NCBI RefSeq assembly: GCF_001700965.1
Contig: NZ_CP016756.1
Coordinates: 4,330,501 to 4,394,500 of the forward strand
Reading direction: 5' to 3'
Source: Stenotrophomonas nitritireducens
GTDB lineage: Bacteria; Pseudomonadota; Gammaproteobacteria; Xanthomonadales; Xanthomonadaceae
DNA length: 64,000 nucleotides
In this document: in pieces, positions 1 through 64,000 of the stretch
Numbering within the stretch: position 1 is the stretch's first letter
How the letters are laid out: each line of letters starts with the position of its first letter
The notes under the pieces: model-generated
What the model was told of the DNA's origin: nothing
Seen by the model: the letters and a program-made list of their open reading frames with translations, nothing else
Databases searched by the model: none
Translations under genes and position numbers: made by a program

Positions 1-198
1 TGGAAGGCAGCGACACACAGGGTTTGCGCAGTTCACAACATGTGCACGCCGTGATTGCGTTAGGGCCACGTGATGAAGCTCGCCCTCGACTAATACTTTC
101 CTACGAATTCAGCCTTTGATCCCCCGATACGGGTGTCAGAAAACTGGCGCGTTTCATAAAGCAATGGCACAGTCGGGTTCTCGATACTGCATGGGACG
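1..198. other. Intergenic left edge, no gene seen
   Basis: I see no convincing coding sequence, RNA gene or hairpin terminator here. It presumably holds the promoter region of the vgrG that follows, but I cannot pick out a clear -35/-10 or -24/-12 pair. Confidence 0.4.
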
Positions 199-2457
199 AT
201 GGAACGCCCGATGTTCGCCGAATCACTTTCAGCAGCAGGCGGCTTGCAACGCCTGCATCAAGATCGCCGCCTGGTCCGTATTGAAACTGCGCTTGCCCCG
301 GAAACATTCCTGGTCAAACGTTTCAACGGCAACGAAGCGGTTTCCGCGCCATTCCTCTATCACATCGAGTTGTTGTCGACCCAGTCACGGCTGGAGTTGA
401 AGCAACTGGTTGGTCAGCCGCTGCGCTTGTTGCTCGGCGATGAGTTCGGTGGGCGCAGCGTGCATGGCTATGTGCGCGAGTTCGCCAGCACCGGGCAACA
501 GGCGCAGTTCAACAGCTATCGGGCCGAAGTGGCGCCCTGGTTTGCCTTCCTCGATTACACCAGCAATTGCCGCATCTTCCAGGACAAGAACGTTCTGGAA
601 ATCATCGAGGAGGTCTTTGCCGGCTACGAGCAGTTGGCGCGCTACCGCTACGATCTCAATACCGGCAAGCTGCAGCCGCTGTCGTACTGCGTGCAGTACA
701 ACGAATCGGATTTCGCCTTCGTCAGCCGCCTGCTGGAAGACGCGGGCCTGTATTACAGCTTCGTCCATGACGACGATGGGCATACGCTGGTCATCAGCGA
801 TGACTCCACGCTCAGCGTGGTGCACGGTGAGCCGGGCGCAGTTGCCTATGTCTCCGATCAGGGCACCTTGGCACGTACCGGCCTGCACCGTTGGGGCGCA
901 CGACGCAGGGTAGGGCCCAGCGCGCAGACATTGCGCAGCTTCGACTTCAAGCAGCCCAAGCAGCAGCTCGATGGCAACCAGGGCAATCAGGTGCCGATGG
1001 GCCTGTTGCCGCCATTGGAACAGTACCGCTACGACGGCGCAGCGCGTTTCGCCAACAGCCGTGTCGGCGAGGCCTTGGCGGCGGTGCGTAATGAGGAAGT
1101 CAGCTGGCCGACCAAGTTGTTTGAATGCGCCGGCAACGCCGGCGAGCTGCAGGCCGGCGCCTGTTTCAGCCTGGAGCGGCACCCGGATTTCATCGGCCGA
1201 GACGAGGTAGACCGCGAGTTCTTCGTGGTGTCGATGCAGCGCGAAGGACACAATAACTTCGCCAGCGATTTCTCCAGCGCCGAGTCGCCCAGCGTGGAGA
1301 TGCAGGCGCAGGTATTACGGCGGCGCATTCCGTTCCGCCCATTGCGGCAGACTCCTTGGCCGCGCATGCCGGGGCCGCAGACGGCTACCGTGGTTGGTCC
1401 GCCAGGTGAAGAACTGCACGCCGATGCCTATGGCCGGGTGAAGGTGCAGTTCCACTGGGACCGCAAGCTGGATCGGCGCGAAAACGCCTCGTGCTGGATC
1501 CGCAGCGCCAGCCCCTGGGCAGGTGCCGACATGGGTGGCGTGTCGCCGCCGCGTATCGGCCAGGAGGTGATCGTCGATTTCCTCGATGGTGACCCGGACC
1601 GGCCGATCATCACCGGCCGCGTCTACAACGAACAGAACATGCCGCCCTTCGGCATGGAAGTCAGCGGCCTGAAATCGAAGACGGTGAAGGGCGCGGGTTG
1701 GAACGAAGTGACCATGCACGACGGCGCCGGCGGCGAGCTGCTGAACATGCGCGCGCAGCGCGACATGGTCACCACTGTGCTCAATGACCAGACTGCGAGC
1801 ATCCTCAACAACAAAACCACAAGTGTGACGGTTGACCACGGCATGACCGTGGGCGGCAACCAGACCATCGGCATCACCGGCAACCGTGGGATCACCGTCA
1901 CTGGCACCGATACCTCTACCGTGACCGGGACGCGCACAACCGATGTCACCGGCGCCGTTGCCGAGACGTATCACACCGGTCAGACCAAGACCATTCTTGC
2001 TGCCGGTTATACCGAAACCATCACCGGCCCGTTCACTACCACGTTGACCGGCAACTACATCAGCCAGCGCACCGGTACGTGGAAGCAGACCATCACCTCG
2101 ACTTCGACGGAGCAGGTGCAGGGGAAGGTGACCGAGGAATATCTTGCCGGGCGCGAGACCACCATCACCGGCCTGGACAAGCGCGGCGTGACTGGCGCGG
2201 TCGAGGATGCCAACAAGGGTTCACGCACGATCGGCGTGGAGGGGGCGTTCGAGCAGGGCGTTACTGAAACCCACTCGCAGTTCTCCACTGGCGAGATGAC
2301 CCTGGCGTCTGCGGCGAAATTGATTGCAGCTGTGGGGGAATCCTCGGCCATCGAAATCACTGCAGGCGAAATCAAGATCAGCGCCGGCGGTTCGGAAGTG
2401 GTGATCAACGCCAGCGGAGTCTCGGTCAACGGCAGCGAGATCAAACTCAACTGCTAA
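199..2457 (+). CDS. vgrG: VgrG (TssI) spike protein, first copy
   Basis: Trimeric tip of the T6SS needle, 752 residues. The first ~370 residues match the gp27-like VgrG core. An OB-fold follows (VQFHWDRK near residue 415, then a stretch ending in GGVSPPRIGQEVIVDFL). Residues ~530-690 are rich in Thr-Gly repeats (ITVTGT, TVTGTRTT), as expected for a long gp5-type beta-helix, and the protein ends in a short DUF2345-like segment. There is no C-terminal toxin domain, so it probably carries the RHS cargo encoded three genes downstream. A start at 211 (MFAESLS) with GGAA seven bases upstream is a plausible alternative. It leads a same-strand module with 2476-9399. Confidence 0.93.
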   Translation: MERPMFAESLSAAGGLQRLHQDRRLVRIETALAPETFLVKRFNGNEAVSAPFLYHIELLSTQSRLELKQLVGQPLRLLLGDEFGGRSVHGYVREFASTGQQAQFNSYRAEVAPWFAFLDYTSNCRIFQDKNVLEIIEEVFAGYEQLARYRYDLNTGKLQPLSYCVQYNESDFAFVSRLLEDAGLYYSFVHDDDGHTLVISDDSTLSVVHGEPGAVAYVSDQGTLARTGLHRWGARRRVGPSAQTLRSFDFKQPKQQLDGNQGNQVPMGLLPPLEQYRYDGAARFANSRVGEALAAVRNEEVSWPTKLFECAGNAGELQAGACFSLERHPDFIGRDEVDREFFVVSMQREGHNNFASDFSSAESPSVEMQAQVLRRRIPFRPLRQTPWPRMPGPQTATVVGPPGEELHADAYGRVKVQFHWDRKLDRRENASCWIRSASPWAGADMGGVSPPRIGQEVIVDFLDGDPDRPIITGRVYNEQNMPPFGMEVSGLKSKTVKGAGWNEVTMHDGAGGELLNMRAQRDMVTTVLNDQTASILNNKTTSVTVDHGMTVGGNQTIGITGNRGITVTGTDTSTVTGTRTTDVTGAVAETYHTGQTKTILAAGYTETITGPFTTTLTGNYISQRTGTWKQTITSTSTEQVQGKVTEEYLAGRETTITGLDKRGVTGAVEDANKGSRTIGVEGAFEQGVTETHSQFSTGEMTLASAAKLIAAVGESSAIEITAGEIKISAGGSEVVINASGVSVNGSEIKLNC

Positions 2458-2475
2458 GCAGAACGGAGATTCAGC

Positions 2476-4095
2476 ATGCAGGACACCCCCATGTTGCGCG
2501 GCCTCGCTACCTTGCGCGAGGCTTGGCTGCAGGCAAGTTCCGATCCCTCCCGGCGACTGCTGATATGGCGCTTGCCGGCAAATGCCAGTCGTCTGTTGGC
2601 GGCCTTCTTCGAGATGCAGCGGCATGATGAAGGCCGTGATACGCCGGATTACTTCCTGCGTATCGATACTCGCTACGAGCTCGGCTTCCGCTACAGCCGG
2701 CAGATCAAGCAGGATCTGCTGGAGCGTTACCTCGGCAGCCAGGATGAACTGCGCGAGCAGGGCGTGACGCTGGGCTGGCGTGGACCCAACGAAACCCATC
2801 CGGATTCCGCCGCAGGTGTGATCGAGGTGCTGGAGAGCTTCGCCGAACATCACGGCGCGCATCTGCGCTTGATGGCGGCGGTGCTGGAGCCCGAGCGCTA
2901 TGTGCCCGGCGATGGCTTTGAGCGTTGGGTCTCGGCCGCATTGAATGCTGGCCCGAACGCGAACTTGCGCTTGGTATTGGTAGACACCCAGGAAGATCCA
3001 CGCTGGCAGCCCTTGTTGGAAAAACATGCAGGCGTGGCCGCGTTGATTGGCGCAGACGTCGACATGTTCGGCATTGCGCGTGACACCGCAGCGCAATCCT
3101 CGGGGCGCGGACCAGAAGTGTTGTACCGGCAGCTGCTTGCCGACCTGATGTTGCTGATCGAGCGTGGCAGCCCTGCGCAGGTGGTAACACGTGCCGAACG
3201 TGCGCAGGCCCTTGCCACACGCAATGGTTGGCACGACCAGCAGTCGGTGGTGCAGATGATGGTGGCCGGTGCCTGGCTCAAGCACGGTGACCACGCGCAG
3301 GCCATCACCGCCTACCGCGGCGCACGCACCGCAGCGGAGAGCGCAAGGCTGGGCGGAAACGCCGCCGGCGCGGATCTGGTCATGCAGAGTTGGTTTGGCG
3401 AAGCGGGCTGCTGGTTGACCGCCAAACAGCCAGAGCGCGCCGCACAGACCTATCTGCAGGCATCGGCTTCGGCGGCGAGCATTCCGCATCCCATGTTCCA
3501 ACTGGAAGGGCAGCGCATGGCCGGCTGGTGCCAGCTGCAGGCCGGCAACCGGGAAGTGGCACGCACGCAGTTGCTGGAAGCCATTCGCATTGCCAAGCCC
3601 TTGTCGCCGGCGGACCGCAAAACCACAACGCTGCCGCAGGCGCTGTGGGATCTGTTGCTTTTGCAGGACGCACGTCGTTGCCAGAAGTTGCTGGACGTCG
3701 CAGCGGAGTATGTGCAAGCCAGCACGCGTGTATTCGGTGATGCTGAGAGCAGTGCCATGGCACTGGGGCCGCGGCCTGCACGATCGGCGCTCGATGCCAT
3801 CGAGCGGCAGTTGGATACCGCGCTGGAGCAGGGCTTCCATCGCGCGCAGCAGGAGCGCGAGCGGCTGATCCAGGCCGGCGACGAATTCTTCCGCAAGATC
3901 GTCGCCGTGGGCCGCGATTTTCTCGATCCGGCCTGGAACGGTATTCCTGCCATTGAACATCCATTGGATCACGAGATTCCGGTATGGAGCGAGCCGCCCG
4001 CAATGCAACCCCTTCCGGATCCCTCCGAACTGCTGCAGGCAGCAAGCGTAGCGCGTACTACATCCTCAACAACGGCAGGAGCGGCACTGGCATGA
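2476..4095 (+). CDS. TPR-like T6SS accessory protein, candidate cargo adaptor
   Basis: A 539-residue soluble protein starting 18 bases after vgrG and ending by ATGA overlap with the next small gene. Residues 1-~220 form an alpha/beta region that I do not recognise. Residues ~230-400 are Ala-rich helical pairs of the tetratricopeptide type (for example LVMQSWFGEAGCWLTAKQPERAAQTYLQA, given here in part as WLTAKQPERAAQTYLQA). There is no signal peptide. In comparable vgrG-rhs loci this slot is usually taken by a chaperone such as DUF4123, DUF2169 or DUF1795 (EagR). None of those is recognisable here, so I infer that this protein loads the RHS effector onto VgrG. That role rests on position alone. 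Confidence 0.7.
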   Translation: MQDTPMLRGLATLREAWLQASSDPSRRLLIWRLPANASRLLAAFFEMQRHDEGRDTPDYFLRIDTRYELGFRYSRQIKQDLLERYLGSQDELREQGVTLGWRGPNETHPDSAAGVIEVLESFAEHHGAHLRLMAAVLEPERYVPGDGFERWVSAALNAGPNANLRLVLVDTQEDPRWQPLLEKHAGVAALIGADVDMFGIARDTAAQSSGRGPEVLYRQLLADLMLLIERGSPAQVVTRAERAQALATRNGWHDQQSVVQMMVAGAWLKHGDHAQAITAYRGARTAAESARLGGNAAGADLVMQSWFGEAGCWLTAKQPERAAQTYLQASASAASIPHPMFQLEGQRMAGWCQLQAGNREVARTQLLEAIRIAKPLSPADRKTTTLPQALWDLLLLQDARRCQKLLDVAAEYVQASTRVFGDAESSAMALGPRPARSALDAIERQLDTALEQGFHRAQQERERLIQAGDEFFRKIVAVGRDFLDPAWNGIPAIEHPLDHEIPVWSEPPAMQPLPDPSELLQAASVARTTSSTTAGAALA

Positions 4096-4223
4096 CGCCG
4101 AGCAGGAAAACAGCGGTGATGGCTGTGGCCATCGTGATTGGAATCATCGTGGTGGCGTGGATCAGTGCCGACTATCGCGATGAGGTCAAAGCCTTTCTGC
4201 GTGCGCTGTTGCGCGCCATCTAA
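4092..4223 (+). CDS. 43-residue single-pass membrane microprotein
   Basis: The start ATG overlaps the upstream TGA (ATGA at 4092-4095), a classic translational coupling arrangement. The product is MTPSRK, then a hydrophobic helix (TAVMAVAIVIGIIVVAWI, about residues 7-24), then a charged amphipathic tail (DYRDEVKAFLRALLRAI). It ends 18 bases before the RHS gene, which has its own AAGGAG-like site. A longer reading of the same frame from 3984 exists, but it would lie inside the upstream gene and lacks a ribosome site. I recognise no family. It could help insert or hold the RHS effector, or be a small immunity/helper protein; this is inference from position. Confidence 0.6.
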   Translation: MTPSRKTAVMAVAIVIGIIVVAWISADYRDEVKAFLRALLRAI

Positions 4224-4241
4224 GCAACAAGGAGTGTTGCC

Positions 4242-7200
4242 ATGAGCATCGCTGCCAAACATCTTGATCCGCAGTTGGGTATCGATATCCATATGTATGC
4301 GGTGCCGCCCAGCCCGCTGCCCACGCCGCATATCGGGCTGGTGCTGGATCCATTCGACTACATTCCGTTCATCGGTTCGACCATCAAGGTCAACGGTGTG
4401 CATCGCGCCACCGCCGGTACCGGCGGCCTGGATGTGCATATTCCCTTGGGCGTGTGGGCGCCGCCGCTGGCCGCGCCGATGGGCCCACAGTTCGACGGCG
4501 AAGAAATCTTCATGGGCAGCCGCACGGTATCGGCCGATGGCGAGCCGTTCTCGCGCTTGGCCATGCCGGTGCTGGATTGCAACCTGGCCGGCATGATCAA
4601 CCCGTTCCGGGTGAAGAAACCCAAGAAGCCGTTGCGGGCAATGTCGCTGCCGACCGGCCTGAATGTCGCCATTCCGAGCAGCGTGACGGTGGGCGGCCCT
4701 CCGACGATTTCGTGGACGGCGATGGCGTTCCGTGCAGCCTTTGCCGGACTTGGAAAACTGCGCAAGAGCAAGTTCTTCCAAGGCAAGATGGATGCCTTCA
4801 AGGTGTGGCGGCAAGGCAAGTGGGGGCATCTGCCCTCGGGGACACTGAAGTGCAAGATCCTGCGCGCAGAGCCGGTGGATACCCGTGACGGCAGCGTGGT
4901 GGTCAGCCACCAGGACTTCGAAATTCCCGGTCGCCTGCCGTTTGTCTGGCAACGCAGTTACAGCTCCGCTCAAGCCGAGCGCGGCGGCGCCTGTGGCATG
5001 GGCTGGCAGACGCCTGCCGACATCATGCTGGAAGTGTTGGCCGATGGTTCGGTATGGATGTCCGGGCCGGGGCAGGTCGCCTTCTTCCCCGAGCTGCCGC
5101 CGGTTGACGGTGAAGCCGCCGCGATACTGGATTTCGTCGATGGTGCACGCTTGCTGCGCCAGCGCGGGCAATTGCAGGTGCGTTTCAAGGGCGGGTTGGA
5201 GTATGTGTTCGGCAGCGATCTGCCGGCAGGGATTGCCCCGTTGCCGGCACATGGCAGCCTGGCCCTGCAGCGCATCGAAGATGCCAGTGGTAATTACTGG
5301 CGCTTCGAGCGTAACGACGGCCACCTGGTTCGTATTGTTGAAAGCGGTGTCGATGGTCTGCACGGGCGCTTCATCGATGTGGATGCGCGGCACGGCCGTA
5401 TAGAGCGCATGGCCCTGCACGACCCAGCTACCGGGCTTGTGCACCCCTTGGTGAGCTACCGCTACAGCAATGAAGGCGATCTGGCCGCTGCGGTTGACCC
5501 GCTAGGTGCCGCGCGCACGTTTTCCTATGCGCAGCACCGATTGGTGCAGCATACGGACCGGGTTGGCCTGTCGTTCTATTACACCTTTGATGCGCAGGGG
5601 CGGGTAGTGCACTCCTGGGGCGACGGAGGCCTGTACGACTACCACTTCGAGTACGACACGCTGCTGCGCGAGACCCGCGTGACCGATTCGCTGGGCCACC
5701 TGAGCGTGATCAAGTTCGACGAGAATCAGCTACCACTGTGCGAGATTGATCCGCTCGACGGCGTCACTTTCTTCGAGTACGACGACTTCGGCCGCACGGT
5801 GGCGGTAACCGACCCGGAAGGCCTGCGTACCGGGTTTGCGTATGACGCACACGGCAACCTGTGCTGCCTGACGCGGGCAGATGGCAGCAGCTTGCAGATG
5901 GAGTACGACGACCACGACAACATGGTCGCGCTGCGCTCACCGGATGGCGCCACCTGGCAGCAGGCCTACGATGGGCGTGGATTGATGGTCGTGCAGACCG
6001 ACCCATTGGCGGCCACCACGCGTTATGACTATGACGCCAGCGGGCAACTGCTCGCGCAGACCAATGCGCGGCAGGCAGTCACGCAGCTGCGCTACGACCG
6101 TCACGGTCTTGTCGCAGCAGTGATCGACGCGCTCGGGCATGAGAGTCGCTACGAGCAGGATGCACTGGGCAATCTGCTGCGGCAGGTAGATCCGCTGGGC
6201 CAGGTCAGTCGCTATGAATACGACGCCAAGGGCCGCTTGCTGGCAACACTGACGCCCGATGGTACAGGCGTGCGCTGCGAGTACGACGCGGAAGATCAGC
6301 TTGTCCGCTACACCGACGAAGCCGGCGCGCAAACCCGGCTGGAATATGTCGGCATAGGCCAGATCGGACGCCGTCTGCAGGCCGATGGTCATGCGGTGGA
6401 ATACCGCTATGACAGCGAAGAGCAGCTGATCGCCGTCATCAATCAGCGCGGTGAAACCTATCAGCTGGTGCGTGACCCGCTTGGTCGCATCATCGAGGAA
6501 GTCGACTATTGGGGCCAGGCACGACGCTATAGCTATGACGCAGCCGGGCGCTTGACCGCTACCATCGATCCGCTTGGCCAGAAGATAGCCTTCAACACCG
6601 ACAAGATGGGGCGGATTACCCGCAAGACGCTGCCGGATCTGCGCCATCCGGGGCAGCAGCTACAGGAGTATTTCGTCTACGACAAGCTCGGTCAGTTGCT
6701 GGAAATGCGCAATCCCTCACGTACGGTAAAGCGCCGCTACGACCCAGCCGGGCAGCTGTTGGAAGAGCTGCAGGATGGCTTCCGCGTCAGCTATGGCTAC
6801 GACGAGGTGGGCAACCGGGTGTCACGAGACACCTCGGCCGGTAATCATCTGGCCATCGGTTACGACCTGCGTGATCAGGCAGTGTCGATAGCGATCAACG
6901 ATGAGTCGCCCATTCTGATGCAGCGCGATGCCTTGGGGCGGACCACGCAGGAGACCCTGAGCCCGCATCTGCAGCGCAACTTCAGCTATGACAGCCGCAA
7001 CCTGCTGACCTCGCAATCGATCCTGAAGGACGCCGCGCCGCTGTTTGAAACCCGTTACGACTATGACCGCAGCGGCAACCTGACCCGACGCAGTGACAGC
7101 GGGCAGGGCGTGGACGAATACCGCTACGACGCCATTGGTCGGCTACTGCAGCACACCGACCCGAAGGGCAAGATAGAACGCTTCTTCAATGACCCAGCGG

Positions 7201-8732
7201 GCGACCGCCTGCGCACAGAGATCAAGCAGGTGCAGGCACGGAAAGTGATGGGCGGCGACAACGATGAGCTGGTCACCTGGACGCGCGAAGGTACCTATCA
7301 AGGCGTGCACTACGTCTTTGACCGGGCGGGCGACCTGATACGCAAAGGCGCACCGCACGGCGACGCTCCTGACGATCTGACCCTGATCTGGGATGCCAAT
7401 CACCGCTTGGCCGAAAGCCGGCGAAATGGACAAGCCACGCACTATGGCTACGACCCGCTTGGCCGAAGAGTGTTCAAGCGCAACCCGACGCAGACGACAT
7501 GGTTCTTCTGGGACGGCGATGCGTTGTTGGGTGAAGTGCAGCAGGCGAATGACGCGGAGGAGGCCGCGGCGGTATGGGTGGGGAATGTTGCGAACTTGGT
7601 TGAGGTCAAGGCGCGGCAGAAGAAGTTGGCGGCGTTGTATGAGCGCGCTCGGGAGTACTTGTACTACCCAGAGACATTTGTTCCGCTGGCATTGATCACC
7701 GGATCAGGCACTGGGAACCTTCCGTTCCCCGATGCTGGGGGGCAAAAGATAGAGGGGGAGGAGGCCGCCTGTCTTCCACTTCCTTCCGTGAGGAATAGGA
7801 TCGATGAATCTTCCGCATCGGATGTTCATTCAGGTGCCACCACAAACTTAGGTGGTATATCAGGTGGCGGGAGACTTGGGGTGAGTGCTAGCTTGGCCGG
7901 AAAAGAAACAACGCTACAGCATGCCTCTGTCGAGGTGGCCCTATCGGAAGGGCGATTGCGCGAAAGGATGTGCCAAGAGGAGATTGTTCGGAACAATTCT
8001 GCCCCGCAGGGTGCGCGCTTTGGCGAGCAATGTCCTTCGGTTTACTTTGTACAGGCCGACCCGAACGGTGAGATTTTTCGCATGCTGGACCCTTTGGGAG
8101 AGTCACTCGGAGAGCCGCTTGCGGCGCTAAATTTTCTGTATCAGGGCCAGTACCTCGATACTGAGACAGGGTTTGCGTACAATGTACACCGGTATTTTGA
8201 TCCGGGCTTGGCAAGTTATGTGGGCCAGGATCCGATTGGGCTATCGGGCGGATCCAATCTTTATGCATATGGCTTGAATACGTTGGGTTGGGTTGACCCG
8301 CTAGGCCTTTCAAGCACCTATCAGTTGTCGAAGAATTTGACATCTTCTGGTCGGCCCTTGCTGTCCGGTCAGACGGCCCATCATATAGTTCAGCAGAACA
8401 ATCCAAGTAAATATGCGGCCCTTTCTAGGGATCTCTTGATTCGGAATGGGCTGGACGTGGAGATTGCAGAGAACGGTGCAAGGCTTTGGGGGACTGCTGG
8501 GTCTCAAGTTGCACAGAGTGGCCATCCGGGGAGGGCAGCAGCGAGGTCTGCGGGCACTTATCATGCAGGAAAGCATATTCACAGCCCTATAAATGACAAG
8601 ATGATATACCGGATGCTAAGGACGGCCGAGAAGCGCGGTGGTGCTGATGCAATCAAGGCGACACTTAGCGAGCTGGGTCGTAGGCAGGAGAGTGGTAGTT
8701 GGAAGAATTCATTTAAAGCATGTAGGGGTTGA
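4242..8732 (+). CDS. PAAR/RHS polymorphic toxin with C-terminal AHH-type nuclease
   Basis: A 1496-residue T6SS effector. The N-terminal ~180 residues are PAAR-like (Gly/Pro-rich, VNGVHRATAG, SVTVGGPP) and would cap a VgrG spike. The middle is an RHS/YD-repeat shell with many YDxxGxL units from ~residue 230. The core ends with the conserved RYFDPGLASYVGQDPIGL and WVDPLGL near 1340-1356. The variable tip, residues 1357-1496, contains TAHHIV, ENGARLW and YHAGKHIHS, the pattern of AHH-family HNH/endonuclease-VII-fold toxins. An extra ~114-residue low-complexity stretch (nt 7699-8040) interrupts the shell before its last YD unit. The DNA becomes visibly AT-richer from about 7640 to the end, typical of swapped toxin tips. 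DNase or RNase activity is a family-based prediction. Confidence 0.92.
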   Translation: MSIAAKHLDPQLGIDIHMYAVPPSPLPTPHIGLVLDPFDYIPFIGSTIKVNGVHRATAGTGGLDVHIPLGVWAPPLAAPMGPQFDGEEIFMGSRTVSADGEPFSRLAMPVLDCNLAGMINPFRVKKPKKPLRAMSLPTGLNVAIPSSVTVGGPPTISWTAMAFRAAFAGLGKLRKSKFFQGKMDAFKVWRQGKWGHLPSGTLKCKILRAEPVDTRDGSVVVSHQDFEIPGRLPFVWQRSYSSAQAERGGACGMGWQTPADIMLEVLADGSVWMSGPGQVAFFPELPPVDGEAAAILDFVDGARLLRQRGQLQVRFKGGLEYVFGSDLPAGIAPLPAHGSLALQRIEDASGNYWRFERNDGHLVRIVESGVDGLHGRFIDVDARHGRIERMALHDPATGLVHPLVSYRYSNEGDLAAAVDPLGAARTFSYAQHRLVQHTDRVGLSFYYTFDAQGRVVHSWGDGGLYDYHFEYDTLLRETRVTDSLGHLSVIKFDENQLPLCEIDPLDGVTFFEYDDFGRTVAVTDPEGLRTGFAYDAHGNLCCLTRADGSSLQMEYDDHDNMVALRSPDGATWQQAYDGRGLMVVQTDPLAATTRYDYDASGQLLAQTNARQAVTQLRYDRHGLVAAVIDALGHESRYEQDALGNLLRQVDPLGQVSRYEYDAKGRLLATLTPDGTGVRCEYDAEDQLVRYTDEAGAQTRLEYVGIGQIGRRLQADGHAVEYRYDSEEQLIAVINQRGETYQLVRDPLGRIIEEVDYWGQARRYSYDAAGRLTATIDPLGQKIAFNTDKMGRITRKTLPDLRHPGQQLQEYFVYDKLGQLLEMRNPSRTVKRRYDPAGQLLEELQDGFRVSYGYDEVGNRVSRDTSAGNHLAIGYDLRDQAVSIAINDESPILMQRDALGRTTQETLSPHLQRNFSYDSRNLLTSQSILKDAAPLFETRYDYDRSGNLTRRSDSGQGVDEYRYDAIGRLLQHTDPKGKIERFFNDPAGDRLRTEIKQVQARKVMGGDNDELVTWTREGTYQGVHYVFDRAGDLIRKGAPHGDAPDDLTLIWDANHRLAESRRNGQATHYGYDPLGRRVFKRNPTQTTWFFWDGDALLGEVQQANDAEEAAAVWVGNVANLVEVKARQKKLAALYERAREYLYYPETFVPLALITGSGTGNLPFPDAGGQKIEGEEAACLPLPSVRNRIDESSASDVHSGATTNLGGISGGGRLGVSASLAGKETTLQHASVEVALSEGRLRERMCQEEIVRNNSAPQGARFGEQCPSVYFVQADPNGEIFRMLDPLGESLGEPLAALNFLYQGQYLDTETGFAYNVHRYFDPGLASYVGQDPIGLSGGSNLYAYGLNTLGWVDPLGLSSTYQLSKNLTSSGRPLLSGQTAHHIVQQNNPSKYAALSRDLLIRNGLDVEIAENGARLWGTAGSQVAQSGHPGRAAARSAGTYHAGKHIHSPINDKMIYRMLRTAEKRGGADAIKATLSELGRRQESGSWKNSFKACRG

Positions 8733-8733
8733 A

Positions 8734-9399
8734 GTGATAAAGGTTAATCAAATAAGTACGGCTGCGGAATCTGCCAAGCTCGGCGAAATCGATATGGCGG
8801 GGTATGTCTTGTCGCGACGCGGTTCCGCGAATGAATTGGATGTCGAACAATACAAGAATCTAAAGGTTCTACTGAGTTGTGAGCACGCAATCTATCCCTC
8901 CAGCGGAGTGGAAGATATCGGGTTCTGTCGAGAGCTGCTTGAAGAATTGAAGCCAAGCTACCTCGAATTCACGGTTGTGGATCCAGAAAAGATAGAGTCA
9001 AGTCGTGCCCAGTTGAATGCGTTGGCTGCATTGGATGTTCGAAAAATTGCCAATGGACTTTTTCTACTAAAAGATGACATTTCTCTGCTTGACCGAACTG
9101 CGCATATGGACGCGCTAGTGCAGTCGGGCGTGGAGATGTTCCAAGTTGAAATTGAATCCTTGGTTGATCCCGAGTCCAAAATATCTTCTAAAGGTCGCGG
9201 GAGAATTGCGGAGTTCTTTTTGCGATATCCGACGCTGATTGGAGATTCTTTTGTGGTGAGCACGAAAATCCCTGATGTGCAGCAGCGCGGATTTTATCTA
9301 AATCTCTCTCCTGCTGGTGGACGGTCGTACGATTTCTCGCAGCAGCAATACAGCCTCTCTTCGGCAGTGAGGATCATTAAAGGGCTAAGGAAGGTCTGA
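8734..9399 (+). CDS. Candidate immunity protein for the RHS nuclease
   Basis: A 221-residue soluble protein beginning at a GTG two bases after the RHS stop. AGGGG (8724-8728) lies at good ribosome-site spacing. The same frame opens as far back as 8638, but that would overlap the toxin and have no ribosome site. It has no signal peptide or membrane span, so the protein would be cytoplasmic, as expected for immunity to a nuclease. I do not recognise the family. Base composition is AT-rich like the toxin tip. The last three codons and the stop lie inside the inverted repeat of a mobile element (9389-9406), so the original C-terminus may have differed. Confidence 0.72.
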   Translation: MIKVNQISTAAESAKLGEIDMAGYVLSRRGSANELDVEQYKNLKVLLSCEHAIYPSSGVEDIGFCRELLEELKPSYLEFTVVDPEKIESSRAQLNALAALDVRKIANGLFLLKDDISLLDRTAHMDALVQSGVEMFQVEIESLVDPESKISSKGRGRIAEFFLRYPTLIGDSFVVSTKIPDVQQRGFYLNLSPAGGRSYDFSQQQYSLSSAVRIIKGLRKV

Positions 9400-9532
9400 A
9401 CAATTCGCCAAGCGTGTCGCTGGAAAGAAGTTTACTTGCCTGCACGCTTTGTAAGTTTTTTGATCGACGAAACAGTAGTTGGGCCGAAATCTTGGATGTC
9501 ACCGCGTGGGGACGGAGTTGTTCAGGCCTTCC
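9389..9532. mobile_element. 144-bp IS5-type MITE (non-autonomous element)
   Basis: An 18-base left end at 9389-9406, GGAAGGTCTGAACAATTC, is matched by its reverse complement at 9515-9532 with two mismatches. The ends resemble the IS5-group terminal repeat (GGAAGGTGCGAA...). They are flanked by CTAA (9385-9388) and CTAG (9533-9536), both fitting the YTAR target of that group. The interior has no reading frame. The left end carries the last codons and TGA of the preceding immunity gene. Identification is by end sequence and target only. Confidence 0.65.
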
Positions 9533-9647
9533 CTAGAGGGTGTGGTTAATGCTTGCAAAAGAAGCTCGCCTAAGTGTCGCCTGCCCGTAAACTTGATCCA
9601 GGCATTCTTAGAGGTCTCCGGGCAAACTAGCCCCAAGGAGACCACCG

Positions 9648-9926
9648 ATGCGCAAGAGCAAATTTACCGAGAGTCAGATCGTTACGACGTTGAAGCAAGT
9701 TGAGGCTGGAAGGCAGGTCAAGGATGTCTGCCGTGAGCTTGGCATTTCCGATGCGACTTACTACGTCTGGAAGTCCAAGTACGACGGCATGGAAGCTTCG
9801 GACGTGCAGCGGTTGCGCGACGTTGAAGCCGAGCACGCAAAGCTCAAGCGGATGTATGCTGACCTGGCGATGGAGAATCATGCGCTGAAGGATCTGATTG
9901 CAAAAAGCTTTAGACCCGGCGCATAA
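9648..9926 (+). CDS. IS3-family transposase OrfA
   Basis: A 92-residue DNA-binding subunit beginning MRKSKFTESQIV. It has a helix-turn-helix (VKDVCRELGISDATYYVWKSKY, residues ~25-46) and a leucine-zipper-like tail (RLRDVEAEHAKLKRMYADL). An AAGGAG lies upstream (9634-9639). In this branch OrfA usually ends ...IAKKL-stop right after an A-AAA-AAG slip site. Here the run has only five A (9902-9906), so the frame continues as IAKSFRPGA before stopping. Confidence 0.9.
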   Translation: MRKSKFTESQIVTTLKQVEAGRQVKDVCRELGISDATYYVWKSKYDGMEASDVQRLRDVEAEHAKLKRMYADLAMENHALKDLIAKSFRPGA

Positions 9927-10755
9927 GCGCCCGCTCTTGGCCTGGCTGCAGGACCGCCACGGCTGGAGCGAACGCCGGGCCTGTGCAGCGATTGGGATGT
10001 CACGGTCGACGGCACGCTACCGCCATCGACCGGATCGGGACGAAGATGTGATCGCGTTATTGGCCGAGCTCTCTGAGCGTTTTCCGGAGCGCGGCTTCGG
10101 CAAGCTGTTTCTACTGATTCGTCGCCGCGGTTTGGTTTGGACTCACAAGCGTGTCCGGCGTGTGTACTGCCTGATGAAGCTCAATCAGCGTCGGCGAGGA
10201 AAGAAGCGTCTTCCAAACCGGCACCCGATGCCGTTGGTGGCCGGCGAGCAGATCAACGGCAGTTGGTCGATCGACTTCATGTCCGACGCGCTCTGGGATG
10301 GACGACGCTTCCGGACATTCAACGTAATCGGCGATTTCAGCCGCGAGGCTTTGGCCATCGAAGTTGATCTGAATTTGCCGGCTACGCGAGTCATCCGCAC
10401 TTTGGAGCGAATTGCGGCGTGGTGCGGCTATCCCGCAAAGCTCCGCCTAGACAATGGCCCCGAATTCATCGCCTTGGCGTTGGCGGAATGGGCCGAGCGC
10501 AAGAACATCGCGCTGGATTTCATCGAGCCAGGACGGCCGATGCAGAACGGCTTTATCGAACGCTTTAATGGCAGCTTCCGACGTGGCGTGCTGGATATGC
10601 ACGTCTTCCGCAATCTCGGAGAAGTACGCGAACAGGCAGAGCAGTGGTTGGCCGATTACAACACCGACATACCTCACGACAGCCTCGGCGGGCTGACGCC
10701 AGCCGAATTCCGCCAGTACCACGAACCGGAAACCTCTAATTTAGCCTGGCATTGA
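9898..10755 (+). CDS. IS3-family transposase OrfB (DDE integrase domain)
   Basis: The catalytic half, ~285 residues, with an rve integrase core: first Asp in SWSIDFMSDAL, second in LRLDNGPEF, and the Glu in NGFIERFNG, spaced as in IS3 transposases. It ends in the usual YNTDIPHDSLGGLTPAEF segment. The listed TTG start is only where the frame opens. In this family OrfB is normally made as an OrfA-OrfB fusion by -1 frameshifting, but here OrfB is in the +1 phase relative to OrfA because the A-run is one base short. The copy may therefore be impaired in fusion synthesis. Confidence 0.88.
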   Translation: MQKALDPAHKRPLLAWLQDRHGWSERRACAAIGMSRSTARYRHRPDRDEDVIALLAELSERFPERGFGKLFLLIRRRGLVWTHKRVRRVYCLMKLNQRRRGKKRLPNRHPMPLVAGEQINGSWSIDFMSDALWDGRRFRTFNVIGDFSREALAIEVDLNLPATRVIRTLERIAAWCGYPAKLRLDNGPEFIALALAEWAERKNIALDFIEPGRPMQNGFIERFNGSFRRGVLDMHVFRNLGEVREQAEQWLADYNTDIPHDSLGGLTPAEFRQYHEPETSNLAWH

Positions 10756-10772
10756 AATACGGGGAGTCGACA

Positions 10773-11056
10773 AAGATGCTGGTTTGCAAGGCATGGGTTT
10801 CGAAGAAATTACGTCGTATACCAAAAGTGACTTCTGGGATTGAGGCCGTAGACGCCTGCTGCCTTTTGAATCGCTGTCCGCAGCATTGATGCACTAGAGA
10901 GGGTGAAGAAGGGGTGGGTGCAGGTGTACCTGTTTCCATGGCCAGTCGTTGGCGCCACCTTGGTAAAAGGTGTTCAGTTCCTAAGCTGCCGTCGAGCGTT
11001 TTGTCGGCATGATGAAGTGGCGACTCCCCAGCGATTTGCCAACGCCGATTGCGTGG
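10773..11056. other. Intergenic, 284 bp, nothing recognised
   Basis: This lies between the IS3 right end and the convergent lipoprotein gene. I find no reading frame with a credible product, no strong hairpin and no further IS end. Confidence 0.4.
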
Positions 11057-11701
11057 TTATCGCTTATCTGCCAGCTGCAGTTCCAACGTGTAGATCACAC
11101 TGTCTTCAATGCGGCCATCGACCGCGAAGGCGATGGATAGTTGGTCCGGTGCAAGGTCAGTCCGGTGTGTGAAACAGGTGGCGACACCTTTGGTGCAGCT
11201 GAAATCCCAGGCATCACCGCCGGCTGCGCGCAGGTCGCGTACCGTTGTACTGTTGGTGATCGGCAACCCCTGCAAGGACAGGGACTGATCGTAGGTGCGC
11301 AGGGGCTCCAGTTCGGTGCCGGGCGCAGCTACTTCAAAGCCAGCCGCTTCGTTGTCCATATGGTTGAGGACAATGGTGACGATGCTGGCGCTGGGGTTCT
11401 TGGCGTTGTCGGGGTATACACGAATGCCGAGTTTGTCCCATACCAGAACCGTGAGGCTGGGATTGGGTTGGGTGCTTCGATAGTCGGCGCCAAGCACTGT
11501 TACCCATTCGTTCATTGGCGCGCCAAGATTCAGTACCTTGCCTTGGTAGATCAGGCCCGTAGGTGTTGTCTCGAGGAATGGCTTCTCTTTGACGGCCACA
11601 TCGGCGGCGGCAGCCGACGCCGACTCCGCCCGCGATGAGCTGACATCGCAGCCGATCAGCATCATCCCGAACAGCGTTGCCGCCAATAAGCACTTGTTCA
11701 C
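11057..11701 (-). CDS. Lipoprotein, probable immunity to the VgrG-zincin-HetC effector
   Basis: A 214-residue protein with a lipoprotein signal peptide (MNKCLLAATLFGMMLIGC, cysteine at 18) and a mature domain containing NEWVTVLGADY, VWDKLGIRVYPD and repeated beta-type segments. The overall pattern resembles DUF7738-type proteins, but I am not certain of the family. The start is GTG at 11701, overlapping the stop of the upstream effector gene (GTGA), so the two are translationally coupled. Asp follows the lipidated Cys (CDV). In enterobacteria that retains lipoproteins on the outer face of the inner membrane, a sensible place to block a toxin acting on the membrane or in the periplasm. Confidence 0.78.
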   Translation of the reverse strand: MNKCLLAATLFGMMLIGCDVSSSRAESASAAAADVAVKEKPFLETTPTGLIYQGKVLNLGAPMNEWVTVLGADYRSTQPNPSLTVLVWDKLGIRVYPDNAKNPSASIVTIVLNHMDNEAAGFEVAAPGTELEPLRTYDQSLSLQGLPITNSTTVRDLRAAGGDAWDFSCTKGVATCFTHRTDLAPDQLSIAFAVDGRIEDSVIYTLELQLADKR

Positions 11702-14700
11702 TTCTTGCCGCTCCCTTTGACCTGGTTCTTCTCGCCGAAGAGATCTTCATAGAACTTGGTGATGTAATCCCAGCTGTCGGTGCCATAGCGGCCGACGCGG
11801 CGAATGCCCTCGAGTGCGTCCTTGCCATGCTCTTCGTGCAAATGTTCGATCTCGGTCGCCGACGCGGCCCTGCGGATGTTGGCGGCATGGTCCTTGGCCC
11901 AGGCCGATACATGCGGGCATTGCCAGCTGCTGTCGTAGGGATGGACCAGGTAGTCCTGGGCGATCTTCACCGGATCGCATTGCCCGTTTCCGTTCCAGCG
12001 GGCAAGCATCGCCTTGCCCACCTCGGTCACCGCTTGCTGTGCAAGTTTGGCCGCGAGCGTATGCAGCGGATGGACGTCGTGATCCTTTGCCAGCTGCGAA
12101 TGGCTGGGGTCGGTTGAGCCGCTCTTGTTCGGGTCGGAATCGAACATGGTCTGGGCATCGTCGACGCTGTTGCCGATCAGCAAAAGCAATTGCTGATAGA
12201 CAAGGTTGTAACTGTTCAGCACCAGACGCATCGGGGCCGAAGCGATCCAGCCCGCGCGTTCCAGATATTCGTGGCCGGGTATGCTGAGCATGCGGTCGCG
12301 CAGCTTCAGGAAGTTCTGGAAGCCGGTGTAATAGCGTTGATCGCTCTGCTCGGAAAGCAGGACGAGCATGATCTTTTCGCTGTCCGAGCGCTCACCTGGC
12401 TTGCTGGCCTTGAATTCCCAGCTTTCCACGCTGAAAAGCTTGTGGGCAATGGGCTCGGCCAAGCTGGCAATCACATCGGTAGAGCCGAACATGCCGGTCA
12501 CTACCGGGTACTTGTGCTTGCAATCGGCCGCCGATGTCCACAGAAGAACATTGTTGTGCCCGATCTTGCGCAGGCTCAGCTCGCAGAAGTTGGAGTGGGC
12601 GAAATAGTCTTCCAGCACATGCAGCGCGGAGCCGAAGTGACGCATGCCGTCGGCAGTACGTCCCAGCGAAATCGCCTGCTTCAGCTCCGATGCCATGAAG
12701 GCACTGGAACTGGCGATGTAGCGCTTCATCGATGTCGCTTTGTCCACGCCAAGCAACGGGCTGTTGGCAGTGACCCAAGGTTCGAAATCCTTGTCGACCG
12801 TCTTGGGGTCTGCGGGGTCCGGCTTCAGGTTTTTAGGATTGTCGATGTGTTCGCTGGGCCGATAGACACCCAAACGAGCGGGTGTCACTTCATAGTGGGC
12901 TTTATCGCGATAGCGCAGCTCATGGAACTCGCCGCCGGCGAGAATGTCGACAATCTTGGTCAGTGCCTCGCGCGAGATGTACTTGCCCAGATCCTTGGGC
13001 ATGTTCGGCGGGCGGACAATCTTTGGATCAAGCAGCTGGGAATAGTCACGCAGCCAGTTGCCGAAGTAGATGGCGGCAAGATCGCTGCGGCTGAAACCCG
13101 CCCTGCCAAGAACGGCTTCGATCGAGCGGTGCCCGAATGACTGGCCAGGGTTCTTGGCGTGGTTCTGCCCATCGCCGGCGCTGAATCCTTCGTAGCGCCC
13201 GTCCTGTGTCTTGTTGCTCTCCTGGGCAACCGGGCCTTGTTGGCGCAGTGCCGCCTGCACTTCGGCGTAATTGACTTTCAGCGGCCCGCTGAACTCCGGC
13301 GAGGTGTAGTTGGCGTAGGTTGTCTTGTGCGTGCCTTCCAGATCGAAGAAGGCAAAGCGATAAGCCATGCCCGTGCCTTCTTCCTGCGCGCTGTCGGTAG
13401 CAATGGTCGGCTTGCCGTCGGCGCCTTTTTCAGCGAGATCGTTGCGCAGGACATTATCGACGTGGTGGCCGAATTCATGTAGAAGCACGGCAAGCAGCTC
13501 ACGCGAGGCTTCAATCGAGGTTGAGGCCTGGTCGGCGGCTGAAGCGTGCACGCGGATCAGGCGCTTGGCATTGTCGTAGTCGGCGGGGTAGGGCCCGCCG
13601 CTGAGTACTTCATGCTTGGGCGGCGGGAAGCTACCGTTCTTCAGCGCTTCCTGCAGCTTCATATAGGTTCGTGCTGGCACGTCGAAGCCGAACGTCGGCG
13701 CCATCATCATCACGAATTCGATCGGTGTCGATTTTTCGGCGGCGCTGCGCAACTGGTCGTAGGCGAACGTGCTTTCTATCTTGCGCGCAGGATCGGGCTT
13801 GATCTTGAACGCGGGCAGCGGCGGCAGCCTGGGCGAAGAACTGCTGCCAGCCATGAACGGGTGCTCGCCGGCCTTGACCTTGAACTCGCCCGGGCAGCTG
13901 AAAGTGATGTCGCCGCCTTCCAGGGTGATCGCACTGCTGCCTGCCTGCAGCACCACCTTGCTCTTTGCGAGCACATCAATGCGCGCGTCGGTGGCGGTGA
14001 CGGTCACGGCTTGGTCGGCCAGCAGTTCCAGTTCACCGTCGTTGGCCTGCAGGCTGACCGGACCATTGGCGGCAATCAGCCGCACCGGGCCACCCTGCGC
14101 AAACAGTGAAACCTGACCGCCGGAAACCGCAGCAATGGTTTCGCCGCTGCTGGCATGCAGGTCCTGTTGTACGGTCAGTTGCAGGTTCTGCCCGGCGAAC
14201 GCAATCGCGCTTGCAGGTGTGGTCCAGGCAATGTGGTTTGGTGCTTCAGCGAGCAATAGCGGCTTGGCAAAGCGCTCAACCGGCTGATCTCCAGGCGTGC
14301 GGCCATCGCTGGGCTTGAACTGGGATTGGCCGTTGACCACCGCCTGGAAGCGGCCGTCCGCGGCCGGGTCGATCTGCTGCCGCAATTGACCGGTCTGCTG
14401 CCATGCCTTGAGGCCGGGCACCTGCTGTTGCTGCAGGGTCTGTTGCATCTGCTCCAGGCTGCGCTCGGCGCCCTTGAGCTGTGCAACCACCTCGGCATTA
14501 TCCATCACCGTGGAGGTGGCACGTTCCTGTGTACTGGCTGACAACAGCAGACCTTCGGCCGCGTGCACATTGCTCCAGCCCTGGGTGGCCAGTTCGAAGC
14601 CTTCGCCGCGTAGCGCGCCGCGTGCGGTGTCCTGATGCTGTATGAGATAGCCAAGCTCAAGCCGGCTATCAGCCAATGAACTGTGCAGGCGCGTGCGCAG

Positions 14701-16287
14701 CTGGCCAGGCGTGTCGTCGATTACCCATTGCTGGGTGCCACTGCCGTCGTGGGCCTGTGTATGCAGGCCGCTGAGCACACCCGGGTGCTTGGCGTCTTCA
14801 TCGATGCCGCCACCAAACGGCGGCGCAACATTGCCGTTATAGAGCTGGCCGGTGATGCGCGGTTGATCGATATCGCCGTGCAGGAACTCCACCAGCACTT
14901 CGCTGCCAATGCGCGGCAGGAAGGCGGTTCCCCAGTTGGGGCCTGCCACCCATTCGGCAACGGATACCCAGCTGCCGCTGGTATGGTCACCCGGTGCGTG
15001 GCCGGCCTGCGCGCTGCCGGTTTCACTCAGGCCGCCCGAGTTGGGCGCGCTGCCGCGCTGCCAGGCGAACTGGACACGGACCTGATGTTCCCTGTTCGGG
15101 CTGAGCGCGGCATCGGCCACGCCAACCACGCGCGCCGTCTGCGGGCCGTGCAGGGAAGGGCGGTCATGTGGCAGGGCGCGGACGGGAACGCTGCCATCGG
15201 TGGCCAGAAACTGGTTGCGGTAGCTGCCGCGTTCCAGCTCGCTGTTGCCAAGCAGTTCGGCGATGCCACTGTCGAGATTGTTGACCGCCGCGTGGGCGAC
15301 TACCAGGATCTGGAACTGGCCGCCTTCGTGTTGTGGGTGCTGGCTGAGCGTGAACCGTGTGCCTGCGGCCATGCGGCGTTCACTGCTGCTTCCGCCATGC
15401 AGCCGCTGCGCAACCTGCAGGGCGTCTAGTCGCGCCTGTGCCTCGTCCTGCGCCCAGCGGTTGTCATTGAAGCGGCCCGCGCGCGGCTGCACATACACTT
15501 CCAGTGGAACGTCACTGCCTTCCGCGCTGGCTTGTGCGGCGATGGCGTTGAGTTTTTCACTGTGCCAGCTGGCAACCGTGCTGCTGTTGGGGACAAGCTG
15601 ACGCTGTTCGCCGAAGTGTGTGATGCCGTCACTGGATTCACTGGCGGCAATGCGATGGAAGCGAATGCTGCCGATGTCGGGCAGCTCGGCTTCGGGTTCA
15701 AAAACCACCAGGGTGTGCGCGCCATCGCCGTCCTGCGCCTGTTCGATGCGCCAGGCAAGGCCGCTTTCGGCCAGCAGGCGGGTCACGAACTCCCAGTCGG
15801 TCTCGCGGTATTGGGTGGTGATCTCGCGTTGCGGCAGCGCCGCTTCAACATCGAAGCGGTAGTCGGCCTGCGGGTAGTCGTCAAAGATCTGCGTGCAGAT
15901 GGCGCGGACATCCAGCGCCTGGAAGATCACCGCGTTGCGGCGCAGCCTCAGCAGTGCGGTCCAGGGTTCAAGTGCAAGCTGGTAACGCGCCAGGCCGCCA
16001 TCGCTGCCAAGCTGAGCAACATCGGTGCACAGCCCGTGCCATTGCCGCTGTGAGCCGTCAGCGAGCTGCAGTTGCAGCGTCAGTGGCTGTTCCAGCCAGT
16101 TGTCGGTCTGTAGATAGGCGTCGGTGCAGAGGCAGTCGATCTGCAGCCGCATGTCGCCGCACAGGGCCTCCTGGCCCTCGAAGCGCTCAACCACCAGCCC
16201 CTCATGTGGGGCCTGCAGTTTGATCAGGCGGTCGCGATGTGAAAGCGCCGCGAGTGCGACAGACAACGAGGAGCTCGGGACGTCCAT
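11698..16287 (-). CDS. vgrG: Evolved VgrG with C-terminal zincin and Het-C-like domains
   Basis: A 1529-residue fusion effector. I start it at ATG 16287 (MDVPSSSLSVALAALSHRD), ten bases after tssL; the frame is open upstream to 16434, but that would run inside tssL. Residues 1-~600 are the VgrG core (gp27/gp5), and ~780-880 are DUF2345-like with short beta repeats. The C-terminal half is an extra toxin. An HExxH zinc-protease motif lies at about 937-941 (LLHEFGHHVD). A Het-C/NGG1-type pattern follows: GNWLRDYSQ near 1077 and ALHVLEDYFAHSNFCEL near 1221-1237. Het-C folds are related to zinc-dependent phospholipase C/S1-P1 enzymes, so membrane or phosphoester attack is plausible. Which domain is active is unknown. 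Confidence 0.88.
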   Translation of the reverse strand: MDVPSSSLSVALAALSHRDRLIKLQAPHEGLVVERFEGQEALCGDMRLQIDCLCTDAYLQTDNWLEQPLTLQLQLADGSQRQWHGLCTDVAQLGSDGGLARYQLALEPWTALLRLRRNAVIFQALDVRAICTQIFDDYPQADYRFDVEAALPQREITTQYRETDWEFVTRLLAESGLAWRIEQAQDGDGAHTLVVFEPEAELPDIGSIRFHRIAASESSDGITHFGEQRQLVPNSSTVASWHSEKLNAIAAQASAEGSDVPLEVYVQPRAGRFNDNRWAQDEAQARLDALQVAQRLHGGSSSERRMAAGTRFTLSQHPQHEGGQFQILVVAHAAVNNLDSGIAELLGNSELERGSYRNQFLATDGSVPVRALPHDRPSLHGPQTARVVGVADAALSPNREHQVRVQFAWQRGSAPNSGGLSETGSAQAGHAPGDHTSGSWVSVAEWVAGPNWGTAFLPRIGSEVLVEFLHGDIDQPRITGQLYNGNVAPPFGGGIDEDAKHPGVLSGLHTQAHDGSGTQQWVIDDTPGQLRTRLHSSLADSRLELGYLIQHQDTARGALRGEGFELATQGWSNVHAAEGLLLSASTQERATSTVMDNAEVVAQLKGAERSLEQMQQTLQQQQVPGLKAWQQTGQLRQQIDPAADGRFQAVVNGQSQFKPSDGRTPGDQPVERFAKPLLLAEAPNHIAWTTPASAIAFAGQNLQLTVQQDLHASSGETIAAVSGGQVSLFAQGGPVRLIAANGPVSLQANDGELELLADQAVTVTATDARIDVLAKSKVVLQAGSSAITLEGGDITFSCPGEFKVKAGEHPFMAGSSSSPRLPPLPAFKIKPDPARKIESTFAYDQLRSAAEKSTPIEFVMMMAPTFGFDVPARTYMKLQEALKNGSFPPPKHEVLSGGPYPADYDNAKRLIRVHASAADQASTSIEASRELLAVLLHEFGHHVDNVLRNDLAEKGADGKPTIATDSAQEEGTGMAYRFAFFDLEGTHKTTYANYTSPEFSGPLKVNYAEVQAALRQQGPVAQESNKTQDGRYEGFSAGDGQNHAKNPGQSFGHRSIEAVLGRAGFSRSDLAAIYFGNWLRDYSQLLDPKIVRPPNMPKDLGKYISREALTKIVDILAGGEFHELRYRDKAHYEVTPARLGVYRPSEHIDNPKNLKPDPADPKTVDKDFEPWVTANSPLLGVDKATSMKRYIASSSAFMASELKQAISLGRTADGMRHFGSALHVLEDYFAHSNFCELSLRKIGHNNVLLWTSAADCKHKYPVVTGMFGSTDVIASLAEPIAHKLFSVESWEFKASKPGERSDSEKIMLVLLSEQSDQRYYTGFQNFLKLRDRMLSIPGHEYLERAGWIASAPMRLVLNSYNLVYQQLLLLIGNSVDDAQTMFDSDPNKSGSTDPSHSQLAKDHDVHPLHTLAAKLAQQAVTEVGKAMLARWNGNGQCDPVKIAQDYLVHPYDSSWQCPHVSAWAKDHAANIRRAASATEIEHLHEEHGKDALEGIRRVGRYGTDSWDYITKFYEDLFGEKNQVKGSGKK

Positions 16288-16297
16288 ATCGACAGGC

Positions 16298-17089
16298 TCA
16301 TGGCAAGGTGATCGTGATGTGCGCAGTGCGTTCGGGCATCTGCACGACGTTGTTGTAGGCGGCCAGCTGCTGGCGGGTATCGTGGCCCATATAGGTGCGC
16401 AGGCCGATGAAGGCCAGCACGCCGAAGCAACCAACCACCGCAGCCGGCAACCACAACGGAATCACCCGGCGCAGCTGGTTGCGGATGTTGTCTGGCGGCA
16501 GCGCGTGGGGCGCGAAGCCATGTCGCTTGCCTTTCAGGTAGACGATTTCATCGCCCAGGCGCGCGGTCAGGTAGCCCAGCTTCTCGGTGCCTTCGAGGCG
16601 GTACTTGCCCTCGAATCCCATCAACAGGCAGTAGTGGTAAACCTCCAGCGACGGCAGCCGCGGTGCACCCTGACGGCGCAGCTCTTCGAGCTTGTCGAAG
16701 AAATGTTCGCCGGCCAGGTGCTCGCCGAACATGCGCAGCTGCAGCGGGTTGCGTTCCCACACTTCATGCAAGGCCGACGGCTGCGAGAGGATGGCCTCAT
16801 CAACGGCTGCGCAGAAAGCGTACTTGGAGGCGTAGACATCTTCAGCGGCAATGCCAAGGCGCATCGCGTTGCGCTCGACGCTGTCGAGGAACTTCTGCAC
16901 TGTCTGCACGAAACCTTCGGCATCGTTGGGCAGTTGGCCGCGCTTGAGCAGCAACAGCAGGTAGAAGCCGTCTGACATCAGATCCTGCAGGCTTTGCGGC
17001 GCTGCGGAAATCTGTGCGTTGTTGGCCATCGCTGCATTGCCGGTCAGTGACGGCATCGGGCCCGGGGTCGGAGGCAGGTGTGAGTTCAT
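16298..17089 (-). CDS. tssL: TssL (DotU/IcmH-like) inner-membrane protein
   Basis: 263 residues, part of the TssJLM trans-envelope complex. The N-terminal cytoplasmic helical domain has the DotU signatures YASKYAFCAAVDEAIL and GEHFFDKLEEL. A single C-terminal membrane helix follows (LWLPAAVVGCFGVLAFIGL, about 213-231), with a short periplasmic tail. There is no OmpA/peptidoglycan-binding domain; that function is probably supplied separately by the protein at 50239-51030. The start overlaps the tssK stop by one base (TGATG), indicating coupling. Confidence 0.95.
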   Translation of the reverse strand: MNSHLPPTPGPMPSLTGNAAMANNAQISAAPQSLQDLMSDGFYLLLLLKRGQLPNDAEGFVQTVQKFLDSVERNAMRLGIAAEDVYASKYAFCAAVDEAILSQPSALHEVWERNPLQLRMFGEHLAGEHFFDKLEELRRQGAPRLPSLEVYHYCLLMGFEGKYRLEGTEKLGYLTARLGDEIVYLKGKRHGFAPHALPPDNIRNQLRRVIPLWLPAAVVGCFGVLAFIGLRTYMGHDTRQQLAAYNNVVQMPERTAHITITLP

Positions 17090-18441
17090 CAGGTGGTCAC
17101 CGCAACGAGTTCGAGCTTGAGGTCGGCAATGCCGGAGGGGACATAGATCATCAGCGACTGCGATTTGAGCATGCGTTCATACAAAGCACCGCGTGCATCC
17201 AACTCGAAATAGTGGCTGCCGGGACGTACCGGAATGGCGGCCGGCACCTGTGCCGCGTGGGTGAGCTTCACGCCTGGCAGCGCGGAAAGCACGCATTTCT
17301 CCACGTCGTCGGGTGCGCCGATCTTGAAACGGATAGGCACCGTCTGGATCAGCTCCTGCGCAGGCATGGAGGCAGAAACGGACAGGTAGAACGAAGCTTC
17401 GCCATCGATGCGCTGCGAATCCAGCCGGCCCAGATGGTAGGACGGCTTGATCTCGTTCAAGGCGATCTTGAAGTAGCGCGTGGAGATGACGGTTTCCAGC
17501 AGCGCACGCACGATTTCCAGCAGCTTGCGGAACGAAGCTTCCGGTTGATCGTGGCGATACACCGGCAGATCGTTGAGCTGGTACGTGTTGGAGAAGGTGA
17601 GCAGGGCGCCGGCCATGCGCAGCAATTCCTGATGCAGGCGCTCGGGATGCAGCTGCGGGTGATGCAGCAGATGGGCGAGGGCGCTGAAGGAGGAATTGAT
17701 GGTGTGCAGCAACCAGAACGACGCGATGTCGCCTGAGCGGAATTCGATGATGTTCTGCGAGGTCTGCCGATGCAGTCCGTACAGCGCGTCTACCTTGGCC
17801 TGCAGCGCGTCCAGTACGGCGCGCAACTCGCGATGCAGGAACGGCGATGCCTGCAACTGCGCGCAGGGCGGGATGAATTCATCGTCCAGTTCAAAGCCAC
17901 CGCTGGATGTTCTGCGCACGCGTGCAACCGGCACGGAGGCGTAGGCATCCTTGGGTTGGTCATCGGTAAGCAGCTTCACCGCTTTGCTGAGATATGCCAA
18001 TTCAGCTTCGGCAGCATCGGTGAACAAATCGTCCGAAACCCGGTTGGCTTGGCGATAACGCGCAAGCACGCTGCCTTCTGCGTCGGTGCAATTGCGACCG
18101 TCGTCACGCAATAGCGGTAATGCAAGATACACAACGGTTGCTTGAACCCCCGGCGGAAGGTCCTGCAGCGATACGGCATCGGGAAGACTGTCATGGACCG
18201 GGGCGTCATAGCTTTCACCGTCCGGAAAAACCGCAGACAAGTCCAGCGGGCGCAGCGTGCCACCGGCAAGCGCGTGCGGATCGAAACGCACGCGCCGCGC
18301 ACCCCATGCGTAAGGATGCAGGGTCTGCGACAGATCGTGCAGGCGCGCCTCGTGATAGGCGTCTTGGCGCTGGAAGTGCTGCGGGCGCAGGAACAAGCCT
18401 TCACCCCATAAAACCTTCGACATCCTGCTTACGTAAGCCAC
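17089..18441 (-). CDS. tssK: TssK baseplate-membrane adaptor
   Basis: 450 residues, the trimeric adaptor linking baseplate to membrane complex. The family start SKVLWGEGLFLRPQHFQRQD is plain, as is the conserved body (YQLNDLPVY, HLGRLDSQRIDGEASFYLSV). GTG at 18441 has AAGGA seven bases upstream and is my choice. ATG at 18423 (MSKVLWGEG), a start seen in many homologues, is the alternative. tssJ lies upstream, separated by about 200 bases containing a nested inverted repeat. Confidence 0.96.
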   Translation of the reverse strand: MAYVSRMSKVLWGEGLFLRPQHFQRQDAYHEARLHDLSQTLHPYAWGARRVRFDPHALAGGTLRPLDLSAVFPDGESYDAPVHDSLPDAVSLQDLPPGVQATVVYLALPLLRDDGRNCTDAEGSVLARYRQANRVSDDLFTDAAEAELAYLSKAVKLLTDDQPKDAYASVPVARVRRTSSGGFELDDEFIPPCAQLQASPFLHRELRAVLDALQAKVDALYGLHRQTSQNIIEFRSGDIASFWLLHTINSSFSALAHLLHHPQLHPERLHQELLRMAGALLTFSNTYQLNDLPVYRHDQPEASFRKLLEIVRALLETVISTRYFKIALNEIKPSYHLGRLDSQRIDGEASFYLSVSASMPAQELIQTVPIRFKIGAPDDVEKCVLSALPGVKLTHAAQVPAAIPVRPGSHYFELDARGALYERMLKSQSLMIYVPSGIADLKLELVAVTT

Positions 18442-18518
18442 ATTTCAATCCTTGGAAATTCCGTTGGCGCGTTGCATCGAGCGTCACGCTCAAGTCACAT
18501 AATCACAGCGCAGGCGTT

Positions 18519-18561
18519 GTTGCAGCCGATGTGAAAACTCCATTCACATCCTGGTTGCAAC
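18519..18561. promoter_or_regulatory. Nested inverted repeat between tssJ and tssK
   Basis: GTTGCA (18519-18524) and GATGTGAA (18528-18535) are mirrored by TTCACATC (18543-18550) and TGCAAC (18556-18561). It lies ~80 bases upstream of tssK in an otherwise empty 202-bp gap. It could be a regulator site or an RNA hairpin that separates tssJ from tssK expression. No T-run follows in the direction of transcription. Confidence 0.4.
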
Positions 18562-18643
18562 CGCCTCATGCGGTTTCAACGCGAAAGATACTAGCGCATG
18601 CTTGGCTGGCAATGTTGAAGTGCTCGCGAAAACCACGCGGGGT

Positions 18644-19267
18644 TCAACGCGCACCCGCGCAGCGCACCGACGCCAGACTGCCCGAGTCGCCGGAGATGCG
18701 GCTGCTCAGCGCGGGACTGTCGGTGGTCAATGCACAGGCGTGCACGCCAAGGGTGATGCCGTCGTTGGGAAGATTCTTGGTGCGTGCATCAAAGGCCATG
18801 CGCCAGCGGCCTTCGGCGGGCGAACGGAACAACGCCACCACGCCGATGACCGCGGTGCCATCGCTTAGTTGTTCGGACAATTCCTGGCGTACCCCCGGTG
18901 TCAGTACCACTTCGTTGACCGACAGCAGGTCCGCGCCCAACGCCGCTTGTTCACCGGCTTGGTCAAGGAAGGCATTGAAGGGAGCCTGTTCAAAACGCTG
19001 GCCGCCGCGCAGGTGATAGATCTTCAATACCGCTGCGCTCGCGCGTTTGTCGTTACCGGCATTGAGATTCGTCCCGGCGTAGATCTTGAGCGGAATTACC
19101 GGAGGTTTCTCAGGTTTTGCTTCACGCAGACCAACCGCTTGCAGTGTACTGTCCATGGCCTTGCCCAGCTTGCTGCCGGAAGCGCAGCCGCCTAATGCGA
19201 AGGTAGTAAGCAGGGAGAAAGTTGTGACTGAAACAACACGCAGAAGTTTGCTCATGTACGCATTCAT
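18644..19267 (-). CDS. tssJ: TssJ outer-membrane lipoprotein
   Basis: 207 residues with a lipoprotein signal (LLTTFALGGCASG), followed by the TssJ beta-sandwich pattern (PLKIYAGTNLNAG, AAVLKIYHLRGGQRFEQAPF, LTPGVRQELSEQL, GVVALFRSPAEGRWRMAFD). TssJ anchors TssM to the outer membrane. ATG at 19255 is an alternative start that shortens the signal peptide by four residues. It is first gene of the leftward group tssJ-tssK-tssL-vgrG-immunity and is divergent from the TPR lipoprotein gene. Confidence 0.93.
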   Translation of the reverse strand: MNAYMSKLLRVVSVTTFSLLTTFALGGCASGSKLGKAMDSTLQAVGLREAKPEKPPVIPLKIYAGTNLNAGNDKRASAAVLKIYHLRGGQRFEQAPFNAFLDQAGEQAALGADLLSVNEVVLTPGVRQELSEQLSDGTAVIGVVALFRSPAEGRWRMAFDARTKNLPNDGITLGVHACALTTDSPALSSRISGDSGSLASVRCAGAR

Positions 19268-19495
19268 TTAGTGATGGGCGCCATAGAAACAGCGGGACGA
19301 ACGACAACATCCGGATGCAAGTGCAGCACGCCGATGTGAAGGAAATGTTCAGAACAAACAGGTCGCGATTTCGAAAATGACTATACCGGCGCGCATTCCC
19401 GAATGTACACTGCCGCCGCTGGGACTGGATTCCCGCAAGTTGTATCGGCGGAAATGCGGCTCCCTTTAGGAACTTATTTCGACGAAGGAATCACT

Positions 19496-20125
19496 ATGGA
19501 TGTGAAGATGTTTGGGGCGGCAGCGTGTCGTTCGATGTTGGCGGTAGCGTTGCTGGCGGGGTTGGGGGCTTGTGCATCCACACCAAAGAAAGCGGCGGAA
19601 ATTCCTTTCGATGTAACCCTGGCAAACGCAGAGGCGCAGGTCTCGACTGCAGGTGCCGATGCTGCGATCAGTGCATTTGAAGTCGCGGCCAAGGCAGACC
19701 CCACACGTAAAGAACCCTGGGTGCGCATTGCCCAGTTGCAGTTCGATCAGGCCCGCTATGCGCGCGCCATTGTTGCAGCGGAAGAAGTGCTGCAGCGCGA
19801 TCCCGATGACCTTGTTGCCGATGGCGTACTGACCGTCGCAGGTTTCCGTATTGCCAACGAATCGCTGCAGCGCCTGAGTGGGCGCGGCGCATTGGCATCC
19901 GAAACCGCACAACGTGAAGCGCAGACGCTGGTCACCACGCTGCGGTCCACCATGGGCGACGCGATCCTGGAGACGGGCAAGCCGAAGCCGTCGCGTGCAA
20001 CACGGCCGGCGACGCGCTCGACCGCGGCCGGTCGCCGTGCTGCACAGCCTGCAGCAACCCAGCCCGCGCAGGCGCGCCCGGCACGTGACAACGGTGCCGA
20101 TCCCTTCCAGAACATTGGCAACTAA
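19496..20125 (+). CDS. TPR-containing lipoprotein of the T6SS locus
   Basis: 209 residues from ATG 19496, preceded by GAAGGA; the open frame upstream to 19403 has no ribosome site. The signal peptide ends in LAGLGAC with the lipidated Cys near residue 22. Residues ~50-130 form two or three tetratricopeptide helices (AISAFEVAAKADPTRKEPWVRIAQLQFDQARYARAI, in part). The C-terminus is an Ala/Arg/Pro-rich linker. It leads the operon tssBC-hcp-tssEFGH. TPR lipoproteins are known in several T6SS clusters; their role is unclear. Assignment to the outer membrane is inference. Confidence 0.75.
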   Translation: MDVKMFGAAACRSMLAVALLAGLGACASTPKKAAEIPFDVTLANAEAQVSTAGADAAISAFEVAAKADPTRKEPWVRIAQLQFDQARYARAIVAAEEVLQRDPDDLVADGVLTVAGFRIANESLQRLSGRGALASETAQREAQTLVTTLRSTMGDAILETGKPKPSRATRPATRSTAAGRRAAQPAATQPAQARPARDNGADPFQNIGN

Positions 20126-20157
20126 GCCGGATCAACAGGACCAGTCAGGAGACACCC

Positions 20158-20658
20158 ATGGCCAAGAAGGACAGCGTTCAAAAGCGGTTGCAGAAGATCC
20201 GGCCGCCGCGCGTGCAGCTTACTTATGACGTAGAGAAGGGCGACGCGATCGAGCAGAAAGAGCTGCCGTTTGTAGTTGGCGTAATGGGTGACTTCAGCGG
20301 CACGCCGGAGAATCCGCTGCCCAAGGTCAAGGACCGCAAGTTCGTCAACGTCGATCTGGATAATTTCGACGAAGTGATGGAAGCGGCCGGCCCGCGCGCA
20401 GTCTACCGCGTGCCCAACAAGGTCAGCGAGAGCGGTGGCGAGTTCGGCGTCGAGCTGAAGTTCAACTCGATTGAAGACTTCCGGCCGGAGTCGGTTGTGC
20501 AACAGATTGATCCGTTGCGTCGCCTGCTTGAGTCGCGCACCAAGCTGGCCGATCTTCGCAACAAGCTGGCGGGCAATGAAAAGCTCGAAGACCTGTTGAC
20601 CGATGTGCTCAACAACACCGAGCAGCTGAAGAAGCTCGGCGCGGCAAAGGAGGAGTAA
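20158..20658 (+). CDS. tssB: TssB (VipA) sheath subunit
   Basis: 166 residues, small subunit of the contractile sheath. The family sequence is clear: MAKKDSVQKRLQKIRPPRV, LPFVVGVMGDFSG, VDLDNFDEVM, and the C-terminal helix that pairs with TssC (KLEDLLTDVLNN). It starts 32 bases after the TPR lipoprotein and ends four bases before tssC. Confidence 0.98.
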   Translation: MAKKDSVQKRLQKIRPPRVQLTYDVEKGDAIEQKELPFVVGVMGDFSGTPENPLPKVKDRKFVNVDLDNFDEVMEAAGPRAVYRVPNKVSESGGEFGVELKFNSIEDFRPESVVQQIDPLRRLLESRTKLADLRNKLAGNEKLEDLLTDVLNNTEQLKKLGAAKEE

Positions 20659-20661
20659 GCG

Positions 20662-22152
20662 ATGGCAGCTGAAGCCACACAACTGTCCGCGCCAGCCGCG
20701 GCTACCGAAGAAGTCGACCTGCTTGATCAGATCGTCGAGAAGAGCAAGGTCGCCAAGTCGCGCACCGAGCACGAGCGTGCCAAGGACATCATCTCCGCGT
20801 TGGCGCAGGAGGTCATGGACGGCACCGTGGTGGTGTCCGACAACCTCAACCTGACCCTGGACGCGCGTATCGCCGAGATTGACCGGATCATTTCCGAGCA
20901 GCTCAGCGCGGTGATGCACGCACCGGAATTCCAGCAGCTGGAAGGCAGCTGGCGCGGCCTGCATTATCTGTGCTCGCAGACTTCCACCGGCCCGAACATG
21001 AAGATCAAGGTCTTCAATTCGCCGAAGAAGGATCTGGTCAAGGACTTCAAGTCGGCCATCGATTTCGACCAGAGCGCATTGTTCAAGAAGGTTTACGAAG
21101 AAGAGTTCGGCACCTTTGGTGGTGCACCGTTCGGCGCGCTGATCGGCGACTACTTCCTCGGCCGCCAGCCGGAGGACATGTACTTCATCGAGCAGATGTC
21201 GCATGTGGCCGCTGCTGCGCATGCGCCGTTCCTGTCCGCTGCCAGCGAAGGCATGTTCGGCCTGGAGTCGTTCACCGACCTGGGCAAGCCGCGTGACCTG
21301 GCCAAGGTGTTCGACACTGTCGAATACGCCAAGTGGAAGTCGTTCCGCGAGAGCGAGGACAGCCGCTATGTGGGCCTCACGCTGCCGCGCTTCCTCGGCC
21401 GCCTGCCGTACAACCCCAAGGACGGCACCACCGTCGAAGGCTTCAACTTCGTTGAAGAAATCGAAGCGGCTGACCACAGCAAGTTCCTGTGGTGCAACAC
21501 CGCCTATGCGGCCGGTGCTCGTCTGACCCAGGCGTTCGAGAGCTATGGCTGGTGCGCGGCCATCCGCGGCGTGGAAGGCGGTGGCCTGGTCGAAGACCTG
21601 CCTACCCACACCTTCCGTACCGATGATGGCGAAGTGGCGCTGAAGTGCCCGACCGAAGTGGCTATCACCGACCGTCGTGAAAAGGAACTCAGTGACCTCG
21701 GCTTCATGCCGCTGGTGCATTGCAAGAACACCGACTATGCCGCCTTCTTTGGCGCGCAGTCGGCACAGAAGCCGAAGAAGTACAACACCGATTCGGCCAA
21801 TGCCAACGCGATCCTGTCTGCGCAGTTGCAGTACATTTTCGCGGTTTCGCGTATCGCCCATTATCTGAAGGCGATGATGCGCGAGAAGATCGGCAGTTTC
21901 GCTTCGGCGGGCAACGTCGAGGAATTCCTGAACCGTTGGATCGCCCAGTACGTATTGTTGGACGACAACGCCAGCCAGGAAGCCAAGGCGCAGTTCCCGT
22001 TGCGCGAAGCGTCTGTGCAGGTTTCGGAAGTGCCGGGTAAGCCCGGTGTCTACCGCGCGGTGGCCTTTATCAGGCCGCATTTCCAGCTCGATGAGCTGTC
22101 TGTTTCGTTGCGTCTGGTTGCCGAATTGCCGGCTTCCGCGAAGAAGTCGTAA
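20662..22152 (+). CDS. tssC: TssC (VipB) sheath subunit
   Basis: 496 residues, large sheath subunit forming the contractile tube around Hcp with TssB; recycled by ClpV. Conserved features include WRGLHYLCSQT, GDYFLGRQPEDM, ESRYVGL-type LPRFLGRLPY and the C-terminal PGKPGVYRAVAFIRPHFQLDELSVSLRLVAELP. A strong ribosome site (AAAGGAGGAG) sits just upstream, overlapping the end of tssB. The gene is followed by a perfect hairpin before hcp. Confidence 0.98.
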   Translation: MAAEATQLSAPAAATEEVDLLDQIVEKSKVAKSRTEHERAKDIISALAQEVMDGTVVVSDNLNLTLDARIAEIDRIISEQLSAVMHAPEFQQLEGSWRGLHYLCSQTSTGPNMKIKVFNSPKKDLVKDFKSAIDFDQSALFKKVYEEEFGTFGGAPFGALIGDYFLGRQPEDMYFIEQMSHVAAAAHAPFLSAASEGMFGLESFTDLGKPRDLAKVFDTVEYAKWKSFRESEDSRYVGLTLPRFLGRLPYNPKDGTTVEGFNFVEEIEAADHSKFLWCNTAYAAGARLTQAFESYGWCAAIRGVEGGGLVEDLPTHTFRTDDGEVALKCPTEVAITDRREKELSDLGFMPLVHCKNTDYAAFFGAQSAQKPKKYNTDSANANAILSAQLQYIFAVSRIAHYLKAMMREKIGSFASAGNVEEFLNRWIAQYVLLDDNASQEAKAQFPLREASVQVSEVPGKPGVYRAVAFIRPHFQLDELSVSLRLVAELPASAKKS

Positions 22153-22175
22153 CGTTTTGCTGTTGCTGTAGCGTC

Positions 22176-22199
22176 AGGTAGGGACCTCGGTCCCTACCT
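22176..22199 (+). terminator. Perfect 11-bp hairpin between tssC and hcp
   Basis: AGGTAGGGACC and GGTCCCTACCT are separated by only TC, lying 23 bases after the tssC stop. No T-run follows, so it is more likely an mRNA stability/processing element or partial terminator. Such elements are common where hcp needs a different level from the sheath genes. Confidence 0.55.
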
Positions 22200-22298
22200 C
22201 GCGGTGGCGCACATTTCTAGAGGGCGAAGCCCCCCTCAACCGCCAAGCCCCCGCTTGGCAAACAATCTCACGGAAGAACGGAATTTAGGAGACCAGAT

Positions 22299-22796
22299 AT
22301 GCAACATGCTTTTCTTTCCATTGACACCATCAAGGGTGAGTCGCACGACGACAAGCACAAGGATTGGATCGAGATCCAGTCCTTCTCGCAGGATCTGCTG
22401 CAGCCTCGCTCGGCCACTGCCTCCACCTCCGGTGGTACCACGGCAGCCCGTGTGAATCTGTCGCCGATCGAAATCATCAAGTCGATCGACCTCGCTTCCA
22501 CGGCCCTTAACCAGGCCGCCGCAAACGGCACCACCTTCCCGAAGGCACGCGTTGAGTTCATGCGCGCTGACAAGGACGGCAACGCGATCAATTACTACCT
22601 GGTCGAGTTGCTGAACGTGCTGGTACACCGCGTCACCACCACGGTTGACAAGGAAGGTATGCCGCAGGAAGTGGTTCAGTTGAGCTTTGGTGCGATCAAG
22701 TGGACTTACCAGCAGCAGAAGCCGGAAGGCGGCGTTGGTGGCAAGACCGTGGCGCAGTGGAGCGCAACCAAGAACATCCCGAACTACACCGTTTGA
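22299..22796 (+). CDS. hcp: Hcp (TssD) tube protein
   Basis: 165 residues, hexameric ring forming the inner tube and exported on firing. Family features: MQHAFLSIDTIKGES, WIEIQSFS, ARVNLSPIEIIKSIDLASTALNQAAANG, and SFGAIKWTYQQQKPEGGVGGKT. A GGAG lies upstream of the ATG. The gene is bracketed by two hairpins (22176-22199 and 22806-22834), suggesting a separately stabilised transcript. It carries no C-terminal extension, so it is a structural Hcp rather than an evolved one. Confidence 0.97.
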   Translation: MQHAFLSIDTIKGESHDDKHKDWIEIQSFSQDLLQPRSATASTSGGTTAARVNLSPIEIIKSIDLASTALNQAAANGTTFPKARVEFMRADKDGNAINYYLVELLNVLVHRVTTTVDKEGMPQEVVQLSFGAIKWTYQQQKPEGGVGGKTVAQWSATKNIPNYTV

Positions 22797-22805
22797 TGAT
22801 GTGTT

Positions 22806-22834
22806 CTGCGATGGCGCGTTAAGCGCCATCGCAG
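22806..22834 (+). terminator. 12-bp hairpin after hcp
   Basis: CTGCGATGGCGC, loop GTTAA, then GCGCCATCGCAG, starting nine bases after the hcp stop. It lacks a T-run, so it probably stabilises the hcp message or attenuates read-through into tssE. Confidence 0.6.
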
Positions 22835-22916
22835 TCTCAATCCCGGCATGGCCAGGAAAGGCCCTGCAGTTGCATCGCTGCCTTTACGCACGGATGCCCA
22901 GCTACCGGAAACAACG

Positions 22917-23408
22917 ATGAAGGGACTCGAACCCAGCCTGTTGGAAAAGCTGTTTGACGATAACCCGCGCAGCGCGGGTGCCGGGCCGATCTTCAAGTCC
23001 GTATCGCTGGAGCAGTACAAGGAATCCATCGCCCGCGACCTGGAGGGGCTGCTGAACTCGCGCGCCGCGTTCCAGGAAAGTGACATGGCGGAGTTCCCGA
23101 ACTGTCGCCAATCCCTGTTGACCTATGGGCTTGCCGATTTCTCGGCGATGAGCCTGGCCAACGCCTATGATCGTTCCGCCATCTGCCGCTCGCTGGAGCA
23201 GGCCGTTGGCCGCCATGAGCGCCGCTTGAAGAACGTCAGCGTGCAGCTTGATGCAGGCAATCAGTTCGCCGGTGGGCTGCACTTCACCATCCACGCGCTG
23301 CTGGATCTTGAGCCTGCACGTGAGCCGGTGAGTTTCGATGCAATGCTGCAGCCCTCGACGCTGCAGTATCAGGTCACTCGCGCTCGGCGCACCCAACAGG
23401 CGCTCTGA
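22917..23408 (+). CDS. tssE: TssE gp25-like baseplate protein
   Basis: 163 residues from ATG 22917 (MKGLEPSLLEKLFDD), preceded by GGAAAC. The frame also opens at 22848 (MARKGPAV...), but that start has no ribosome site and adds a non-family leader. It has the gp25 lysozyme-like fold signatures (SIARDLEGLLNSR, LLTYGLADFS, ALLDLEPAREPVSFD) without lysozyme catalytic motifs. The stop overlaps the tssF start (TGATG). Confidence 0.94.
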   Translation: MKGLEPSLLEKLFDDNPRSAGAGPIFKSVSLEQYKESIARDLEGLLNSRAAFQESDMAEFPNCRQSLLTYGLADFSAMSLANAYDRSAICRSLEQAVGRHERRLKNVSVQLDAGNQFAGGLHFTIHALLDLEPAREPVSFDAMLQPSTLQYQVTRARRTQQAL

Positions 23409-25243
23409 TGCAGGACCTGCTGCCCTTCTACGAGCGTGAACTTGCCTACCTGCGCCGTTATGGCCGCGAGTTCGCCGAGCGTTATCCCAAGATTGCCGGT
23501 CGCCTGCAGCTCTCCGCTGATGGCAGCCAGGACCCGCACGTCGAGCGTTTGATCGAGGCGTTCGCGCTGTTGACGGCGCGCGTGTCCAAACGCATTGATG
23601 ATGATTACCCCGAATTCACCGATGCGCTGCTGGACGTGTTGTATCCGCACTATCTGCGGCCGTTCCCGTCGTGCGCCATCGCCTATTTCGACATGGACGG
23701 TGTTGCCTCCAAGTTGAGTGCGCCGGTACGTATTCCGCGCGGAACCTCGCTGCAGAGCCGGGCGGTGCGCGGCGTTCCCTGCGATTTCCGCACCAGCTAC
23801 GACGTGGTGTTGGCGCCGATCACTATTTCTACGGTCGCCTACCGTGCCGTGGCCGATGCACCTATGGCGACGGCCTTGCCAGCTGGCAGCGGCGCGCAGA
23901 TCTCCTTGGGGTTCCAGTTGTTGTCCGATCAGCTTGGCTTTGGCCAGCTGGGCACCGACAAGCTTCGCCTGTTCCTGGACGGCGAGCCCTCGGTCCGTGC
24001 CGCGCTGCGCGATGCGCTGCTGCTGGGGGTGAAGGCGGCGTACGTTGAATCCGATGGTGACGGCCGCTGGCGCCGGCTGGATGCAGCGCCGATCACGCCG
24101 GTAGGCTTTGCGGACAATGAGGCGCTGATAGATTTCCCGGCGCGCTCGCATCCGGCCTATCGTCTGTTGACCGAGCTGTTTGCCTATCCGGAAAAGTTCG
24201 GTTTCGTCGATCTTGACCTCGCCGCAACCAGTGCCGGCGCTGGTCGTCGTTTCACCTTGCATCTGATCCTGCAGGCCGGTCAGCAGGAGCGCAGCAATGC
24301 GATGGTGCTGGAAGATATCGGCACGCATAACGTCCGGCTTGGCTGCACGCCCATCGTCAATCTGTTCAAGATCAACGGCGAGCCGATCCGGGTAACCCAT
24401 CGCACCGTGAACTACCCGGTGCTGGCGGATGCCCGCCGCGCATTCGCCTATGAAGTGCATTCCATTGATTCGGTGCACCGCATCCGGCAGACGCCGCAGG
24501 GTGAGGCGATCCACGAGTTCCGCCCGTTCTATTCGCTGCATCATGGTGAGGATCCAGATCGGACCGGGCAGTACTGGGTTGCCCGCCACGACGAAGACAT
24601 CGCGCGGCAGAGCCCGGGTTTCGAGATGGAGATCAGCTTCGTCGATCTCTCATTCAATCCGGTGCTGCCGCAGACCGATACCGTCAGCCTCGAACTGACC
24701 TGCAGCAACCGCGATCTACCGCATCAGCTTGCCCACGGCGTGGCCGGCGGCGACCTGAGCATCGAAGGCGGCAGTCCTGCGCGCGCAATTACCTTGCTGC
24801 GCAAGCCGACCCGGCCGTTGCGCTTCCGTCATGGGCGCAGTGCGCAATGGCGTTTGATCTCGCATCTTTCGCTGAATCAGCTGTCGCTGAGCGGTAGCGG
24901 CCTGGCTGCGTTGAAGGAAATGCTGCGGTTGTACGACATGTCCGGCAGCAATGTTTCGGCACGCCAAGTGGACGGTATTCTGGCGCTGGAGCAGGTGCCA
25001 GCCACCACCTGGATGTCCGGGCGCCAGTTCGCATCGGTGGTGCGCGGCCTTGAAATTCGTTTGACCATCAATGAGGCTCACTTTGTCGGCACCGGCGTGG
25101 CTGCATTCGCGCAGGTGATGGATCACTTCTTCGCACTGTATGTGCATGCCAACAGTTTCACCCGACTGGTGCTGATTTCCGGCGACAGCGGGGAGGAGAT
25201 CGTCCGATGCCAAGCGCGCAGCGGCGAATCGATCCTGGCGTAG
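23408..25243 (+). CDS. tssF: TssF baseplate protein
   Basis: 611 residues, wedge component with TssE, TssG and TssK. The N-terminus LLPFYERELAYLRRYGREFAERYPKIA is diagnostic, as are ERLIEAFALLTARV and the mid-protein PYHLRPFPS-type LYPHYLRPFPSCAI. It is coupled to tssE by a one-base overlap and overlaps tssG by 37 bases. Confidence 0.97.
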   Translation: MQDLLPFYERELAYLRRYGREFAERYPKIAGRLQLSADGSQDPHVERLIEAFALLTARVSKRIDDDYPEFTDALLDVLYPHYLRPFPSCAIAYFDMDGVASKLSAPVRIPRGTSLQSRAVRGVPCDFRTSYDVVLAPITISTVAYRAVADAPMATALPAGSGAQISLGFQLLSDQLGFGQLGTDKLRLFLDGEPSVRAALRDALLLGVKAAYVESDGDGRWRRLDAAPITPVGFADNEALIDFPARSHPAYRLLTELFAYPEKFGFVDLDLAATSAGAGRRFTLHLILQAGQQERSNAMVLEDIGTHNVRLGCTPIVNLFKINGEPIRVTHRTVNYPVLADARRAFAYEVHSIDSVHRIRQTPQGEAIHEFRPFYSLHHGEDPDRTGQYWVARHDEDIARQSPGFEMEISFVDLSFNPVLPQTDTVSLELTCSNRDLPHQLAHGVAGGDLSIEGGSPARAITLLRKPTRPLRFRHGRSAQWRLISHLSLNQLSLSGSGLAALKEMLRLYDMSGSNVSARQVDGILALEQVPATTWMSGRQFASVVRGLEIRLTINEAHFVGTGVAAFAQVMDHFFALYVHANSFTRLVLISGDSGEEIVRCQARSGESILA

Positions 25244-26292
25244 CCCAGCAGCTGCTGGCTGAGCCGCACCGCTTCGAGTTCTTCCAGGCGGTGCGCCTGC
25301 TTGAGCAGGTGTTCGAGCGGCAGGGCGTGAAGTCGGGCCAGGCGATTCCGATGCGGGTGCGCTTCCGCAACAACCTGTCGCTGGGCTTCCCGGCGACCGA
25401 GTTGTCGGCCGATGGCGAGGTGTATTCGCTGGCCGGTGACCGCCTGCAGGAGCGCGATGCCATCGAGCAGGCGCTGCTCAGCGAAACCCTGGGCGAGGTT
25501 CATCTGACGCCGCAGTTCATGGGGCTGCTGGGTACGGCCGGTGCGCTGCCGCTGCATTACACCGAAACCTTGCAGATCCGCGAGTTGTACGAGCGTGATC
25601 GCACCGCGCGTGCCTTCTTGGATATCTTCTCCACGCGTGCGGTGGCGTTGCACTACGCGGCGTGGAAAAAGCATCGGTTGGCGCTGCAGTACGAGCTGGA
25701 CCGCCGTGAACGCTTCCTGCCCTTGGTGTTGTCGTTGCTCGGCATGGGTATGCACGAGCTGCGCGACCGCCTGCACGATGGCGAGGGCGATATCTTCGAT
25801 CAGGCCGTGGCCTATTACGCCGGCGCCATCCGCCAGCGGCCGGTGTCGGCGGCGCTGATGCAGCGCGTGCTGTCCGATTACTTCCAGGTGCCGCTTGAGG
25901 TGGAGCAGTTTGTCGGTGCCTGGTATCGGGTGCCGGCGGGGCAGGCGACGCGGCTTGGCCAGGCAAACGCCGTTCTGGGTGCTAGCGCATTGGCCGGTGA
26001 CCGCGTATGGCAGCGCGACCTGCGCCTGCGGCTGCGCATCGGCCCGCTTTCAAAGAAGGCGTTTGATGATTTCCTGCCCGGTGGCAACGCGGCCTTGGCG
26101 TTGGCCAAGTGGTTGTCGCTGCTGACCGGCGGGACGCTGGAGTACGAAGTGCGGCTGGTATTGCGCGCAGAGGATGTCCAAGGCAGCGCACTGGGAAATG
26201 GTGCGCGGCTGGGATGGGACAGCTATATGTGCACACGCGGCCAGACCGGCGCGCGTGACGACACCACCTATGGCATCCATACATTGCAATGA
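25207..26292 (+). CDS. tssG: TssG baseplate protein
   Basis: 361 residues. Signatures: LLAEPHRFEFFQAVRLLEQV, VRFRNNLSLGFPATEL, VHLTPQFMGLLGTAGALPLHYTE, RARAFLDIFS-type TARAFLDIFSTRAVALHYAAWKK, and C-terminal RLGWDSYMCT. Its start lies inside tssF, after a GGGGAGGAG site. Confidence 0.97.
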   Translation: MPSAQRRIDPGVAQQLLAEPHRFEFFQAVRLLEQVFERQGVKSGQAIPMRVRFRNNLSLGFPATELSADGEVYSLAGDRLQERDAIEQALLSETLGEVHLTPQFMGLLGTAGALPLHYTETLQIRELYERDRTARAFLDIFSTRAVALHYAAWKKHRLALQYELDRRERFLPLVLSLLGMGMHELRDRLHDGEGDIFDQAVAYYAGAIRQRPVSAALMQRVLSDYFQVPLEVEQFVGAWYRVPAGQATRLGQANAVLGASALAGDRVWQRDLRLRLRIGPLSKKAFDDFLPGGNAALALAKWLSLLTGGTLEYEVRLVLRAEDVQGSALGNGARLGWDSYMCTRGQTGARDDTTYGIHTLQ

Positions 26293-26358
26293 CAACGCGC
26301 CGCTGGCGGCAACGCCGACGGTAATTGAACGGTTTCAGCAGGGAGTGCGTGGTTCCGC

Positions 26359-29109
26359 ATGAGCATCAACCTCAAAACACTTATCAGCAAGTTGGACGAC
26401 ACCTGCCGCCAGGCGACCCAGCGCGCAGCCAATCTCTGCATGGCGCGCGGCAATTACGAGGTGGATCTGGAGCATCTGTTCCTGGCCCTGCTCGAGCAGC
26501 CCAAGAGCGACTTCGTGCTGATTGCCCAGCGCAGCGGCATTTCACCGGAGTCGCTGGAACGCGACCTCAGTGACGAGATCAGCCAGTTCAAGACCGGCAA
26601 TACCCGCACCCCGGTGTTCTCCCAGCACCTGCCGGCCTTGTTCGAGCATGCCTGGTTGATTGCCTCGCTGGATTCGGAAACCACCCGCATCCGCAGTGGC
26701 CACCTGCTGCTGGCGCTGCTGACTGAGCCGGATCTGGCGCAGCTGGCCTATCGCGGTTCCAAATTGTTCGTGCGCTTCAAGCGCGAAGAGCTCAAGCACG
26801 ATTTCGCCAAACTGACCGAAGGCTCGCAGGAGGCGCAGACCGTGCGCTTCGCCGATGCTTCGGCAACGGGCGAAAGTGCTGGCGAAGATGCAGATGCGGT
26901 GCCGGGCGAGGCCAAGGGTGGCCTGTCGAAGACGCCAGCGCTGGACCAGTTCACCACCAACCTCACCCAGCGTGCACGCGACGGCAAGATCGATCCGGTG
27001 ATCGGGCGCGATGGCGAAATCCGCCAGGTGATCGACATCCTGATGCGCCGCCGGCAGAACAATCCCATCCTCACCGGTGAGGCCGGCGTCGGTAAAACCG
27101 CCGTTGTCGAAGGCTTGGCGCGTCGCATTGCCGAAAAGGATGTGCCCGAGGTGCTGCAAGGCGTTGAGTTGCACACCCTGGACATGGGCTTGCTGCAGGC
27201 CGGTGCCAGCGTCAAGGGCGAGTTCGAGAACCGTCTGAAGAACGTGATCGACGAGGTGAAGAAGAGCCCGCACCCGATCATCCTGTTCATCGACGAAGCC
27301 CACACCATGATTGGCGCCGGCGGTACCGCTGGCCAGAACGATGCCGCCAACCTGCTCAAGCCGGCACTGGCGCGCGGCGAGCTGCGCACCATCGCCGCAA
27401 CCACCTGGAGCGAGTACAAGAAGTACTTTGAAAAGGACGCCGCCCTGGCGCGCCGCTTCCAGGTAGTGAAGGTGGAAGAGCCCAGCGAAGTGCTGGCCGC
27501 CGCGATGTTGCGTGGCATGGTCAGCCTGATGGAAGCCCACTTCGGTATCCGCGTGCTCGACGAAGCAGTGACGGAGGCCGTGCGCCTGTCACACCGTTAC
27601 ATCAGCGGCCGGCAGCTGCCGGACAAGGCTGTCAGCGTGCTGGATACCGCCTGTGCCAAGGTCGCCCTTGGGCAGAGTGCGACTCCGGCCATCATCGAAG
27701 ACACCCGCAAGCATCTGGATCGGATCGAGGCCGAACTGGCCGCCTTGCAGCGCGAGACTGCCGGCGGCAGCACCCAGCACGAAGAGCGTCTGGCCGAACT
27801 GAAGGCGCAGCAGCTTGAAGCACAGGCAGTGTTGGCCAGCAACGAGCAGCGCTTGAGCGTTGAGCGTGAGCTGGCTGGGCGTGTTGCTGCCCTGCGCCAG
27901 CAGCTGGAGCAGGGCGTGGCGAGCGAGGGCGATTCGGAAGCAGCTGCGGAAGGTCAGGCAGACGTCGCTGTGGCCAAGGTTGCCGGCAAACGCGGCAAGG
28001 CCGCTCGCGAGCTGTCACCGCAGCATGCGGAGCTTGCGAAGCTGCAGGCCGAACTACGCGAACTGCAGGGCGAGACGCCGATGGTGCCGCTGCAGGTGGA
28101 CGGCACTGTGGTCGCCGAGATTGTATCGGCGTGGACCGGTGTGCCGCTGGGGCGCATGGTCAAGGATGAAATCCGCACCATCCGCTCGCTTGGCACGCTG
28201 CTGGAAGAACGTGTCATCGGCCAGGACCACGCACTCGACGCCATCGCCCAGCGCGTGCGTACCGCAACCGCCAAGTTGGAAGACCCGAACAAGCCGCGCG
28301 GTGTGTTCATGTTCGTTGGGTCGTCGGGTGTGGGCAAGACCGAGACCGCCTTGGCGCTGGCCGACATCCTCTATGGCGGTGAGCGCAAGCTGATCACCAT
28401 CAATATGAGCGAGTACCAGGAAGCGCATAGTGTGTCCGGCCTGAAGGGCTCACCCCCGGGTTACGTGGGCTACGGTGAAGGTGGCGTGCTTACCGAGGCT
28501 GTACGTCGCAACCCCTATAGCGTGGTGCTGCTGGACGAAGTTGAGAAGGCGCACCCGGATGTTCTGGAAATGTTCTTCCAGGTGTTCGACAAGGGCGTGA
28601 TGGATGACGCTGAAGGCCGCGAGATCGATTTCCGCAATACCTTGATCATCCTCACGTCCAACATCGGCTCCTCGCAGATCATGCAGTCCTGCCTGAACAA
28701 GCCGGCTGAGGAGATCCCCGCTGCGGACGCGCTTGCCGAAGCGCTGCGCCCGATCCTGATGCGCAGCTTCAAGCCTGCCTTCCTTGGCCGCTTGAAGGTA
28801 GTGCCTTACTACCCGATCAGCGACGACGTGCTGGTACGCATCATCACCCTCAAGCTTGGCCGCATACGTGACCGCGTCAGTGCCAACCACAAGGCGGCTT
28901 TCAGCTGGGATGACGGTCTGGTTGAAGCCGTGCTGGCGCGCTGCACCGAAGTCGATTCGGGCGCGCGCAATGTGGACCACATCCTCAACGGCACCTTGCT
29001 GCCGGAGATCGCAGAGAACGTGTTGACGGCCATGGCCGAAGGCACACGCATCAACAGCATCAAAGTCAGCGCCGGCAAGAAGGGCGACTTCAAATACAAA
29101 GTTTCTTGA
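26359..29109 (+). CDS. clpV: TssH (ClpV) AAA+ ATPase
   Basis: 916 residues, hexameric unfoldase that disassembles the contracted TssBC sheath. There is an N-terminal Clp_N domain (residues ~10-150). The first AAA module has Walker A GEAGVGKT near 240 and Walker B ILFIDEAH. A coiled-coil middle domain follows (~430-560), with an Ala/Glu-rich insert around 520-545. The second AAA module has Walker A GSSGVGKT near 653 and VLLDEVEKAH. The gap from tssG is 66 bases. Confidence 0.98.
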   Translation: MSINLKTLISKLDDTCRQATQRAANLCMARGNYEVDLEHLFLALLEQPKSDFVLIAQRSGISPESLERDLSDEISQFKTGNTRTPVFSQHLPALFEHAWLIASLDSETTRIRSGHLLLALLTEPDLAQLAYRGSKLFVRFKREELKHDFAKLTEGSQEAQTVRFADASATGESAGEDADAVPGEAKGGLSKTPALDQFTTNLTQRARDGKIDPVIGRDGEIRQVIDILMRRRQNNPILTGEAGVGKTAVVEGLARRIAEKDVPEVLQGVELHTLDMGLLQAGASVKGEFENRLKNVIDEVKKSPHPIILFIDEAHTMIGAGGTAGQNDAANLLKPALARGELRTIAATTWSEYKKYFEKDAALARRFQVVKVEEPSEVLAAAMLRGMVSLMEAHFGIRVLDEAVTEAVRLSHRYISGRQLPDKAVSVLDTACAKVALGQSATPAIIEDTRKHLDRIEAELAALQRETAGGSTQHEERLAELKAQQLEAQAVLASNEQRLSVERELAGRVAALRQQLEQGVASEGDSEAAAEGQADVAVAKVAGKRGKAARELSPQHAELAKLQAELRELQGETPMVPLQVDGTVVAEIVSAWTGVPLGRMVKDEIRTIRSLGTLLEERVIGQDHALDAIAQRVRTATAKLEDPNKPRGVFMFVGSSGVGKTETALALADILYGGERKLITINMSEYQEAHSVSGLKGSPPGYVGYGEGGVLTEAVRRNPYSVVLLDEVEKAHPDVLEMFFQVFDKGVMDDAEGREIDFRNTLIILTSNIGSSQIMQSCLNKPAEEIPAADALAEALRPILMRSFKPAFLGRLKVVPYYPISDDVLVRIITLKLGRIRDRVSANHKAAFSWDDGLVEAVLARCTEVDSGARNVDHILNGTLLPEIAENVLTAMAEGTRINSIKVSAGKKGDFKYKVS

Positions 29110-29130
29110 TTACGGACGAAGGAGAACAAC

Positions 29131-29481
29131 ATGGATTTCTACGGATTTGACCGCAAAGCAGCACTGAGCCACTGCGACAGCCTGGAGCTGGGCCTGGGGC
29201 GCGACCTGGACCGCGTACGCGCGTGGAACCGCCTGCGTCCGGAGCACATCATCGAACTGCTGGACAGCGCCGTACCGGCTGCACGACAGGATGCACGCAA
29301 CGTGGCCGCCCAGATCAGCCGCGGCTCCTGGCGTATCCACATGGACAGCGCACCGGTAGGCAAGCCGCAGCTGGTGAGCAACGTACGTGAAGTGCTGATT
29401 GCCGCCGGCGGCCGCGACTACCGCCTGCATATCAGCGAAGGCGTTCGCCTGCGCCTTGAGGAAATTGTGCAGAGCGCTTGA
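29131..29481 (+). CDS. 116-residue unknown protein downstream of clpV
   Basis: This begins with ATG after GAAGGAGAAC, 21 bases past clpV, so it is translated as part of the operon. It is soluble, with a helical N-terminal half (LGRDLDRVRAWNRLRPEHIIELLDSAV) and a basic C-terminal half (HISEGVRLRLEEIV). No signal peptide or known motif is visible. The tight fit between clpV and vgrG suggests a conserved T6SS accessory role, for example with ClpV or VgrG. The function is unknown. Confidence 0.7.
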   Translation: MDFYGFDRKAALSHCDSLELGLGRDLDRVRAWNRLRPEHIIELLDSAVPAARQDARNVAAQISRGSWRIHMDSAPVGKPQLVSNVREVLIAAGGRDYRLHISEGVRLRLEEIVQSA

Positions 29482-29606
29482 TCGTCAGGTAACAACGTCA
29501 TCCCGGTGCTGGCGGGCACCGGGAATGGCGGCAGCGAATGTTTGCATCAACCGTTTTCAGTCCGGAGCGTAGTGCGCACTGCGCTCCATGAAGGCAGATC
29601 AACACC

Positions 29607-32333
29607 ATGGATTTGGTAAACAACGTATTGGCAGCCCTGGCTGGGCCAGCACAGACACAACGCTTCCTGCGGCTGCATACCGCGCTGGGCAGCGAGGTGC
29701 TGATTGCCGAAACCCTGGATGGCATCGAGCAGATCGACGGCATCGGCTTTCAATGGACGATCACTGCGCTGTCGGTTGACGCAGGTGTGCAGCTGCAGCC
29801 GCTGATCGGTCAGGCTGCGCTGCTGCAATTGCAGCAGGCAGACGGCAGCCATCGGCCATTGCACGGACGCATCACTGCCGCCGAGCGTATTGGTAGCAAC
29901 GGCGGGCTCGCCCGCTATCGCCTGCGCCTGCAACCATGGCTGGCGTTTCTGTCGCAGCGCGTGGACAGCTATGTGTTCCACGACAAGACCGTGGTCGAGA
30001 TTGTCGAAGACATCTTCGCGGACTACGAAGGCGTGGCACCGGAGTGGCGCTGGCTGCTGAACGATGCCAGCCAATACGCCAAGCGCAGCTTGACCACGCA
30101 GTACCAGGAGAGTGACCTGGCTTTCGTACAGCGTCTGCTGGCCGAAGAGGGCATCTTCTATTGGTTCGAACACGAAGGCAATGCCGATGCATCCGCCTTC
30201 GGCAAGCACACGTTGGTGCTAGCTGACCACAGCCACGACGTCACCGATCTGGGCAGCGTGCGCTTTCACCGCAGTGATGAAACCGAGCGAAGCGACAGCA
30301 TCCAGCAATGGCAGGAGCGGCGCAGCTGGTCCACGGCAAAGGTGGAGCGCGCCACCTGGGACTACCGCAGCCTGGAACGGCGGCAAGCCAGCGCTGAGGC
30401 AGAGCAGGGCAGCGGGCTTGGTATCGTCGATCAGGACACCAGCGGGCCATACGGTTGGCAGGACAATGCCCGTGGCCAACGCCGAGCGCAGCAGCATCTG
30501 GATGCATTGCGGGTGCGTTCGCACCTGATCGAAGGCGCTGGCCAATGGCGTGCTCTCGCACCCGGCGCGAAGCTCGCGTTGTCGCAGCATCCCCAGGTGG
30601 CCGGCGACGCCGGCTTCCTCTGCATTTCGGTACGTCACCAGGCGCGCAACAACCTCGACGCCGAGGTATTCGACGCGCTGGAGCAGACGCTGGGCCCAAT
30701 CAATCAGCGCTCACTGGCGCTGCCGGCCGCCTTGGCTGGCATCAGCAATGGCGCCGAGCGCAACGACATCGACACCGGCTTCTACGACAACCAGTTCGCA
30801 GTAATTCCGGCCGAGGTCATCTACCGCCCGCAGACCGAAGATGGCCACGGCGTGCACCTGCACCCACGGCCCAGCATTACCGGCACCCTGAGCGCGATTG
30901 TGGTCAGCGACGGCGCTCCCTTGCTCTCTGATCGCGACCACCGCATCAAAGTGCAGTTCCCGTGGCAGCGCGGCGGCAACGCCAGCAATGGCCTCTCGCA
31001 CCCCGCAGGTGACGATAATGCGCCCGCCGATGGCAAGGCCTGGACCTGGGTACGCGTGATGACACCGTGGGCAGGTGACAACTGGGGCGGCGTGGTCTTG
31101 CCACGGCGTGGTCAGGAAGTGCTGGTTGCGTTTTTGGAAGGCGACATCGACCGGCCGGTGATAGTCGGCGCGCTCTACAACGGCCGCGGCCAACAGGATG
31201 CACAACACAATCAGCTCAACAGCGCCGGCGCAAACGCTACCGGCAATGCCGCGGCATGGTTCGAGGGCAACGATCACGCAGCGGTGTATACCGGCTTCAA
31301 GAGCCAGGCGCTGGCAGAGAGCCAAAGTGGCACCGGTGGCTACCAGCAGCTGCGCTTCGACGACACGCCCGGGCAAGGCCGCGCTCAGCTGTCGACAACG
31401 CAACACGACACGACGCTAACGCTCGGACACATCAAAGGCGGTAGTGACAATGTGCGCGACGGCGAACGCGGTTTCGGTGTCGAACTCTCCACCCAGGCAC
31501 ACGGTAGCCTGCGCGCCGGCCGTGGCCTGCTGCTGACAACAGAGGAAGGCACACCGCAGATGGCGGCGCCGCAGGCCATCGCACAGCTGCAGCAAGGCCA
31601 CGACCTGCTCAAAAGCCTTGCCGATTCGGCAGCAGATCAAACCGCGCAGCTACCCAAAGATCCCGCCGAACTGCCCATCGATCAAACCCTGGCCGAACTG
31701 CAGGAACAACTGAAAGCAACGCACAGTGGCAGCGCTGGCAGCATCAGTGGTGGCGATGGCGAAGCACCCGGTTGGAGCGCGCCGGTATTACTTGGCAGCG
31801 GCGTAGCCGGCGTAATGAGCCTGACCCCGGCTGATCAGGCCTGGGTAAGCGGCACCCACACCTTGCTCAGCAGCGGCGTTGCCTTGAACTGGATGACGCA
31901 AGGCTCACTCAGCCTGGCTGTCGCCCAAGGCTTGGTGCTTTACACGGTAGGCAGCGAAGCCAGCAAAGACAGCCCGAATCAGGAACGCGGCATCGCTCTG
32001 CACGCAGCACAAGGCAAGGTGAGTGCACGTGCGCATGAGAGCCAAGCCACGATCGCAGCGAAAACCAATGTTCGCATCGCCAGCACTGAAGCCAACATCG
32101 AGATGGCCGCGCCAAGCAAGCATCTGCTGGCTACTGCGGCCGGTGCTTACATTCGGATTGAAGGCGACAACATCGAGCTGGGCGCGCCCGGGAAGATTGA
32201 GTTCAAGGCTAGCCAGAGGGATTGGGTGGGGCCTGCGGGTGCGAGCGCGATGGCACAGGTGCCAAGCGGTCAAGGTAAAGGGTGTGCTGAGCGAATTCGT
32301 GAAGCAGCCATTTCAGGCGCAGCTTTGGTATGA
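29607..32333 (+). CDS. vgrG: VgrG (TssI) spike protein, third copy
   Basis: 908 residues. The gp27-like core covers ~1-430 and includes TQYQESDLAFVQRLLAEEGIFYWFEHE. The OB-fold region has KVQFPWQRGG and WAGDNWGGVVLPRRGQEVLVAFLEGD. A C-terminal DUF2345 domain (~residues 620-860) has repeated beta segments (IAAKTNVRIAST, IRIEGDNIELGAPGKIEFKAS). There is no extra toxin domain. The stop overlaps the DUF4123 gene (ATGA at 32330-32333), so this VgrG is paired with the pore-forming cargo two genes on. Confidence 0.96.
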   Translation: MDLVNNVLAALAGPAQTQRFLRLHTALGSEVLIAETLDGIEQIDGIGFQWTITALSVDAGVQLQPLIGQAALLQLQQADGSHRPLHGRITAAERIGSNGGLARYRLRLQPWLAFLSQRVDSYVFHDKTVVEIVEDIFADYEGVAPEWRWLLNDASQYAKRSLTTQYQESDLAFVQRLLAEEGIFYWFEHEGNADASAFGKHTLVLADHSHDVTDLGSVRFHRSDETERSDSIQQWQERRSWSTAKVERATWDYRSLERRQASAEAEQGSGLGIVDQDTSGPYGWQDNARGQRRAQQHLDALRVRSHLIEGAGQWRALAPGAKLALSQHPQVAGDAGFLCISVRHQARNNLDAEVFDALEQTLGPINQRSLALPAALAGISNGAERNDIDTGFYDNQFAVIPAEVIYRPQTEDGHGVHLHPRPSITGTLSAIVVSDGAPLLSDRDHRIKVQFPWQRGGNASNGLSHPAGDDNAPADGKAWTWVRVMTPWAGDNWGGVVLPRRGQEVLVAFLEGDIDRPVIVGALYNGRGQQDAQHNQLNSAGANATGNAAAWFEGNDHAAVYTGFKSQALAESQSGTGGYQQLRFDDTPGQGRAQLSTTQHDTTLTLGHIKGGSDNVRDGERGFGVELSTQAHGSLRAGRGLLLTTEEGTPQMAAPQAIAQLQQGHDLLKSLADSAADQTAQLPKDPAELPIDQTLAELQEQLKATHSGSAGSISGGDGEAPGWSAPVLLGSGVAGVMSLTPADQAWVSGTHTLLSSGVALNWMTQGSLSLAVAQGLVLYTVGSEASKDSPNQERGIALHAAQGKVSARAHESQATIAAKTNVRIASTEANIEMAAPSKHLLATAAGAYIRIEGDNIELGAPGKIEFKASQRDWVGPAGASAMAQVPSGQGKGCAERIREAAISGAALV

Positions 32334-33301
32334 GTTTCGCTCTATGTGCCCCCGAAGAGATTGCTGAGCAGGCAACGTTGGCGCTTAGGATTGAACTCGA
32401 TCTGTCCAAGACCCATACCCTTGCGGTGCTGATTGATCCAGCAATAAGAGACCCTTGGTGCGAATTGGCTCCGTACCTTCCAAGTGACGCCTCGCCAATT
32501 TTTCTTAAAATTGGGCACCCAGATATTGATGCTAGCAAACTACCGTACCTCCTCTGGGTTGATGATGAGCGGAATAGAGAGCGAGTAGTAAGTGCATCTC
32601 TGACAATCGCTGCTCGCGAGTGCGTAGCAGGCATGAAGGAAAGTCGGGGGGCAAGATCGGTTTGCGCATGGCTACCTATTCCTATCAACGCTAAAAATGA
32701 TGGGGCTGCTTTGGCTAGAGCGCTGAGCCAGAATGCCACCATCGTTCGATCTGGTGAGCAATCGCTGTACTTTCGTTACTTTGACCCTCGAGTTATGGCT
32801 CGGCTTGACAGCATTCTTGACCTGCAGCAACGCGCAGCGTTGATTGCACCGCTATCAAAATGGTTGTTTCTCGATACATATGGTCGTTTTCAGGTGATGA
32901 AGGGAATGCCGCGAGATCACGTTGCTGTCGAGGATTTCAAACTATCCGTAGGTCAGCTGAAGGCGTTGGAGCGGGTGGCGTGGTTGCAGCAGTTGCGTCA
33001 TCAGGCAAAAGCGTGGAGGGGCGACCTGTTGCTAGATGACCAACAGCTGGATGCTGCATTGACCGAGGCACAATCAAAAGGTTTGGTGTCGCAAGAGGAT
33101 TGTCTTGTCTACGCGTCAGGCTTTTTTTTGTTGGGGTCGGAGTTCCTCAAACATCCATATGTTTCTCAGGCCATTTTAGATGGCGCGAAGCAGATCGGAT
33201 GTTTTGCATCACGTATGGCTCGTCTGGAAAATATTCAATTGCAAGAAATCCGCGACTTTGCGGAGAAGAACAGCCTAGGGCAGGAATTTCGTCATGACTG
33301 A
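32330..33301 (+). CDS. DUF4123 effector chaperone (Tap/TEC family)
   Basis: 323 residues. The DUF4123 pattern is visible in the centre: LPYLLWVDDE, then LYFRYFDPRVMARLDSILDLQQRAALIAPLSKWLFLDTYGRF. The family loads cargo effectors onto VgrG. It is coupled by ATGA overlap to the vgrG upstream and overlaps the effector gene by eight bases, the classic vgrG-chaperone-effector order. Base composition drops in GC from here to about 41.6 kb. Confidence 0.88.
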   Translation: MSFALCAPEEIAEQATLALRIELDLSKTHTLAVLIDPAIRDPWCELAPYLPSDASPIFLKIGHPDIDASKLPYLLWVDDERNRERVVSASLTIAARECVAGMKESRGARSVCAWLPIPINAKNDGAALARALSQNATIVRSGEQSLYFRYFDPRVMARLDSILDLQQRAALIAPLSKWLFLDTYGRFQVMKGMPRDHVAVEDFKLSVGQLKALERVAWLQQLRHQAKAWRGDLLLDDQQLDAALTEAQSKGLVSQEDCLVYASGFFLLGSEFLKHPYVSQAILDGAKQIGCFASRMARLENIQLQEIRDFAEKNSLGQEFRHD

Positions 33302-36300
33302 GAAGCAGGGGTCGCAAAATCTTTCCGGCGCTATACGTGCTGCAGCGAATGCTAAGGGTGAGATGCCAGGAAATTGTCGCAACTGCACAGACAAAATCGG
33401 CCTGGCAATTCTGCCAGTCTGCTTCGCTCCTGCGCCAAATTACATGACCACTTGGCTCGCTTCTGATCCGCTTGCGTCCGCAGAGGTCACCAGACTTGGC
33501 GCGGCACTTAATGCAGTCGACGAAACCGCCACTTGGTACTACATGCGCACCTTGCAGACAGGTTACCTTTACATCTATAAGCCTGACAACACGTGGGATG
33601 CGTATGTAGTCGGTGTGGATGGAATGCTCAACAGGACCCCGGTAGACGCGCTTCCAGATTCCCCAGACGGTGAACTTCTGACTAAATGCCGCCGAGAAGG
33701 GCATAGCAACTTGAAGCCGCGTTTCATTACCCTGGATGCGACATTAGATAAGGTATGGATTGCTTTTAGCCAACATCGCTGGTCGAAAGAAGTTCGACAG
33801 CGCTATGAGAGCAATGCGGAAGGCTGCCGGATGCTGAGAATGACGGAGCTAGACGTGGCGGCGGCTGCTAGAGGCGATGTCGGTTCAGGAAAAACTGTCG
33901 GATTTGGCATGAGGGTCACTGATGATTCGCTTCGTGGTGTAGCTGATTTTACTTCCCCTGAGTTTCAAAAGCGTCTGCATGAATTCAGTCCCAGGGCCGT
34001 GTTGGATTTGTCAGCGCTACGAGCGGCATTGGCTACGGAAATGGCAGTGGCGTCGAGCGGTGTGCCGTCTAAGCAAGGTGTCGTGCTGGTGATACCTGAT
34101 CCAGTTGGGTTGGCTGATGATCACAATGCCTTGCGGTTCATGGCGCAACAAAGGTATGACGAATGGAAGGCAGGTGGCGCTACCGTCGAAGGCACTGGTG
34201 TCGACAGACTTCGGGGCTGGAAACGTCAGTCTGCTACTCATGTTACGTATATTGAGGCTTGGGTTCATCAGCGGGCCGAGTGGGAGGGTAAGCAGACCGC
34301 AGACACCCTAAGGGTTGCGGGTGAAAAGATGCACACTCAGGGGGTGGGGTTGCTAACGGAATCAGATTTTCAACGTCGCTACGGTCGTTATATCAATCAA
34401 CCGCTCAAGAATGAAAGGGGATTGAACGTCTACCATCGGGCGCGTTGGGTCCCTTTTTCGGATGCTGTATCGGGAAAGCCGCGAATGACTGTTTCTAAGT
34501 TCTCGGAGACACTGGAGCCTCGCGATTACGATCCAAATTGGAAATCCGAGCGGCTAGGGTCTTTGCAGCTTTCGGATGAATACTATGCTGCCAATGCTAA
34601 CTATCATGGCGGAATAAGAGCAGAGCGGAAGTTAAGTCGGTACCGCGAGCGACTTGATGTTAGTGCACTCGGTGACTTCAATTCACTTTACACGACGCAA
34701 GAAAATGCGTGGCAAAGTACAATTAAAAAGATTGATGATGACCTGGTAAAGTTTGCAAGAGGAACCTGGCCGGAGATTATTTTTGCAAATGACTTCGGCG
34801 TGGGCTTTTCTCCGGGCAAGCCAAAGGACGGGATCCAAGTCGCACAATCGGTTATCGATGCGGTAGCGCGACTTCGGGCCGCGGAGTCATTGTATGGCGG
34901 TGGTGCCGTTTCAGAGAGTTCATACAAGCTATTGAATGAACTTTTCGAGCTCGATCCTTCCGACCCAAAAAACTGGTTTGCGGGTGCGCTGCTCACTGGC
35001 TTTGATCTGCTCGGGAGCGCGGTTTCGCCGGGAAATGCAGGTACCGTCTACTCTGCTATCGTTGGTGGCGGAATGCTGCCGACATCGTGGTGGCAGCAAT
35101 TCCGAACCTACCAACAATCTGCAGTGACGGCTGCAGAAAGCTTGGTGACCGGGATGCAGCAAGTTGCTAATGAAGGTAAAACTCGCGCGTTGAAAGCCTC
35201 GGCGGGAAAGGGCGGGGCGGCTGCGGCTGCCGCTATAGAGCAGATATCGCAGCGCGAAATCGTCTGGGTTAGAGCCGCGGCGCTATGGGATTTTATTGAC
35301 ACAGAAAAGCAGCATTATTCCGTCAACGTAAAAATGAAAGTTGGTGAGTACCTTGATGCTATTGCGGCGGGCAATCCTGCCTCGGCTGGCACCTTTGAAA
35401 TGAGAGGGCGCAAAGTTGGTGATAGAACGGCGTCGCGGCAGGCCAATGCCAGTTCGAAGAAAGTGCTAGAGAAGCTGAGTAGGCACCCCGGATTTCAGGC
35501 GGAGATTACAGTTCCGCTTATTGTCGAAAAAGAACTATTGGCGAAGGTAAAGGGAAAGCAGGGAACGATTCAGTTGTATAACATTGGCCAGGCGCAAGGC
35601 TTTGTGGAGCTGCCCACAGACGTCGCATCACGACTAGTTAAAGGCAACTCGATCTACCGCCCGCGGGCATGGGGGGCGTTTGTTAACAGAGAGGTCGGAT
35701 TCTCTATGTTGGGCGCGGTTCTTTCAGTGCGTCAGTTTTGGGATGCGATCCAGAAGATTGGTATGACATCTGGATTCAATTTTGCTGATGCTGCGGTAAA
35801 TGTTGTCGGGGGCATCTCGGGAACTGTTGGTGGTATGCTCGAAATCGGTGCCTTTGCATTCCAAATGGCAGGGCGCCAGGCTGCGCCGGTGGGGGCTTCT
35901 GTCCTTGCTGTAAATGTTAATAGAGCGCTTATGCTTCGGTTTCTCGCAGGGATGTCGGCCGGTGTCGGTGCATGTATGAGCGGGATTTCCGCCTATATCA
36001 GTGCGATCAGAACCCAATCGAAAGGAGAGATTGCTGCGTCGCACAATTATGTTGTTGCAGGTACGCTTCTTTTGGTTTCAGGTTTCGCAGTGATGGGAGG
36101 CTCGTTCCTTACTTGGAAGGCAGCTGTGGCAGCTAGGGTTGGGCAGCAAGTTGCTTTGCGAATTTTGGGTGGCGTGGCGCTGAGAAGTTCGTTAGGCGCG
36201 CTATTAGGCGCGAGTCTTACCGGAATCGGTGTGGTACTACTGATTATTGGTATCGCATGGGCGTTGTATGCAGCGAGCCTTGAGCACGATGAAAATGAAA

Positions 36301-36794
36301 AATTCCTGGATCGGTCTTTTTTCGGTAAGCACGAAAGGACCGAGGGGCGGTTCGGCGGGCCTCCAATGGTTGACGAGGATGTTTGGTCGGGACAGGGAGT
36401 CAATGACGAGATGCTTGCTCTTGGAGCGCTTGCGCTTGGTATATCAGCAGTCATTGACAACTGGGAGGACAACATCTTTAGTAAAGATGTGATCCTCGCG
36501 ACGATAACCGTTGGCAATTTCAAGCCGGCAGAGCAGGAGGTTCACTATCGCCTTGAGGGATATGAAGTCATGCCAAATCTTGCAGTGGAACGCGTGATGT
36601 CGGGTGTCGATTTCGGTAGTAGTGCTATAGCACCATTGGTTTTTCAGCAGGATGAAGAGAACGGTGCGGTTCAACTTGCGTCGATCAGACAGGCCGTTCC
36701 AGATAAGTTTAGCGTGGTGAGGTTGATTTATTCTTTGCATGAAAAGGGGGGCGAAGAGCCGATAGCGCGAGGTGAGGTCTGGGAGACGGACTAG
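33294..36794 (+). CDS. VasX/BTH_I2691-like pore-forming T6SS effector
   Basis: 1166 residues. The N-terminal region contains CRNCTDKIGLAILPV (Cys 28 and 31) followed by APAPNY, then RTLQTGYLYIYKP, as in VasX N-terminal-domain effectors. The middle has no catalytic motif I recognise. The C-terminal third carries several hydrophobic helices, about residues 835-865, 878-905, 918-942 and 965-993 (LTGIGVVLLIIGIAWALYAA), resembling colicin-like pore formers. Substrate would be the target inner membrane. Three membrane immunity-like genes follow. The codon style is AT-richer than the core T6SS genes, consistent with horizontal acquisition. Confidence 0.85.
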   Translation: MTEKQGSQNLSGAIRAAANAKGEMPGNCRNCTDKIGLAILPVCFAPAPNYMTTWLASDPLASAEVTRLGAALNAVDETATWYYMRTLQTGYLYIYKPDNTWDAYVVGVDGMLNRTPVDALPDSPDGELLTKCRREGHSNLKPRFITLDATLDKVWIAFSQHRWSKEVRQRYESNAEGCRMLRMTELDVAAAARGDVGSGKTVGFGMRVTDDSLRGVADFTSPEFQKRLHEFSPRAVLDLSALRAALATEMAVASSGVPSKQGVVLVIPDPVGLADDHNALRFMAQQRYDEWKAGGATVEGTGVDRLRGWKRQSATHVTYIEAWVHQRAEWEGKQTADTLRVAGEKMHTQGVGLLTESDFQRRYGRYINQPLKNERGLNVYHRARWVPFSDAVSGKPRMTVSKFSETLEPRDYDPNWKSERLGSLQLSDEYYAANANYHGGIRAERKLSRYRERLDVSALGDFNSLYTTQENAWQSTIKKIDDDLVKFARGTWPEIIFANDFGVGFSPGKPKDGIQVAQSVIDAVARLRAAESLYGGGAVSESSYKLLNELFELDPSDPKNWFAGALLTGFDLLGSAVSPGNAGTVYSAIVGGGMLPTSWWQQFRTYQQSAVTAAESLVTGMQQVANEGKTRALKASAGKGGAAAAAAIEQISQREIVWVRAAALWDFIDTEKQHYSVNVKMKVGEYLDAIAAGNPASAGTFEMRGRKVGDRTASRQANASSKKVLEKLSRHPGFQAEITVPLIVEKELLAKVKGKQGTIQLYNIGQAQGFVELPTDVASRLVKGNSIYRPRAWGAFVNREVGFSMLGAVLSVRQFWDAIQKIGMTSGFNFADAAVNVVGGISGTVGGMLEIGAFAFQMAGRQAAPVGASVLAVNVNRALMLRFLAGMSAGVGACMSGISAYISAIRTQSKGEIAASHNYVVAGTLLLVSGFAVMGGSFLTWKAAVAARVGQQVALRILGGVALRSSLGALLGASLTGIGVVLLIIGIAWALYAASLEHDENEKFLDRSFFGKHERTEGRFGGPPMVDEDVWSGQGVNDEMLALGALALGISAVIDNWEDNIFSKDVILATITVGNFKPAEQEVHYRLEGYEVMPNLAVERVMSGVDFGSSAIAPLVFQQDEENGAVQLASIRQAVPDKFSVVRLIYSLHEKGGEEPIARGEVWETD

Positions 36795-36823
36795 TATTTA
36801 ATCTCTGAGGTGCCCGCTGAGTC

Positions 36824-36834
36824 TTTTTTTTTTT
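36824..36834 (+). repeat. T11 homopolymer upstream of the first immunity gene
   Basis: Eleven consecutive T lie 12 bases before the ATG of the immunity gene at 36847. No stable stem precedes it, so I do not call it a terminator. Its length makes it prone to slippage. Confidence 0.6.
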
Positions 36835-36846
36835 GTTGAAAGTAAA

Positions 36847-37815
36847 ATGAATATTGATGAATCTAGTCGCACGTCGATAATGCACCTCCCGTCGCGCACC
36901 AAGGAAGCATCTGCTATAGCGACCACGCACGGTGCGGTGATCGAGGTTTATGAGAATGGCTTGTCGTTTGTCGATCAAGTTGGCTTGATGCGCGGCTACC
37001 TGAGCAGTGGAGGGTTCCTCGGATTGGTAGGGGTGGCTCTTGGCGTTTATGTATCAGTAAAGCTAGGGGCGTCTTGGCTGCTCTTGCTCCAGCTATTTCT
37101 TTTGTATATTGCCCTGCTGTTTATCCAGATTGACTGGGTTGGTTATCGGTATGAGCCAGTGCTTTTTGACCGCTCATCCGCGAAGGTTCATATCTTCAAG
37201 TCAATGGGTCTGCCCTGGTGGCAATGGGGATGGAATATATTTGGTCGACCAAAAAGCGAAGTGCAGTCCTTTGACTGGGACTGTGTTGAAGCTGAAGTTG
37301 TTTCCTTCACCATCTTCACAGGACAGATTCCACGGCGTGAATGTTCTCTAGTGCTGTCGATCAAGAACGAGCCGGGAGGGGCTGTCGAGATCCAGCGTGT
37401 TGGCGTTGGACCTACTTTCGCTTACGGCGATACTAGTGGCGCAATTGAGCGTTGGGAGTATATTCGCAGGTTAATGGAGAGGTGCGGGCCTGTTTGGACG
37501 CCGGATGAGTACCGCTTCAGGGACTTTGGCACTGGGTTCTGGGAGTCAGTCACAATTGGGCAGCCGCTCATAGGTCCTGGGTGTGGGGCGAACTGGCGCA
37601 AAGGCCCACTAGTCTGGATGCTCGGTCTGTTGGCGCTGATTGCGTTTCCTATCACTGCTTATGCAGGGATGTGTCGCTACATTAGTTTTAGATTGAAGCG
37701 CAGGCCGAGGTGGCCGGAGAGTGTCAAGCTCTCAGTTGGGGCTGGTCCGTTCGACGATGCGACCGCTGCGTCGATTCATATGTCTAACGAGGGTGGCAGA
37801 AGAGCCATTAAGTGA
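36847..37815 (+). CDS. Membrane immunity-like protein 1 for the pore former
   Basis: 322 residues with two close hydrophobic segments near 55-100 (FLGLVGVALGVYVSVKLGASWLLLLQLFLLYIALLF, in part) and one near 255-275. Next to the first pair is YRYEPVLFDRSSAKVHIFK, a motif shared with the broken paralogue at 39188-40193. The layout resembles DUF6708-type proteins that accompany VasX-like effectors. It sits 52 bases after the effector, with GAAAG before the ATG. Acting in the inner membrane against pore insertion is inference. Confidence 0.75.
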   Translation: MNIDESSRTSIMHLPSRTKEASAIATTHGAVIEVYENGLSFVDQVGLMRGYLSSGGFLGLVGVALGVYVSVKLGASWLLLLQLFLLYIALLFIQIDWVGYRYEPVLFDRSSAKVHIFKSMGLPWWQWGWNIFGRPKSEVQSFDWDCVEAEVVSFTIFTGQIPRRECSLVLSIKNEPGGAVEIQRVGVGPTFAYGDTSGAIERWEYIRRLMERCGPVWTPDEYRFRDFGTGFWESVTIGQPLIGPGCGANWRKGPLVWMLGLLALIAFPITAYAGMCRYISFRLKRRPRWPESVKLSVGAGPFDDATAASIHMSNEGGRRAIK

Positions 37816-37960
37816 ATTTGACACTGTTCGTCTTGTGTCGCGATAGCCATTTTTCAATTGGAGATTTTCCGAAATTAAACCGCCTGCCCGCAATTTCTAT
37901 CCTAGGGTCCGCAGTCCTTCGGTGTTCTTGATTTAAAAAAAAATTGAGGGAGCGAAGTGA

Positions 37961-39055
37961 ATGAAACTGTTTGCCAGTGATTTATTGTCTGGGATGGCTG
38001 AACTTCCTGCGAAGAGTGGTGGTTGGGGGACGCTGTTGAATGCCTCCGACGAGGCGCTGCGCCTCAAGCCAGCCTCCGTGAAGGCCATTCAATCCATCAA
38101 CGATTCGTTTGTGGTCTTCTCGTTGACCAACTCAGCCTCCACCCGCGGATTCGCGTTCGTTCTGGGTTTGGTGATCGGATGCGCAGGCATTAGCATGGTT
38201 CTTGCCGACGTCGTGTTAGGCGGGGTGCTTTCTCGGGAGGATTTCTGGCCTCAGCTTGCTGGTGTATACGCGATCCTTCTCCTGATTTCCGGGGTGTTCT
38301 TCGCTTGGTCCGTTACGTCCGTCAGGCGCACTCTTTCGCCCCCGGTCGTGCTGAGCAGAAGGCTAAGAAAGTTCTATTGTTGGATGGGCCCTAAGGAAGG
38401 ATGGGTCGCTCTTGAGTACGACAAAGTGCAACCTGTCTCGATGGTCTCACGAAGCTATAGCCTGGCCGGTGCTGCTACCGGATATGTGCTTGCAGTAGTC
38501 GATATGGATGACTGCAGCCGGTCTATCCGATCATATGTGCCGCTGGTGCAACCGCATCGCGATTATCGAGCGCCGGAGATGGTCTGGGAGTTCATTCGCA
38601 CCTATATGGATGGTGATCCGGAGGATCTGCCGGCGGCAGACCCAATGCCGCCGACCGACGATGCCCGCGCGGTTTTCGCATTGTTGGACAGGAGGCTATT
38701 TGGTGATTTGATTGATGATCGACATCGGGTCAAGCCAGGTGTGTTCCCGATGATCTATGTCCATGTGGTTGGCGCGCTCATGTACTGGTTCGAACGAGCG
38801 GGTTTCTGGATTTCCCGGGTTGCTGCAAAGCCCGTCTGGCCGCAGGATATCCGGGATGAAATGTCTGCTCCGAGTGTGGGTAGTTCGTTTCGTGTGCGAG
38901 ATCTCACGGACGCCGAGTGCCTCGCATATGCCGGCAGGCTCGGATATTTGAACCGCCGTTGGCTCGTGCTTGGCGCGATTTGTACGGTAATTTTGTTTAT
39001 GATGTTTGCAGTGATCGGAGTGCCGCCCTGGTTTTCTGAATTGAATCGCGGGTAG
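37961..39055 (+). CDS. Membrane immunity-like protein 2
   Basis: 364 residues, start ATG after GGGAGCGAAG. Two N-proximal membrane helices (about 60-85 and 95-118) are followed by PPVVLSRRLRKFYCW, which occupies the place of the FDR/FNR-VHIF motif in its neighbour. There are further hydrophobic stretches near 265-285 and 335-352. It is divergent in sequence but similar in architecture to 36847-37815, so probably a second member of the same immunity family, perhaps against a variant toxin. Confidence 0.65.
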   Translation: MKLFASDLLSGMAELPAKSGGWGTLLNASDEALRLKPASVKAIQSINDSFVVFSLTNSASTRGFAFVLGLVIGCAGISMVLADVVLGGVLSREDFWPQLAGVYAILLLISGVFFAWSVTSVRRTLSPPVVLSRRLRKFYCWMGPKEGWVALEYDKVQPVSMVSRSYSLAGAATGYVLAVVDMDDCSRSIRSYVPLVQPHRDYRAPEMVWEFIRTYMDGDPEDLPAADPMPPTDDARAVFALLDRRLFGDLIDDRHRVKPGVFPMIYVHVVGALMYWFERAGFWISRVAAKPVWPQDIRDEMSAPSVGSSFRVRDLTDAECLAYAGRLGYLNRRWLVLGAICTVILFMMFAVIGVPPWFSELNRG

Positions 39056-39187
39056 GCAGTGCTTCATTGGTGATCGGCGACCGGCGGATGATTATCAAGA
39101 TTGGCGCGGAATAGTTTTGTATCGATGGCTATGAACATTAAATCTATATGCCGGAAGCAAGTGTGTGTTCAATTGGGGTAGGTTGAT

Positions 39188-40193
39188 ATGCTGACAGGTT
39201 GGCATCCAAAGTTGGAGCTTGAGAGAGGGCTCGCTAATCTCGAAAAGACAGAGCGGCTTGCTCTGGGTGTGAGGGGGGATTTGCATCCAGATGATTCCAC
39301 TTCACTGGTATCGCTTAACTCAACTTATGCGGAGTTCGTAGATCGAACTTTTTCAATGAAGGGCTTTATACCTACGTTAGTGACAGGCACTTTTAGTTTT
39401 CTCTGCGTAGTTATCGCTATTTACGCTGTCGTTTCAGTCTTTCCGGCGAGTCCGACATGGGCTGATTTTTTGGCTATATTTTTATTTATACTATTAATGG
39501 GCGGTTTGGTGCTTTTTTTGGAACTTGGTGTTGAAGTACGATTTCTTTGCATATCGATACTATCCTGTTAGATTCAATAGATTGACAAGAAAAATTCATA
39601 TTTTCAGGAATAACGGCGCCACCGGTGAGGTTGTTGTTCCGTGGGGAAGCAATCGCCTGTTCTTCTTTGTGGGATGGGGAACCCAGAACAAAAGTCTGTG
39701 CGACCTTCGTTGCCATATTTTAAATAGGAATGGGATCATCACGGATACGTGTACCGTAGGTACTTTTACTGATGACCCTATGCGAGTGCGCGGGCGGTGG
39801 GAATTCATCAACAGGTACATGGAAGGCGGGCCCGATCATGCTGTTTCTCACGAATCGGATAGGGTGATTACTCTGTCGATGAAGAACAGCTTCAAAAACT
39901 CCTATCGCTGGACATGTTTCTTGCTCGGTCGGTCGCTATTTCCTTTGAGGTATATTCTGTTTCCTTGGTATGGGGTTCTGGCACTGACTCGTTGGTTGGT
40001 TATGGCGACATGCGTGGCGCCGCGCTTTTCCCCCGTTACTATTGCGGAAAGTCGGTTCGATCCAGATGATAAGGGGCGCTGGGAAGAACCTGACTATATC
40101 GACCAGTTTGGTGAACGACCGGATGTGGTGGCACGAATGAGAGAGCTTCATCGTGAGCGGCAGCGCAGGTCCGGAGCTCCCGACCATCAGTAA
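39188..40193 (+). pseudogene. Third immunity paralogue, frameshifted in a T-run
   Basis: The 5' part (39188-39571) encodes ~108 residues with two membrane helices, then runs out of frame. The 3' part, readable from about 39521 to 40193, continues the family with YDFFAYRYYPVRFNRLTRKIHIFRNNG, clearly parallel to YRYEPVLFDRSSAKVHIFK in paralogue 1. The switch lies at T7 (39513-39519). Removing one T joins the halves as LVLFWNLVLKYDFFAYRYYP. It may be a decayed gene, a slippage-switchable gene or a sequencing error. Confidence 0.75.
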
Positions 40194-40242
40194 GAGGTAT
40201 CGGGTTCTTTCTTGTCTTGGTCGGGCTCGACAAACCAATCTG

Positions 40243-40625
40243 CTACCCGAATGATGCACCCAGGAACGAACTACTGCGTGACATGGCTATCCGGCAAAGA
40301 CTTCGACTAGACACCGGTCCAGAGTTCATCGTTTTGGCGTTGGCGGAGTGGGCTGAGCGCAAGAACATCGCACTGATTTTATTGAGCCAGGACGGCCGAT
40401 GCATAGCCGTTTCATCGAACGCTTCAATGGCAGGGGCTGTCGGCACGTTTTGGATATGCACGGCTTCCGCAATTTCCGAGAAGTAGGTGAATCGGCAAAA
40501 CAGTGGTTGGTCGACTACAACACCGAGATGCCTCATGAAGGTCTTCGCGGGCCGACGCACGCTGAGTTCCGTCAGCACCGCGGATCGGAAACCTCTAAAT
40601 CAGCCTGGCATCGAGCCGCGGGTAG
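40243..40625 (+). mobile_element. Decayed IS3-family OrfB remnant
   Basis: A fragment matching the 3' half of the IS3 OrfB at 9898-10755. LRLDTGPEFIVLALAEWAERKNIAL is followed, in another frame, by FIERFNG, LDMHGFRNFREVGESAKQWLVDYNTEMPHEGLRGPTHAEFRQ and the terminal ETSKSAWH. The second catalytic-site Asn is Thr here, the frame shifts near 40385, and the 5' boundary fades near 40243. The outermost right terminal repeat is not recognisable. Same orientation as the full copy. Confidence 0.8.
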
Positions 40626-40642
40626 TTGGCAATACCTAACGT

Positions 40643-41599
40643 CTAGTTATCCAGCGATACACATCTAAACGTATTCGAACTGTTCTGATTCACGGGGATT
40701 GTTGAATTTTCGTCGAGCGCCGATTGTTGAGATGGCGGAGAAGGCTTGGAATGGAAGCGTGTAATTGTCATTGAAACTATGGCTAGTGTGTCCCCGCCAC
40801 GGCTTGAATGACTACGCTGGACTCTTTCGGACCCCGATGCGGGTCCGGTAGGATTGATGGCTTTCGAAGGCTCATAGTTCTGGGAGTACCAATCTCCTAC
40901 CCACTCGAACCCATGGTCTATCAGGTCATACAAGCCCAAAGGAGTTGCGGGGAACAAACCTATCGAGGAGGAATCGCCTGTTGAGTTATGCTGGCTGCTA
41001 AATTCGGCATAGTGAGCGAAATTCGCAACATTTCGCCCGTTTTCAACGACCCCTGTGTCGGTCGGTCATACAATCATCTTTCCGCGATTTCTTGCAGCAT
41101 ATTCCCATTGCGCTTCGGTGGGTAAGTCCATGGGTATTCTTACTTGTTGCCCGATCCACTGGCAATAATTATTCGCTCCTTGCCAATCTACGCCTGCTGC
41201 AATATTTGGTAGGGTGCGGTAAGGGCGATCCATTTCTTGCTGGGCAATTTTTTCCCTTCCGGTTGCTTCGGTAAAAACATCGAAGTCTTCATAGGTAACT
41301 TTATAAGCTCCTAGTGAGTAGTCACTCAGAGTAACTTCGTGAAGCACGTCGTCGTTTTGATCGCCTGAATAGGGCATGCTTGCGCGGGGGTCAATGGGTC
41401 CAAAGTCTCCCATCATGAACGTCCCGCCTTTGATGCTGACCAAGTCCCTTAAGGTTTTAGCTTTAAGAGCTTCAACTTTCCTTTGAATTTCGGCTGGGCT
41501 GGATTTGGCTGCTGTCTCTGCGGGTTGCGCATGGCAGTCGGTAGCGAAACTCATCGAGATCAACGCATTGCACAGTAGGAGCGCAGTTTTTATTTTCAT
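40643..41599 (-). pseudogene. Formylglycine-generating-enzyme-like (SUMF1/PvdO) protein with one internal TGA
   Basis: Reading leftward from ATG 41599, a signal peptide (MKIKTALLLCNALISMSFATDCHA) leads into an FGE-sulfatase domain: LVSIKGGTFMMGDFG, YKVTYEDFDVF, PTEAQWEYAARN. A TGA at 41066-41068 stops it after 177 residues. The same frame continues without another stop through NVANFAHYAEF, LGLYDLIDHGFEWVGDW and NPTGPASGSERVQR, ending in FRCV at 40643. So one base change breaks an otherwise complete ~318-residue gene. FGE-like proteins occur near T6SS effector loci. Its right neighbour is oriented the same way. Confidence 0.8.
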
Positions 41600-41864
41600 G
41601 AAAGCGTCGAGCGTTCCCGTCGAAAACTAGGGGCTACCAGCTGGTTGATAGCGGTGCTGTTGAGGCGCCCAAGCCGTTTTCAGTTATGAAGTCGACGGTC
41701 TATATGTGCCGGTGGGCATTTACCTCCTGGCTGTTTGACCTTGGCGACTTTTGGATGCAGTGAAGTACTTGGGAGCTAGTGGGCTCGGCAACTTACAGCT
41801 TCAATGAGCCCAGCATCAATTACGCTGCAGCGCTTGGTAAGCGTGGTGCCGAGCTCAAAGCTCA
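41600..41864. other. Intergenic, 265 bp, nothing recognised
   Basis: This lies between the FGE-like pseudogene start and the stop of the next leftward gene. I see no stem-loop or open frame with family support. Confidence 0.35.
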
Positions 41865-42701
41865 TCACATCGCCGGGCAAGCCGGATCCTTGCCGCTGAG
41901 CCCCGCGCAGATCTTCGCGCGGCACTCCAGGCCCTTGGTCGTGTTTGCACCGGGGCAGGCACGCAGCTGCGTCTGGATGGTGGATTCGGTGGAGGCGGTC
42001 TTGCGCGTTGCTACCTGCTCGAACGCAGTGCGTTCGTCGTCCGCGCGCCGCTTGTCGTCGGCTTCGATCTTGGCGATCAGATCATCCATCGTCTGAGGCT
42101 GCGGTGCCGCTGCAGCTTTCTTCTTCTTGCTTTCCTCTTCCTTGATGATGCCCAGCAATGTGCCCAACAGGTTCTCGTCCTGGCTTCGGCCTGTTGCTGC
42201 AGGGCGCGCCGATGCGGTTGCGCGTTGCGCACGTGCATCTCTTGCCGTAGCGACAGGCGCAGGAGCGGCATTGGCCGCGGTAGATGCCTGCGGTGCCGCT
42301 GCGGCATTGCGGCTCTTGGCGTCGGCGGTTTCCGGTGCGTCCACAATCATCGCAGCGCCGTCGTTGGGGGCTGCTGATGGTGCATCTGGGTGGCCTGTAG
42401 CACTTCCAGACGAATCTGGATTTGCATCCGGGTTCAATGAGTACTCCGCGCTATCCTGCGATGCACTGCTTGAGAGCCACCACAGCGTTGCTGTCGTGAA
42501 TGCCAGTAGAAGTGCGCAGCATGCGCCAGCCCATAGCCAGACGCGCCGGCTGTGAACTGGCCGGTCTTTGGTGGCGCGCGATGATGCGGCAACCTGTCGA
42601 CCTTCCATGTCTGCGAGAATGCGGCCCGTGTTCGGTGCCGGGCCGTTGTTCTGCGCTCCCCCTGAGAGCAGACTCGGCCGATTGATTCCGCCATTATTCA
42701 A
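41865..42701 (-). CDS. Unknown single-pass membrane protein
   Basis: 278 residues. An N-terminal cytoplasmic part of ~53 residues is followed by one membrane helix (VWLWAGACCALLLAFTTATLWWL, about 54-76), a long Ala/Pro/Ser/Asp-rich linker (~80-175), a charged helix (TLLGIIKEEESKKKKAAAA; MDDLIAKIEADDKRRADDE), and a C-terminal tail with four cysteines (CPGANTTKGLECRAKICAG...CPAM). The topology is that of a periplasm-spanning linker protein. It is divergent from tagX. A T6SS envelope role is possible by position only. Confidence 0.6.
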   Translation of the reverse strand: MNNGGINRPSLLSGGAQNNGPAPNTGRILADMEGRQVAASSRATKDRPVHSRRVWLWAGACCALLLAFTTATLWWLSSSASQDSAEYSLNPDANPDSSGSATGHPDAPSAAPNDGAAMIVDAPETADAKSRNAAAAPQASTAANAAPAPVATARDARAQRATASARPAATGRSQDENLLGTLLGIIKEEESKKKKAAAAPQPQTMDDLIAKIEADDKRRADDERTAFEQVATRKTASTESTIQTQLRACPGANTTKGLECRAKICAGLSGKDPACPAM

Positions 42702-42806
42702 GTGCTTCCAGCCCTTGGTTTGAGTCGGCTAGTGCCGAAACGAATACGCGCATTTGTAGAGTAAGCCTTTCGATGCGTCAACCAGCTTGGTCGTCATGGA
42801 GGACCG

Positions 42807-43691
42807 GTGACTGTAATTCTCGTTGTAGCCATTGTACTGTTGCTGCTGGTCGCGTTGCTCTGTTGGGGGTTGTTGTTTCCCGAGTCCCTGGGTCCAGTGT
42901 TTACGCGCTTGCAGGCGCGTTGGACCGCGGCGCGGCAGCGCGCAGGGCGAGCGGGCGACCGCGCGGGGCAGGGCGCTGCACGCGTGCGCAGTGGGGTTCG
43001 TGAAGAAGTTGTGAGTGTGCGTACTTCGCTGCGCCGTCACTGGCCTGTGCTGGCGATCGCGGTAGCCTTGCTGAGCATTCCTCCATTGGTGATTTTGATG
43101 TCGCGGCAGACCGTGGTGCTGTCTGATTTCCGTGGTGATGATCTTGCCGAGTCCGGTTCGATGGTTGCCCAATTGTTGCGCGGTGAGCGTTTGACGCCGC
43201 CGCCTGCGCCGCCGCCGGAAGTGTTCACCACCACCGAGATACGCCGCCTGCGTCCAGAAATAGTTACAGCTGATCGCAAATGGAATCAGATTGATCCGGA
43301 TCTGCAGCAACGCGTTCTGGCTATCTACGAAGTGATGCGTCGCCAGTATGGTTACGAGATGGTGTTGATCGAAGGCTATCGAAGCCCGGAGCGCCAGGCG
43401 GAGTTGATGGCGGGCGGCAAGGCTACCCGTGCAGGTGCCTGGCAGAGCTGCCATCAATACGGGTTGGGCGTGGATAGCGCGCCAATTCGTGACGGGCGTC
43501 TGCAATGGGACATGGAAGATCCGTGGACCCGGCGTGGCTATTTTCTCTATGGCGAACTTGCTGAACAGGCGGGGCTGGATTGGGGCGGCAATTGGCGCAG
43601 CCTGAAGGACTACGTGCATGTTGAAGTGACGGATCGCTGCAGGGCAGCACGCAACGCAAAGCGTGATGAACTGCGCCGGCAAGGCTTATAA
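42807..43691 (+). CDS. tagX: TagX-like M15/VanY peptidoglycan peptidase, membrane anchored
   Basis: 294 residues from a GTG with GGAGG upstream. An N-terminal membrane helix (residues 3-23) and a second near 79-98 (WPVLAIAVALLSIPPLVIL) place the catalytic part in the periplasm. That part has the M15 zinc ligands His216 (SCHQYGLGVD), Asp223 and His271 (DYVHVEV), plus EGYRSPERQAEL. In Acinetobacter the T6SS-encoded TagX is a peptidoglycan endopeptidase needed for secretion, thought to open the wall for the machine. The same role is inferred here. It heads the tagX-PAAR-unknown-tssM-tagF-ompA series. Confidence 0.85.
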   Translation: MTVILVVAIVLLLLVALLCWGLLFPESLGPVFTRLQARWTAARQRAGRAGDRAGQGAARVRSGVREEVVSVRTSLRRHWPVLAIAVALLSIPPLVILMSRQTVVLSDFRGDDLAESGSMVAQLLRGERLTPPPAPPPEVFTTTEIRRLRPEIVTADRKWNQIDPDLQQRVLAIYEVMRRQYGYEMVLIEGYRSPERQAELMAGGKATRAGAWQSCHQYGLGVDSAPIRDGRLQWDMEDPWTRRGYFLYGELAEQAGLDWGGNWRSLKDYVHVEVTDRCRAARNAKRDELRRQGL

Positions 43692-43792
43692 GCGCCGACA
43701 AGTGCTGGTATCGTAAGCCGGTGATGACTCGGGTCGCCGTTGGACAGGGGCGATGGAAAGGCCGGGTCACGGCGAATCAAGGAGCGTGATGC

Positions 43793-44053
43793 ATGGCACG
43801 ACCGTTTATCGTTGTCGGCGACAAGTTGAGTCATGGCGGTAGCGTGGTGTCTGGCACTGGCCAGACCGACGTCAATGGCAAAGCAGTTTCCCGCATTGGG
43901 GACCGCGCAATCTGTGCGGTGCACGGGGCAACTTCAATCATCAGTGGTGACGCTACCGTCGTGATCGATGGGCAGCCGGTTGCACGTGACGGAGATCGCA
44001 CTGCGTGTGGTGCCACATTGATGGCAACACAGAGCAGCACTGGGTTGGGCTGA
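43793..44053 (+). CDS. PAAR-domain spike tip protein
   Basis: 86 residues, a stand-alone PAAR protein that sharpens the VgrG tip. Repeated motif units are visible: VVGDKLSHGGSVVSG, VSRIGDRAICAVHGATSI and VARDGDRTACGATL, including the His/Cys zinc ligands. AAGGAG precedes the ATG. It has no toxin extension. Confidence 0.94.
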   Translation: MARPFIVVGDKLSHGGSVVSGTGQTDVNGKAVSRIGDRAICAVHGATSIISGDATVVIDGQPVARDGDRTACGATLMATQSSTGLG

Positions 44054-44096
44054 TTGCGACACGCAGTACAGGAGCAGGCATGGAGCACGGCGACTG

Positions 44097-45521
44097 ATGG
44101 CAGGATGGTTGAAGAACGCGGGGAGCGTAGTGATGGTTTTTGTCGCCACCTGGGCGGCGGCCATCATGTACTGGCGTAGCAGTGGTACTACCCCTAGCGG
44201 CATGCAGATGCTGGCCTATCTTGGCGTATTGCCGGTGGGCCTGAGTGGCGCAGGCTATATGCTGCGCAGCGCGCTTGCGCGCGGCGTGGACAAGGCGGTT
44301 GAAGCTGGGGCAGAGAGTGGCGAAGCGAAGCCCTCCGCAGCGGTGGCACCGCTCGGCGAGGCTGCGCCTTCGGTGTCTATAAGCGCAGCGGCCGTACACC
44401 TGGGTGCAACGGCGAGCGCCGATGCGCTTTTGGCGGTTGCGTCTGCGCCGCCACGGCCGCAGCTGGATAGTCGTTTCCGCGACGCCAACAATCTTCCGAT
44501 ACGCGTCAGCGCCGTTGCCGAGCTTGATGAATGGACGGTGCTGTCCGAGCGCGAAGGCGATATCGATACCGCGGCTCATGAGCGGCGGGCGATGGCGTTG
44601 TTGCAGCCTGTGCTGGAGCAATTGCTGGATGCCGCCTATGCAGTGATGCCGACGGTGGTTGCTGGCGAAGAAGTCGTTGTGGCCGGCCTTCGTCGGCGCG
44701 AGGAAGAACGGGTTGAGAATATTCTCAGTGTCGAGCTGATCATTTCGCCGCAGTGGTCGGACGGTTTGCGTCACTGGGCGCGGGCGTGGCTGCAGGAGCA
44801 GGCGGTGCAGGCCGGCCTGGATGCGCGCAGGTTTGATGTGCGCGTGAGCGTATTTGAACGCCCAGGTGATGTATGGGCGCATCTGCAGCGTGTTGTTGAT
44901 GCTTTGAGCTCCGGCTCGCCGCGCTGGCACCTGCTGGTTTCCTGTTATTCGTCCATCGACGCCGCGGTCATCAACGCGTGGATGGCACGCGGCTTGTTGG
45001 CAAGTGCACAGCAGGCCGATGGCTACGTACCCGGCGAAGGCGCCGCGGGCGTGCTGTTGTGCAGCCGCACGCTTGCAGGTGAAGGCGCCGGGCGTTTGTG
45101 GCGGCCGCAGCTTGAGCGGCTGGACGCTGCCTATGGCAGCCGCCCGGCCGAAGTCCGTCGCCAACTCGCAACCGCAGCCCAGCAGTGGTTGCAGCCGCTG
45201 CTCGCGGATGCTTCGCGGGTGCAGTTCGTGCTGCATGACACCGATCAGCGGCCAGAGTCCATCGTCGATACCGCGGCGGTAACCGCTGCGATCAATCCGG
45301 ATCTGGACTTCAGTTCACAAAGCCTTGCTCTGGCGTTGTGTTCTGGTGAGTTGGGCCCGGTGTTGCCGGTCGCCCAGCTCGCATTGGCGTATGCGCAATT
45401 GCAGCGGCAGTCCGAGCCGGTGCTGTTGCTGGGTGTTGCCGATGCGCAACAACGTCTGTTTGGCCTCGTAGAACCGCTTCCTTCCCCGACCTTGGTGGCT
45501 GAAATGCCAGCAGTCAACTAA
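44097..45521 (+). CDS. T6SS-associated membrane protein with ketosynthase-like motif
   Basis: 474 residues. Two hydrophobic segments near residues 8-25 and 38-58 anchor it in the membrane. A low-complexity Ala-rich linker (~65-120) leads to a cytoplasmic or periplasmic domain of ~340 residues. That domain contains GYVPGEGAAGVLL near 309, reminiscent of the beta-ketoacyl-synthase/thiolase-fold GEGA loop. I see no convincing Cys-His-His triad, so if related it is likely non-catalytic. It lies 15 bases upstream of tssM. Role unknown; a structural partner of TssM is a reasonable guess. Confidence 0.65.
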   Translation: MAGWLKNAGSVVMVFVATWAAAIMYWRSSGTTPSGMQMLAYLGVLPVGLSGAGYMLRSALARGVDKAVEAGAESGEAKPSAAVAPLGEAAPSVSISAAAVHLGATASADALLAVASAPPRPQLDSRFRDANNLPIRVSAVAELDEWTVLSEREGDIDTAAHERRAMALLQPVLEQLLDAAYAVMPTVVAGEEVVVAGLRRREEERVENILSVELIISPQWSDGLRHWARAWLQEQAVQAGLDARRFDVRVSVFERPGDVWAHLQRVVDALSSGSPRWHLLVSCYSSIDAAVINAWMARGLLASAQQADGYVPGEGAAGVLLCSRTLAGEGAGRLWRPQLERLDAAYGSRPAEVRRQLATAAQQWLQPLLADASRVQFVLHDTDQRPESIVDTAAVTAAINPDLDFSSQSLALALCSGELGPVLPVAQLALAYAQLQRQSEPVLLLGVADAQQRLFGLVEPLPSPTLVAEMPAVN

Positions 45522-45536
45522 ACCCTGGATTCCTGC

Positions 45537-48500
45537 ATGAGTTTGAGCAATTTCAGCTACTACCTGCGCGACTATCGCCTATGGATGGTGATCGGTCTTA
45601 TCGGCGCCGCTGGGCTGGCCAAGTATGGCGAGGCGGAGGCCAGGCAGATCGGCATCTGGGCGGCAATCGTACTGGCGGCGTTGTTGCTGGTTGCGTTGAT
45701 CGTCTGGATCATAAAGCGGATCATGGCGCGGCGGGCAGCACGGCGCGTCGAGGCGATGGTGCAGGGCGAAGCGGACAAGGCCGTGGCCAATGCGCAGCCC
45801 TCGCAACGTGCCGATACTGAGGCTTTGCGCAAGCGCATGCTGGATGCGGTGAAGCAGATCAAGTCGTCGCGGATGGGCATGCTCAAGGGCAATGCCGCGC
45901 TGTACGAGTTGCCGTGGTACGTGATCATCGGCAACCCTGCCGCAGGCAAGAGCACGGCCATCCTCAACTCGGGCCTGCAGTTCCCGTTCGAGGACAATCG
46001 CAGTAACGTCATCCAGGGCATTGGCGGCACCCGCAACTGCGATTGGTATTTCACTACCAATGGCATCGTGCTGGATACGGCCGGTCGCTATTCGGTAAGC
46101 ACCGAAGACCGCATGGAATGGCTCACCTTCCTCGGCTTGCTGAAGAAGAACCGGCCACGTGCACCCATCAACGGTGTGATCATCGCGGTCAGCATCGCCG
46201 AGCTATCTGGCAGCAAGCCGGAATTTGCGATGGAGCTGGCCAAGAACCTGCGCCAGCGCGTGCAGGAGGTGACCGAGCAGTTGGAAGTGTTCGCGCCGGT
46301 GTACGTGCTGTTCACCAAGGCCGATCTCATTGCTGGCTTCAGCGAGTTCTTTGGCAACCTTGATCCGGGCGAGCGCGAGAACGTGTGGGGCGCCACCTTG
46401 CCCGCGGACGTGCAGCAGCAGAGCGATGCGCTGACCGCCTTCGATACGCACTTTGATGAGCTGGCCGAAGGCATCAAGGAAATGAGCCTGACGCATATGG
46501 CAATGCAGCGCGGGCGCGATGTGTCGCCGGGGCTGCTGTCGCTGCCGTTGGAGTTTGTCGGTATCAAGCCGGCCTTGCGCACCTTCATTGCCACGTTGTT
46601 TGAAGACAACCCGTACCAGTTCAAGCCGGTGTTTCGTGGTTTCTATTTCAGCAGCGCGCTGCAGGAAGGGCGCTCGGTGCATCACGCTTCCGAGCGCGTT
46701 GGCCGCCAGTTTGGCCTGCAACGCGGCTCCAATGTGGACGAGGCACCGAGCGGGCAGACCGCGTTCTTCCTCAAGGATTTGTTCCGCAAGGTGATCTTCG
46801 CCGACCGCGGGCTGGTGCGGCAGTACGCAAGCCCGCACCAGAATCGCCTGCGCTATGGCGTGTTCCTTGGCGCGGTGGGTGTGCTGGCGCTGGGCCTGGG
46901 CCTGTGGACCTGGTCGTATACGACCAATGCGCAGTTGGTAGCCAATGCCACCAAGGATCTCGACCAGGCCGTGCGCATCCAGAAGGACCGCATGGATCTG
47001 AAATCGCGGGTGGACGCATTGCTGCTGTTGCAGGACCGGATGGAGCAGCTTGACCGCTACAAGAAGGACGGTGGCATCACAACCAGTCTGGGTCTGTACC
47101 AGGGCGATGCCATCCGCGAGAAGCTGCTGCGCGAGTACAACCATGGCATGCAGCAGGTGATGCTGGCGCCGACTGTCTCCAATCTTGAGAACTATCTGGG
47201 CCAGGTGGTTGCCGAACGCGACAAGCTCGGCCAGGCCAACGCCTCGGCAGCGGAAAGCGAGACGCTGTATCAAAACGCGTCGCCCACCAGCACCAACGAT
47301 GCGTACAACGCGCTCAAGACCTATCTGATGCTGGGCAACCCCAAGTATGTGGAAGGCGCGCATCTGTCGCAGCAGCTGACGCTGTTCTGGCGTAGCTGGC
47401 TGGAGGCCAACCGTGGCCAGATGAGCCGCGAGGAAATGGTGCGGGCTGCCGAGAAGCTGATGACGTTCTACGTGGCGCAGGCTGGCAAGCCGGGCTGGCC
47501 GCAGGTGCAGAACAAGGTCACCCTGGTCACCGATTCGCGCCAAGCACTGTCGCAGGTGATGAAGGGCCAGCCGGCGATGGAACGCGTATTCGCACAGATC
47601 AAGGCACGTGCCGGCGCACGCTTCGGTACGGTAACCGTCGACGGGCTGGTAGGCGAGGAGCGCAATGCGCGCCTGATCAATGGCAGCTATGCCATCTCCG
47701 GTGCGTTCAGCCGCAAGGCATGGGAAGACTATGTGCAGGACGCCATCAAGGAAGCGGCCAATACCCAGCTGAGCACCACCGACTGGGTGCTGGGCACCAC
47801 CGAGCAGAGCGATCTGTCGTTGGCGGGTAGCCCGGAGCACGTCTCGCGCGAGCTTGTCACCTTGTACAAGCAGGAATACGCGCGTGAGTGGGGCAAGTTC
47901 GTGCAGGGCCTGAGCATTGCCGAGTTCAATACGTTTGATGAAGCCACCGCGCGCATCAACCGTCTGGGCGACGCCGGCAACTCGCCGCTGCGTACCTTGC
48001 TGGAGAAGATCAACGAAGAAACCATCTGGGACAATCCGCCCGCGCAGGCGCGTTCCAGCAAATCCGGCAAGGGCTTCGTGGCTTGGTTCCAGCGCACCAT
48101 CCTGCGCAAGGATCCGGCCGCTGCGGCTGCCGCCGCGCCGGTTGGGCCGATTGGCAAGGCGTTTGAGGGCATTGCGCGCTTGACCATGCCGCGTGGCGAC
48201 CAGCCGGCGGTGATTGCCGCTTACTTCGAAACGCTGGGCAAGCTGCGGGCGCGCTTGAACGCCATCAAGTCGCAGGGTGATGTCGGCGTTGGTGCACGCA
48301 AGCTGATGCAGGACACCTTCAGCAATGAAGGCTCCGAGTTGAGCGTCGCTTTGGCGCTGGTGGACGAGCAGGTGCTGAATGGCCTGGATGAAAAGCAGCG
48401 CGAAGCACTGCGGCCCTTGTTGCTGCGCCCGCTGACGCAGACGTTTGCCGCCCTGGTGCCGCCTACCGAAGACGAGGTCAACAAGAGCTGGAAGGCGCAG

Positions 48501-49256
48501 GTCTATGATCCGTTCAAGGCACGCATCGGCCAGCAGTATCCGTTCAACCTGAACTCGGACGTGGATGCGGCCGCAAGCGACATCGGTGCCATTTTCGGCG
48601 CCAGCGGCAGCATCGCCAACTTCAACAAGGATGCGATGGGTGCACTGGTCATCCAGCGTGGCCCCTTGCTGGAAGCGCGTCGTTGGGCCGGGATCGGCGT
48701 CAATCTGTCGGCAGAGCTGGTTGCCAACTACGGCAACTGGGTGAGCGGCGCTGCCGCCGGTGCTGCCCAGGACACTACCATCTTCGAACTGTTGCCATCG
48801 CCGGCGACCGGTGCGGTGGAATACACCATCGAGATCGATGGCCAGCAGCTGCGCTACCGCAACACGCCGCCGCAGTGGACCACCATGCAGTACCCGAACG
48901 CAGGGCAGATCCCCGGGGTGAAGATCTCGGCAGTGACCGGCGATGGGCGCACCGTGGAGGTGTTCAATGCGCCGGGCTCCAATGGCTTCAAGCGCTTGAT
49001 GTCCGAAGGCCAGTACGAGCGTCTTGATGATTCCAGCCGCATCACCTGGGAAGGAAACGGCGTCGCGGTTACCGTGGAAATGCGGGTTGTGCGCCGTGCC
49101 GGTGCCGGCTCCGATGGCAGTGATTGGCAGCGCGGCCTGCAGTTGCCGGAGAAGGTGGCAGGCGGCGCGCCTGTCGCCGCAGCCACTGCCGCGCCGGCGG
49201 CAGTACCTGCAGCCACACCTGCGGCGACGCAGCAGGCAGCGGGAGGTGGCCGATGA
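45537..49256 (+). CDS. tssM: TssM (IcmF) inner-membrane core protein
   Basis: 1239 residues. N-terminal membrane helices lie at about 15-28 and 38-60, with a third near 443-462. The cytoplasmic loop carries a Walker A, GNPAAGKST at 132-140, and LDTAGRYSV. The long periplasmic IcmF/DUF1215 region follows, with the C-terminal TssM beta domain that contacts TssJ (TGAVEYTIEIDGQQLRYRN) and an Ala/Pro tail. The intact Walker A suggests an NTP-binding TssM. It overlaps tagF by ATGA. Confidence 0.97.
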   Translation: MSLSNFSYYLRDYRLWMVIGLIGAAGLAKYGEAEARQIGIWAAIVLAALLLVALIVWIIKRIMARRAARRVEAMVQGEADKAVANAQPSQRADTEALRKRMLDAVKQIKSSRMGMLKGNAALYELPWYVIIGNPAAGKSTAILNSGLQFPFEDNRSNVIQGIGGTRNCDWYFTTNGIVLDTAGRYSVSTEDRMEWLTFLGLLKKNRPRAPINGVIIAVSIAELSGSKPEFAMELAKNLRQRVQEVTEQLEVFAPVYVLFTKADLIAGFSEFFGNLDPGERENVWGATLPADVQQQSDALTAFDTHFDELAEGIKEMSLTHMAMQRGRDVSPGLLSLPLEFVGIKPALRTFIATLFEDNPYQFKPVFRGFYFSSALQEGRSVHHASERVGRQFGLQRGSNVDEAPSGQTAFFLKDLFRKVIFADRGLVRQYASPHQNRLRYGVFLGAVGVLALGLGLWTWSYTTNAQLVANATKDLDQAVRIQKDRMDLKSRVDALLLLQDRMEQLDRYKKDGGITTSLGLYQGDAIREKLLREYNHGMQQVMLAPTVSNLENYLGQVVAERDKLGQANASAAESETLYQNASPTSTNDAYNALKTYLMLGNPKYVEGAHLSQQLTLFWRSWLEANRGQMSREEMVRAAEKLMTFYVAQAGKPGWPQVQNKVTLVTDSRQALSQVMKGQPAMERVFAQIKARAGARFGTVTVDGLVGEERNARLINGSYAISGAFSRKAWEDYVQDAIKEAANTQLSTTDWVLGTTEQSDLSLAGSPEHVSRELVTLYKQEYAREWGKFVQGLSIAEFNTFDEATARINRLGDAGNSPLRTLLEKINEETIWDNPPAQARSSKSGKGFVAWFQRTILRKDPAAAAAAAPVGPIGKAFEGIARLTMPRGDQPAVIAAYFETLGKLRARLNAIKSQGDVGVGARKLMQDTFSNEGSELSVALALVDEQVLNGLDEKQREALRPLLLRPLTQTFAALVPPTEDEVNKSWKAQVYDPFKARIGQQYPFNLNSDVDAAASDIGAIFGASGSIANFNKDAMGALVIQRGPLLEARRWAGIGVNLSAELVANYGNWVSGAAAGAAQDTTIFELLPSPATGAVEYTIEIDGQQLRYRNTPPQWTTMQYPNAGQIPGVKISAVTGDGRTVEVFNAPGSNGFKRLMSEGQYERLDDSSRITWEGNGVAVTVEMRVVRRAGAGSDGSDWQRGLQLPEKVAGGAPVAAATAAPAAVPAATPAATQQAAGGGR

Positions 49257-50236
49257 GCCGCATAGTCAGTGCCGGGGTTTCCTATTTCGGAAAGGTGCCC
49301 TCGCGTGGCGACTTCGTGCGTGCCGCCGACAATCACCAACTGCTGGGCTGGCTGGACCGTTGGGCCGGCGAGTCTCTGGAACTGCTGAGCCAGAGCCCGG
49401 ATTGGAAGCAACGCTACGACGAAGCCCCGGAGATCAACTACGCGTTTCTCGGATCGCGCAGCAAGATGCTGGTCTGTGGCCATTTCCTTGCCAGCCGCGA
49501 TGCCTCGGAACGGCGTTTCCCGCTGTTGTCCGCATTGCGCCTGGAAGCTCCCGAGCCGTTGCCTTTCATTGGCCGTAGCCCGTTGGCACTGTCCAACGCC
49601 TGGTCCGGACTGGCACGGCTGGCGCGGCAAGCCAATGAGGACGCCGATGCCACCCAGGCATTGAGCCAGCTTGCCGACGCGCGCTTCAGCATCAGCACCG
49701 ATCCGGCGGACTACAACGCTAGTTTCCATGACTTCCTGGAAAGCACCACCATCGCCAGTTTCGAGCAGCGCCTGCGCGAGGCCGGCCATGGCGATGTGGC
49801 CTTGCGACAGGTATTGCCGGCGTTGGGCCTGCTGCTGCAACCCGTGCTGAGCGGCGGCGAAGTGAATATCGACAAGGCACTCGTACTGCCGCTGGTGCGT
49901 GATCCGGCGTACCGGCCGCTGGTGGCTGCGTTCTGGCTGGATCTGATTTCCAGCTTCGTCAGCCGCGGTGACTTCGAGCTGGCGGTGCTGATCCGCAATG
50001 ATGCCAAGCCCAATATGGTGATCGGTTTCAACGGCGCCGACCGCATGGTGCTGCGCGCGGCGTTGGATCCGTCAGAAGCAGGCGACTACCTGATCCACCT
50101 GCAGCATTCGGAGTGGGTGGATGACTACCTGCACGGCGACTACAACTTGAACCGCTTCGGCAGCTTCCTTGAGCGTGACGATCTTGCATTGGTCACCGCG
50201 CGTCGGCTGTTTGGCGAGACCTTCCTGGGAACCTGA
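49253..50236 (+). CDS. tagF: TagF post-translational regulator
   Basis: 327 residues from ATG 49253, overlapping the tssM stop (ATGA); the longer frame from 49124 lies in tssM and is unlikely. The TagF N-terminus is clear: VSYFGKVPSRGDFVRA and YAFLGSRSKMLVCGHF. The C-terminal half (WLDLISSF, YNLNRFGSFLERDDL) resembles the extended form. TagF represses T6SS assembly in Pseudomonas and other bacteria, with PpkA/PppA/Fha opposing it. None of those three is visible in this window, so control here may run through TagF alone or through distant genes. Confidence 0.92.
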   Translation: MSRIVSAGVSYFGKVPSRGDFVRAADNHQLLGWLDRWAGESLELLSQSPDWKQRYDEAPEINYAFLGSRSKMLVCGHFLASRDASERRFPLLSALRLEAPEPLPFIGRSPLALSNAWSGLARLARQANEDADATQALSQLADARFSISTDPADYNASFHDFLESTTIASFEQRLREAGHGDVALRQVLPALGLLLQPVLSGGEVNIDKALVLPLVRDPAYRPLVAAFWLDLISSFVSRGDFELAVLIRNDAKPNMVIGFNGADRMVLRAALDPSEAGDYLIHLQHSEWVDDYLHGDYNLNRFGSFLERDDLALVTARRLFGETFLGT

Positions 50237-50238
50237 CG

Positions 50239-51030
50239 ATGCATTTGTTCAAAGTGAATTACCTCGCTGCGCTGCTGTTGGCGGCAACACCTGCTTTCGC
50301 ACAGACGGCAGCGCCAGCGCCCACGGCAACCGTACCCGCAGCCGAGCGACCAGTGGTGATCGAAGGCGTGGTCCCGGATCAGGCCACCAAGGCCAAGCTG
50401 CTGGGCAACCTGCGTGCGGTTTACGGTGCCGAGCGTGTGGTTGACCGCATCCAGGTGGAAAGCATTGCCACACCGCCCAACTGGGGCGACTACGTTGCCG
50501 GGATGATCAATACCGGCCTGAAGCGCGTGTCGCCCGGCAAGCTGGAGGTCAATGGACAGTCGGTCCGTGTGACCGGCGAGGTCGCCAACGAGGCCCTGCG
50601 TCAGCAGGTGGCCAGCGATCTCAGCCTGGCCAGCAATACCAGCTATACGGTCAGCAACGCATTGAAGGTGGGCTCACAACAGGGCGTGCTCGACCAGACC
50701 CTGGCCAACCGCATCATCGAGTTCCAGAGTGGCAGCGCCAGGCTGACGCCGTTCGGCATGAGCATTCTTGATGAGATGGTCGCCAAGATGGCGCAGATGC
50801 CGGACAGCCGCTTCCTGATCATCGGCCATACCGACAATGTCGGGCAGCGCGAGTCCAACCTCTCCTTGAGCCACGCACGTGCCGCAGCGGTGAAGAGCTA
50901 CATGATGGCCAAGGGCATTCCCAGCACGCATATGGATGTGCTGGGCAAGGGGCCGGATGAGCCGGTGGCGGACAACACCAGCAACGACGGTCGCGCCCGC
51001 AACCGCCGTATCGAGTTCAAGATCCAGTAA
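50239..51030 (+). CDS. OmpA-family peptidoglycan-binding protein of the T6SS (TagL-like role)
   Basis: 263 residues with a Sec signal peptide (cleaved near AFAQ, residue ~22). A BON-like region (~40-130, PDQATKAKLLGNLRAVYGAERVVDRIQ in part) is followed by an OmpA C-terminal domain (~150-263) with HTDNVGQRESNLSLSHARA and ARNRRIEFKI. Because TssL here lacks a peptidoglycan-binding extension, this protein probably anchors the membrane complex to the cell wall. It starts two bases after tagF. Confidence 0.85.
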   Translation: MHLFKVNYLAALLLAATPAFAQTAAPAPTATVPAAERPVVIEGVVPDQATKAKLLGNLRAVYGAERVVDRIQVESIATPPNWGDYVAGMINTGLKRVSPGKLEVNGQSVRVTGEVANEALRQQVASDLSLASNTSYTVSNALKVGSQQGVLDQTLANRIIEFQSGSARLTPFGMSILDEMVAKMAQMPDSRFLIIGHTDNVGQRESNLSLSHARAAAVKSYMMAKGIPSTHMDVLGKGPDEPVADNTSNDGRARNRRIEFKIQ

Positions 51031-51056
51031 CCGCAGTATTCCGTTGCGGCTAGAAA

Positions 51057-51081
51057 AACGACGGGCTTAAAGCCCGTCGTT
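51057..51081 (-). terminator. Hairpin terminator overlapping the tssA stop codon
   Basis: AACGACGGGCTT is mirrored by AAGCCCGTCGTT. On the - strand it is followed by TTTTT, a good intrinsic terminator for tssA; the stem includes the last tssA codons and stop. In the + direction it may weakly end the ompA-like transcript. Confidence 0.75.
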
Positions 51082-52140
51082 GTCCTGTTTCACATCCAGC
51101 ATTTCTTCCATCTGCTCCAGCGTGGTGTGGTCCTTGATCACGCGCTTGAGCCAGACATGCAGCGGCATTTCGCCCCAGCTGGCAGCCTTCTCGGCCAGAT
51201 AGGCGACCGGGCTGTGCGGCTCGGTGCGGCGGAAGAATTCGGCTACCTGGCGCAGCTGTGCGAGTGCTTCCTTGCGGCTGGCAGGTGCGCCCCCGTTGCT
51301 GCGCGGAGCGCTGTTGACGGCCGGTTCGGCGGGACTGGCGGCAGCTTCAAAAAACGTTTCGCCCGGCTCTTCAACGGGATCGCCAACTTCGCCGTCCAGC
51401 AGCATGCCGGCCTCGCGCGCGAAGCGGCGGACGGTGCGCTGCAAGTGATCCAGTTGCTCGCGTACCGCACTGAAACTGGGGCCGTCCATGCCAAGGCGGC
51501 TGTCCACCGCAGCCTGCAGCTGGTCCAGTGCCAAGCTGCAGTCGGGCAGGGCCGTCACCAGCTGGCGATAGGTGTCGTGCGAGGTGCTGCGGCGCGCGGC
51601 CTCCAGCAGTTCCAGGCTGGGGCGGCCATCGCCGTGATCGCCGCTGCTGGCGTGTGCATGCTCGAAGTCGGCCAGGCTGAACCGGCCTTGCGGCGCCGAG
51701 GTGATCGGTATGGCCCGCAGCCACTGCGAGGTATTGGTCAGCAGCCAGCTGAGGTTGCCGATCCGCTCCTCATAGTCGCCATCATGTGCAATCGGATGGA
51801 CATCGTCCCAATAGCGCTCGCACAGGCCTGCGGTGACCCGGAAGCCGGCTGCCAGGCCGGGAAAGCCTTCCTGCTGCGTCGCCGCCTCGCACAACCAACC
51901 TGCCAGCCGCAGGTCCTTGGTGCGGGTCTGCAGCAGCTGGTTGCAGTCGCGTAGCACGCTGCCCCAGTCGGCATATTTGATGTCGGTCTGCCACGCGCCC
52001 TGATCCAGGGTAGGGTCGTCGGCACGACGGTTTTCGATGATCCGATCAAACTCGGACGAGAACGACAGGTCTTCACCCGTCGGCGCGTGTCCGGCAATCG
52101 GGGCCAGCAGGGCATCCTGATCCAGCATGGCAAATCTCAT
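51067..52140 (-). CDS. tssA: TssA (ImpA_N) priming/cap protein
   Basis: 357 residues, with the ImpA_N domain in the first ~130 residues (LLAPIAGHAPTGEDLSFSSEFDRI, in part; WYDVHP-type RYWDDVHPIAHDGDYEERIGNLSWL). A variable middle follows, then a C-terminal region with FFRRTEPHSPVAYLAEKAASWGEMPLHVWLKRVI. TssA coordinates tube and sheath polymerisation. It is transcribed toward the ompA-like gene. Confidence 0.95.
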   Translation of the reverse strand: MRFAMLDQDALLAPIAGHAPTGEDLSFSSEFDRIIENRRADDPTLDQGAWQTDIKYADWGSVLRDCNQLLQTRTKDLRLAGWLCEAATQQEGFPGLAAGFRVTAGLCERYWDDVHPIAHDGDYEERIGNLSWLLTNTSQWLRAIPITSAPQGRFSLADFEHAHASSGDHGDGRPSLELLEAARRSTSHDTYRQLVTALPDCSLALDQLQAAVDSRLGMDGPSFSAVREQLDHLQRTVRRFAREAGMLLDGEVGDPVEEPGETFFEAAASPAEPAVNSAPRSNGGAPASRKEALAQLRQVAEFFRRTEPHSPVAYLAEKAASWGEMPLHVWLKRVIKDHTTLEQMEEMLDVKQDNDGL

Positions 52141-53163
52141 TGTGGGTTACCGGGCGATTCTAACGCGGGTACGGCTTGAAGGATGTGGAGGCCGGTTACA
52201 GGCTGCAACACCGATGGGACTGGCAGATGAGGATCGGCCTTGTTCAGCTGAAGGGCGGGACCTGCGGGAACGATGGCTGGCCGCGACGGGTGCGCGTCGA
52301 TCACAGGATTTGAGACATTTCCTGTGCAACTGCGATATCGGCGGTAATGCTTGAGAGACGGCGCTCGTAAATTGGGGGCCAGTATCGCCGCGGGCATGGC
52401 AATCAAGGTCGCCGTGATCCTGCCATCTACAGGTGGCTGATCGTTCGGATCGTTCGCCTGTGCAAGTAGGCGCAGAAGCGACGCTTCCATGCGCATAGCA
52501 GTCGGCTTTGTCTGTTCGCCGTTTGATGCGTGGTTTTGCGGGCAGTATCAATCTGTCTGTTGTTGCCGTTCTACAAACGATGCGGACGCCGAGAAAGGAC
52601 ATCTCTCCTTGCTCAACGCAGCCGCAAGGTCATGATGCTGCCAATGCGCAATCAACTGTGACTCCACGCATCGGGAAAGCCGATGGCTCGATGCTGCAGC
52701 AGCTGTCTGGTTGGACCGTACACTCGATACCGCAGGTACAGCTGCGGCAGCTGTGGTGAATTGTTGCGGAGTCCGGGCAGCATCAAGACGCTGCCGATGG
52801 ATTGTGCTTCGTGGCCTGCAACAAGCTGCAGATGATGTTTGTCTTTGAGCCGACGCTGCGCAATACAGTTGTTTTGTGAGCTGCATGTGAGGTCGTCCAA
52901 TTCATGCATGGCGACCAATGATGGCGGCATCATGCGTCTGTGCAGAGCCTCAGATGAAGAGGTGCTGTGCAGATGTACTTAGGCGCCACGCAGCAAAAGA
53001 AGCACCAACAAGCGATGCTTTGATGACCAAGGAAATTGAAGTTGGTCTTCAACAGCAGATTTTTTTGCTGGACATGACGGACAGAGTGGAGAGTGCGCAC
53101 AGGGGCGCATTCAAGGACGGCGGCCTTAGGCCGCCACGCAGTACAGCGATTGGGAGCAAAGGC
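52141..53163. other. 1-kb gap between tssA and doxX
   Basis: Only short unsupported frames are present on both strands. It must contain the tssA promoter at its left and a doxX leader at its right. A small GC hairpin sits at 53119-53135. I recognise no IS end, RNA gene or pseudogene. Confidence 0.45.
53119..53135. other. Small GC-rich hairpin upstream of doxX
   Basis: GGCGGCC, loop TTA, GGCCGCC, 28 bases before the doxX start. There is no T-run after it. It could be a leader structure or an intergenic palindrome. Confidence 0.4.
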
Positions 53164-53583
53164 ATGTTGGACAAGCTGGTGGAACGAAACCGCGATGGAA
53201 TGATTCTGTTTGTACGCATCGTGATGATGGTGATGTTCATGTATTCGGGCTTTGGCAAGTTGACCGACTTTCAGGGAACCGTTGGCTACCTGGCTTCCCT
53301 GCACGCTCCTGTACCACAGCTCGCGGCGGCGGTTTCTGTTGCCATGGAGCTTGGCGTGGGTATCGCCCTGATTCTGGGTCTGTGGGTGCGGCCCTTGGCT
53401 TTGTTGCTCGCGGTATTCGTACTGTGTGCAAGTTGCATGGGCCATCCGTTCTGGACAATGCAAGGTGCCGACAGAGCAATGAACCTGCTGCAGTTCCTGA
53501 AAAACCTGTCCATCATCAGCGGTCTGCTGTTGCTGGTTGTCACCGGCGGTGGCCGCTATGCGCTCACCAGTAGCCGATCGTGA
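53164..53583 (+). CDS. DoxX-family membrane protein
   Basis: 139 residues from ATG 53164, with GGAG upstream. The open frame back to 52918 lacks family similarity and a ribosome site. Four hydrophobic helices are spread over the length (ILFVRIVMMVMFMYSGFGKL, AVSVAMELGVGIALILGL, LALLLAVFVLC, SIISGLLLLV), typical of DoxX/SURF4-like proteins. The function is not settled; some members take part in thiol or oxidative stress responses. It is a single-gene unit ending at a bidirectional hairpin. Confidence 0.85.
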   Translation: MLDKLVERNRDGMILFVRIVMMVMFMYSGFGKLTDFQGTVGYLASLHAPVPQLAAAVSVAMELGVGIALILGLWVRPLALLLAVFVLCASCMGHPFWTMQGADRAMNLLQFLKNLSIISGLLLLVVTGGGRYALTSSRS

Positions 53584-53624
53584 GCGTGCTGGCCCGCAAG
53601 CCTTTGCGCTAGTGCAGAACGCAG

Positions 53625-53651
53625 AACGGGCAGGCGCCAAGCCTGCCCGTT
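53625..53651. terminator. Bidirectional hairpin between doxX and hutU
   Basis: AACGGGCAGGC, loop GCCAA, GCCTGCCCGTT, a perfect 11-bp stem between the convergent stops of doxX and hutU. The T-content after it is low in both directions. Confidence 0.7.
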
Positions 53652-53676
53652 GTGTCTGCAATTGCGGTGATTCCAA

Positions 53677-55344
53677 TCAGCCAATGATGCCGGGCAGGTC
53701 CAGGTTCTTTTCCTTGGCGCAATCGATTGCGATGTCATAGCCGGCATCGGCGTGACGCATCACGCCGGTACCCGGATCGTTCCACAACACGCGTGCGATG
53801 CGCTGATCTGCCGCTTCACTGCCATCGCAGACGATGACCACGCCGGAATGCTGTGAGTAGCCCATGCCCACGCCGCCGCCATGGTGCAGGCTCACCCAGG
53901 TGGCGCCACCGGCGACATTGAGCATGGCGTTGAGCAGCGGCCAATCGGAAACCGCATCGGAGCCGTCCTTCATGGACTCGGTCTCGCGGTTGGGCGAGGC
54001 CACGCTGCCGCTGTCCAGGTGATCGCGGCCGATCACCACCGGTGCACTCAGCTCGCCATTGCGCACCATTTCGTTGAAGGCCAGGCCCAGCTTGTGACGC
54101 AGGCCCAGGCCGACCCAGCAGATGCGCGCCGGCAGACCCTGGAAGGCGATGCGTTCGCGCGCCATGTCCAGCCAACGGTGCAGGTTGGGATCATCGGCGA
54201 TGATTTCCTTGACCTTGGCGTCGGTCTTGTAGATGTCTTCCGGGTCGCCGCTCAGTGCTACCCAGCGGAACGGGCCGATGCCACGGCAGAACAGCGGGCG
54301 GACATAGGCGGGCACGAAACCGGGGAAATCGAAGGCGTTCTTCAGGCCCTCGTCGAAAGCCATCTGGCGGATGTTGTTGCCGTAGTCAACGGTGGGAATG
54401 CCGGCGGCGTGGAAGGCAAGCATGGCCTCCACGTGCACGCGCATGGCCGCCTTGGCGGCATCGCGGACGGTCTCCGGATTGGCCTGTTGTTCTGCCAGCC
54501 ACTGCTCCACGCTCCAGCCTATCGGCAGATAGCCATGCACCGGATCGTGGGCGCTGGTCTGGTCGGTGACGCAGTCCGGTCGCACGCCGCGGCGTACCAG
54601 CTCCGGCAGAATTTCGGCGGCGTTGCCGAGCAGGGCAATCGACTTGGCCTGGCCGGCGGCGGTGTATTTGGCGATGCGCGCAAGCGCGTCGTCGATATCG
54701 CTGGCCTGCTCGTCGACATAGCGGGTGCGCAGGCGGAAGTCGATGCTGCTCTGGCGGCATTCGATGGTCAGGCTGCTGGCACCTGCCAACGACGCGGCCA
54801 ACGGCTGGGCGCCGCCCATGCCGCCCAGACCAGCAGTGAGGATCCATTTGCCGGTGAGGCTGCCACCGTAGTGCTGGCGGCCCATCTCGACGAAGGTTTC
54901 GTAGGTGCCCTGGACGATGCCCTGGCTGCCGATATAGATCCAGCTGCCGGCGGTCATCTGCCCGTACATCATCAAGCCCTTCTTATCGAGCTCGTTGAAG
55001 TGCTCCCAGTTGGCCCAGTGCGGCACCAGGTTGGAGTTGGCGATCAGTACGCGCGGCGCATCCGGATGGGTGGGGAACACGCCAACCGGCTTGCCCGATT
55101 GCACCAGCAGGGTCTGGTTGTCGTCCAGGCGCTTGAGCGTCTCCAGGATCTTGTCGTAGCTCTCCCAGTCGCGCGCGGCACGGCCGATGCCGCCGTAGAC
55201 GACCAGCGATGTCGGGTCTTCGGCGACCTCGGCATCAAGGTTGTTCTGCAGCATGCGGAACGGCGCTTCGGTCTGCCAGGACTTGCAGTTGAGCGTATTG
55301 CCGCGCGGTGCGCGCGGATTGCGGGTGGGGTCGTGACGGGTCAT
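53677..55344 (-). CDS. hutU: Urocanate hydratase (urocanase)
   Basis: 555 residues from ATG 55344, with GGAGAAATGC before it; the frame open to 55608 runs into hutG and is not family-like. It converts urocanate to imidazolone propionate using tightly bound NAD. Signatures: [34 protein letters not shown] (in part), GGMGGAQPL, and [16 protein letters not shown]. Full family length. It overlaps the hutG stop by ATGA, so the two are coupled and co-transcribed leftward. Confidence 0.98.
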
Positions 55345-56192
55345 GCATTTCTCCGGGTAGCAAATTCCAGGCAGGCGCCAAGCACTTGTTGCAAGGTGTT
55401 GCGGACGGGGGCGGCGTGTTCGGGGTCGTACGGCGTGGGCCAGCTGTGCTCGTCCACGTCCGCCGGTGCGGGTTCGTGCATATAGCCGCGGCAGCCCAGT
55501 TCCATCTGCAGCGTGTGCACGCCGCTGGCGGTGTCGCTGTAGTGGCGGGTGATCCAGCCGCCCTTGAAGCGGCCGTTGCGGACGTGGCTCATACCGCTCA
55601 GCGCGCACAGGTTCTCGACCACGTCGGTGAGTGCGTTGTCGCAGGAGGTATCGGGCGCACCGCTGGGGCCGGCACTGCCGATATTGAACTGCGGCAACTC
55701 GCCGTCGAACAGATGCGGGATCAAGGAACGGATCGAATGCGCGTCGTAGACCACCACGGTTTCGTGCTGCGCGCGCAGGCGTTGGATTTCGTTGGCCAGC
55801 GCGGCGTGGTAGGGATCGAACCAGGTCTGTCTGCGGTGCTGGATTTCAGCGTCGTCGGGTTCATGGCCGGGGCGATACAGGGGCTGATTGTCGAATGTCG
55901 TCAACGGGCACAGGCCGGTGGTGTTCTGGCCCGGGTAGAGCGTGGCGCCGGACGGATCGCGGTTTACGTCGATCAGTGAGCGCGAGATTGCAGTGCGCAC
56001 CGTGGTGGCGCCCAGCGCCTTGGCGAAGGCGTAGAGTTCGTGCACCCACCAGTCGGCGTCGCGCCGTGCCAGCCACGGCGAAACGAAATGGTCGACGTGC
56101 GAGGCCGGCAGCTCGGTCCCGGTATGCGGGAAGCTGACGATCAAGGGAGCTTGGCCACGGTGGATCTGCAGCCAGTCAGGGAAGTTTGTCAT
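55341..56192 (-). CDS. hutG: N-formylglutamate deformylase
   Basis: 283 residues from ATG 56192 ([14 protein letters not shown]). The frame is open to 56948, but that extension is translated repeat DNA. It performs the last step, N-formylglutamate to glutamate plus formate. The family features [44 protein letters not shown] and [10 protein letters not shown] are all present. It is separated from hutH by a tandem repeat array, so hutG-hutU may be partly uncoupled from hutI-hutH. Confidence 0.96.
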
Positions 56193-56257
56193 GGGGATTC
56201 CTGGGGGCAGGGCGGGGTTTTTTCTGCTCTCAAAGATTGCAGTGCGGCCGGCTTTGG

Positions 56258-56920
56258 CCTTTCCCGCATGCGGGAGAGGATGCCCGGAAGGTAGGTGAGG
56301 GCGCTCTTCGCGATGATGCTGAAAAGCTCTCATCGTCCGTCGCTTCGCGCCACCTTCTCCCGCAAACGGGAGAAGGGACAGGTTCACGACTTGCTGTCGG
56401 GCGTGCGTGGTCTGACAGATTGCAGCAATGCGCGCTTTCGCCTCTCCCGCAAGCGGGAGAGGATGCCCGAAGGGCAGGTGAGGGCGCTCTTCGCGATGAC
56501 GCTGAAAAGCTCCCCTCATCCGTCGCTTCGCGCCACCTTCTCCCGCAGGCGGGAGAAGGGGCAGGTTCACGACTTGCTGCCGGGCGTGCGTGGTCTGACA
56601 GATTGCAGCGCTGCGTGCTGTCGCCTCTCCCGCAAGCGGGAGAGGATGCCCGAAGGGCAGGTGAGGGCGCTCTTCGCGATGACGCTGAAAAGCTCCCCTC
56701 ATCCGTCGCTTCGCGCCACCTTCTCCCGCAGGCGGGAGAAGGGACAGGTTCACGACTTGCTGTCGGGCGTGCGTGGTCTGACAGATTGCAGCGCTGCGTG
56801 CTGTCGCCTCTCCCGCAGGCGGGAGAAGGGACAGGTTCACGACTTGCTGTCGGGCGTGCGTGTTCTGACAGATTGAAGCGCTGCGTACTGTCTCCTCTCC
56901 CGCAGGCGAGAGAGGGGATG
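56258..56920. repeat. 183-bp tandem repeat with paired palindromes
   Basis: Three full 183-bp units start at 56258, 56441 and 56624, then a shortened 87-bp unit at 56807 and a fragment at 56894. Each unit holds two palindromes: type A, CCTCTCCCGC..GCGGGAGAGG, and type B, CCTTCTCCCGC..GCGGGAGAAGG (56353, 56536, 56719). The palindrome at 56807 begins as A and ends as B, so the short unit looks like an A-to-B deletion. The array fills the hutH-hutG gap (56193-56957). Frames through it are artefacts. Confidence 0.9.
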
Positions 56921-56957
56921 ACACGGCTGCTTTTGGCCAGCGCTGCATATGCTTCCG

Positions 56958-58505
56958 TCAGGCGTTGTCGTTTGTTTCTACGCCAGGCAGCCGCACGCCC
57001 AAACCAGCCGTCAATGCACCAGCAAGCACCAACGCAGTGGCAGCAAGCATGTCCGGATGGAAGTAGCGATCGTCCACCAAGGTTGGCACCTGCGCACGCA
57101 AGACCGAACGCACCTGCTCCAGTGCCGAACTCGAACGCAGCGGGGCATGGAAATCACAGCCCTGGCCGGCAGCGAGCAGCTCGATACCAATCACATTGGC
57201 GGCATTCTCGGCCATTGCAATCAAACGACGTGCGCCATGCGCGGCCATTGATACATGGTCTTCCTGATTGGCCGAGGTCGGGATCGAATCCACGCTTGCC
57301 GGGTATGCACGCTGCTTGTTCTCGGAGACCAGCGCTGCAGCGGTGACCTGCGGAATCATGAAGCCCGAATTCAAGCCCGGCTTCGGGGTCAGGAAGGCGG
57401 GCAGGCCGGACAGCGCCGGGTCCACCAGCATTGCCGTGCGGCGTTCGCTGATCGAGCCGATCTCGCAGATCGCCATCGCCAGCATGTCGGCCGCAAATGC
57501 CACCGGTTCGGCGTGGAAGTTGCCGCCGCTCAGCGCTTCGCCGGTATCAGTGAACACCAGCGGGTTGTCGGAGACACCATTGGCTTCGATTTCCAGCGTG
57601 CTCGCGGCCTGGCGCATGATGTCCAACGCCGCGCCCATCACCTGTGGCTGGCAGCGCAGGCAATAGGGGTCCTGCACGCGTACGTCGTTGTCGCGATGCG
57701 ATTCGCGGATGGCTGAGCCCTGCATCAGCTCGCGCAGGACGGCGGCGGTTGCGATCTGTCCACGTTGGCCACGGATGCTGTGGATGCGCGGGTCGAACGG
57801 CGTATCCGAGCCCTTGGCGGCCTCCACCGACAGCGCGCCGGTAACCAGCGCAGCCTGGAAGACCACTTCAATCTCGAACAGTCCTGCCAGGGCATAGGCG
57901 GTGGAATACTGGGTGCCATTGAGCAGGGCCAGGCCTTCCTTCGCACCCAGCACCAGCGGCTGCAACCCGGCCTGCTTGAACGCCGCTTCGGCCGACATGC
58001 GCACGCCGCCAACAAAGGCTTCGCCCACGCCGATCATCACGCTGGCCAGATGCGACAGCGGTGCCAGGTCGCCGGAAGCGCCGACCGAACCCTGGCACGG
58101 CACCACCGGCACCACGTCCTTCTGCAGCATGGCTTCCAGCAGGGCCAAGGTCTGCGGGCGTATGCCCGATGCGCCCTGGGCCAGGCTGGTCAGCTTCAGC
58201 GCCATCATCAGCCGCACCACGTTGGCCGGCATCGGCTCGCCAACGCCGGCCGCGTGCGACAGCACGATATTGCGCTGCAGGGTCTGCAGGTCCTCGCGCT
58301 CGATGCGGACGCTGGCCAGTTTGCCGAAGCCGGTATTGATGCCGTAGACCGGCTCGCCCTTGGCGACAATGGCATCCACCACCTGTGCGCTGCGCAGAAC
58401 TGCGGCCTGTGCAGATGCATCCAGGCGCACATCGGCGCCGCGATAGATCTGCCGCCATTGTGCCAACGGGACGTGGCCGGGGAGGAGGGTCAAGGTAGTG
58501 CTCAT
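56958..58505 (-). CDS. hutH: Histidine ammonia-lyase
   Basis: 515 residues from ATG 58505; the frame open to 58559 adds a non-family leader. It deaminates histidine to urocanate. The self-forming MIO cofactor triad is Ala143-Ser144-Gly145 within [41 protein letters not shown] and [12 protein letters not shown] are all intact, so it should be active. It lies 22 bases downstream of hutI on the same strand. Confidence 0.98.
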
Positions 58506-58527
58506 GCGTGCTCCAGCAGTGCGTTGT

Positions 58528-59733
58528 TCAGATGGTTTGCCCGCGATACACGCGGGCATGCAGGGGGTTGAAGCCGATGCGATAGACCAGATCGGCAGGC
58601 GCGTCGATGTCCCAGATGGCGAGGTCGCACTCCATGCCGGCGGCGAGCTTGCCGAGACGTTCGGTGCGTCCCAGCGCGCGCGCCGCTTCGCGGGTGAAGC
58701 CGGCGATGCACTCGCTTACCGTCATGCGGAACAAGGTGGCGCCCATGTTCATTGCCAGCAGTGGGCTGGTCAGTGGCGAGGTGCCCGGGTTGCTGTCGGT
58801 GGCCAGGGCCATCGGCACGCCGGCATCGCGCAGGGCCTGGATGGGCGGCAATACGGTCTCGCGGGTGAAGTAATAGGCACCGGGCAGCAGCACGGCAACC
58901 GTGCCTGCCGCGCGCATGGCGTCGATGCCGGCCTGGTCCAGGTGCTCGATATGATCGGCGGACAGCGCGCCATGCTTTGCGGCCAGCTCCGCGCCGTGTT
59001 GGTTGGACAGCTGCTCGGCGTGGATCTTGATGGCCAGGCCGTGCTGCTTGGCGGCCTCGAAAACCTGCTGTGCCTGCGCCGGGGAAAAGGCGATGTTCTC
59101 GCAGAATATGTCGACTGCTTCGGCCAGCCCTTCGGCAGCGATGGCCGGGATCATCACCGCGCAGACTTCATTGATGTAAGCCTGCGCTTCGTGACCTGGC
59201 GGTACCGCATGCGCACCGAGGAAAGTGGGTACCACTTCGACGTTGCGCAGCACGCCCAACTCGCGCGCCACGCGCAGCTGCTTGCGCTCATCGGCTAGCG
59301 CAAGCCCGTAACCGGACTTGATTTCGATGGTGGTGACGCCCTCGGCCAGCATGGCATCGAGGCGCCGCAGGCTGGCCTTGATCAGTGCCGCCTCGTCGGC
59401 CTGGCGGGTGGCGCTGACGGTGGCGACGATACCGCCGCCGGCCTTGGCGATCTGCGCGTAGCTCACGCCCTGCAGGCGCTGCTCGAATTCGCCGGCGCGG
59501 TTGCCGGCGTAGACCAGATGCGTATGGCAGTCGATCAGGCCCGGGCTGATCCAGCGGCCGTTGCAGTCGATGCGCTCGCCCGCTTCAAATACAGGGGCAC
59601 CCGTTGCCGGGCCGGCGTACAGGATGCGGCCATCGCTGGCGGCGATGATGCCGTCCGCGACCGTGCCAAGCCCGCCGGCGGCGTCATCCAGGGTCATCAG
59701 GTTGGCGTTGTGCCAGAGCGTTTCGCAGCGCAT
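58528..59733 (-). CDS. hutI: Imidazolonepropionase
   Basis: 401 residues. It hydrolyses imidazolone propionate to N-formimino-glutamate. Amidohydrolase features are intact: [15 protein letters not shown] with zinc ligands His70 and His72, [31 protein letters not shown], and DSNPGTSPL. It is the first gene of the leftward hut operon; its ATG lies 57 bases from the divergent hutF start, with an operator-like palindrome between. Confidence 0.98.
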
Positions 59734-59752
59734 AGCCCCTCTCCGTGCTTAT

Positions 59753-59764
59753 TTGTATATACAA
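59753..59764. promoter_or_regulatory. Palindrome TTGTATATACAA, probable HutC operator
   Basis: A perfect 12-base palindrome in the 57-bp gap between divergent hutI and hutF. HutC repressors of pseudomonads bind TGTATATACA-like sites and release on urocanate. A hutC gene lies two genes away, so this single site could control both directions. Confidence 0.75.
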
Positions 59765-59790
59765 TAACGGCGTCCATCGGAGAGTGTCCA

Positions 59791-61164
59791 GTGACAACGA
59801 TCAAACCGACCCCATCTGTCCGTTTCCACGCTGCCCATGCGCTCTTGCCGCAGGGCTGGGCACAGGATGTACGCATCGACAGCGTCGCCGGCCGCATCAC
59901 CGCAGTGACCACCGGCGAAGCCTGGGATGGCCAGGCGCAGCGTCTGGACGTGGTGGTGGCGGGGCTGGGCAATCTGCACAGCCACGCCTTCCAGCGCGCG
60001 ATGGCCGGGCTTACCGAGGTGGGCGGGCGGTCGGGCGACAGCTTCTGGAGTTGGCGTGAGCTGATGTACCGGTTCCTGGACCGCCTGGATCCGGACACGT
60101 TCCAGGCCATCGCCGCGCAGGCCTATATGGAAATGCTGGAGAGCGGTTTCACCCGCGTCGGTGAATTCCACTATCTGCATCACGCCGAGGATGGCCGCCG
60201 TTATGCCGATCATGCGGAAATGGCCGCGCGGGTGGCAGCGGCGGCCGACGAAACCGGCCTGGGCCTGACCCTGCTGCCGGTGTTCTATGCCCACAGCGAT
60301 TTTGGCGGCGCCGCAGCAACGCCTGCGCAGCGGCGGTTTCTGCACGATATCGATGGCTTTGCCGAGCTGCTGGAGGGCTGCCGGCGGGCCTTGGCGACAA
60401 CGCCGGACGCCGTGCTGGGCGTGGCGCCACACAGCCTGCGTGCCTGCACGCCGCAGCAATTGCAGGCACTGGTGGCCATGGCCCCGGGGCCGATCCACAT
60501 CCATATCGCCGAGCAGACCCGTGAAGTGGACGCCTGCCTGGCCTGGAGCGGGCAGCGCCCGGTGGAATGGCTGTATGCCAATACCGCCGTCGACCCGCGC
60601 TGGTGCCTGGTGCATGCCACCCATGTCATTGACGCCGAGGTCCAGCGGATAGCCGATAGCGGCGCCGTGGTCGGCCTGTGCCCGATCACCGAAGCCAATC
60701 TGGGCGACGGGCTGTTCCCGATGCGCGAGTTCGTGCGGGTGGGCGGGCGTTTCGGGGTGGGTTCGGATTCCAATGTGCTGATTGATGCGGCCGAGGAGCT
60801 GCGCCTGCTCGAATACGGCCAGCGCCTGCAACTGCGCGGGCGCAATGTATTGTCGCCGGGTGGGTTGTCCAGCGGCCGCTGGTTGTTCCAGCAGGCCGGC
60901 GAAGGGGCTGCGCAGGCATTGGGCGTGCAGGCGGGACTGAGCGTTGGGGCCAGTGCCGACCTGCTGGAGCTGGACCGCCAGCACTCGGCGTTGCTGGGCC
61001 GCACAGGCGACGCCTTGCTTGACAGCTGGCTGTTCGCCGCACGTAATGGCGCACTTCGCAGTGTCTGGCGCAACGGGCGGGCCTTGGTCCGCGACGGTCG
61101 CCACGTGAACCGCGATGCGATCACCACGCGTTACCGTGCCGCATTGGCGCGGATACTGGCGTAA
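59791..61164 (+). CDS. hutF: Formimidoylglutamate deiminase
   Basis: 457 residues from GTG 59791, with GGAGA nine bases upstream; the longer frame from 59518 overlaps hutI and is not used. It converts N-formimino-glutamate to N-formylglutamate plus ammonia, feeding HutG. Amidohydrolase ligands His63 and His65 lie in GLGNLHSHAFQRAMAG, with VGEFHYLHH, IHIAEQTREVDACL, VHATHV and GSDSNVLID following. Its presence with HutG marks the two-step (deiminase/deformylase) route. Confidence 0.97.
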   Translation: MTTIKPTPSVRFHAAHALLPQGWAQDVRIDSVAGRITAVTTGEAWDGQAQRLDVVVAGLGNLHSHAFQRAMAGLTEVGGRSGDSFWSWRELMYRFLDRLDPDTFQAIAAQAYMEMLESGFTRVGEFHYLHHAEDGRRYADHAEMAARVAAAADETGLGLTLLPVFYAHSDFGGAAATPAQRRFLHDIDGFAELLEGCRRALATTPDAVLGVAPHSLRACTPQQLQALVAMAPGPIHIHIAEQTREVDACLAWSGQRPVEWLYANTAVDPRWCLVHATHVIDAEVQRIADSGAVVGLCPITEANLGDGLFPMREFVRVGGRFGVGSDSNVLIDAAEELRLLEYGQRLQLRGRNVLSPGGLSSGRWLFQQAGEGAAQALGVQAGLSVGASADLLELDRQHSALLGRTGDALLDSWLFAARNGALRSVWRNGRALVRDGRHVNRDAITTRYRAALARILA

Positions 61165-61204
61165 GGTTCGCATCGGCGCGCGCCGTCTCTTTCAGGAAAC
61201 CCGA

Positions 61205-61933
61205 GTGAAGGGCAAAAAAGCTCCCACCCTCAATCACCGCATCCGCAGTGAGATAGAAAGCCGCATCCTCAGTGGCGAATGGGAGCCCGGCTTCCGTATT
61301 CCGTTCGAGCACGAGCTGATGGAGCAGTACGGCTGCTCGCGGATGACGGTGAACAAGGTGCTTACCGCATTGGCGGAGAGCGGCATGATCGAGCGCCGCC
61401 GCCGTGCCGGTTCGTTCGTGGCACGGCAGCCGCCGCATCTGGAGCAGGTGGCGCTGGAGATCCCGGATATCGAGGTGGCGGTCACCGACCGCGGCCACGA
61501 GTACGGTTTTCAGCTGCTGGAGCGCGCACATCGCAAGGCCAGGGAAACCGCGGCCGAAGAGCTGCAACTGGTGGGTGAGGGCAAACTGCTGGCGATACGC
61601 TGCCTGCATCTCGCCGACGGCAAGCCGTTGGCACTCGAACGCCGCCTGATCAATCCCGAGGCGGTGCCGGAAACGCTGAAGGTGGATTTTTCCATCCATG
61701 CGCCGGGCAGCTGGCTGCTGCAGAACGTGTCGTGGACACGCGGCCAGCACCGGATCAGCGCCGTTGCGGCCAACGCCGATGAAGCAACCCTGCTGAAAGT
61801 GCCGGTGGGCACTGCGTGTCTGGTCATCGACCGCCAGACCTGGCGCGGTGAACTGCCCATCACCTGGGTGCGGCAGATGTTCCTGGGTGACGCCTACGAC
61901 CTGATCGCGCGCTTCGCGCCAGGCTCGCGCTGA
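61205..61933 (+). CDS. hutC: HutC, GntR-family histidine utilisation repressor
   Basis: 242 residues from GTG 61205, preceded by CAGGAAAC; the open frame back to 61115 overlaps hutF. The N-terminal winged helix (residues ~10-75, FEHELMEQYGCSRMTVNKVLTALAESGMIERRRRAGSFV in part) is of the HutC type. The C-terminal UTRA effector domain (~90-235) includes HRISAVAANADEATLL and LPITWVRQMFLG. Urocanate is the expected inducer. It is co-transcribed with hutF and probably autoregulated through the upstream palindrome. Confidence 0.96.
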   Translation: MKGKKAPTLNHRIRSEIESRILSGEWEPGFRIPFEHELMEQYGCSRMTVNKVLTALAESGMIERRRRAGSFVARQPPHLEQVALEIPDIEVAVTDRGHEYGFQLLERAHRKARETAAEELQLVGEGKLLAIRCLHLADGKPLALERRLINPEAVPETLKVDFSIHAPGSWLLQNVSWTRGQHRISAVAANADEATLLKVPVGTACLVIDRQTWRGELPITWVRQMFLGDAYDLIARFAPGSR

Positions 61934-61988
61934 CTGCTACCCGCTGAAACGGGTCCGTTGATGGATCAGCTCTGTTGACCAGCTACCT

Positions 61989-62009
61989 GGCCGCGCCAGC
62001 GGCGCGGCC
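61989..62009. terminator. Hairpin between hutC and the Mrr-domain gene
   Basis: GGCCGCGCC, loop AGC, GGCGCGGCC, a perfect 9-bp GC stem between convergent genes. A T5 run (62021-62025) lies 12 bases past it on the + strand, a loose terminator for hutF-hutC. Confidence 0.65.
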
Positions 62010-62024
62010 GAGCTGAAGCCGTTT

Positions 62025-63035
62025 TTAAATCGTGCTGCACTGGCGCCAGCGCACCGGCTCATCAACGCCGGGGCGGGGGTTGAGCTGCACGCGGGTGGTG
62101 CGCAGGGCCGGGTAGCGCTCAAGCTGCTTGCAGATCAAGGGCCACACCTGCGCATCCTCGCCACTGCGTTCCACCGACAGGGTGGAGCGGGTCAGCCAGA
62201 TGCCGCTGACCACACCCGTGGTGCTGGCCAAGGCCTTGGACACGGATTGCTGGTAACGCAGCAAGGTGGCTGGGTCCGGGTCCTGCACCAGGTCGGCAGG
62301 ATCTGCCGTCGTCGACGGGCTGCTGTGCTGTTTGGCGGCTTCCGCGGCAGGTTGCGGGTGGCCGGTGTCTGCCGGCGTGCTGCTGGCCGGTGCGGCGGGC
62401 GCTGGCGCGACCGGTTCGGCTGCGGGCGGATCACTGCTCAGGGTCATGTAGCCCATGCCTACCAACAGGCCCAGCGTGACTGCGGCCAGGCCGGCGATGC
62501 CGGTGTGGCGGACCGCTTCGCGGCGCGCGATGCCGGTCACCGTGTCGCTTACATCGATAGGCATGTAGGGCTTCAGCAGTTGCCAGAGCTGACGCCCGTC
62601 AATGACTTCGATGGAATGCTTTTCGGCCTCGGCCAGGCCGTCACGTTCGACATGGCCTTCGGTGATCAGCAGGCCGCCAACCGCACCGGTGAGGCTGATC
62701 GCCGAGGCCAGTTCGTGGATCGCGCCGGCGTCGAAACGATAGGCGCGGCCATGCTTGCACGACACCAGCCAGCGTTGGCCGCCGCGCTGAAGCAGGAAAT
62801 CGCTGCTGGTGCCGCGGTCATTGTCTTCTTCATCCGTCAGCGGATGCAGGTCGCGCTGCTCGGCCATGGCCTGATGCACGATCCGCGAAAACTCACGCCA
62901 GCGCATCCCTGCCAGCGCAGCCAGACCATGCTGGCGTTCGGTGCTGCGACGGGCGACCAACCACAGGTACGCCGACGCCAGGCCCCACAAGAGCAATGCA
63001 AGTACCAGGGCCAGAATCCACGAGAACATCGACAT
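62025..63035 (-). CDS. Membrane protein with Mrr-like restriction endonuclease domain
   Basis: 336 residues. It has an N-terminal membrane helix (about 4-27). The Mrr_cat-type nuclease-fold domain (~42-160) has TSSDFLLQRGGQRWLVSCKHGRAYRFDAGAIHEL (in part), with Asp79 and Lys94 (SCKHG) in the usual D...(x)xK arrangement, and GGLLITEGHVERDGLAEAE. A second membrane helix follows (~178-200, GIAGLAAVTLGLLVGMGYM), then a Pro/Ala linker and a C-terminal domain. I infer a cytoplasmic nuclease fold held at the membrane. Whether it cuts DNA is unknown. Confidence 0.7.
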   Translation of the reverse strand: MSMFSWILALVLALLLWGLASAYLWLVARRSTERQHGLAALAGMRWREFSRIVHQAMAEQRDLHPLTDEEDNDRGTSSDFLLQRGGQRWLVSCKHGRAYRFDAGAIHELASAISLTGAVGGLLITEGHVERDGLAEAEKHSIEVIDGRQLWQLLKPYMPIDVSDTVTGIARREAVRHTGIAGLAAVTLGLLVGMGYMTLSSDPPAAEPVAPAPAAPASSTPADTGHPQPAAEAAKQHSSPSTTADPADLVQDPDPATLLRYQQSVSKALASTTGVVSGIWLTRSTLSVERSGEDAQVWPLICKQLERYPALRTTRVQLNPRPGVDEPVRWRQCSTI

Positions 63036-63126
63036 ACCTGGGAAGCTTATGGAAGAGACTCAGTCTATCTGCACTGACGACTGTAAGGATCGGATGAGGT
63101 CGCCTTTTTTGAGCGATCTAGACCAA

Positions 63127-63945
63127 TTATTCCGCTGACGTGCCAACCGGCCAGTAGTGACTGTCCGGCACCGTGCGCGCACCGAAAATCGCCTGGCCGA
63201 CACGCACCACGGTGGCGCCTTCTTCGATGGCGATCTCGAAGTCACCCGACATGCCCATCGACAGCTCGTCCAACTGCATGCCGTCCGGTGCGTGCTGGCG
63301 CAGGCGCTCGCGCAATTCACGCAGGCGCACAAAACAGGCGCGCACCTGCTCGGGCTGGGCCGAAAAAAGCGCCAGCGTCATCAGACCACGCACCCTCAGC
63401 GCACCAGAGCGCGGCAGCGCCTGCAGGAAGTCGGCAACCTCGTCGGGGGCCAGGCCGTACTTGCTGGCTTCGTTGGAGGTGTTGACCTGTACGAATACGT
63501 CCAGCGAGCGGCCTTCGGACTGCAGGCGGCGCTCCAGCGTCTGTGCCAGGCGCAGGCTGTCCAGTGCCTGGAACTCGCTTGCGAAGCGCGCTACCAGTTT
63601 GGCCTTGTTGGTCTGCAGGTGGCCGATGACCGACCACTGCAGGTCACCCAGATCCTGCATGGCCTCCCATTTATGGTGAGCTTCCTGCACCTTGTTCTCG
63701 CCCAGCAAGCGGCAACCGGCCTGATAGGCCTGGCGGATATGCGCCTCGTCGATGGTCTTGCTGACCGGCAGCAGGCGCACGCTGGCAGGGTCGCGGCCCA
63801 CGCGTTGGCAGGCAGCGGCGATGCGTTCATGAACCAGGGCCAGGTTGCGGCGGAAGTCGTCCGCGGTTTCGGCGCGCGGGTATTGGCCGTGCAGGGCGTG
63901 CCGGGTCTGGGTGCCAGCAGCGGCTTCGGGGAGTGGGGTGTGCAT
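63127..63945 (-). CDS. YggS-type pyridoxal-phosphate homeostasis protein
   Basis: 272 residues. A single-domain TIM-barrel PLP-binding protein without known enzymatic activity that buffers free PLP. Signatures: LLPVSKTIDEAHIRQAY with the PLP-binding Lys, GENKVQEAHHKWEAM, WSVIGHLQTNKAK, VFVQVNTSNEASKYGL and LSMGMSGDFEIAIEEGATVVRVG. The N-terminus is ~30 residues longer than usual; no better start is evident within it. In many genomes it lies next to pil or proC genes, which would be outside this window. Confidence 0.95.
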   Translation of the reverse strand: MHTPLPEAAAGTQTRHALHGQYPRAETADDFRRNLALVHERIAAACQRVGRDPASVRLLPVSKTIDEAHIRQAYQAGCRLLGENKVQEAHHKWEAMQDLGDLQWSVIGHLQTNKAKLVARFASEFQALDSLRLAQTLERRLQSEGRSLDVFVQVNTSNEASKYGLAPDEVADFLQALPRSGALRVRGLMTLALFSAQPEQVRACFVRLRELRERLRQHAPDGMQLDELSMGMSGDFEIAIEEGATVVRVGQAIFGARTVPDSHYWPVGTSAE

Positions 63946-64000
63946 GGTGCCTCCAGCAGTTTCAATGGCCGCAGGGGTGTTGGCATCGGCGGCCCCGAGG

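What the first reader, a model, noticed from the sequence alone, without database searches (positions are those of the whole stretch)
11057..16287. VgrG fused to zincin plus Het-C-like domains, coupled to an inner-membrane lipoprotein
A single protein carries the VgrG spike, an HEFGHH zinc-protease motif (~937) and a Het-C/phospholipase-C-like pattern (GNWLRDYSQ, ALHVLEDYFAHSNFCEL). The next gene starts inside its stop (GTGA) and encodes a lipoprotein with Asp at +2, which in enterobacteria means inner-membrane retention. This suggests a spike-borne toxin hitting periplasm or membrane lipids, with immunity stationed at the inner-membrane outer face.
Basis: partly seen in the sequence, partly recalled or inferred. 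Interest (0 to 1): 0.72.

Follow-up and report, generated by a model that had tools for sequence, protein, structure and literature searches.

The report
Bacterial spike toxin with matched antidote
A Stenotrophomonas bacterium carries a toxin built onto the tip of its molecular harpoon, with a protease-like segment and a lipase-like or nuclease-like segment, next to an envelope-targeted protein that is very probably its antidote; the general kind is known, while this protease and this antidote family were not mentioned in the papers that could be searched.

Summary
Window 11698-16287 (-) encodes a 1529-aa VgrG with an HEFGHH domain (about 832-1017) and a true Het-C domain (PF07217, E=1e-47), directly after tssJ-tssK-tssL. 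A DUF7738 lipoprotein overlaps its stop codon. (1) DUF7738 behaves as cognate immunity: in the genus the same 7 of 91 genomes carry module and DUF7738, one with 8 copies (2 partial). (2) Immunity tracks Het-C, not the zincin. Between two S. maltophilia strains, VgrG and zincin differ at 6-7% of bases, Het-C at 27%, and the immunities share 32% of residues; the breakpoint falls at the zincin/Het-C border. The zincin stays with the spike, so it looks more like a processing or accessory domain than the neutralised toxin. (3) Asp+2 is not conserved (6 of 12 first-in-line immunities; two lack a lipobox), so inner-membrane anchoring is not the rule; export is. Best reading: a periplasm-acting Het-C (phospholipase-C-like) polymorphic tail with a swappable immunity. 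An "evolved VgrG with Het-C, unknown function" is published for S. maltophilia; the zincin, the DUF7738 immunity and two-level cassette swapping are what this adds. No structure prediction could be run.

The parts
11698..16287 (-). Evolved vgrG: VgrG spike + zincin-like domain + Het-C domain, 1529 aa
13828..16287 (-). VgrG core with DUF2345 (residues 1-820): Phage_GPD 39-337, Phage_base_V 434-483, T6SS_Vgr 512-616, DUF2345 667-812
13237..13794 (-). Zincin-like domain (residues 832-1017), no curated Pfam match and no relevant PDB match
13462..13479 (-). HEFGHH motif (residues 937-942); HExxH invariant in 9 of 9 aligned sequences
13378..13380 (-). Glu970, invariant, candidate third zinc ligand (inference)
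13168..13191 (-). ExFxAGxG stretch (1033-1040) inside an otherwise variable linker, start of the Het-C match; proposed release site region (inference)
11701..13191 (-). Het-C domain (residues 1033-1529)
13099..13152 (-). Position of the recombination breakpoint seen between S. maltophilia SJTL3 and LMG 978 (codons 1045-1062 of LMG 978), projected on the window
12580..12621 (-). HVLEDYFAHSNFCE (1223-1236): HxxxDxxxH and NxxE of the Tox-HET-C signature, its signature residues invariant
11057..11701 (-). DUF7738 lipoprotein, proposed immunity protein, GTG start overlapping the vgrG stop
11645..11659 (-). Lipobox LIGC with Asp at +2 (residues 15-19)
16298..19267 (-). tssL (16298-17089), tssK (17089-18441), tssJ (18644-19267): same-strand T6SS genes directly upstream of vgrG

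Best explanation
It is a type VI secretion effector built as a polymorphic toxin. The VgrG spike carries a zincin-like domain and then a Het-C domain into the periplasm of a neighbouring bacterium; Het-C is the swappable toxic tail, most likely a metal-dependent phospholipase-C-type hydrolase acting on membrane lipids. The overlapping DUF7738 protein is exported to the periplasm (here as a lipoprotein) and binds Het-C to protect sister cells. The zincin is a constant domain between spike and toxin, more likely a release or processing protease (or a second, non-neutralised activity) than the toxin against which DUF7738 protects. Shown here: architecture, co-occurrence, co-variation of immunity with Het-C in close strains, cassette displacement. 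Inferred: toxicity, lipid substrate, binding, proteolytic release.
For: VgrG core, Het-C and DUF7738 by HMM; location in the T6SS cluster. Genus: module in 7 of 91 genomes and DUF7738 in the same 7 of 91 (1/C(91,7)=1.2e-10 without correction for kinship). Immunity arrays: 8 DUF7738 matches (2 partial) behind one module in L012, 4 (1 partial) in L010; remnants of Het-C tails sit before extra copies in L009, L010, L012 and L013 and before a degraded DUF7738 in G707. An orphan immunity of LMG 978 is 85% identical to the cognate one of SJTL3. SJTL3 vs LMG 978: base differences VgrG 5.7%, zincin 6.8%, Het-C 27.0% (Fisher p=1.3e-26), best breakpoint codon 1062 (support 1045-1062), immunity 32% identical. 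RAC2 vs LMG 978: zincin 2 of 558 bases differ, Het-C 1046-1150 15.9%, immunity 65-68% identical. The six Tox-HET-C signature elements listed in PMC3482391 are invariant in 9 of 9 sequences (the assignment of residues to the signature is mine, by order). Zincin plus Het-C also sit on another VgrG type in an Aliivibrio MAG. Exported-looking N-termini on the immunities, by eye.
Against: No structure or biochemistry. A profile of 24 S1-P1 nucleases did not align with the Het-C alignment (hhalign E=0.43), so the phospholipase/nuclease kinship rests on PMC3482391 (itself borderline, 50% probability) and motifs. The zincin could be toxic too. Between the window and L008-L010 zincin and Het-C are about equally diverged, so the immunity argument rests on the close pairs. 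In a Tenacibaculum relative of the zincin the first His of HExxH is missing, so proteolysis is not universal in that domain family. In G828 Het-C lies next to DUF2345 with no zincin, but in another frame and near a contig end. The remnant tail in L010 is 98% like its own Het-C, so it shows duplication or displacement, not replacement by the SJTL3 type.
Confidence: 0.6

Rival explanations
1. The zincin is itself the main antibacterial toxin, as in P. aeruginosa VgrG2b (Tpe-Tpi family), and DUF7738 neutralises it; Het-C is a second or ancillary activity. This is closest to the first reader's idea.
For: VgrG2b is an evolved VgrG with a C-terminal HExxH metallopeptidase, toxic in the periplasm and not in the cytoplasm, with an exported immunity PA0261 whose relatives are periplasmic, lipoprotein or inner-membrane (PMC6899460 passages). 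HExxH is invariant in 9 of 9 here.
Against: Immunity diverges to 32% and 65-68% identity while the paired zincins are 97.8% and 100% identical at protein level. The zincin profile found no VgrG2b-type structure in the PDB sequence search. The zincin is internal, not C-terminal.
Confidence: 0.15
2. Het-C is aimed at fungi or other eukaryotes and DUF7738 is an accessory rather than an immunity protein.
For: Authors of PMC6838775 suggested an antifungal role for Het-C VgrGs in Acinetobacter; a Pseudomonas syringae Het-C is reported to be needed for infection of fungal hyphae (PMC3482391 passage).
Against: Tight co-occurrence, immunity arrays, effector-tail remnants and fast divergence of DUF7738 are the pattern of bacterial immunity genes.
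Confidence: 0.1
3. Het-C acts as a metal-dependent nuclease (S1-P1 type) that must reach nucleic acid, and the exported partner blocks it before uptake.
For: PMC3482391 leaves nuclease or phospholipase open.
Against: The immunity looks exported in the relatives whose N-termini were read, which fits an envelope target better; no S1-P1 profile match.
Confidence: 0.15

Closest known systems
Evolved VgrG4 with a Het-C domain in S. maltophilia S25 and S377 (PMC13055248, passages seen)
   Same: Same genus, an i4-clade T6SS cluster, VgrG with a C-terminal Het-C domain; probably the same effector
   Different: The passages call it uncharacterised, of unknown function; no zincin and no DUF7738 immunity are mentioned in the passages seen, and those genomes were not compared here
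Tox-HET-C of polymorphic toxin systems (Zhang et al. 2012, PMC3482391, passages seen)
   Same: Signature residues; coupling to a preceding metallopeptidase (PVC-metallopeptidase) in PVC-type toxins
   Different: The table row gives no immunity for Tox-HET-C; here DUF7738 is proposed. The protease here lacks the HExxHxxQ signature (it has HEFGHHVD)
P. aeruginosa VgrG2b / Tpe-Tpi metallopeptidase effectors (PMC6899460, passages seen)
   Same: Evolved VgrG, HExxH domain, exported immunity encoded just downstream, diverse anchoring of immunity
   Different: VgrG2b carries the metallopeptidase at its C-terminus; here it is internal, no sequence match was found, and immunity tracks Het-C
Acinetobacter bereziniae evolved VgrGs with LysM and Het-C (PMC6838775, passages seen)
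   Same: VgrG with C-terminal Het-C
   Different: LysM domain reported; zincin and DUF7738 not mentioned in the passages seen and not tested here

Membership tests
Evolved VgrG (T6SS spike effector) | Complete VgrG core followed by a non-structural C-terminal domain | tested here: met
Evolved VgrG (T6SS spike effector) | T6SS-dependent secretion | not testable with these tools
   needs experiment; genes lie next to tssJKL
Tox-HET-C (PF07217) | HMM match above the curated cut-off | tested here: met
   163 bits vs cut-off 21
Tox-HET-C (PF07217) | H, [DE], HxD, HxxxDxxxH, Nxx[DE], [ST]G signature (from PMC3482391) | tested here: met
   H1053, D1081, H1147xD1149, H1223xxxD1227xxxH1231, N1233xxE1236, T1264G1265 invariant in 9 of 9; matching of single residues to the signature is mine, their figure was not available
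Zinc phospholipase C / S1-P1 nuclease superfamily | Profile similarity to S1-P1 nucleases | tested here: inconclusive
   hhalign E=0.43 with 24 S1-P1 sequences; both profiles shallow
Zinc phospholipase C / S1-P1 nuclease superfamily | Helical fold with trinuclear metal site | not tested
   27 prediction requests (26 module, 1 immunity) answered busy, last
Zincin metallopeptidase | HExxH plus a third ligand, conserved | tested here: met
   HExxH and Glu970 invariant in 9 of 9; ligand role inferred
Zincin metallopeptidase | Family profile or structural match | tested here: inconclusive
   of 7 members scanned, best weak hits, each in one member, Peptidase_M43 E=0.0083 and DUF4344 E=0.037; no relevant PDB match
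PVC-metallopeptidase (releasing peptidase) | HExxHxxQ...E signature (PMC3482391) | tested here: not met
   HEFGHHVD: Asp in place of Gln
VgrG2b C-terminal / Tpe family | Sequence relation to a solved VgrG2b metallopeptidase domain | tested here: inconclusive
   no such hit with the zincin profile at E<=5; that a VgrG2b entry is in the library is assumed, not checked
T6SS effector-immunity pair | Adjacent, co-occurring, co-diversifying partner genes | tested here: met
T6SS effector-immunity pair | Neutralisation of the toxin by the partner | not testable with these tools
   needs experiment
Inner-membrane lipoprotein by the +2 Asp rule | Asp+2 conserved in the immunity family | tested here: not met
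   D in 6 of 12 first-in-line genes; Q 2, V 1, A 1, no lipobox by eye 2

The most novel reading that the evidence does not exclude
The spike toxin is a self-activating zymogen. In S1 nuclease, of the fold that Het-C is proposed to share, the main chain of the mature N-terminus is a zinc ligand (PMC5201275 passages), so a Het-C domain buried inside a VgrG fusion would lack a ligand until it is cut free. The adjacent zincin would cut near the ExFxAGxG stretch (1033-1040) after delivery, releasing Het-C from the spike and completing its metal site in one step; DUF7738 meets only the released form. This would explain why a constant protease sits between the spike and a variable toxin.
Probability: 0.18. 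Interest if true: 0.75.

Novelty: new variant of a known kind. Interest (0 to 1): 0.5.

Why it matters
Het-C domains occur in fungal incompatibility and in bacterial toxins, and the passages seen of the Stenotrophomonas and polymorphic-toxin papers leave their activity open. A matched immunity family (DUF7738) found in natural allelic series, with orphan copies, gives a direct way to test what a bacterial Het-C toxin hits and how immunity recognises it. The zincin/Het-C border as a natural recombination point separates the roles of the two domains without engineering.

Tried and rejected
Tried without result: structure prediction of the module (A3, 26 requests) and the immunity (A4, 1 request): all 27 were answered 'machine busy' and none ran, so there was also no fold search. 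Plasmid search with the Het-C part and with the immunity, phage search with the module, IMG/VR pattern scan for the HVLED...AHSN motif and PADLOC: no match. PDB sequence searches with P0002, A6, A3 and A4 gave nothing relevant; with the whole VgrG only its core matched convincingly. Search of 210 class genomes for PF07217: 2 of 210, own plus one below the cut-off, so stand-alone Het-C proteins could not be compared. Paper search for P1 nuclease, Trp1, phospholipase C and zinc together: 0 papers.

Considered and rejected: Asp+2 as evidence for inner-membrane immunity (not conserved); the zincin as the neutralised toxin (constant in close strains while immunity changes); G828 as a functional zincin-less Het-C VgrG (frames differ, near a contig end); G080 and G383 as DUF7738 without Het-C (both close to contig ends, upstream gene not held).
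Full report
What is there. On the minus strand, directly behind tssJ, tssK and tssL, lies a 1529-aa vgrG (11698-16287). Pfam finds Phage_GPD 39-337, Phage_base_V 434-483, T6SS_Vgr 512-616, DUF2345 667-812 and Het-C 1033-1286 with a further C-terminal stretch. Between DUF2345 and Het-C lies an HEFGHH domain with no curated Pfam match and no relevant PDB match. The next gene starts on the stop codon (GTGA) and encodes a 214-aa lipoprotein with one DUF7738 domain. The nearest named relative is Stenotrophomonas terrae (98% over the module).

Is it real. The genome collection scan returned 10 loci; 8 contain the whole module (zincin plus Het-C), and 2 (L015, L016) match only the end of the VgrG platform and continue with other proteins. 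HExxH, Glu970 and the six Tox-HET-C signature elements are invariant in 9 of 9 aligned sequences (window and those 8), which span Stenotrophomonas, Lysobacter, Pseudoduganella and an Aliivibrio MAG (signature list from a PMC3482391 passage; assignment of the residues is mine).

Distribution. Family: module 2 of 297 genomes (single-protein query), DUF7738 3 of 297. Genus: module 7 of 91, DUF7738 7 of 91, the same seven. Class: module or fragment 2 of 369, DUF7738 3 of 369. Family of the Pseudoduganella locus: 3 of 215, that genome included and one of the three with Het-C only. Over, 11 distinct genomes carry DUF7738: 9 have the module or a Het-C tail; 2 (G080, G383) break off close to a contig end, so nothing can be said. 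In these searches DUF7738 was never shown without Het-C.

Immunity pattern. Copies accumulate downstream: L012 has 8 matches (2 partial), L010 4 (1 partial), L013 3, L007 and L009 2 each, L008 2 (1 partial), the window 1. Short Het-C tail remnants stand before extra copies in L009, L010, L012 and L013. In G707 a Het-C tail remnant and a degraded DUF7738 lie downstream of a 522-aa frame that looks VgrG-like by eye at its start and holds a different metallopeptidase motif (no Pfam match above cut-off). In Lysobacter spongiicola a complete VgrG with another tail is followed by a detached zincin-Het-C cassette that begins with a second copy of the DUF2345 end. An orphan immunity of LMG 978 is 85% identical to SJTL3's cognate one. 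This is the pattern of polymorphic toxins with displaced cassettes.

Which domain does immunity match? SJTL3 (L009) and LMG 978 (L010): base differences 5.7% in VgrG 1-820, 6.8% in the zincin, 8.0% in the linker, 27.0% in Het-C (zincin vs Het-C Fisher p=1.3e-26, sites treated as independent); the best single breakpoint is codon 1062 with support 1045-1062; immunity proteins are 32% identical. RAC2 (L008) and LMG 978: zincin 2 of 558 bases differ, Het-C 1046-1150 15.9%, Het-C 1151-1500 3.0%, immunity 65% to 68% identical. If DUF7738 neutralised the zincin, nearly identical zincins would be paired with very different immunities. The simpler reading is that DUF7738 meets Het-C, possibly through residues 1046-1150 (inference). 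For more distant pairs (window against L008-L010) zincin and Het-C are about equally diverged, so the argument rests on the close pairs.

Membrane claim. Among the immunity genes first behind the module or Het-C domain (12 loci: window, L007-L014, L067, L068, L069) the residue after the lipobox Cys is Asp in 6, Gln in 2 (L008 and L012, 99% identical to each other), Val in 1 (L013, where signal peptidase I cleavage is also possible), Ala in 1 (L014), and 2 have no lipobox by eye (L067, L068). Export appears kept; anchoring is not. PMC6899460 reports the same freedom for the PA0261 family (passages).

The zincin. It stays with the spike when Het-C is swapped, is present on another VgrG type without DUF2345 in an Aliivibrio MAG, and a relative sits between a PAAR-like DUF4280 domain and a tail with phospholipase/nuclease-like His motifs (my reading by eye; no Pfam match) in a Tenacibaculum plasmid protein (hhalign E=9.6e-13; tblastn E=2e-3 with the window zincin and 4e-10 with the Aliivibrio one). 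There the first His of HExxH is Glu. The Tenacibaculum domain in turn has weak matches in three cyanobacterial plasmid proteins; the two that I read (E=1e-4, 4e-4) show the same change, the third (E=8e-3) was not read. This suggests a recurrent partner of exported domains rather than a toxin in its own right, but it also means that HExxH is not universal in the domain family. The window domain does not have the PVC-metallopeptidase signature.

Mechanism. Best supported: injection into the periplasm; Het-C damages the envelope, probably phospholipids; DUF7738 protects kin. The lipid target is inferred from exported immunity and from the phospholipase C/S1-P1 proposal of PMC3482391; my own profile test against S1-P1 nucleases was negative. 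The bolder reading, self-release creating the N-terminal metal ligand, is in the section on the most novel reading; it rests on S1 nuclease (PMC5201275 passages), on the invariant ExFxAGxG stretch and on position, and is untested.

What is in print. PMC13055248 (passages) lists an evolved VgrG4 with an uncharacterised Het-C domain in two S. maltophilia isolates; PMC6838775 (passages) lists LysM plus Het-C VgrGs in Acinetobacter. Searches of the held library: DUF7738 0 papers; Het-C with T6SS and effector 5; Het-C, type VI secretion and VgrG 3; HetC domain with type VI secretion 1; PF07217 6, seen as a listing only. Subscription papers are mostly not covered. The name HET-C is used for two different fungal proteins; the Podospora one is a glycolipid-transfer protein (PMC10197012 passage) and is not this domain.

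Noticed in passing
L071:6362-8365 (Tenacibaculum finnmarkense plasmid CP116296.1): PAAR-like DUF4280 protein with a zincin-like domain whose HExxH reads EETGH, followed by a tail with phospholipase/nuclease-like His motifs by eye; the next gene did not match the DUF7738 alignment.
   Followed up: partly
L072:3524 onward and L073:3731 onward (Gloeothece and Nostoc plasmids): Large CARDB and Calx-beta proteins start with a weak match to the Tenacibaculum domain, with EExGH in place of HExxH.
   Followed up: partly
L052:174-2379 (G707): A 522-aa frame, VgrG-like at its start by eye, with a different metallopeptidase motif (weak Astacin match E=0.0098, below cut-off) and a following lipoprotein-like frame, upstream of Het-C/DUF7738 remnants.
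   Followed up: partly
L016:8335-9954 and L015:658-2082: In two other Stenotrophomonas records the VgrG platform (L016; only its end is held in L015) is followed by unrelated proteins of 539 and 474 aa with no Pfam match, probable alternative effectors.
   Followed up: no
window 9648-10755 (+): Transposase pair of IS3 type (HTH_Tnp_1; rve and rve_3) between the Rhs-like gene and the immunity gene (the type is my reading).
   Followed up: no
window 199-2457, 4242-8732, 29607-32333, 33294-36794 (+): Two further VgrGs and a VasX_N protein of 1166 aa, and an Rhs-like protein of 1496 aa by eye, in the same window.
   Followed up: no
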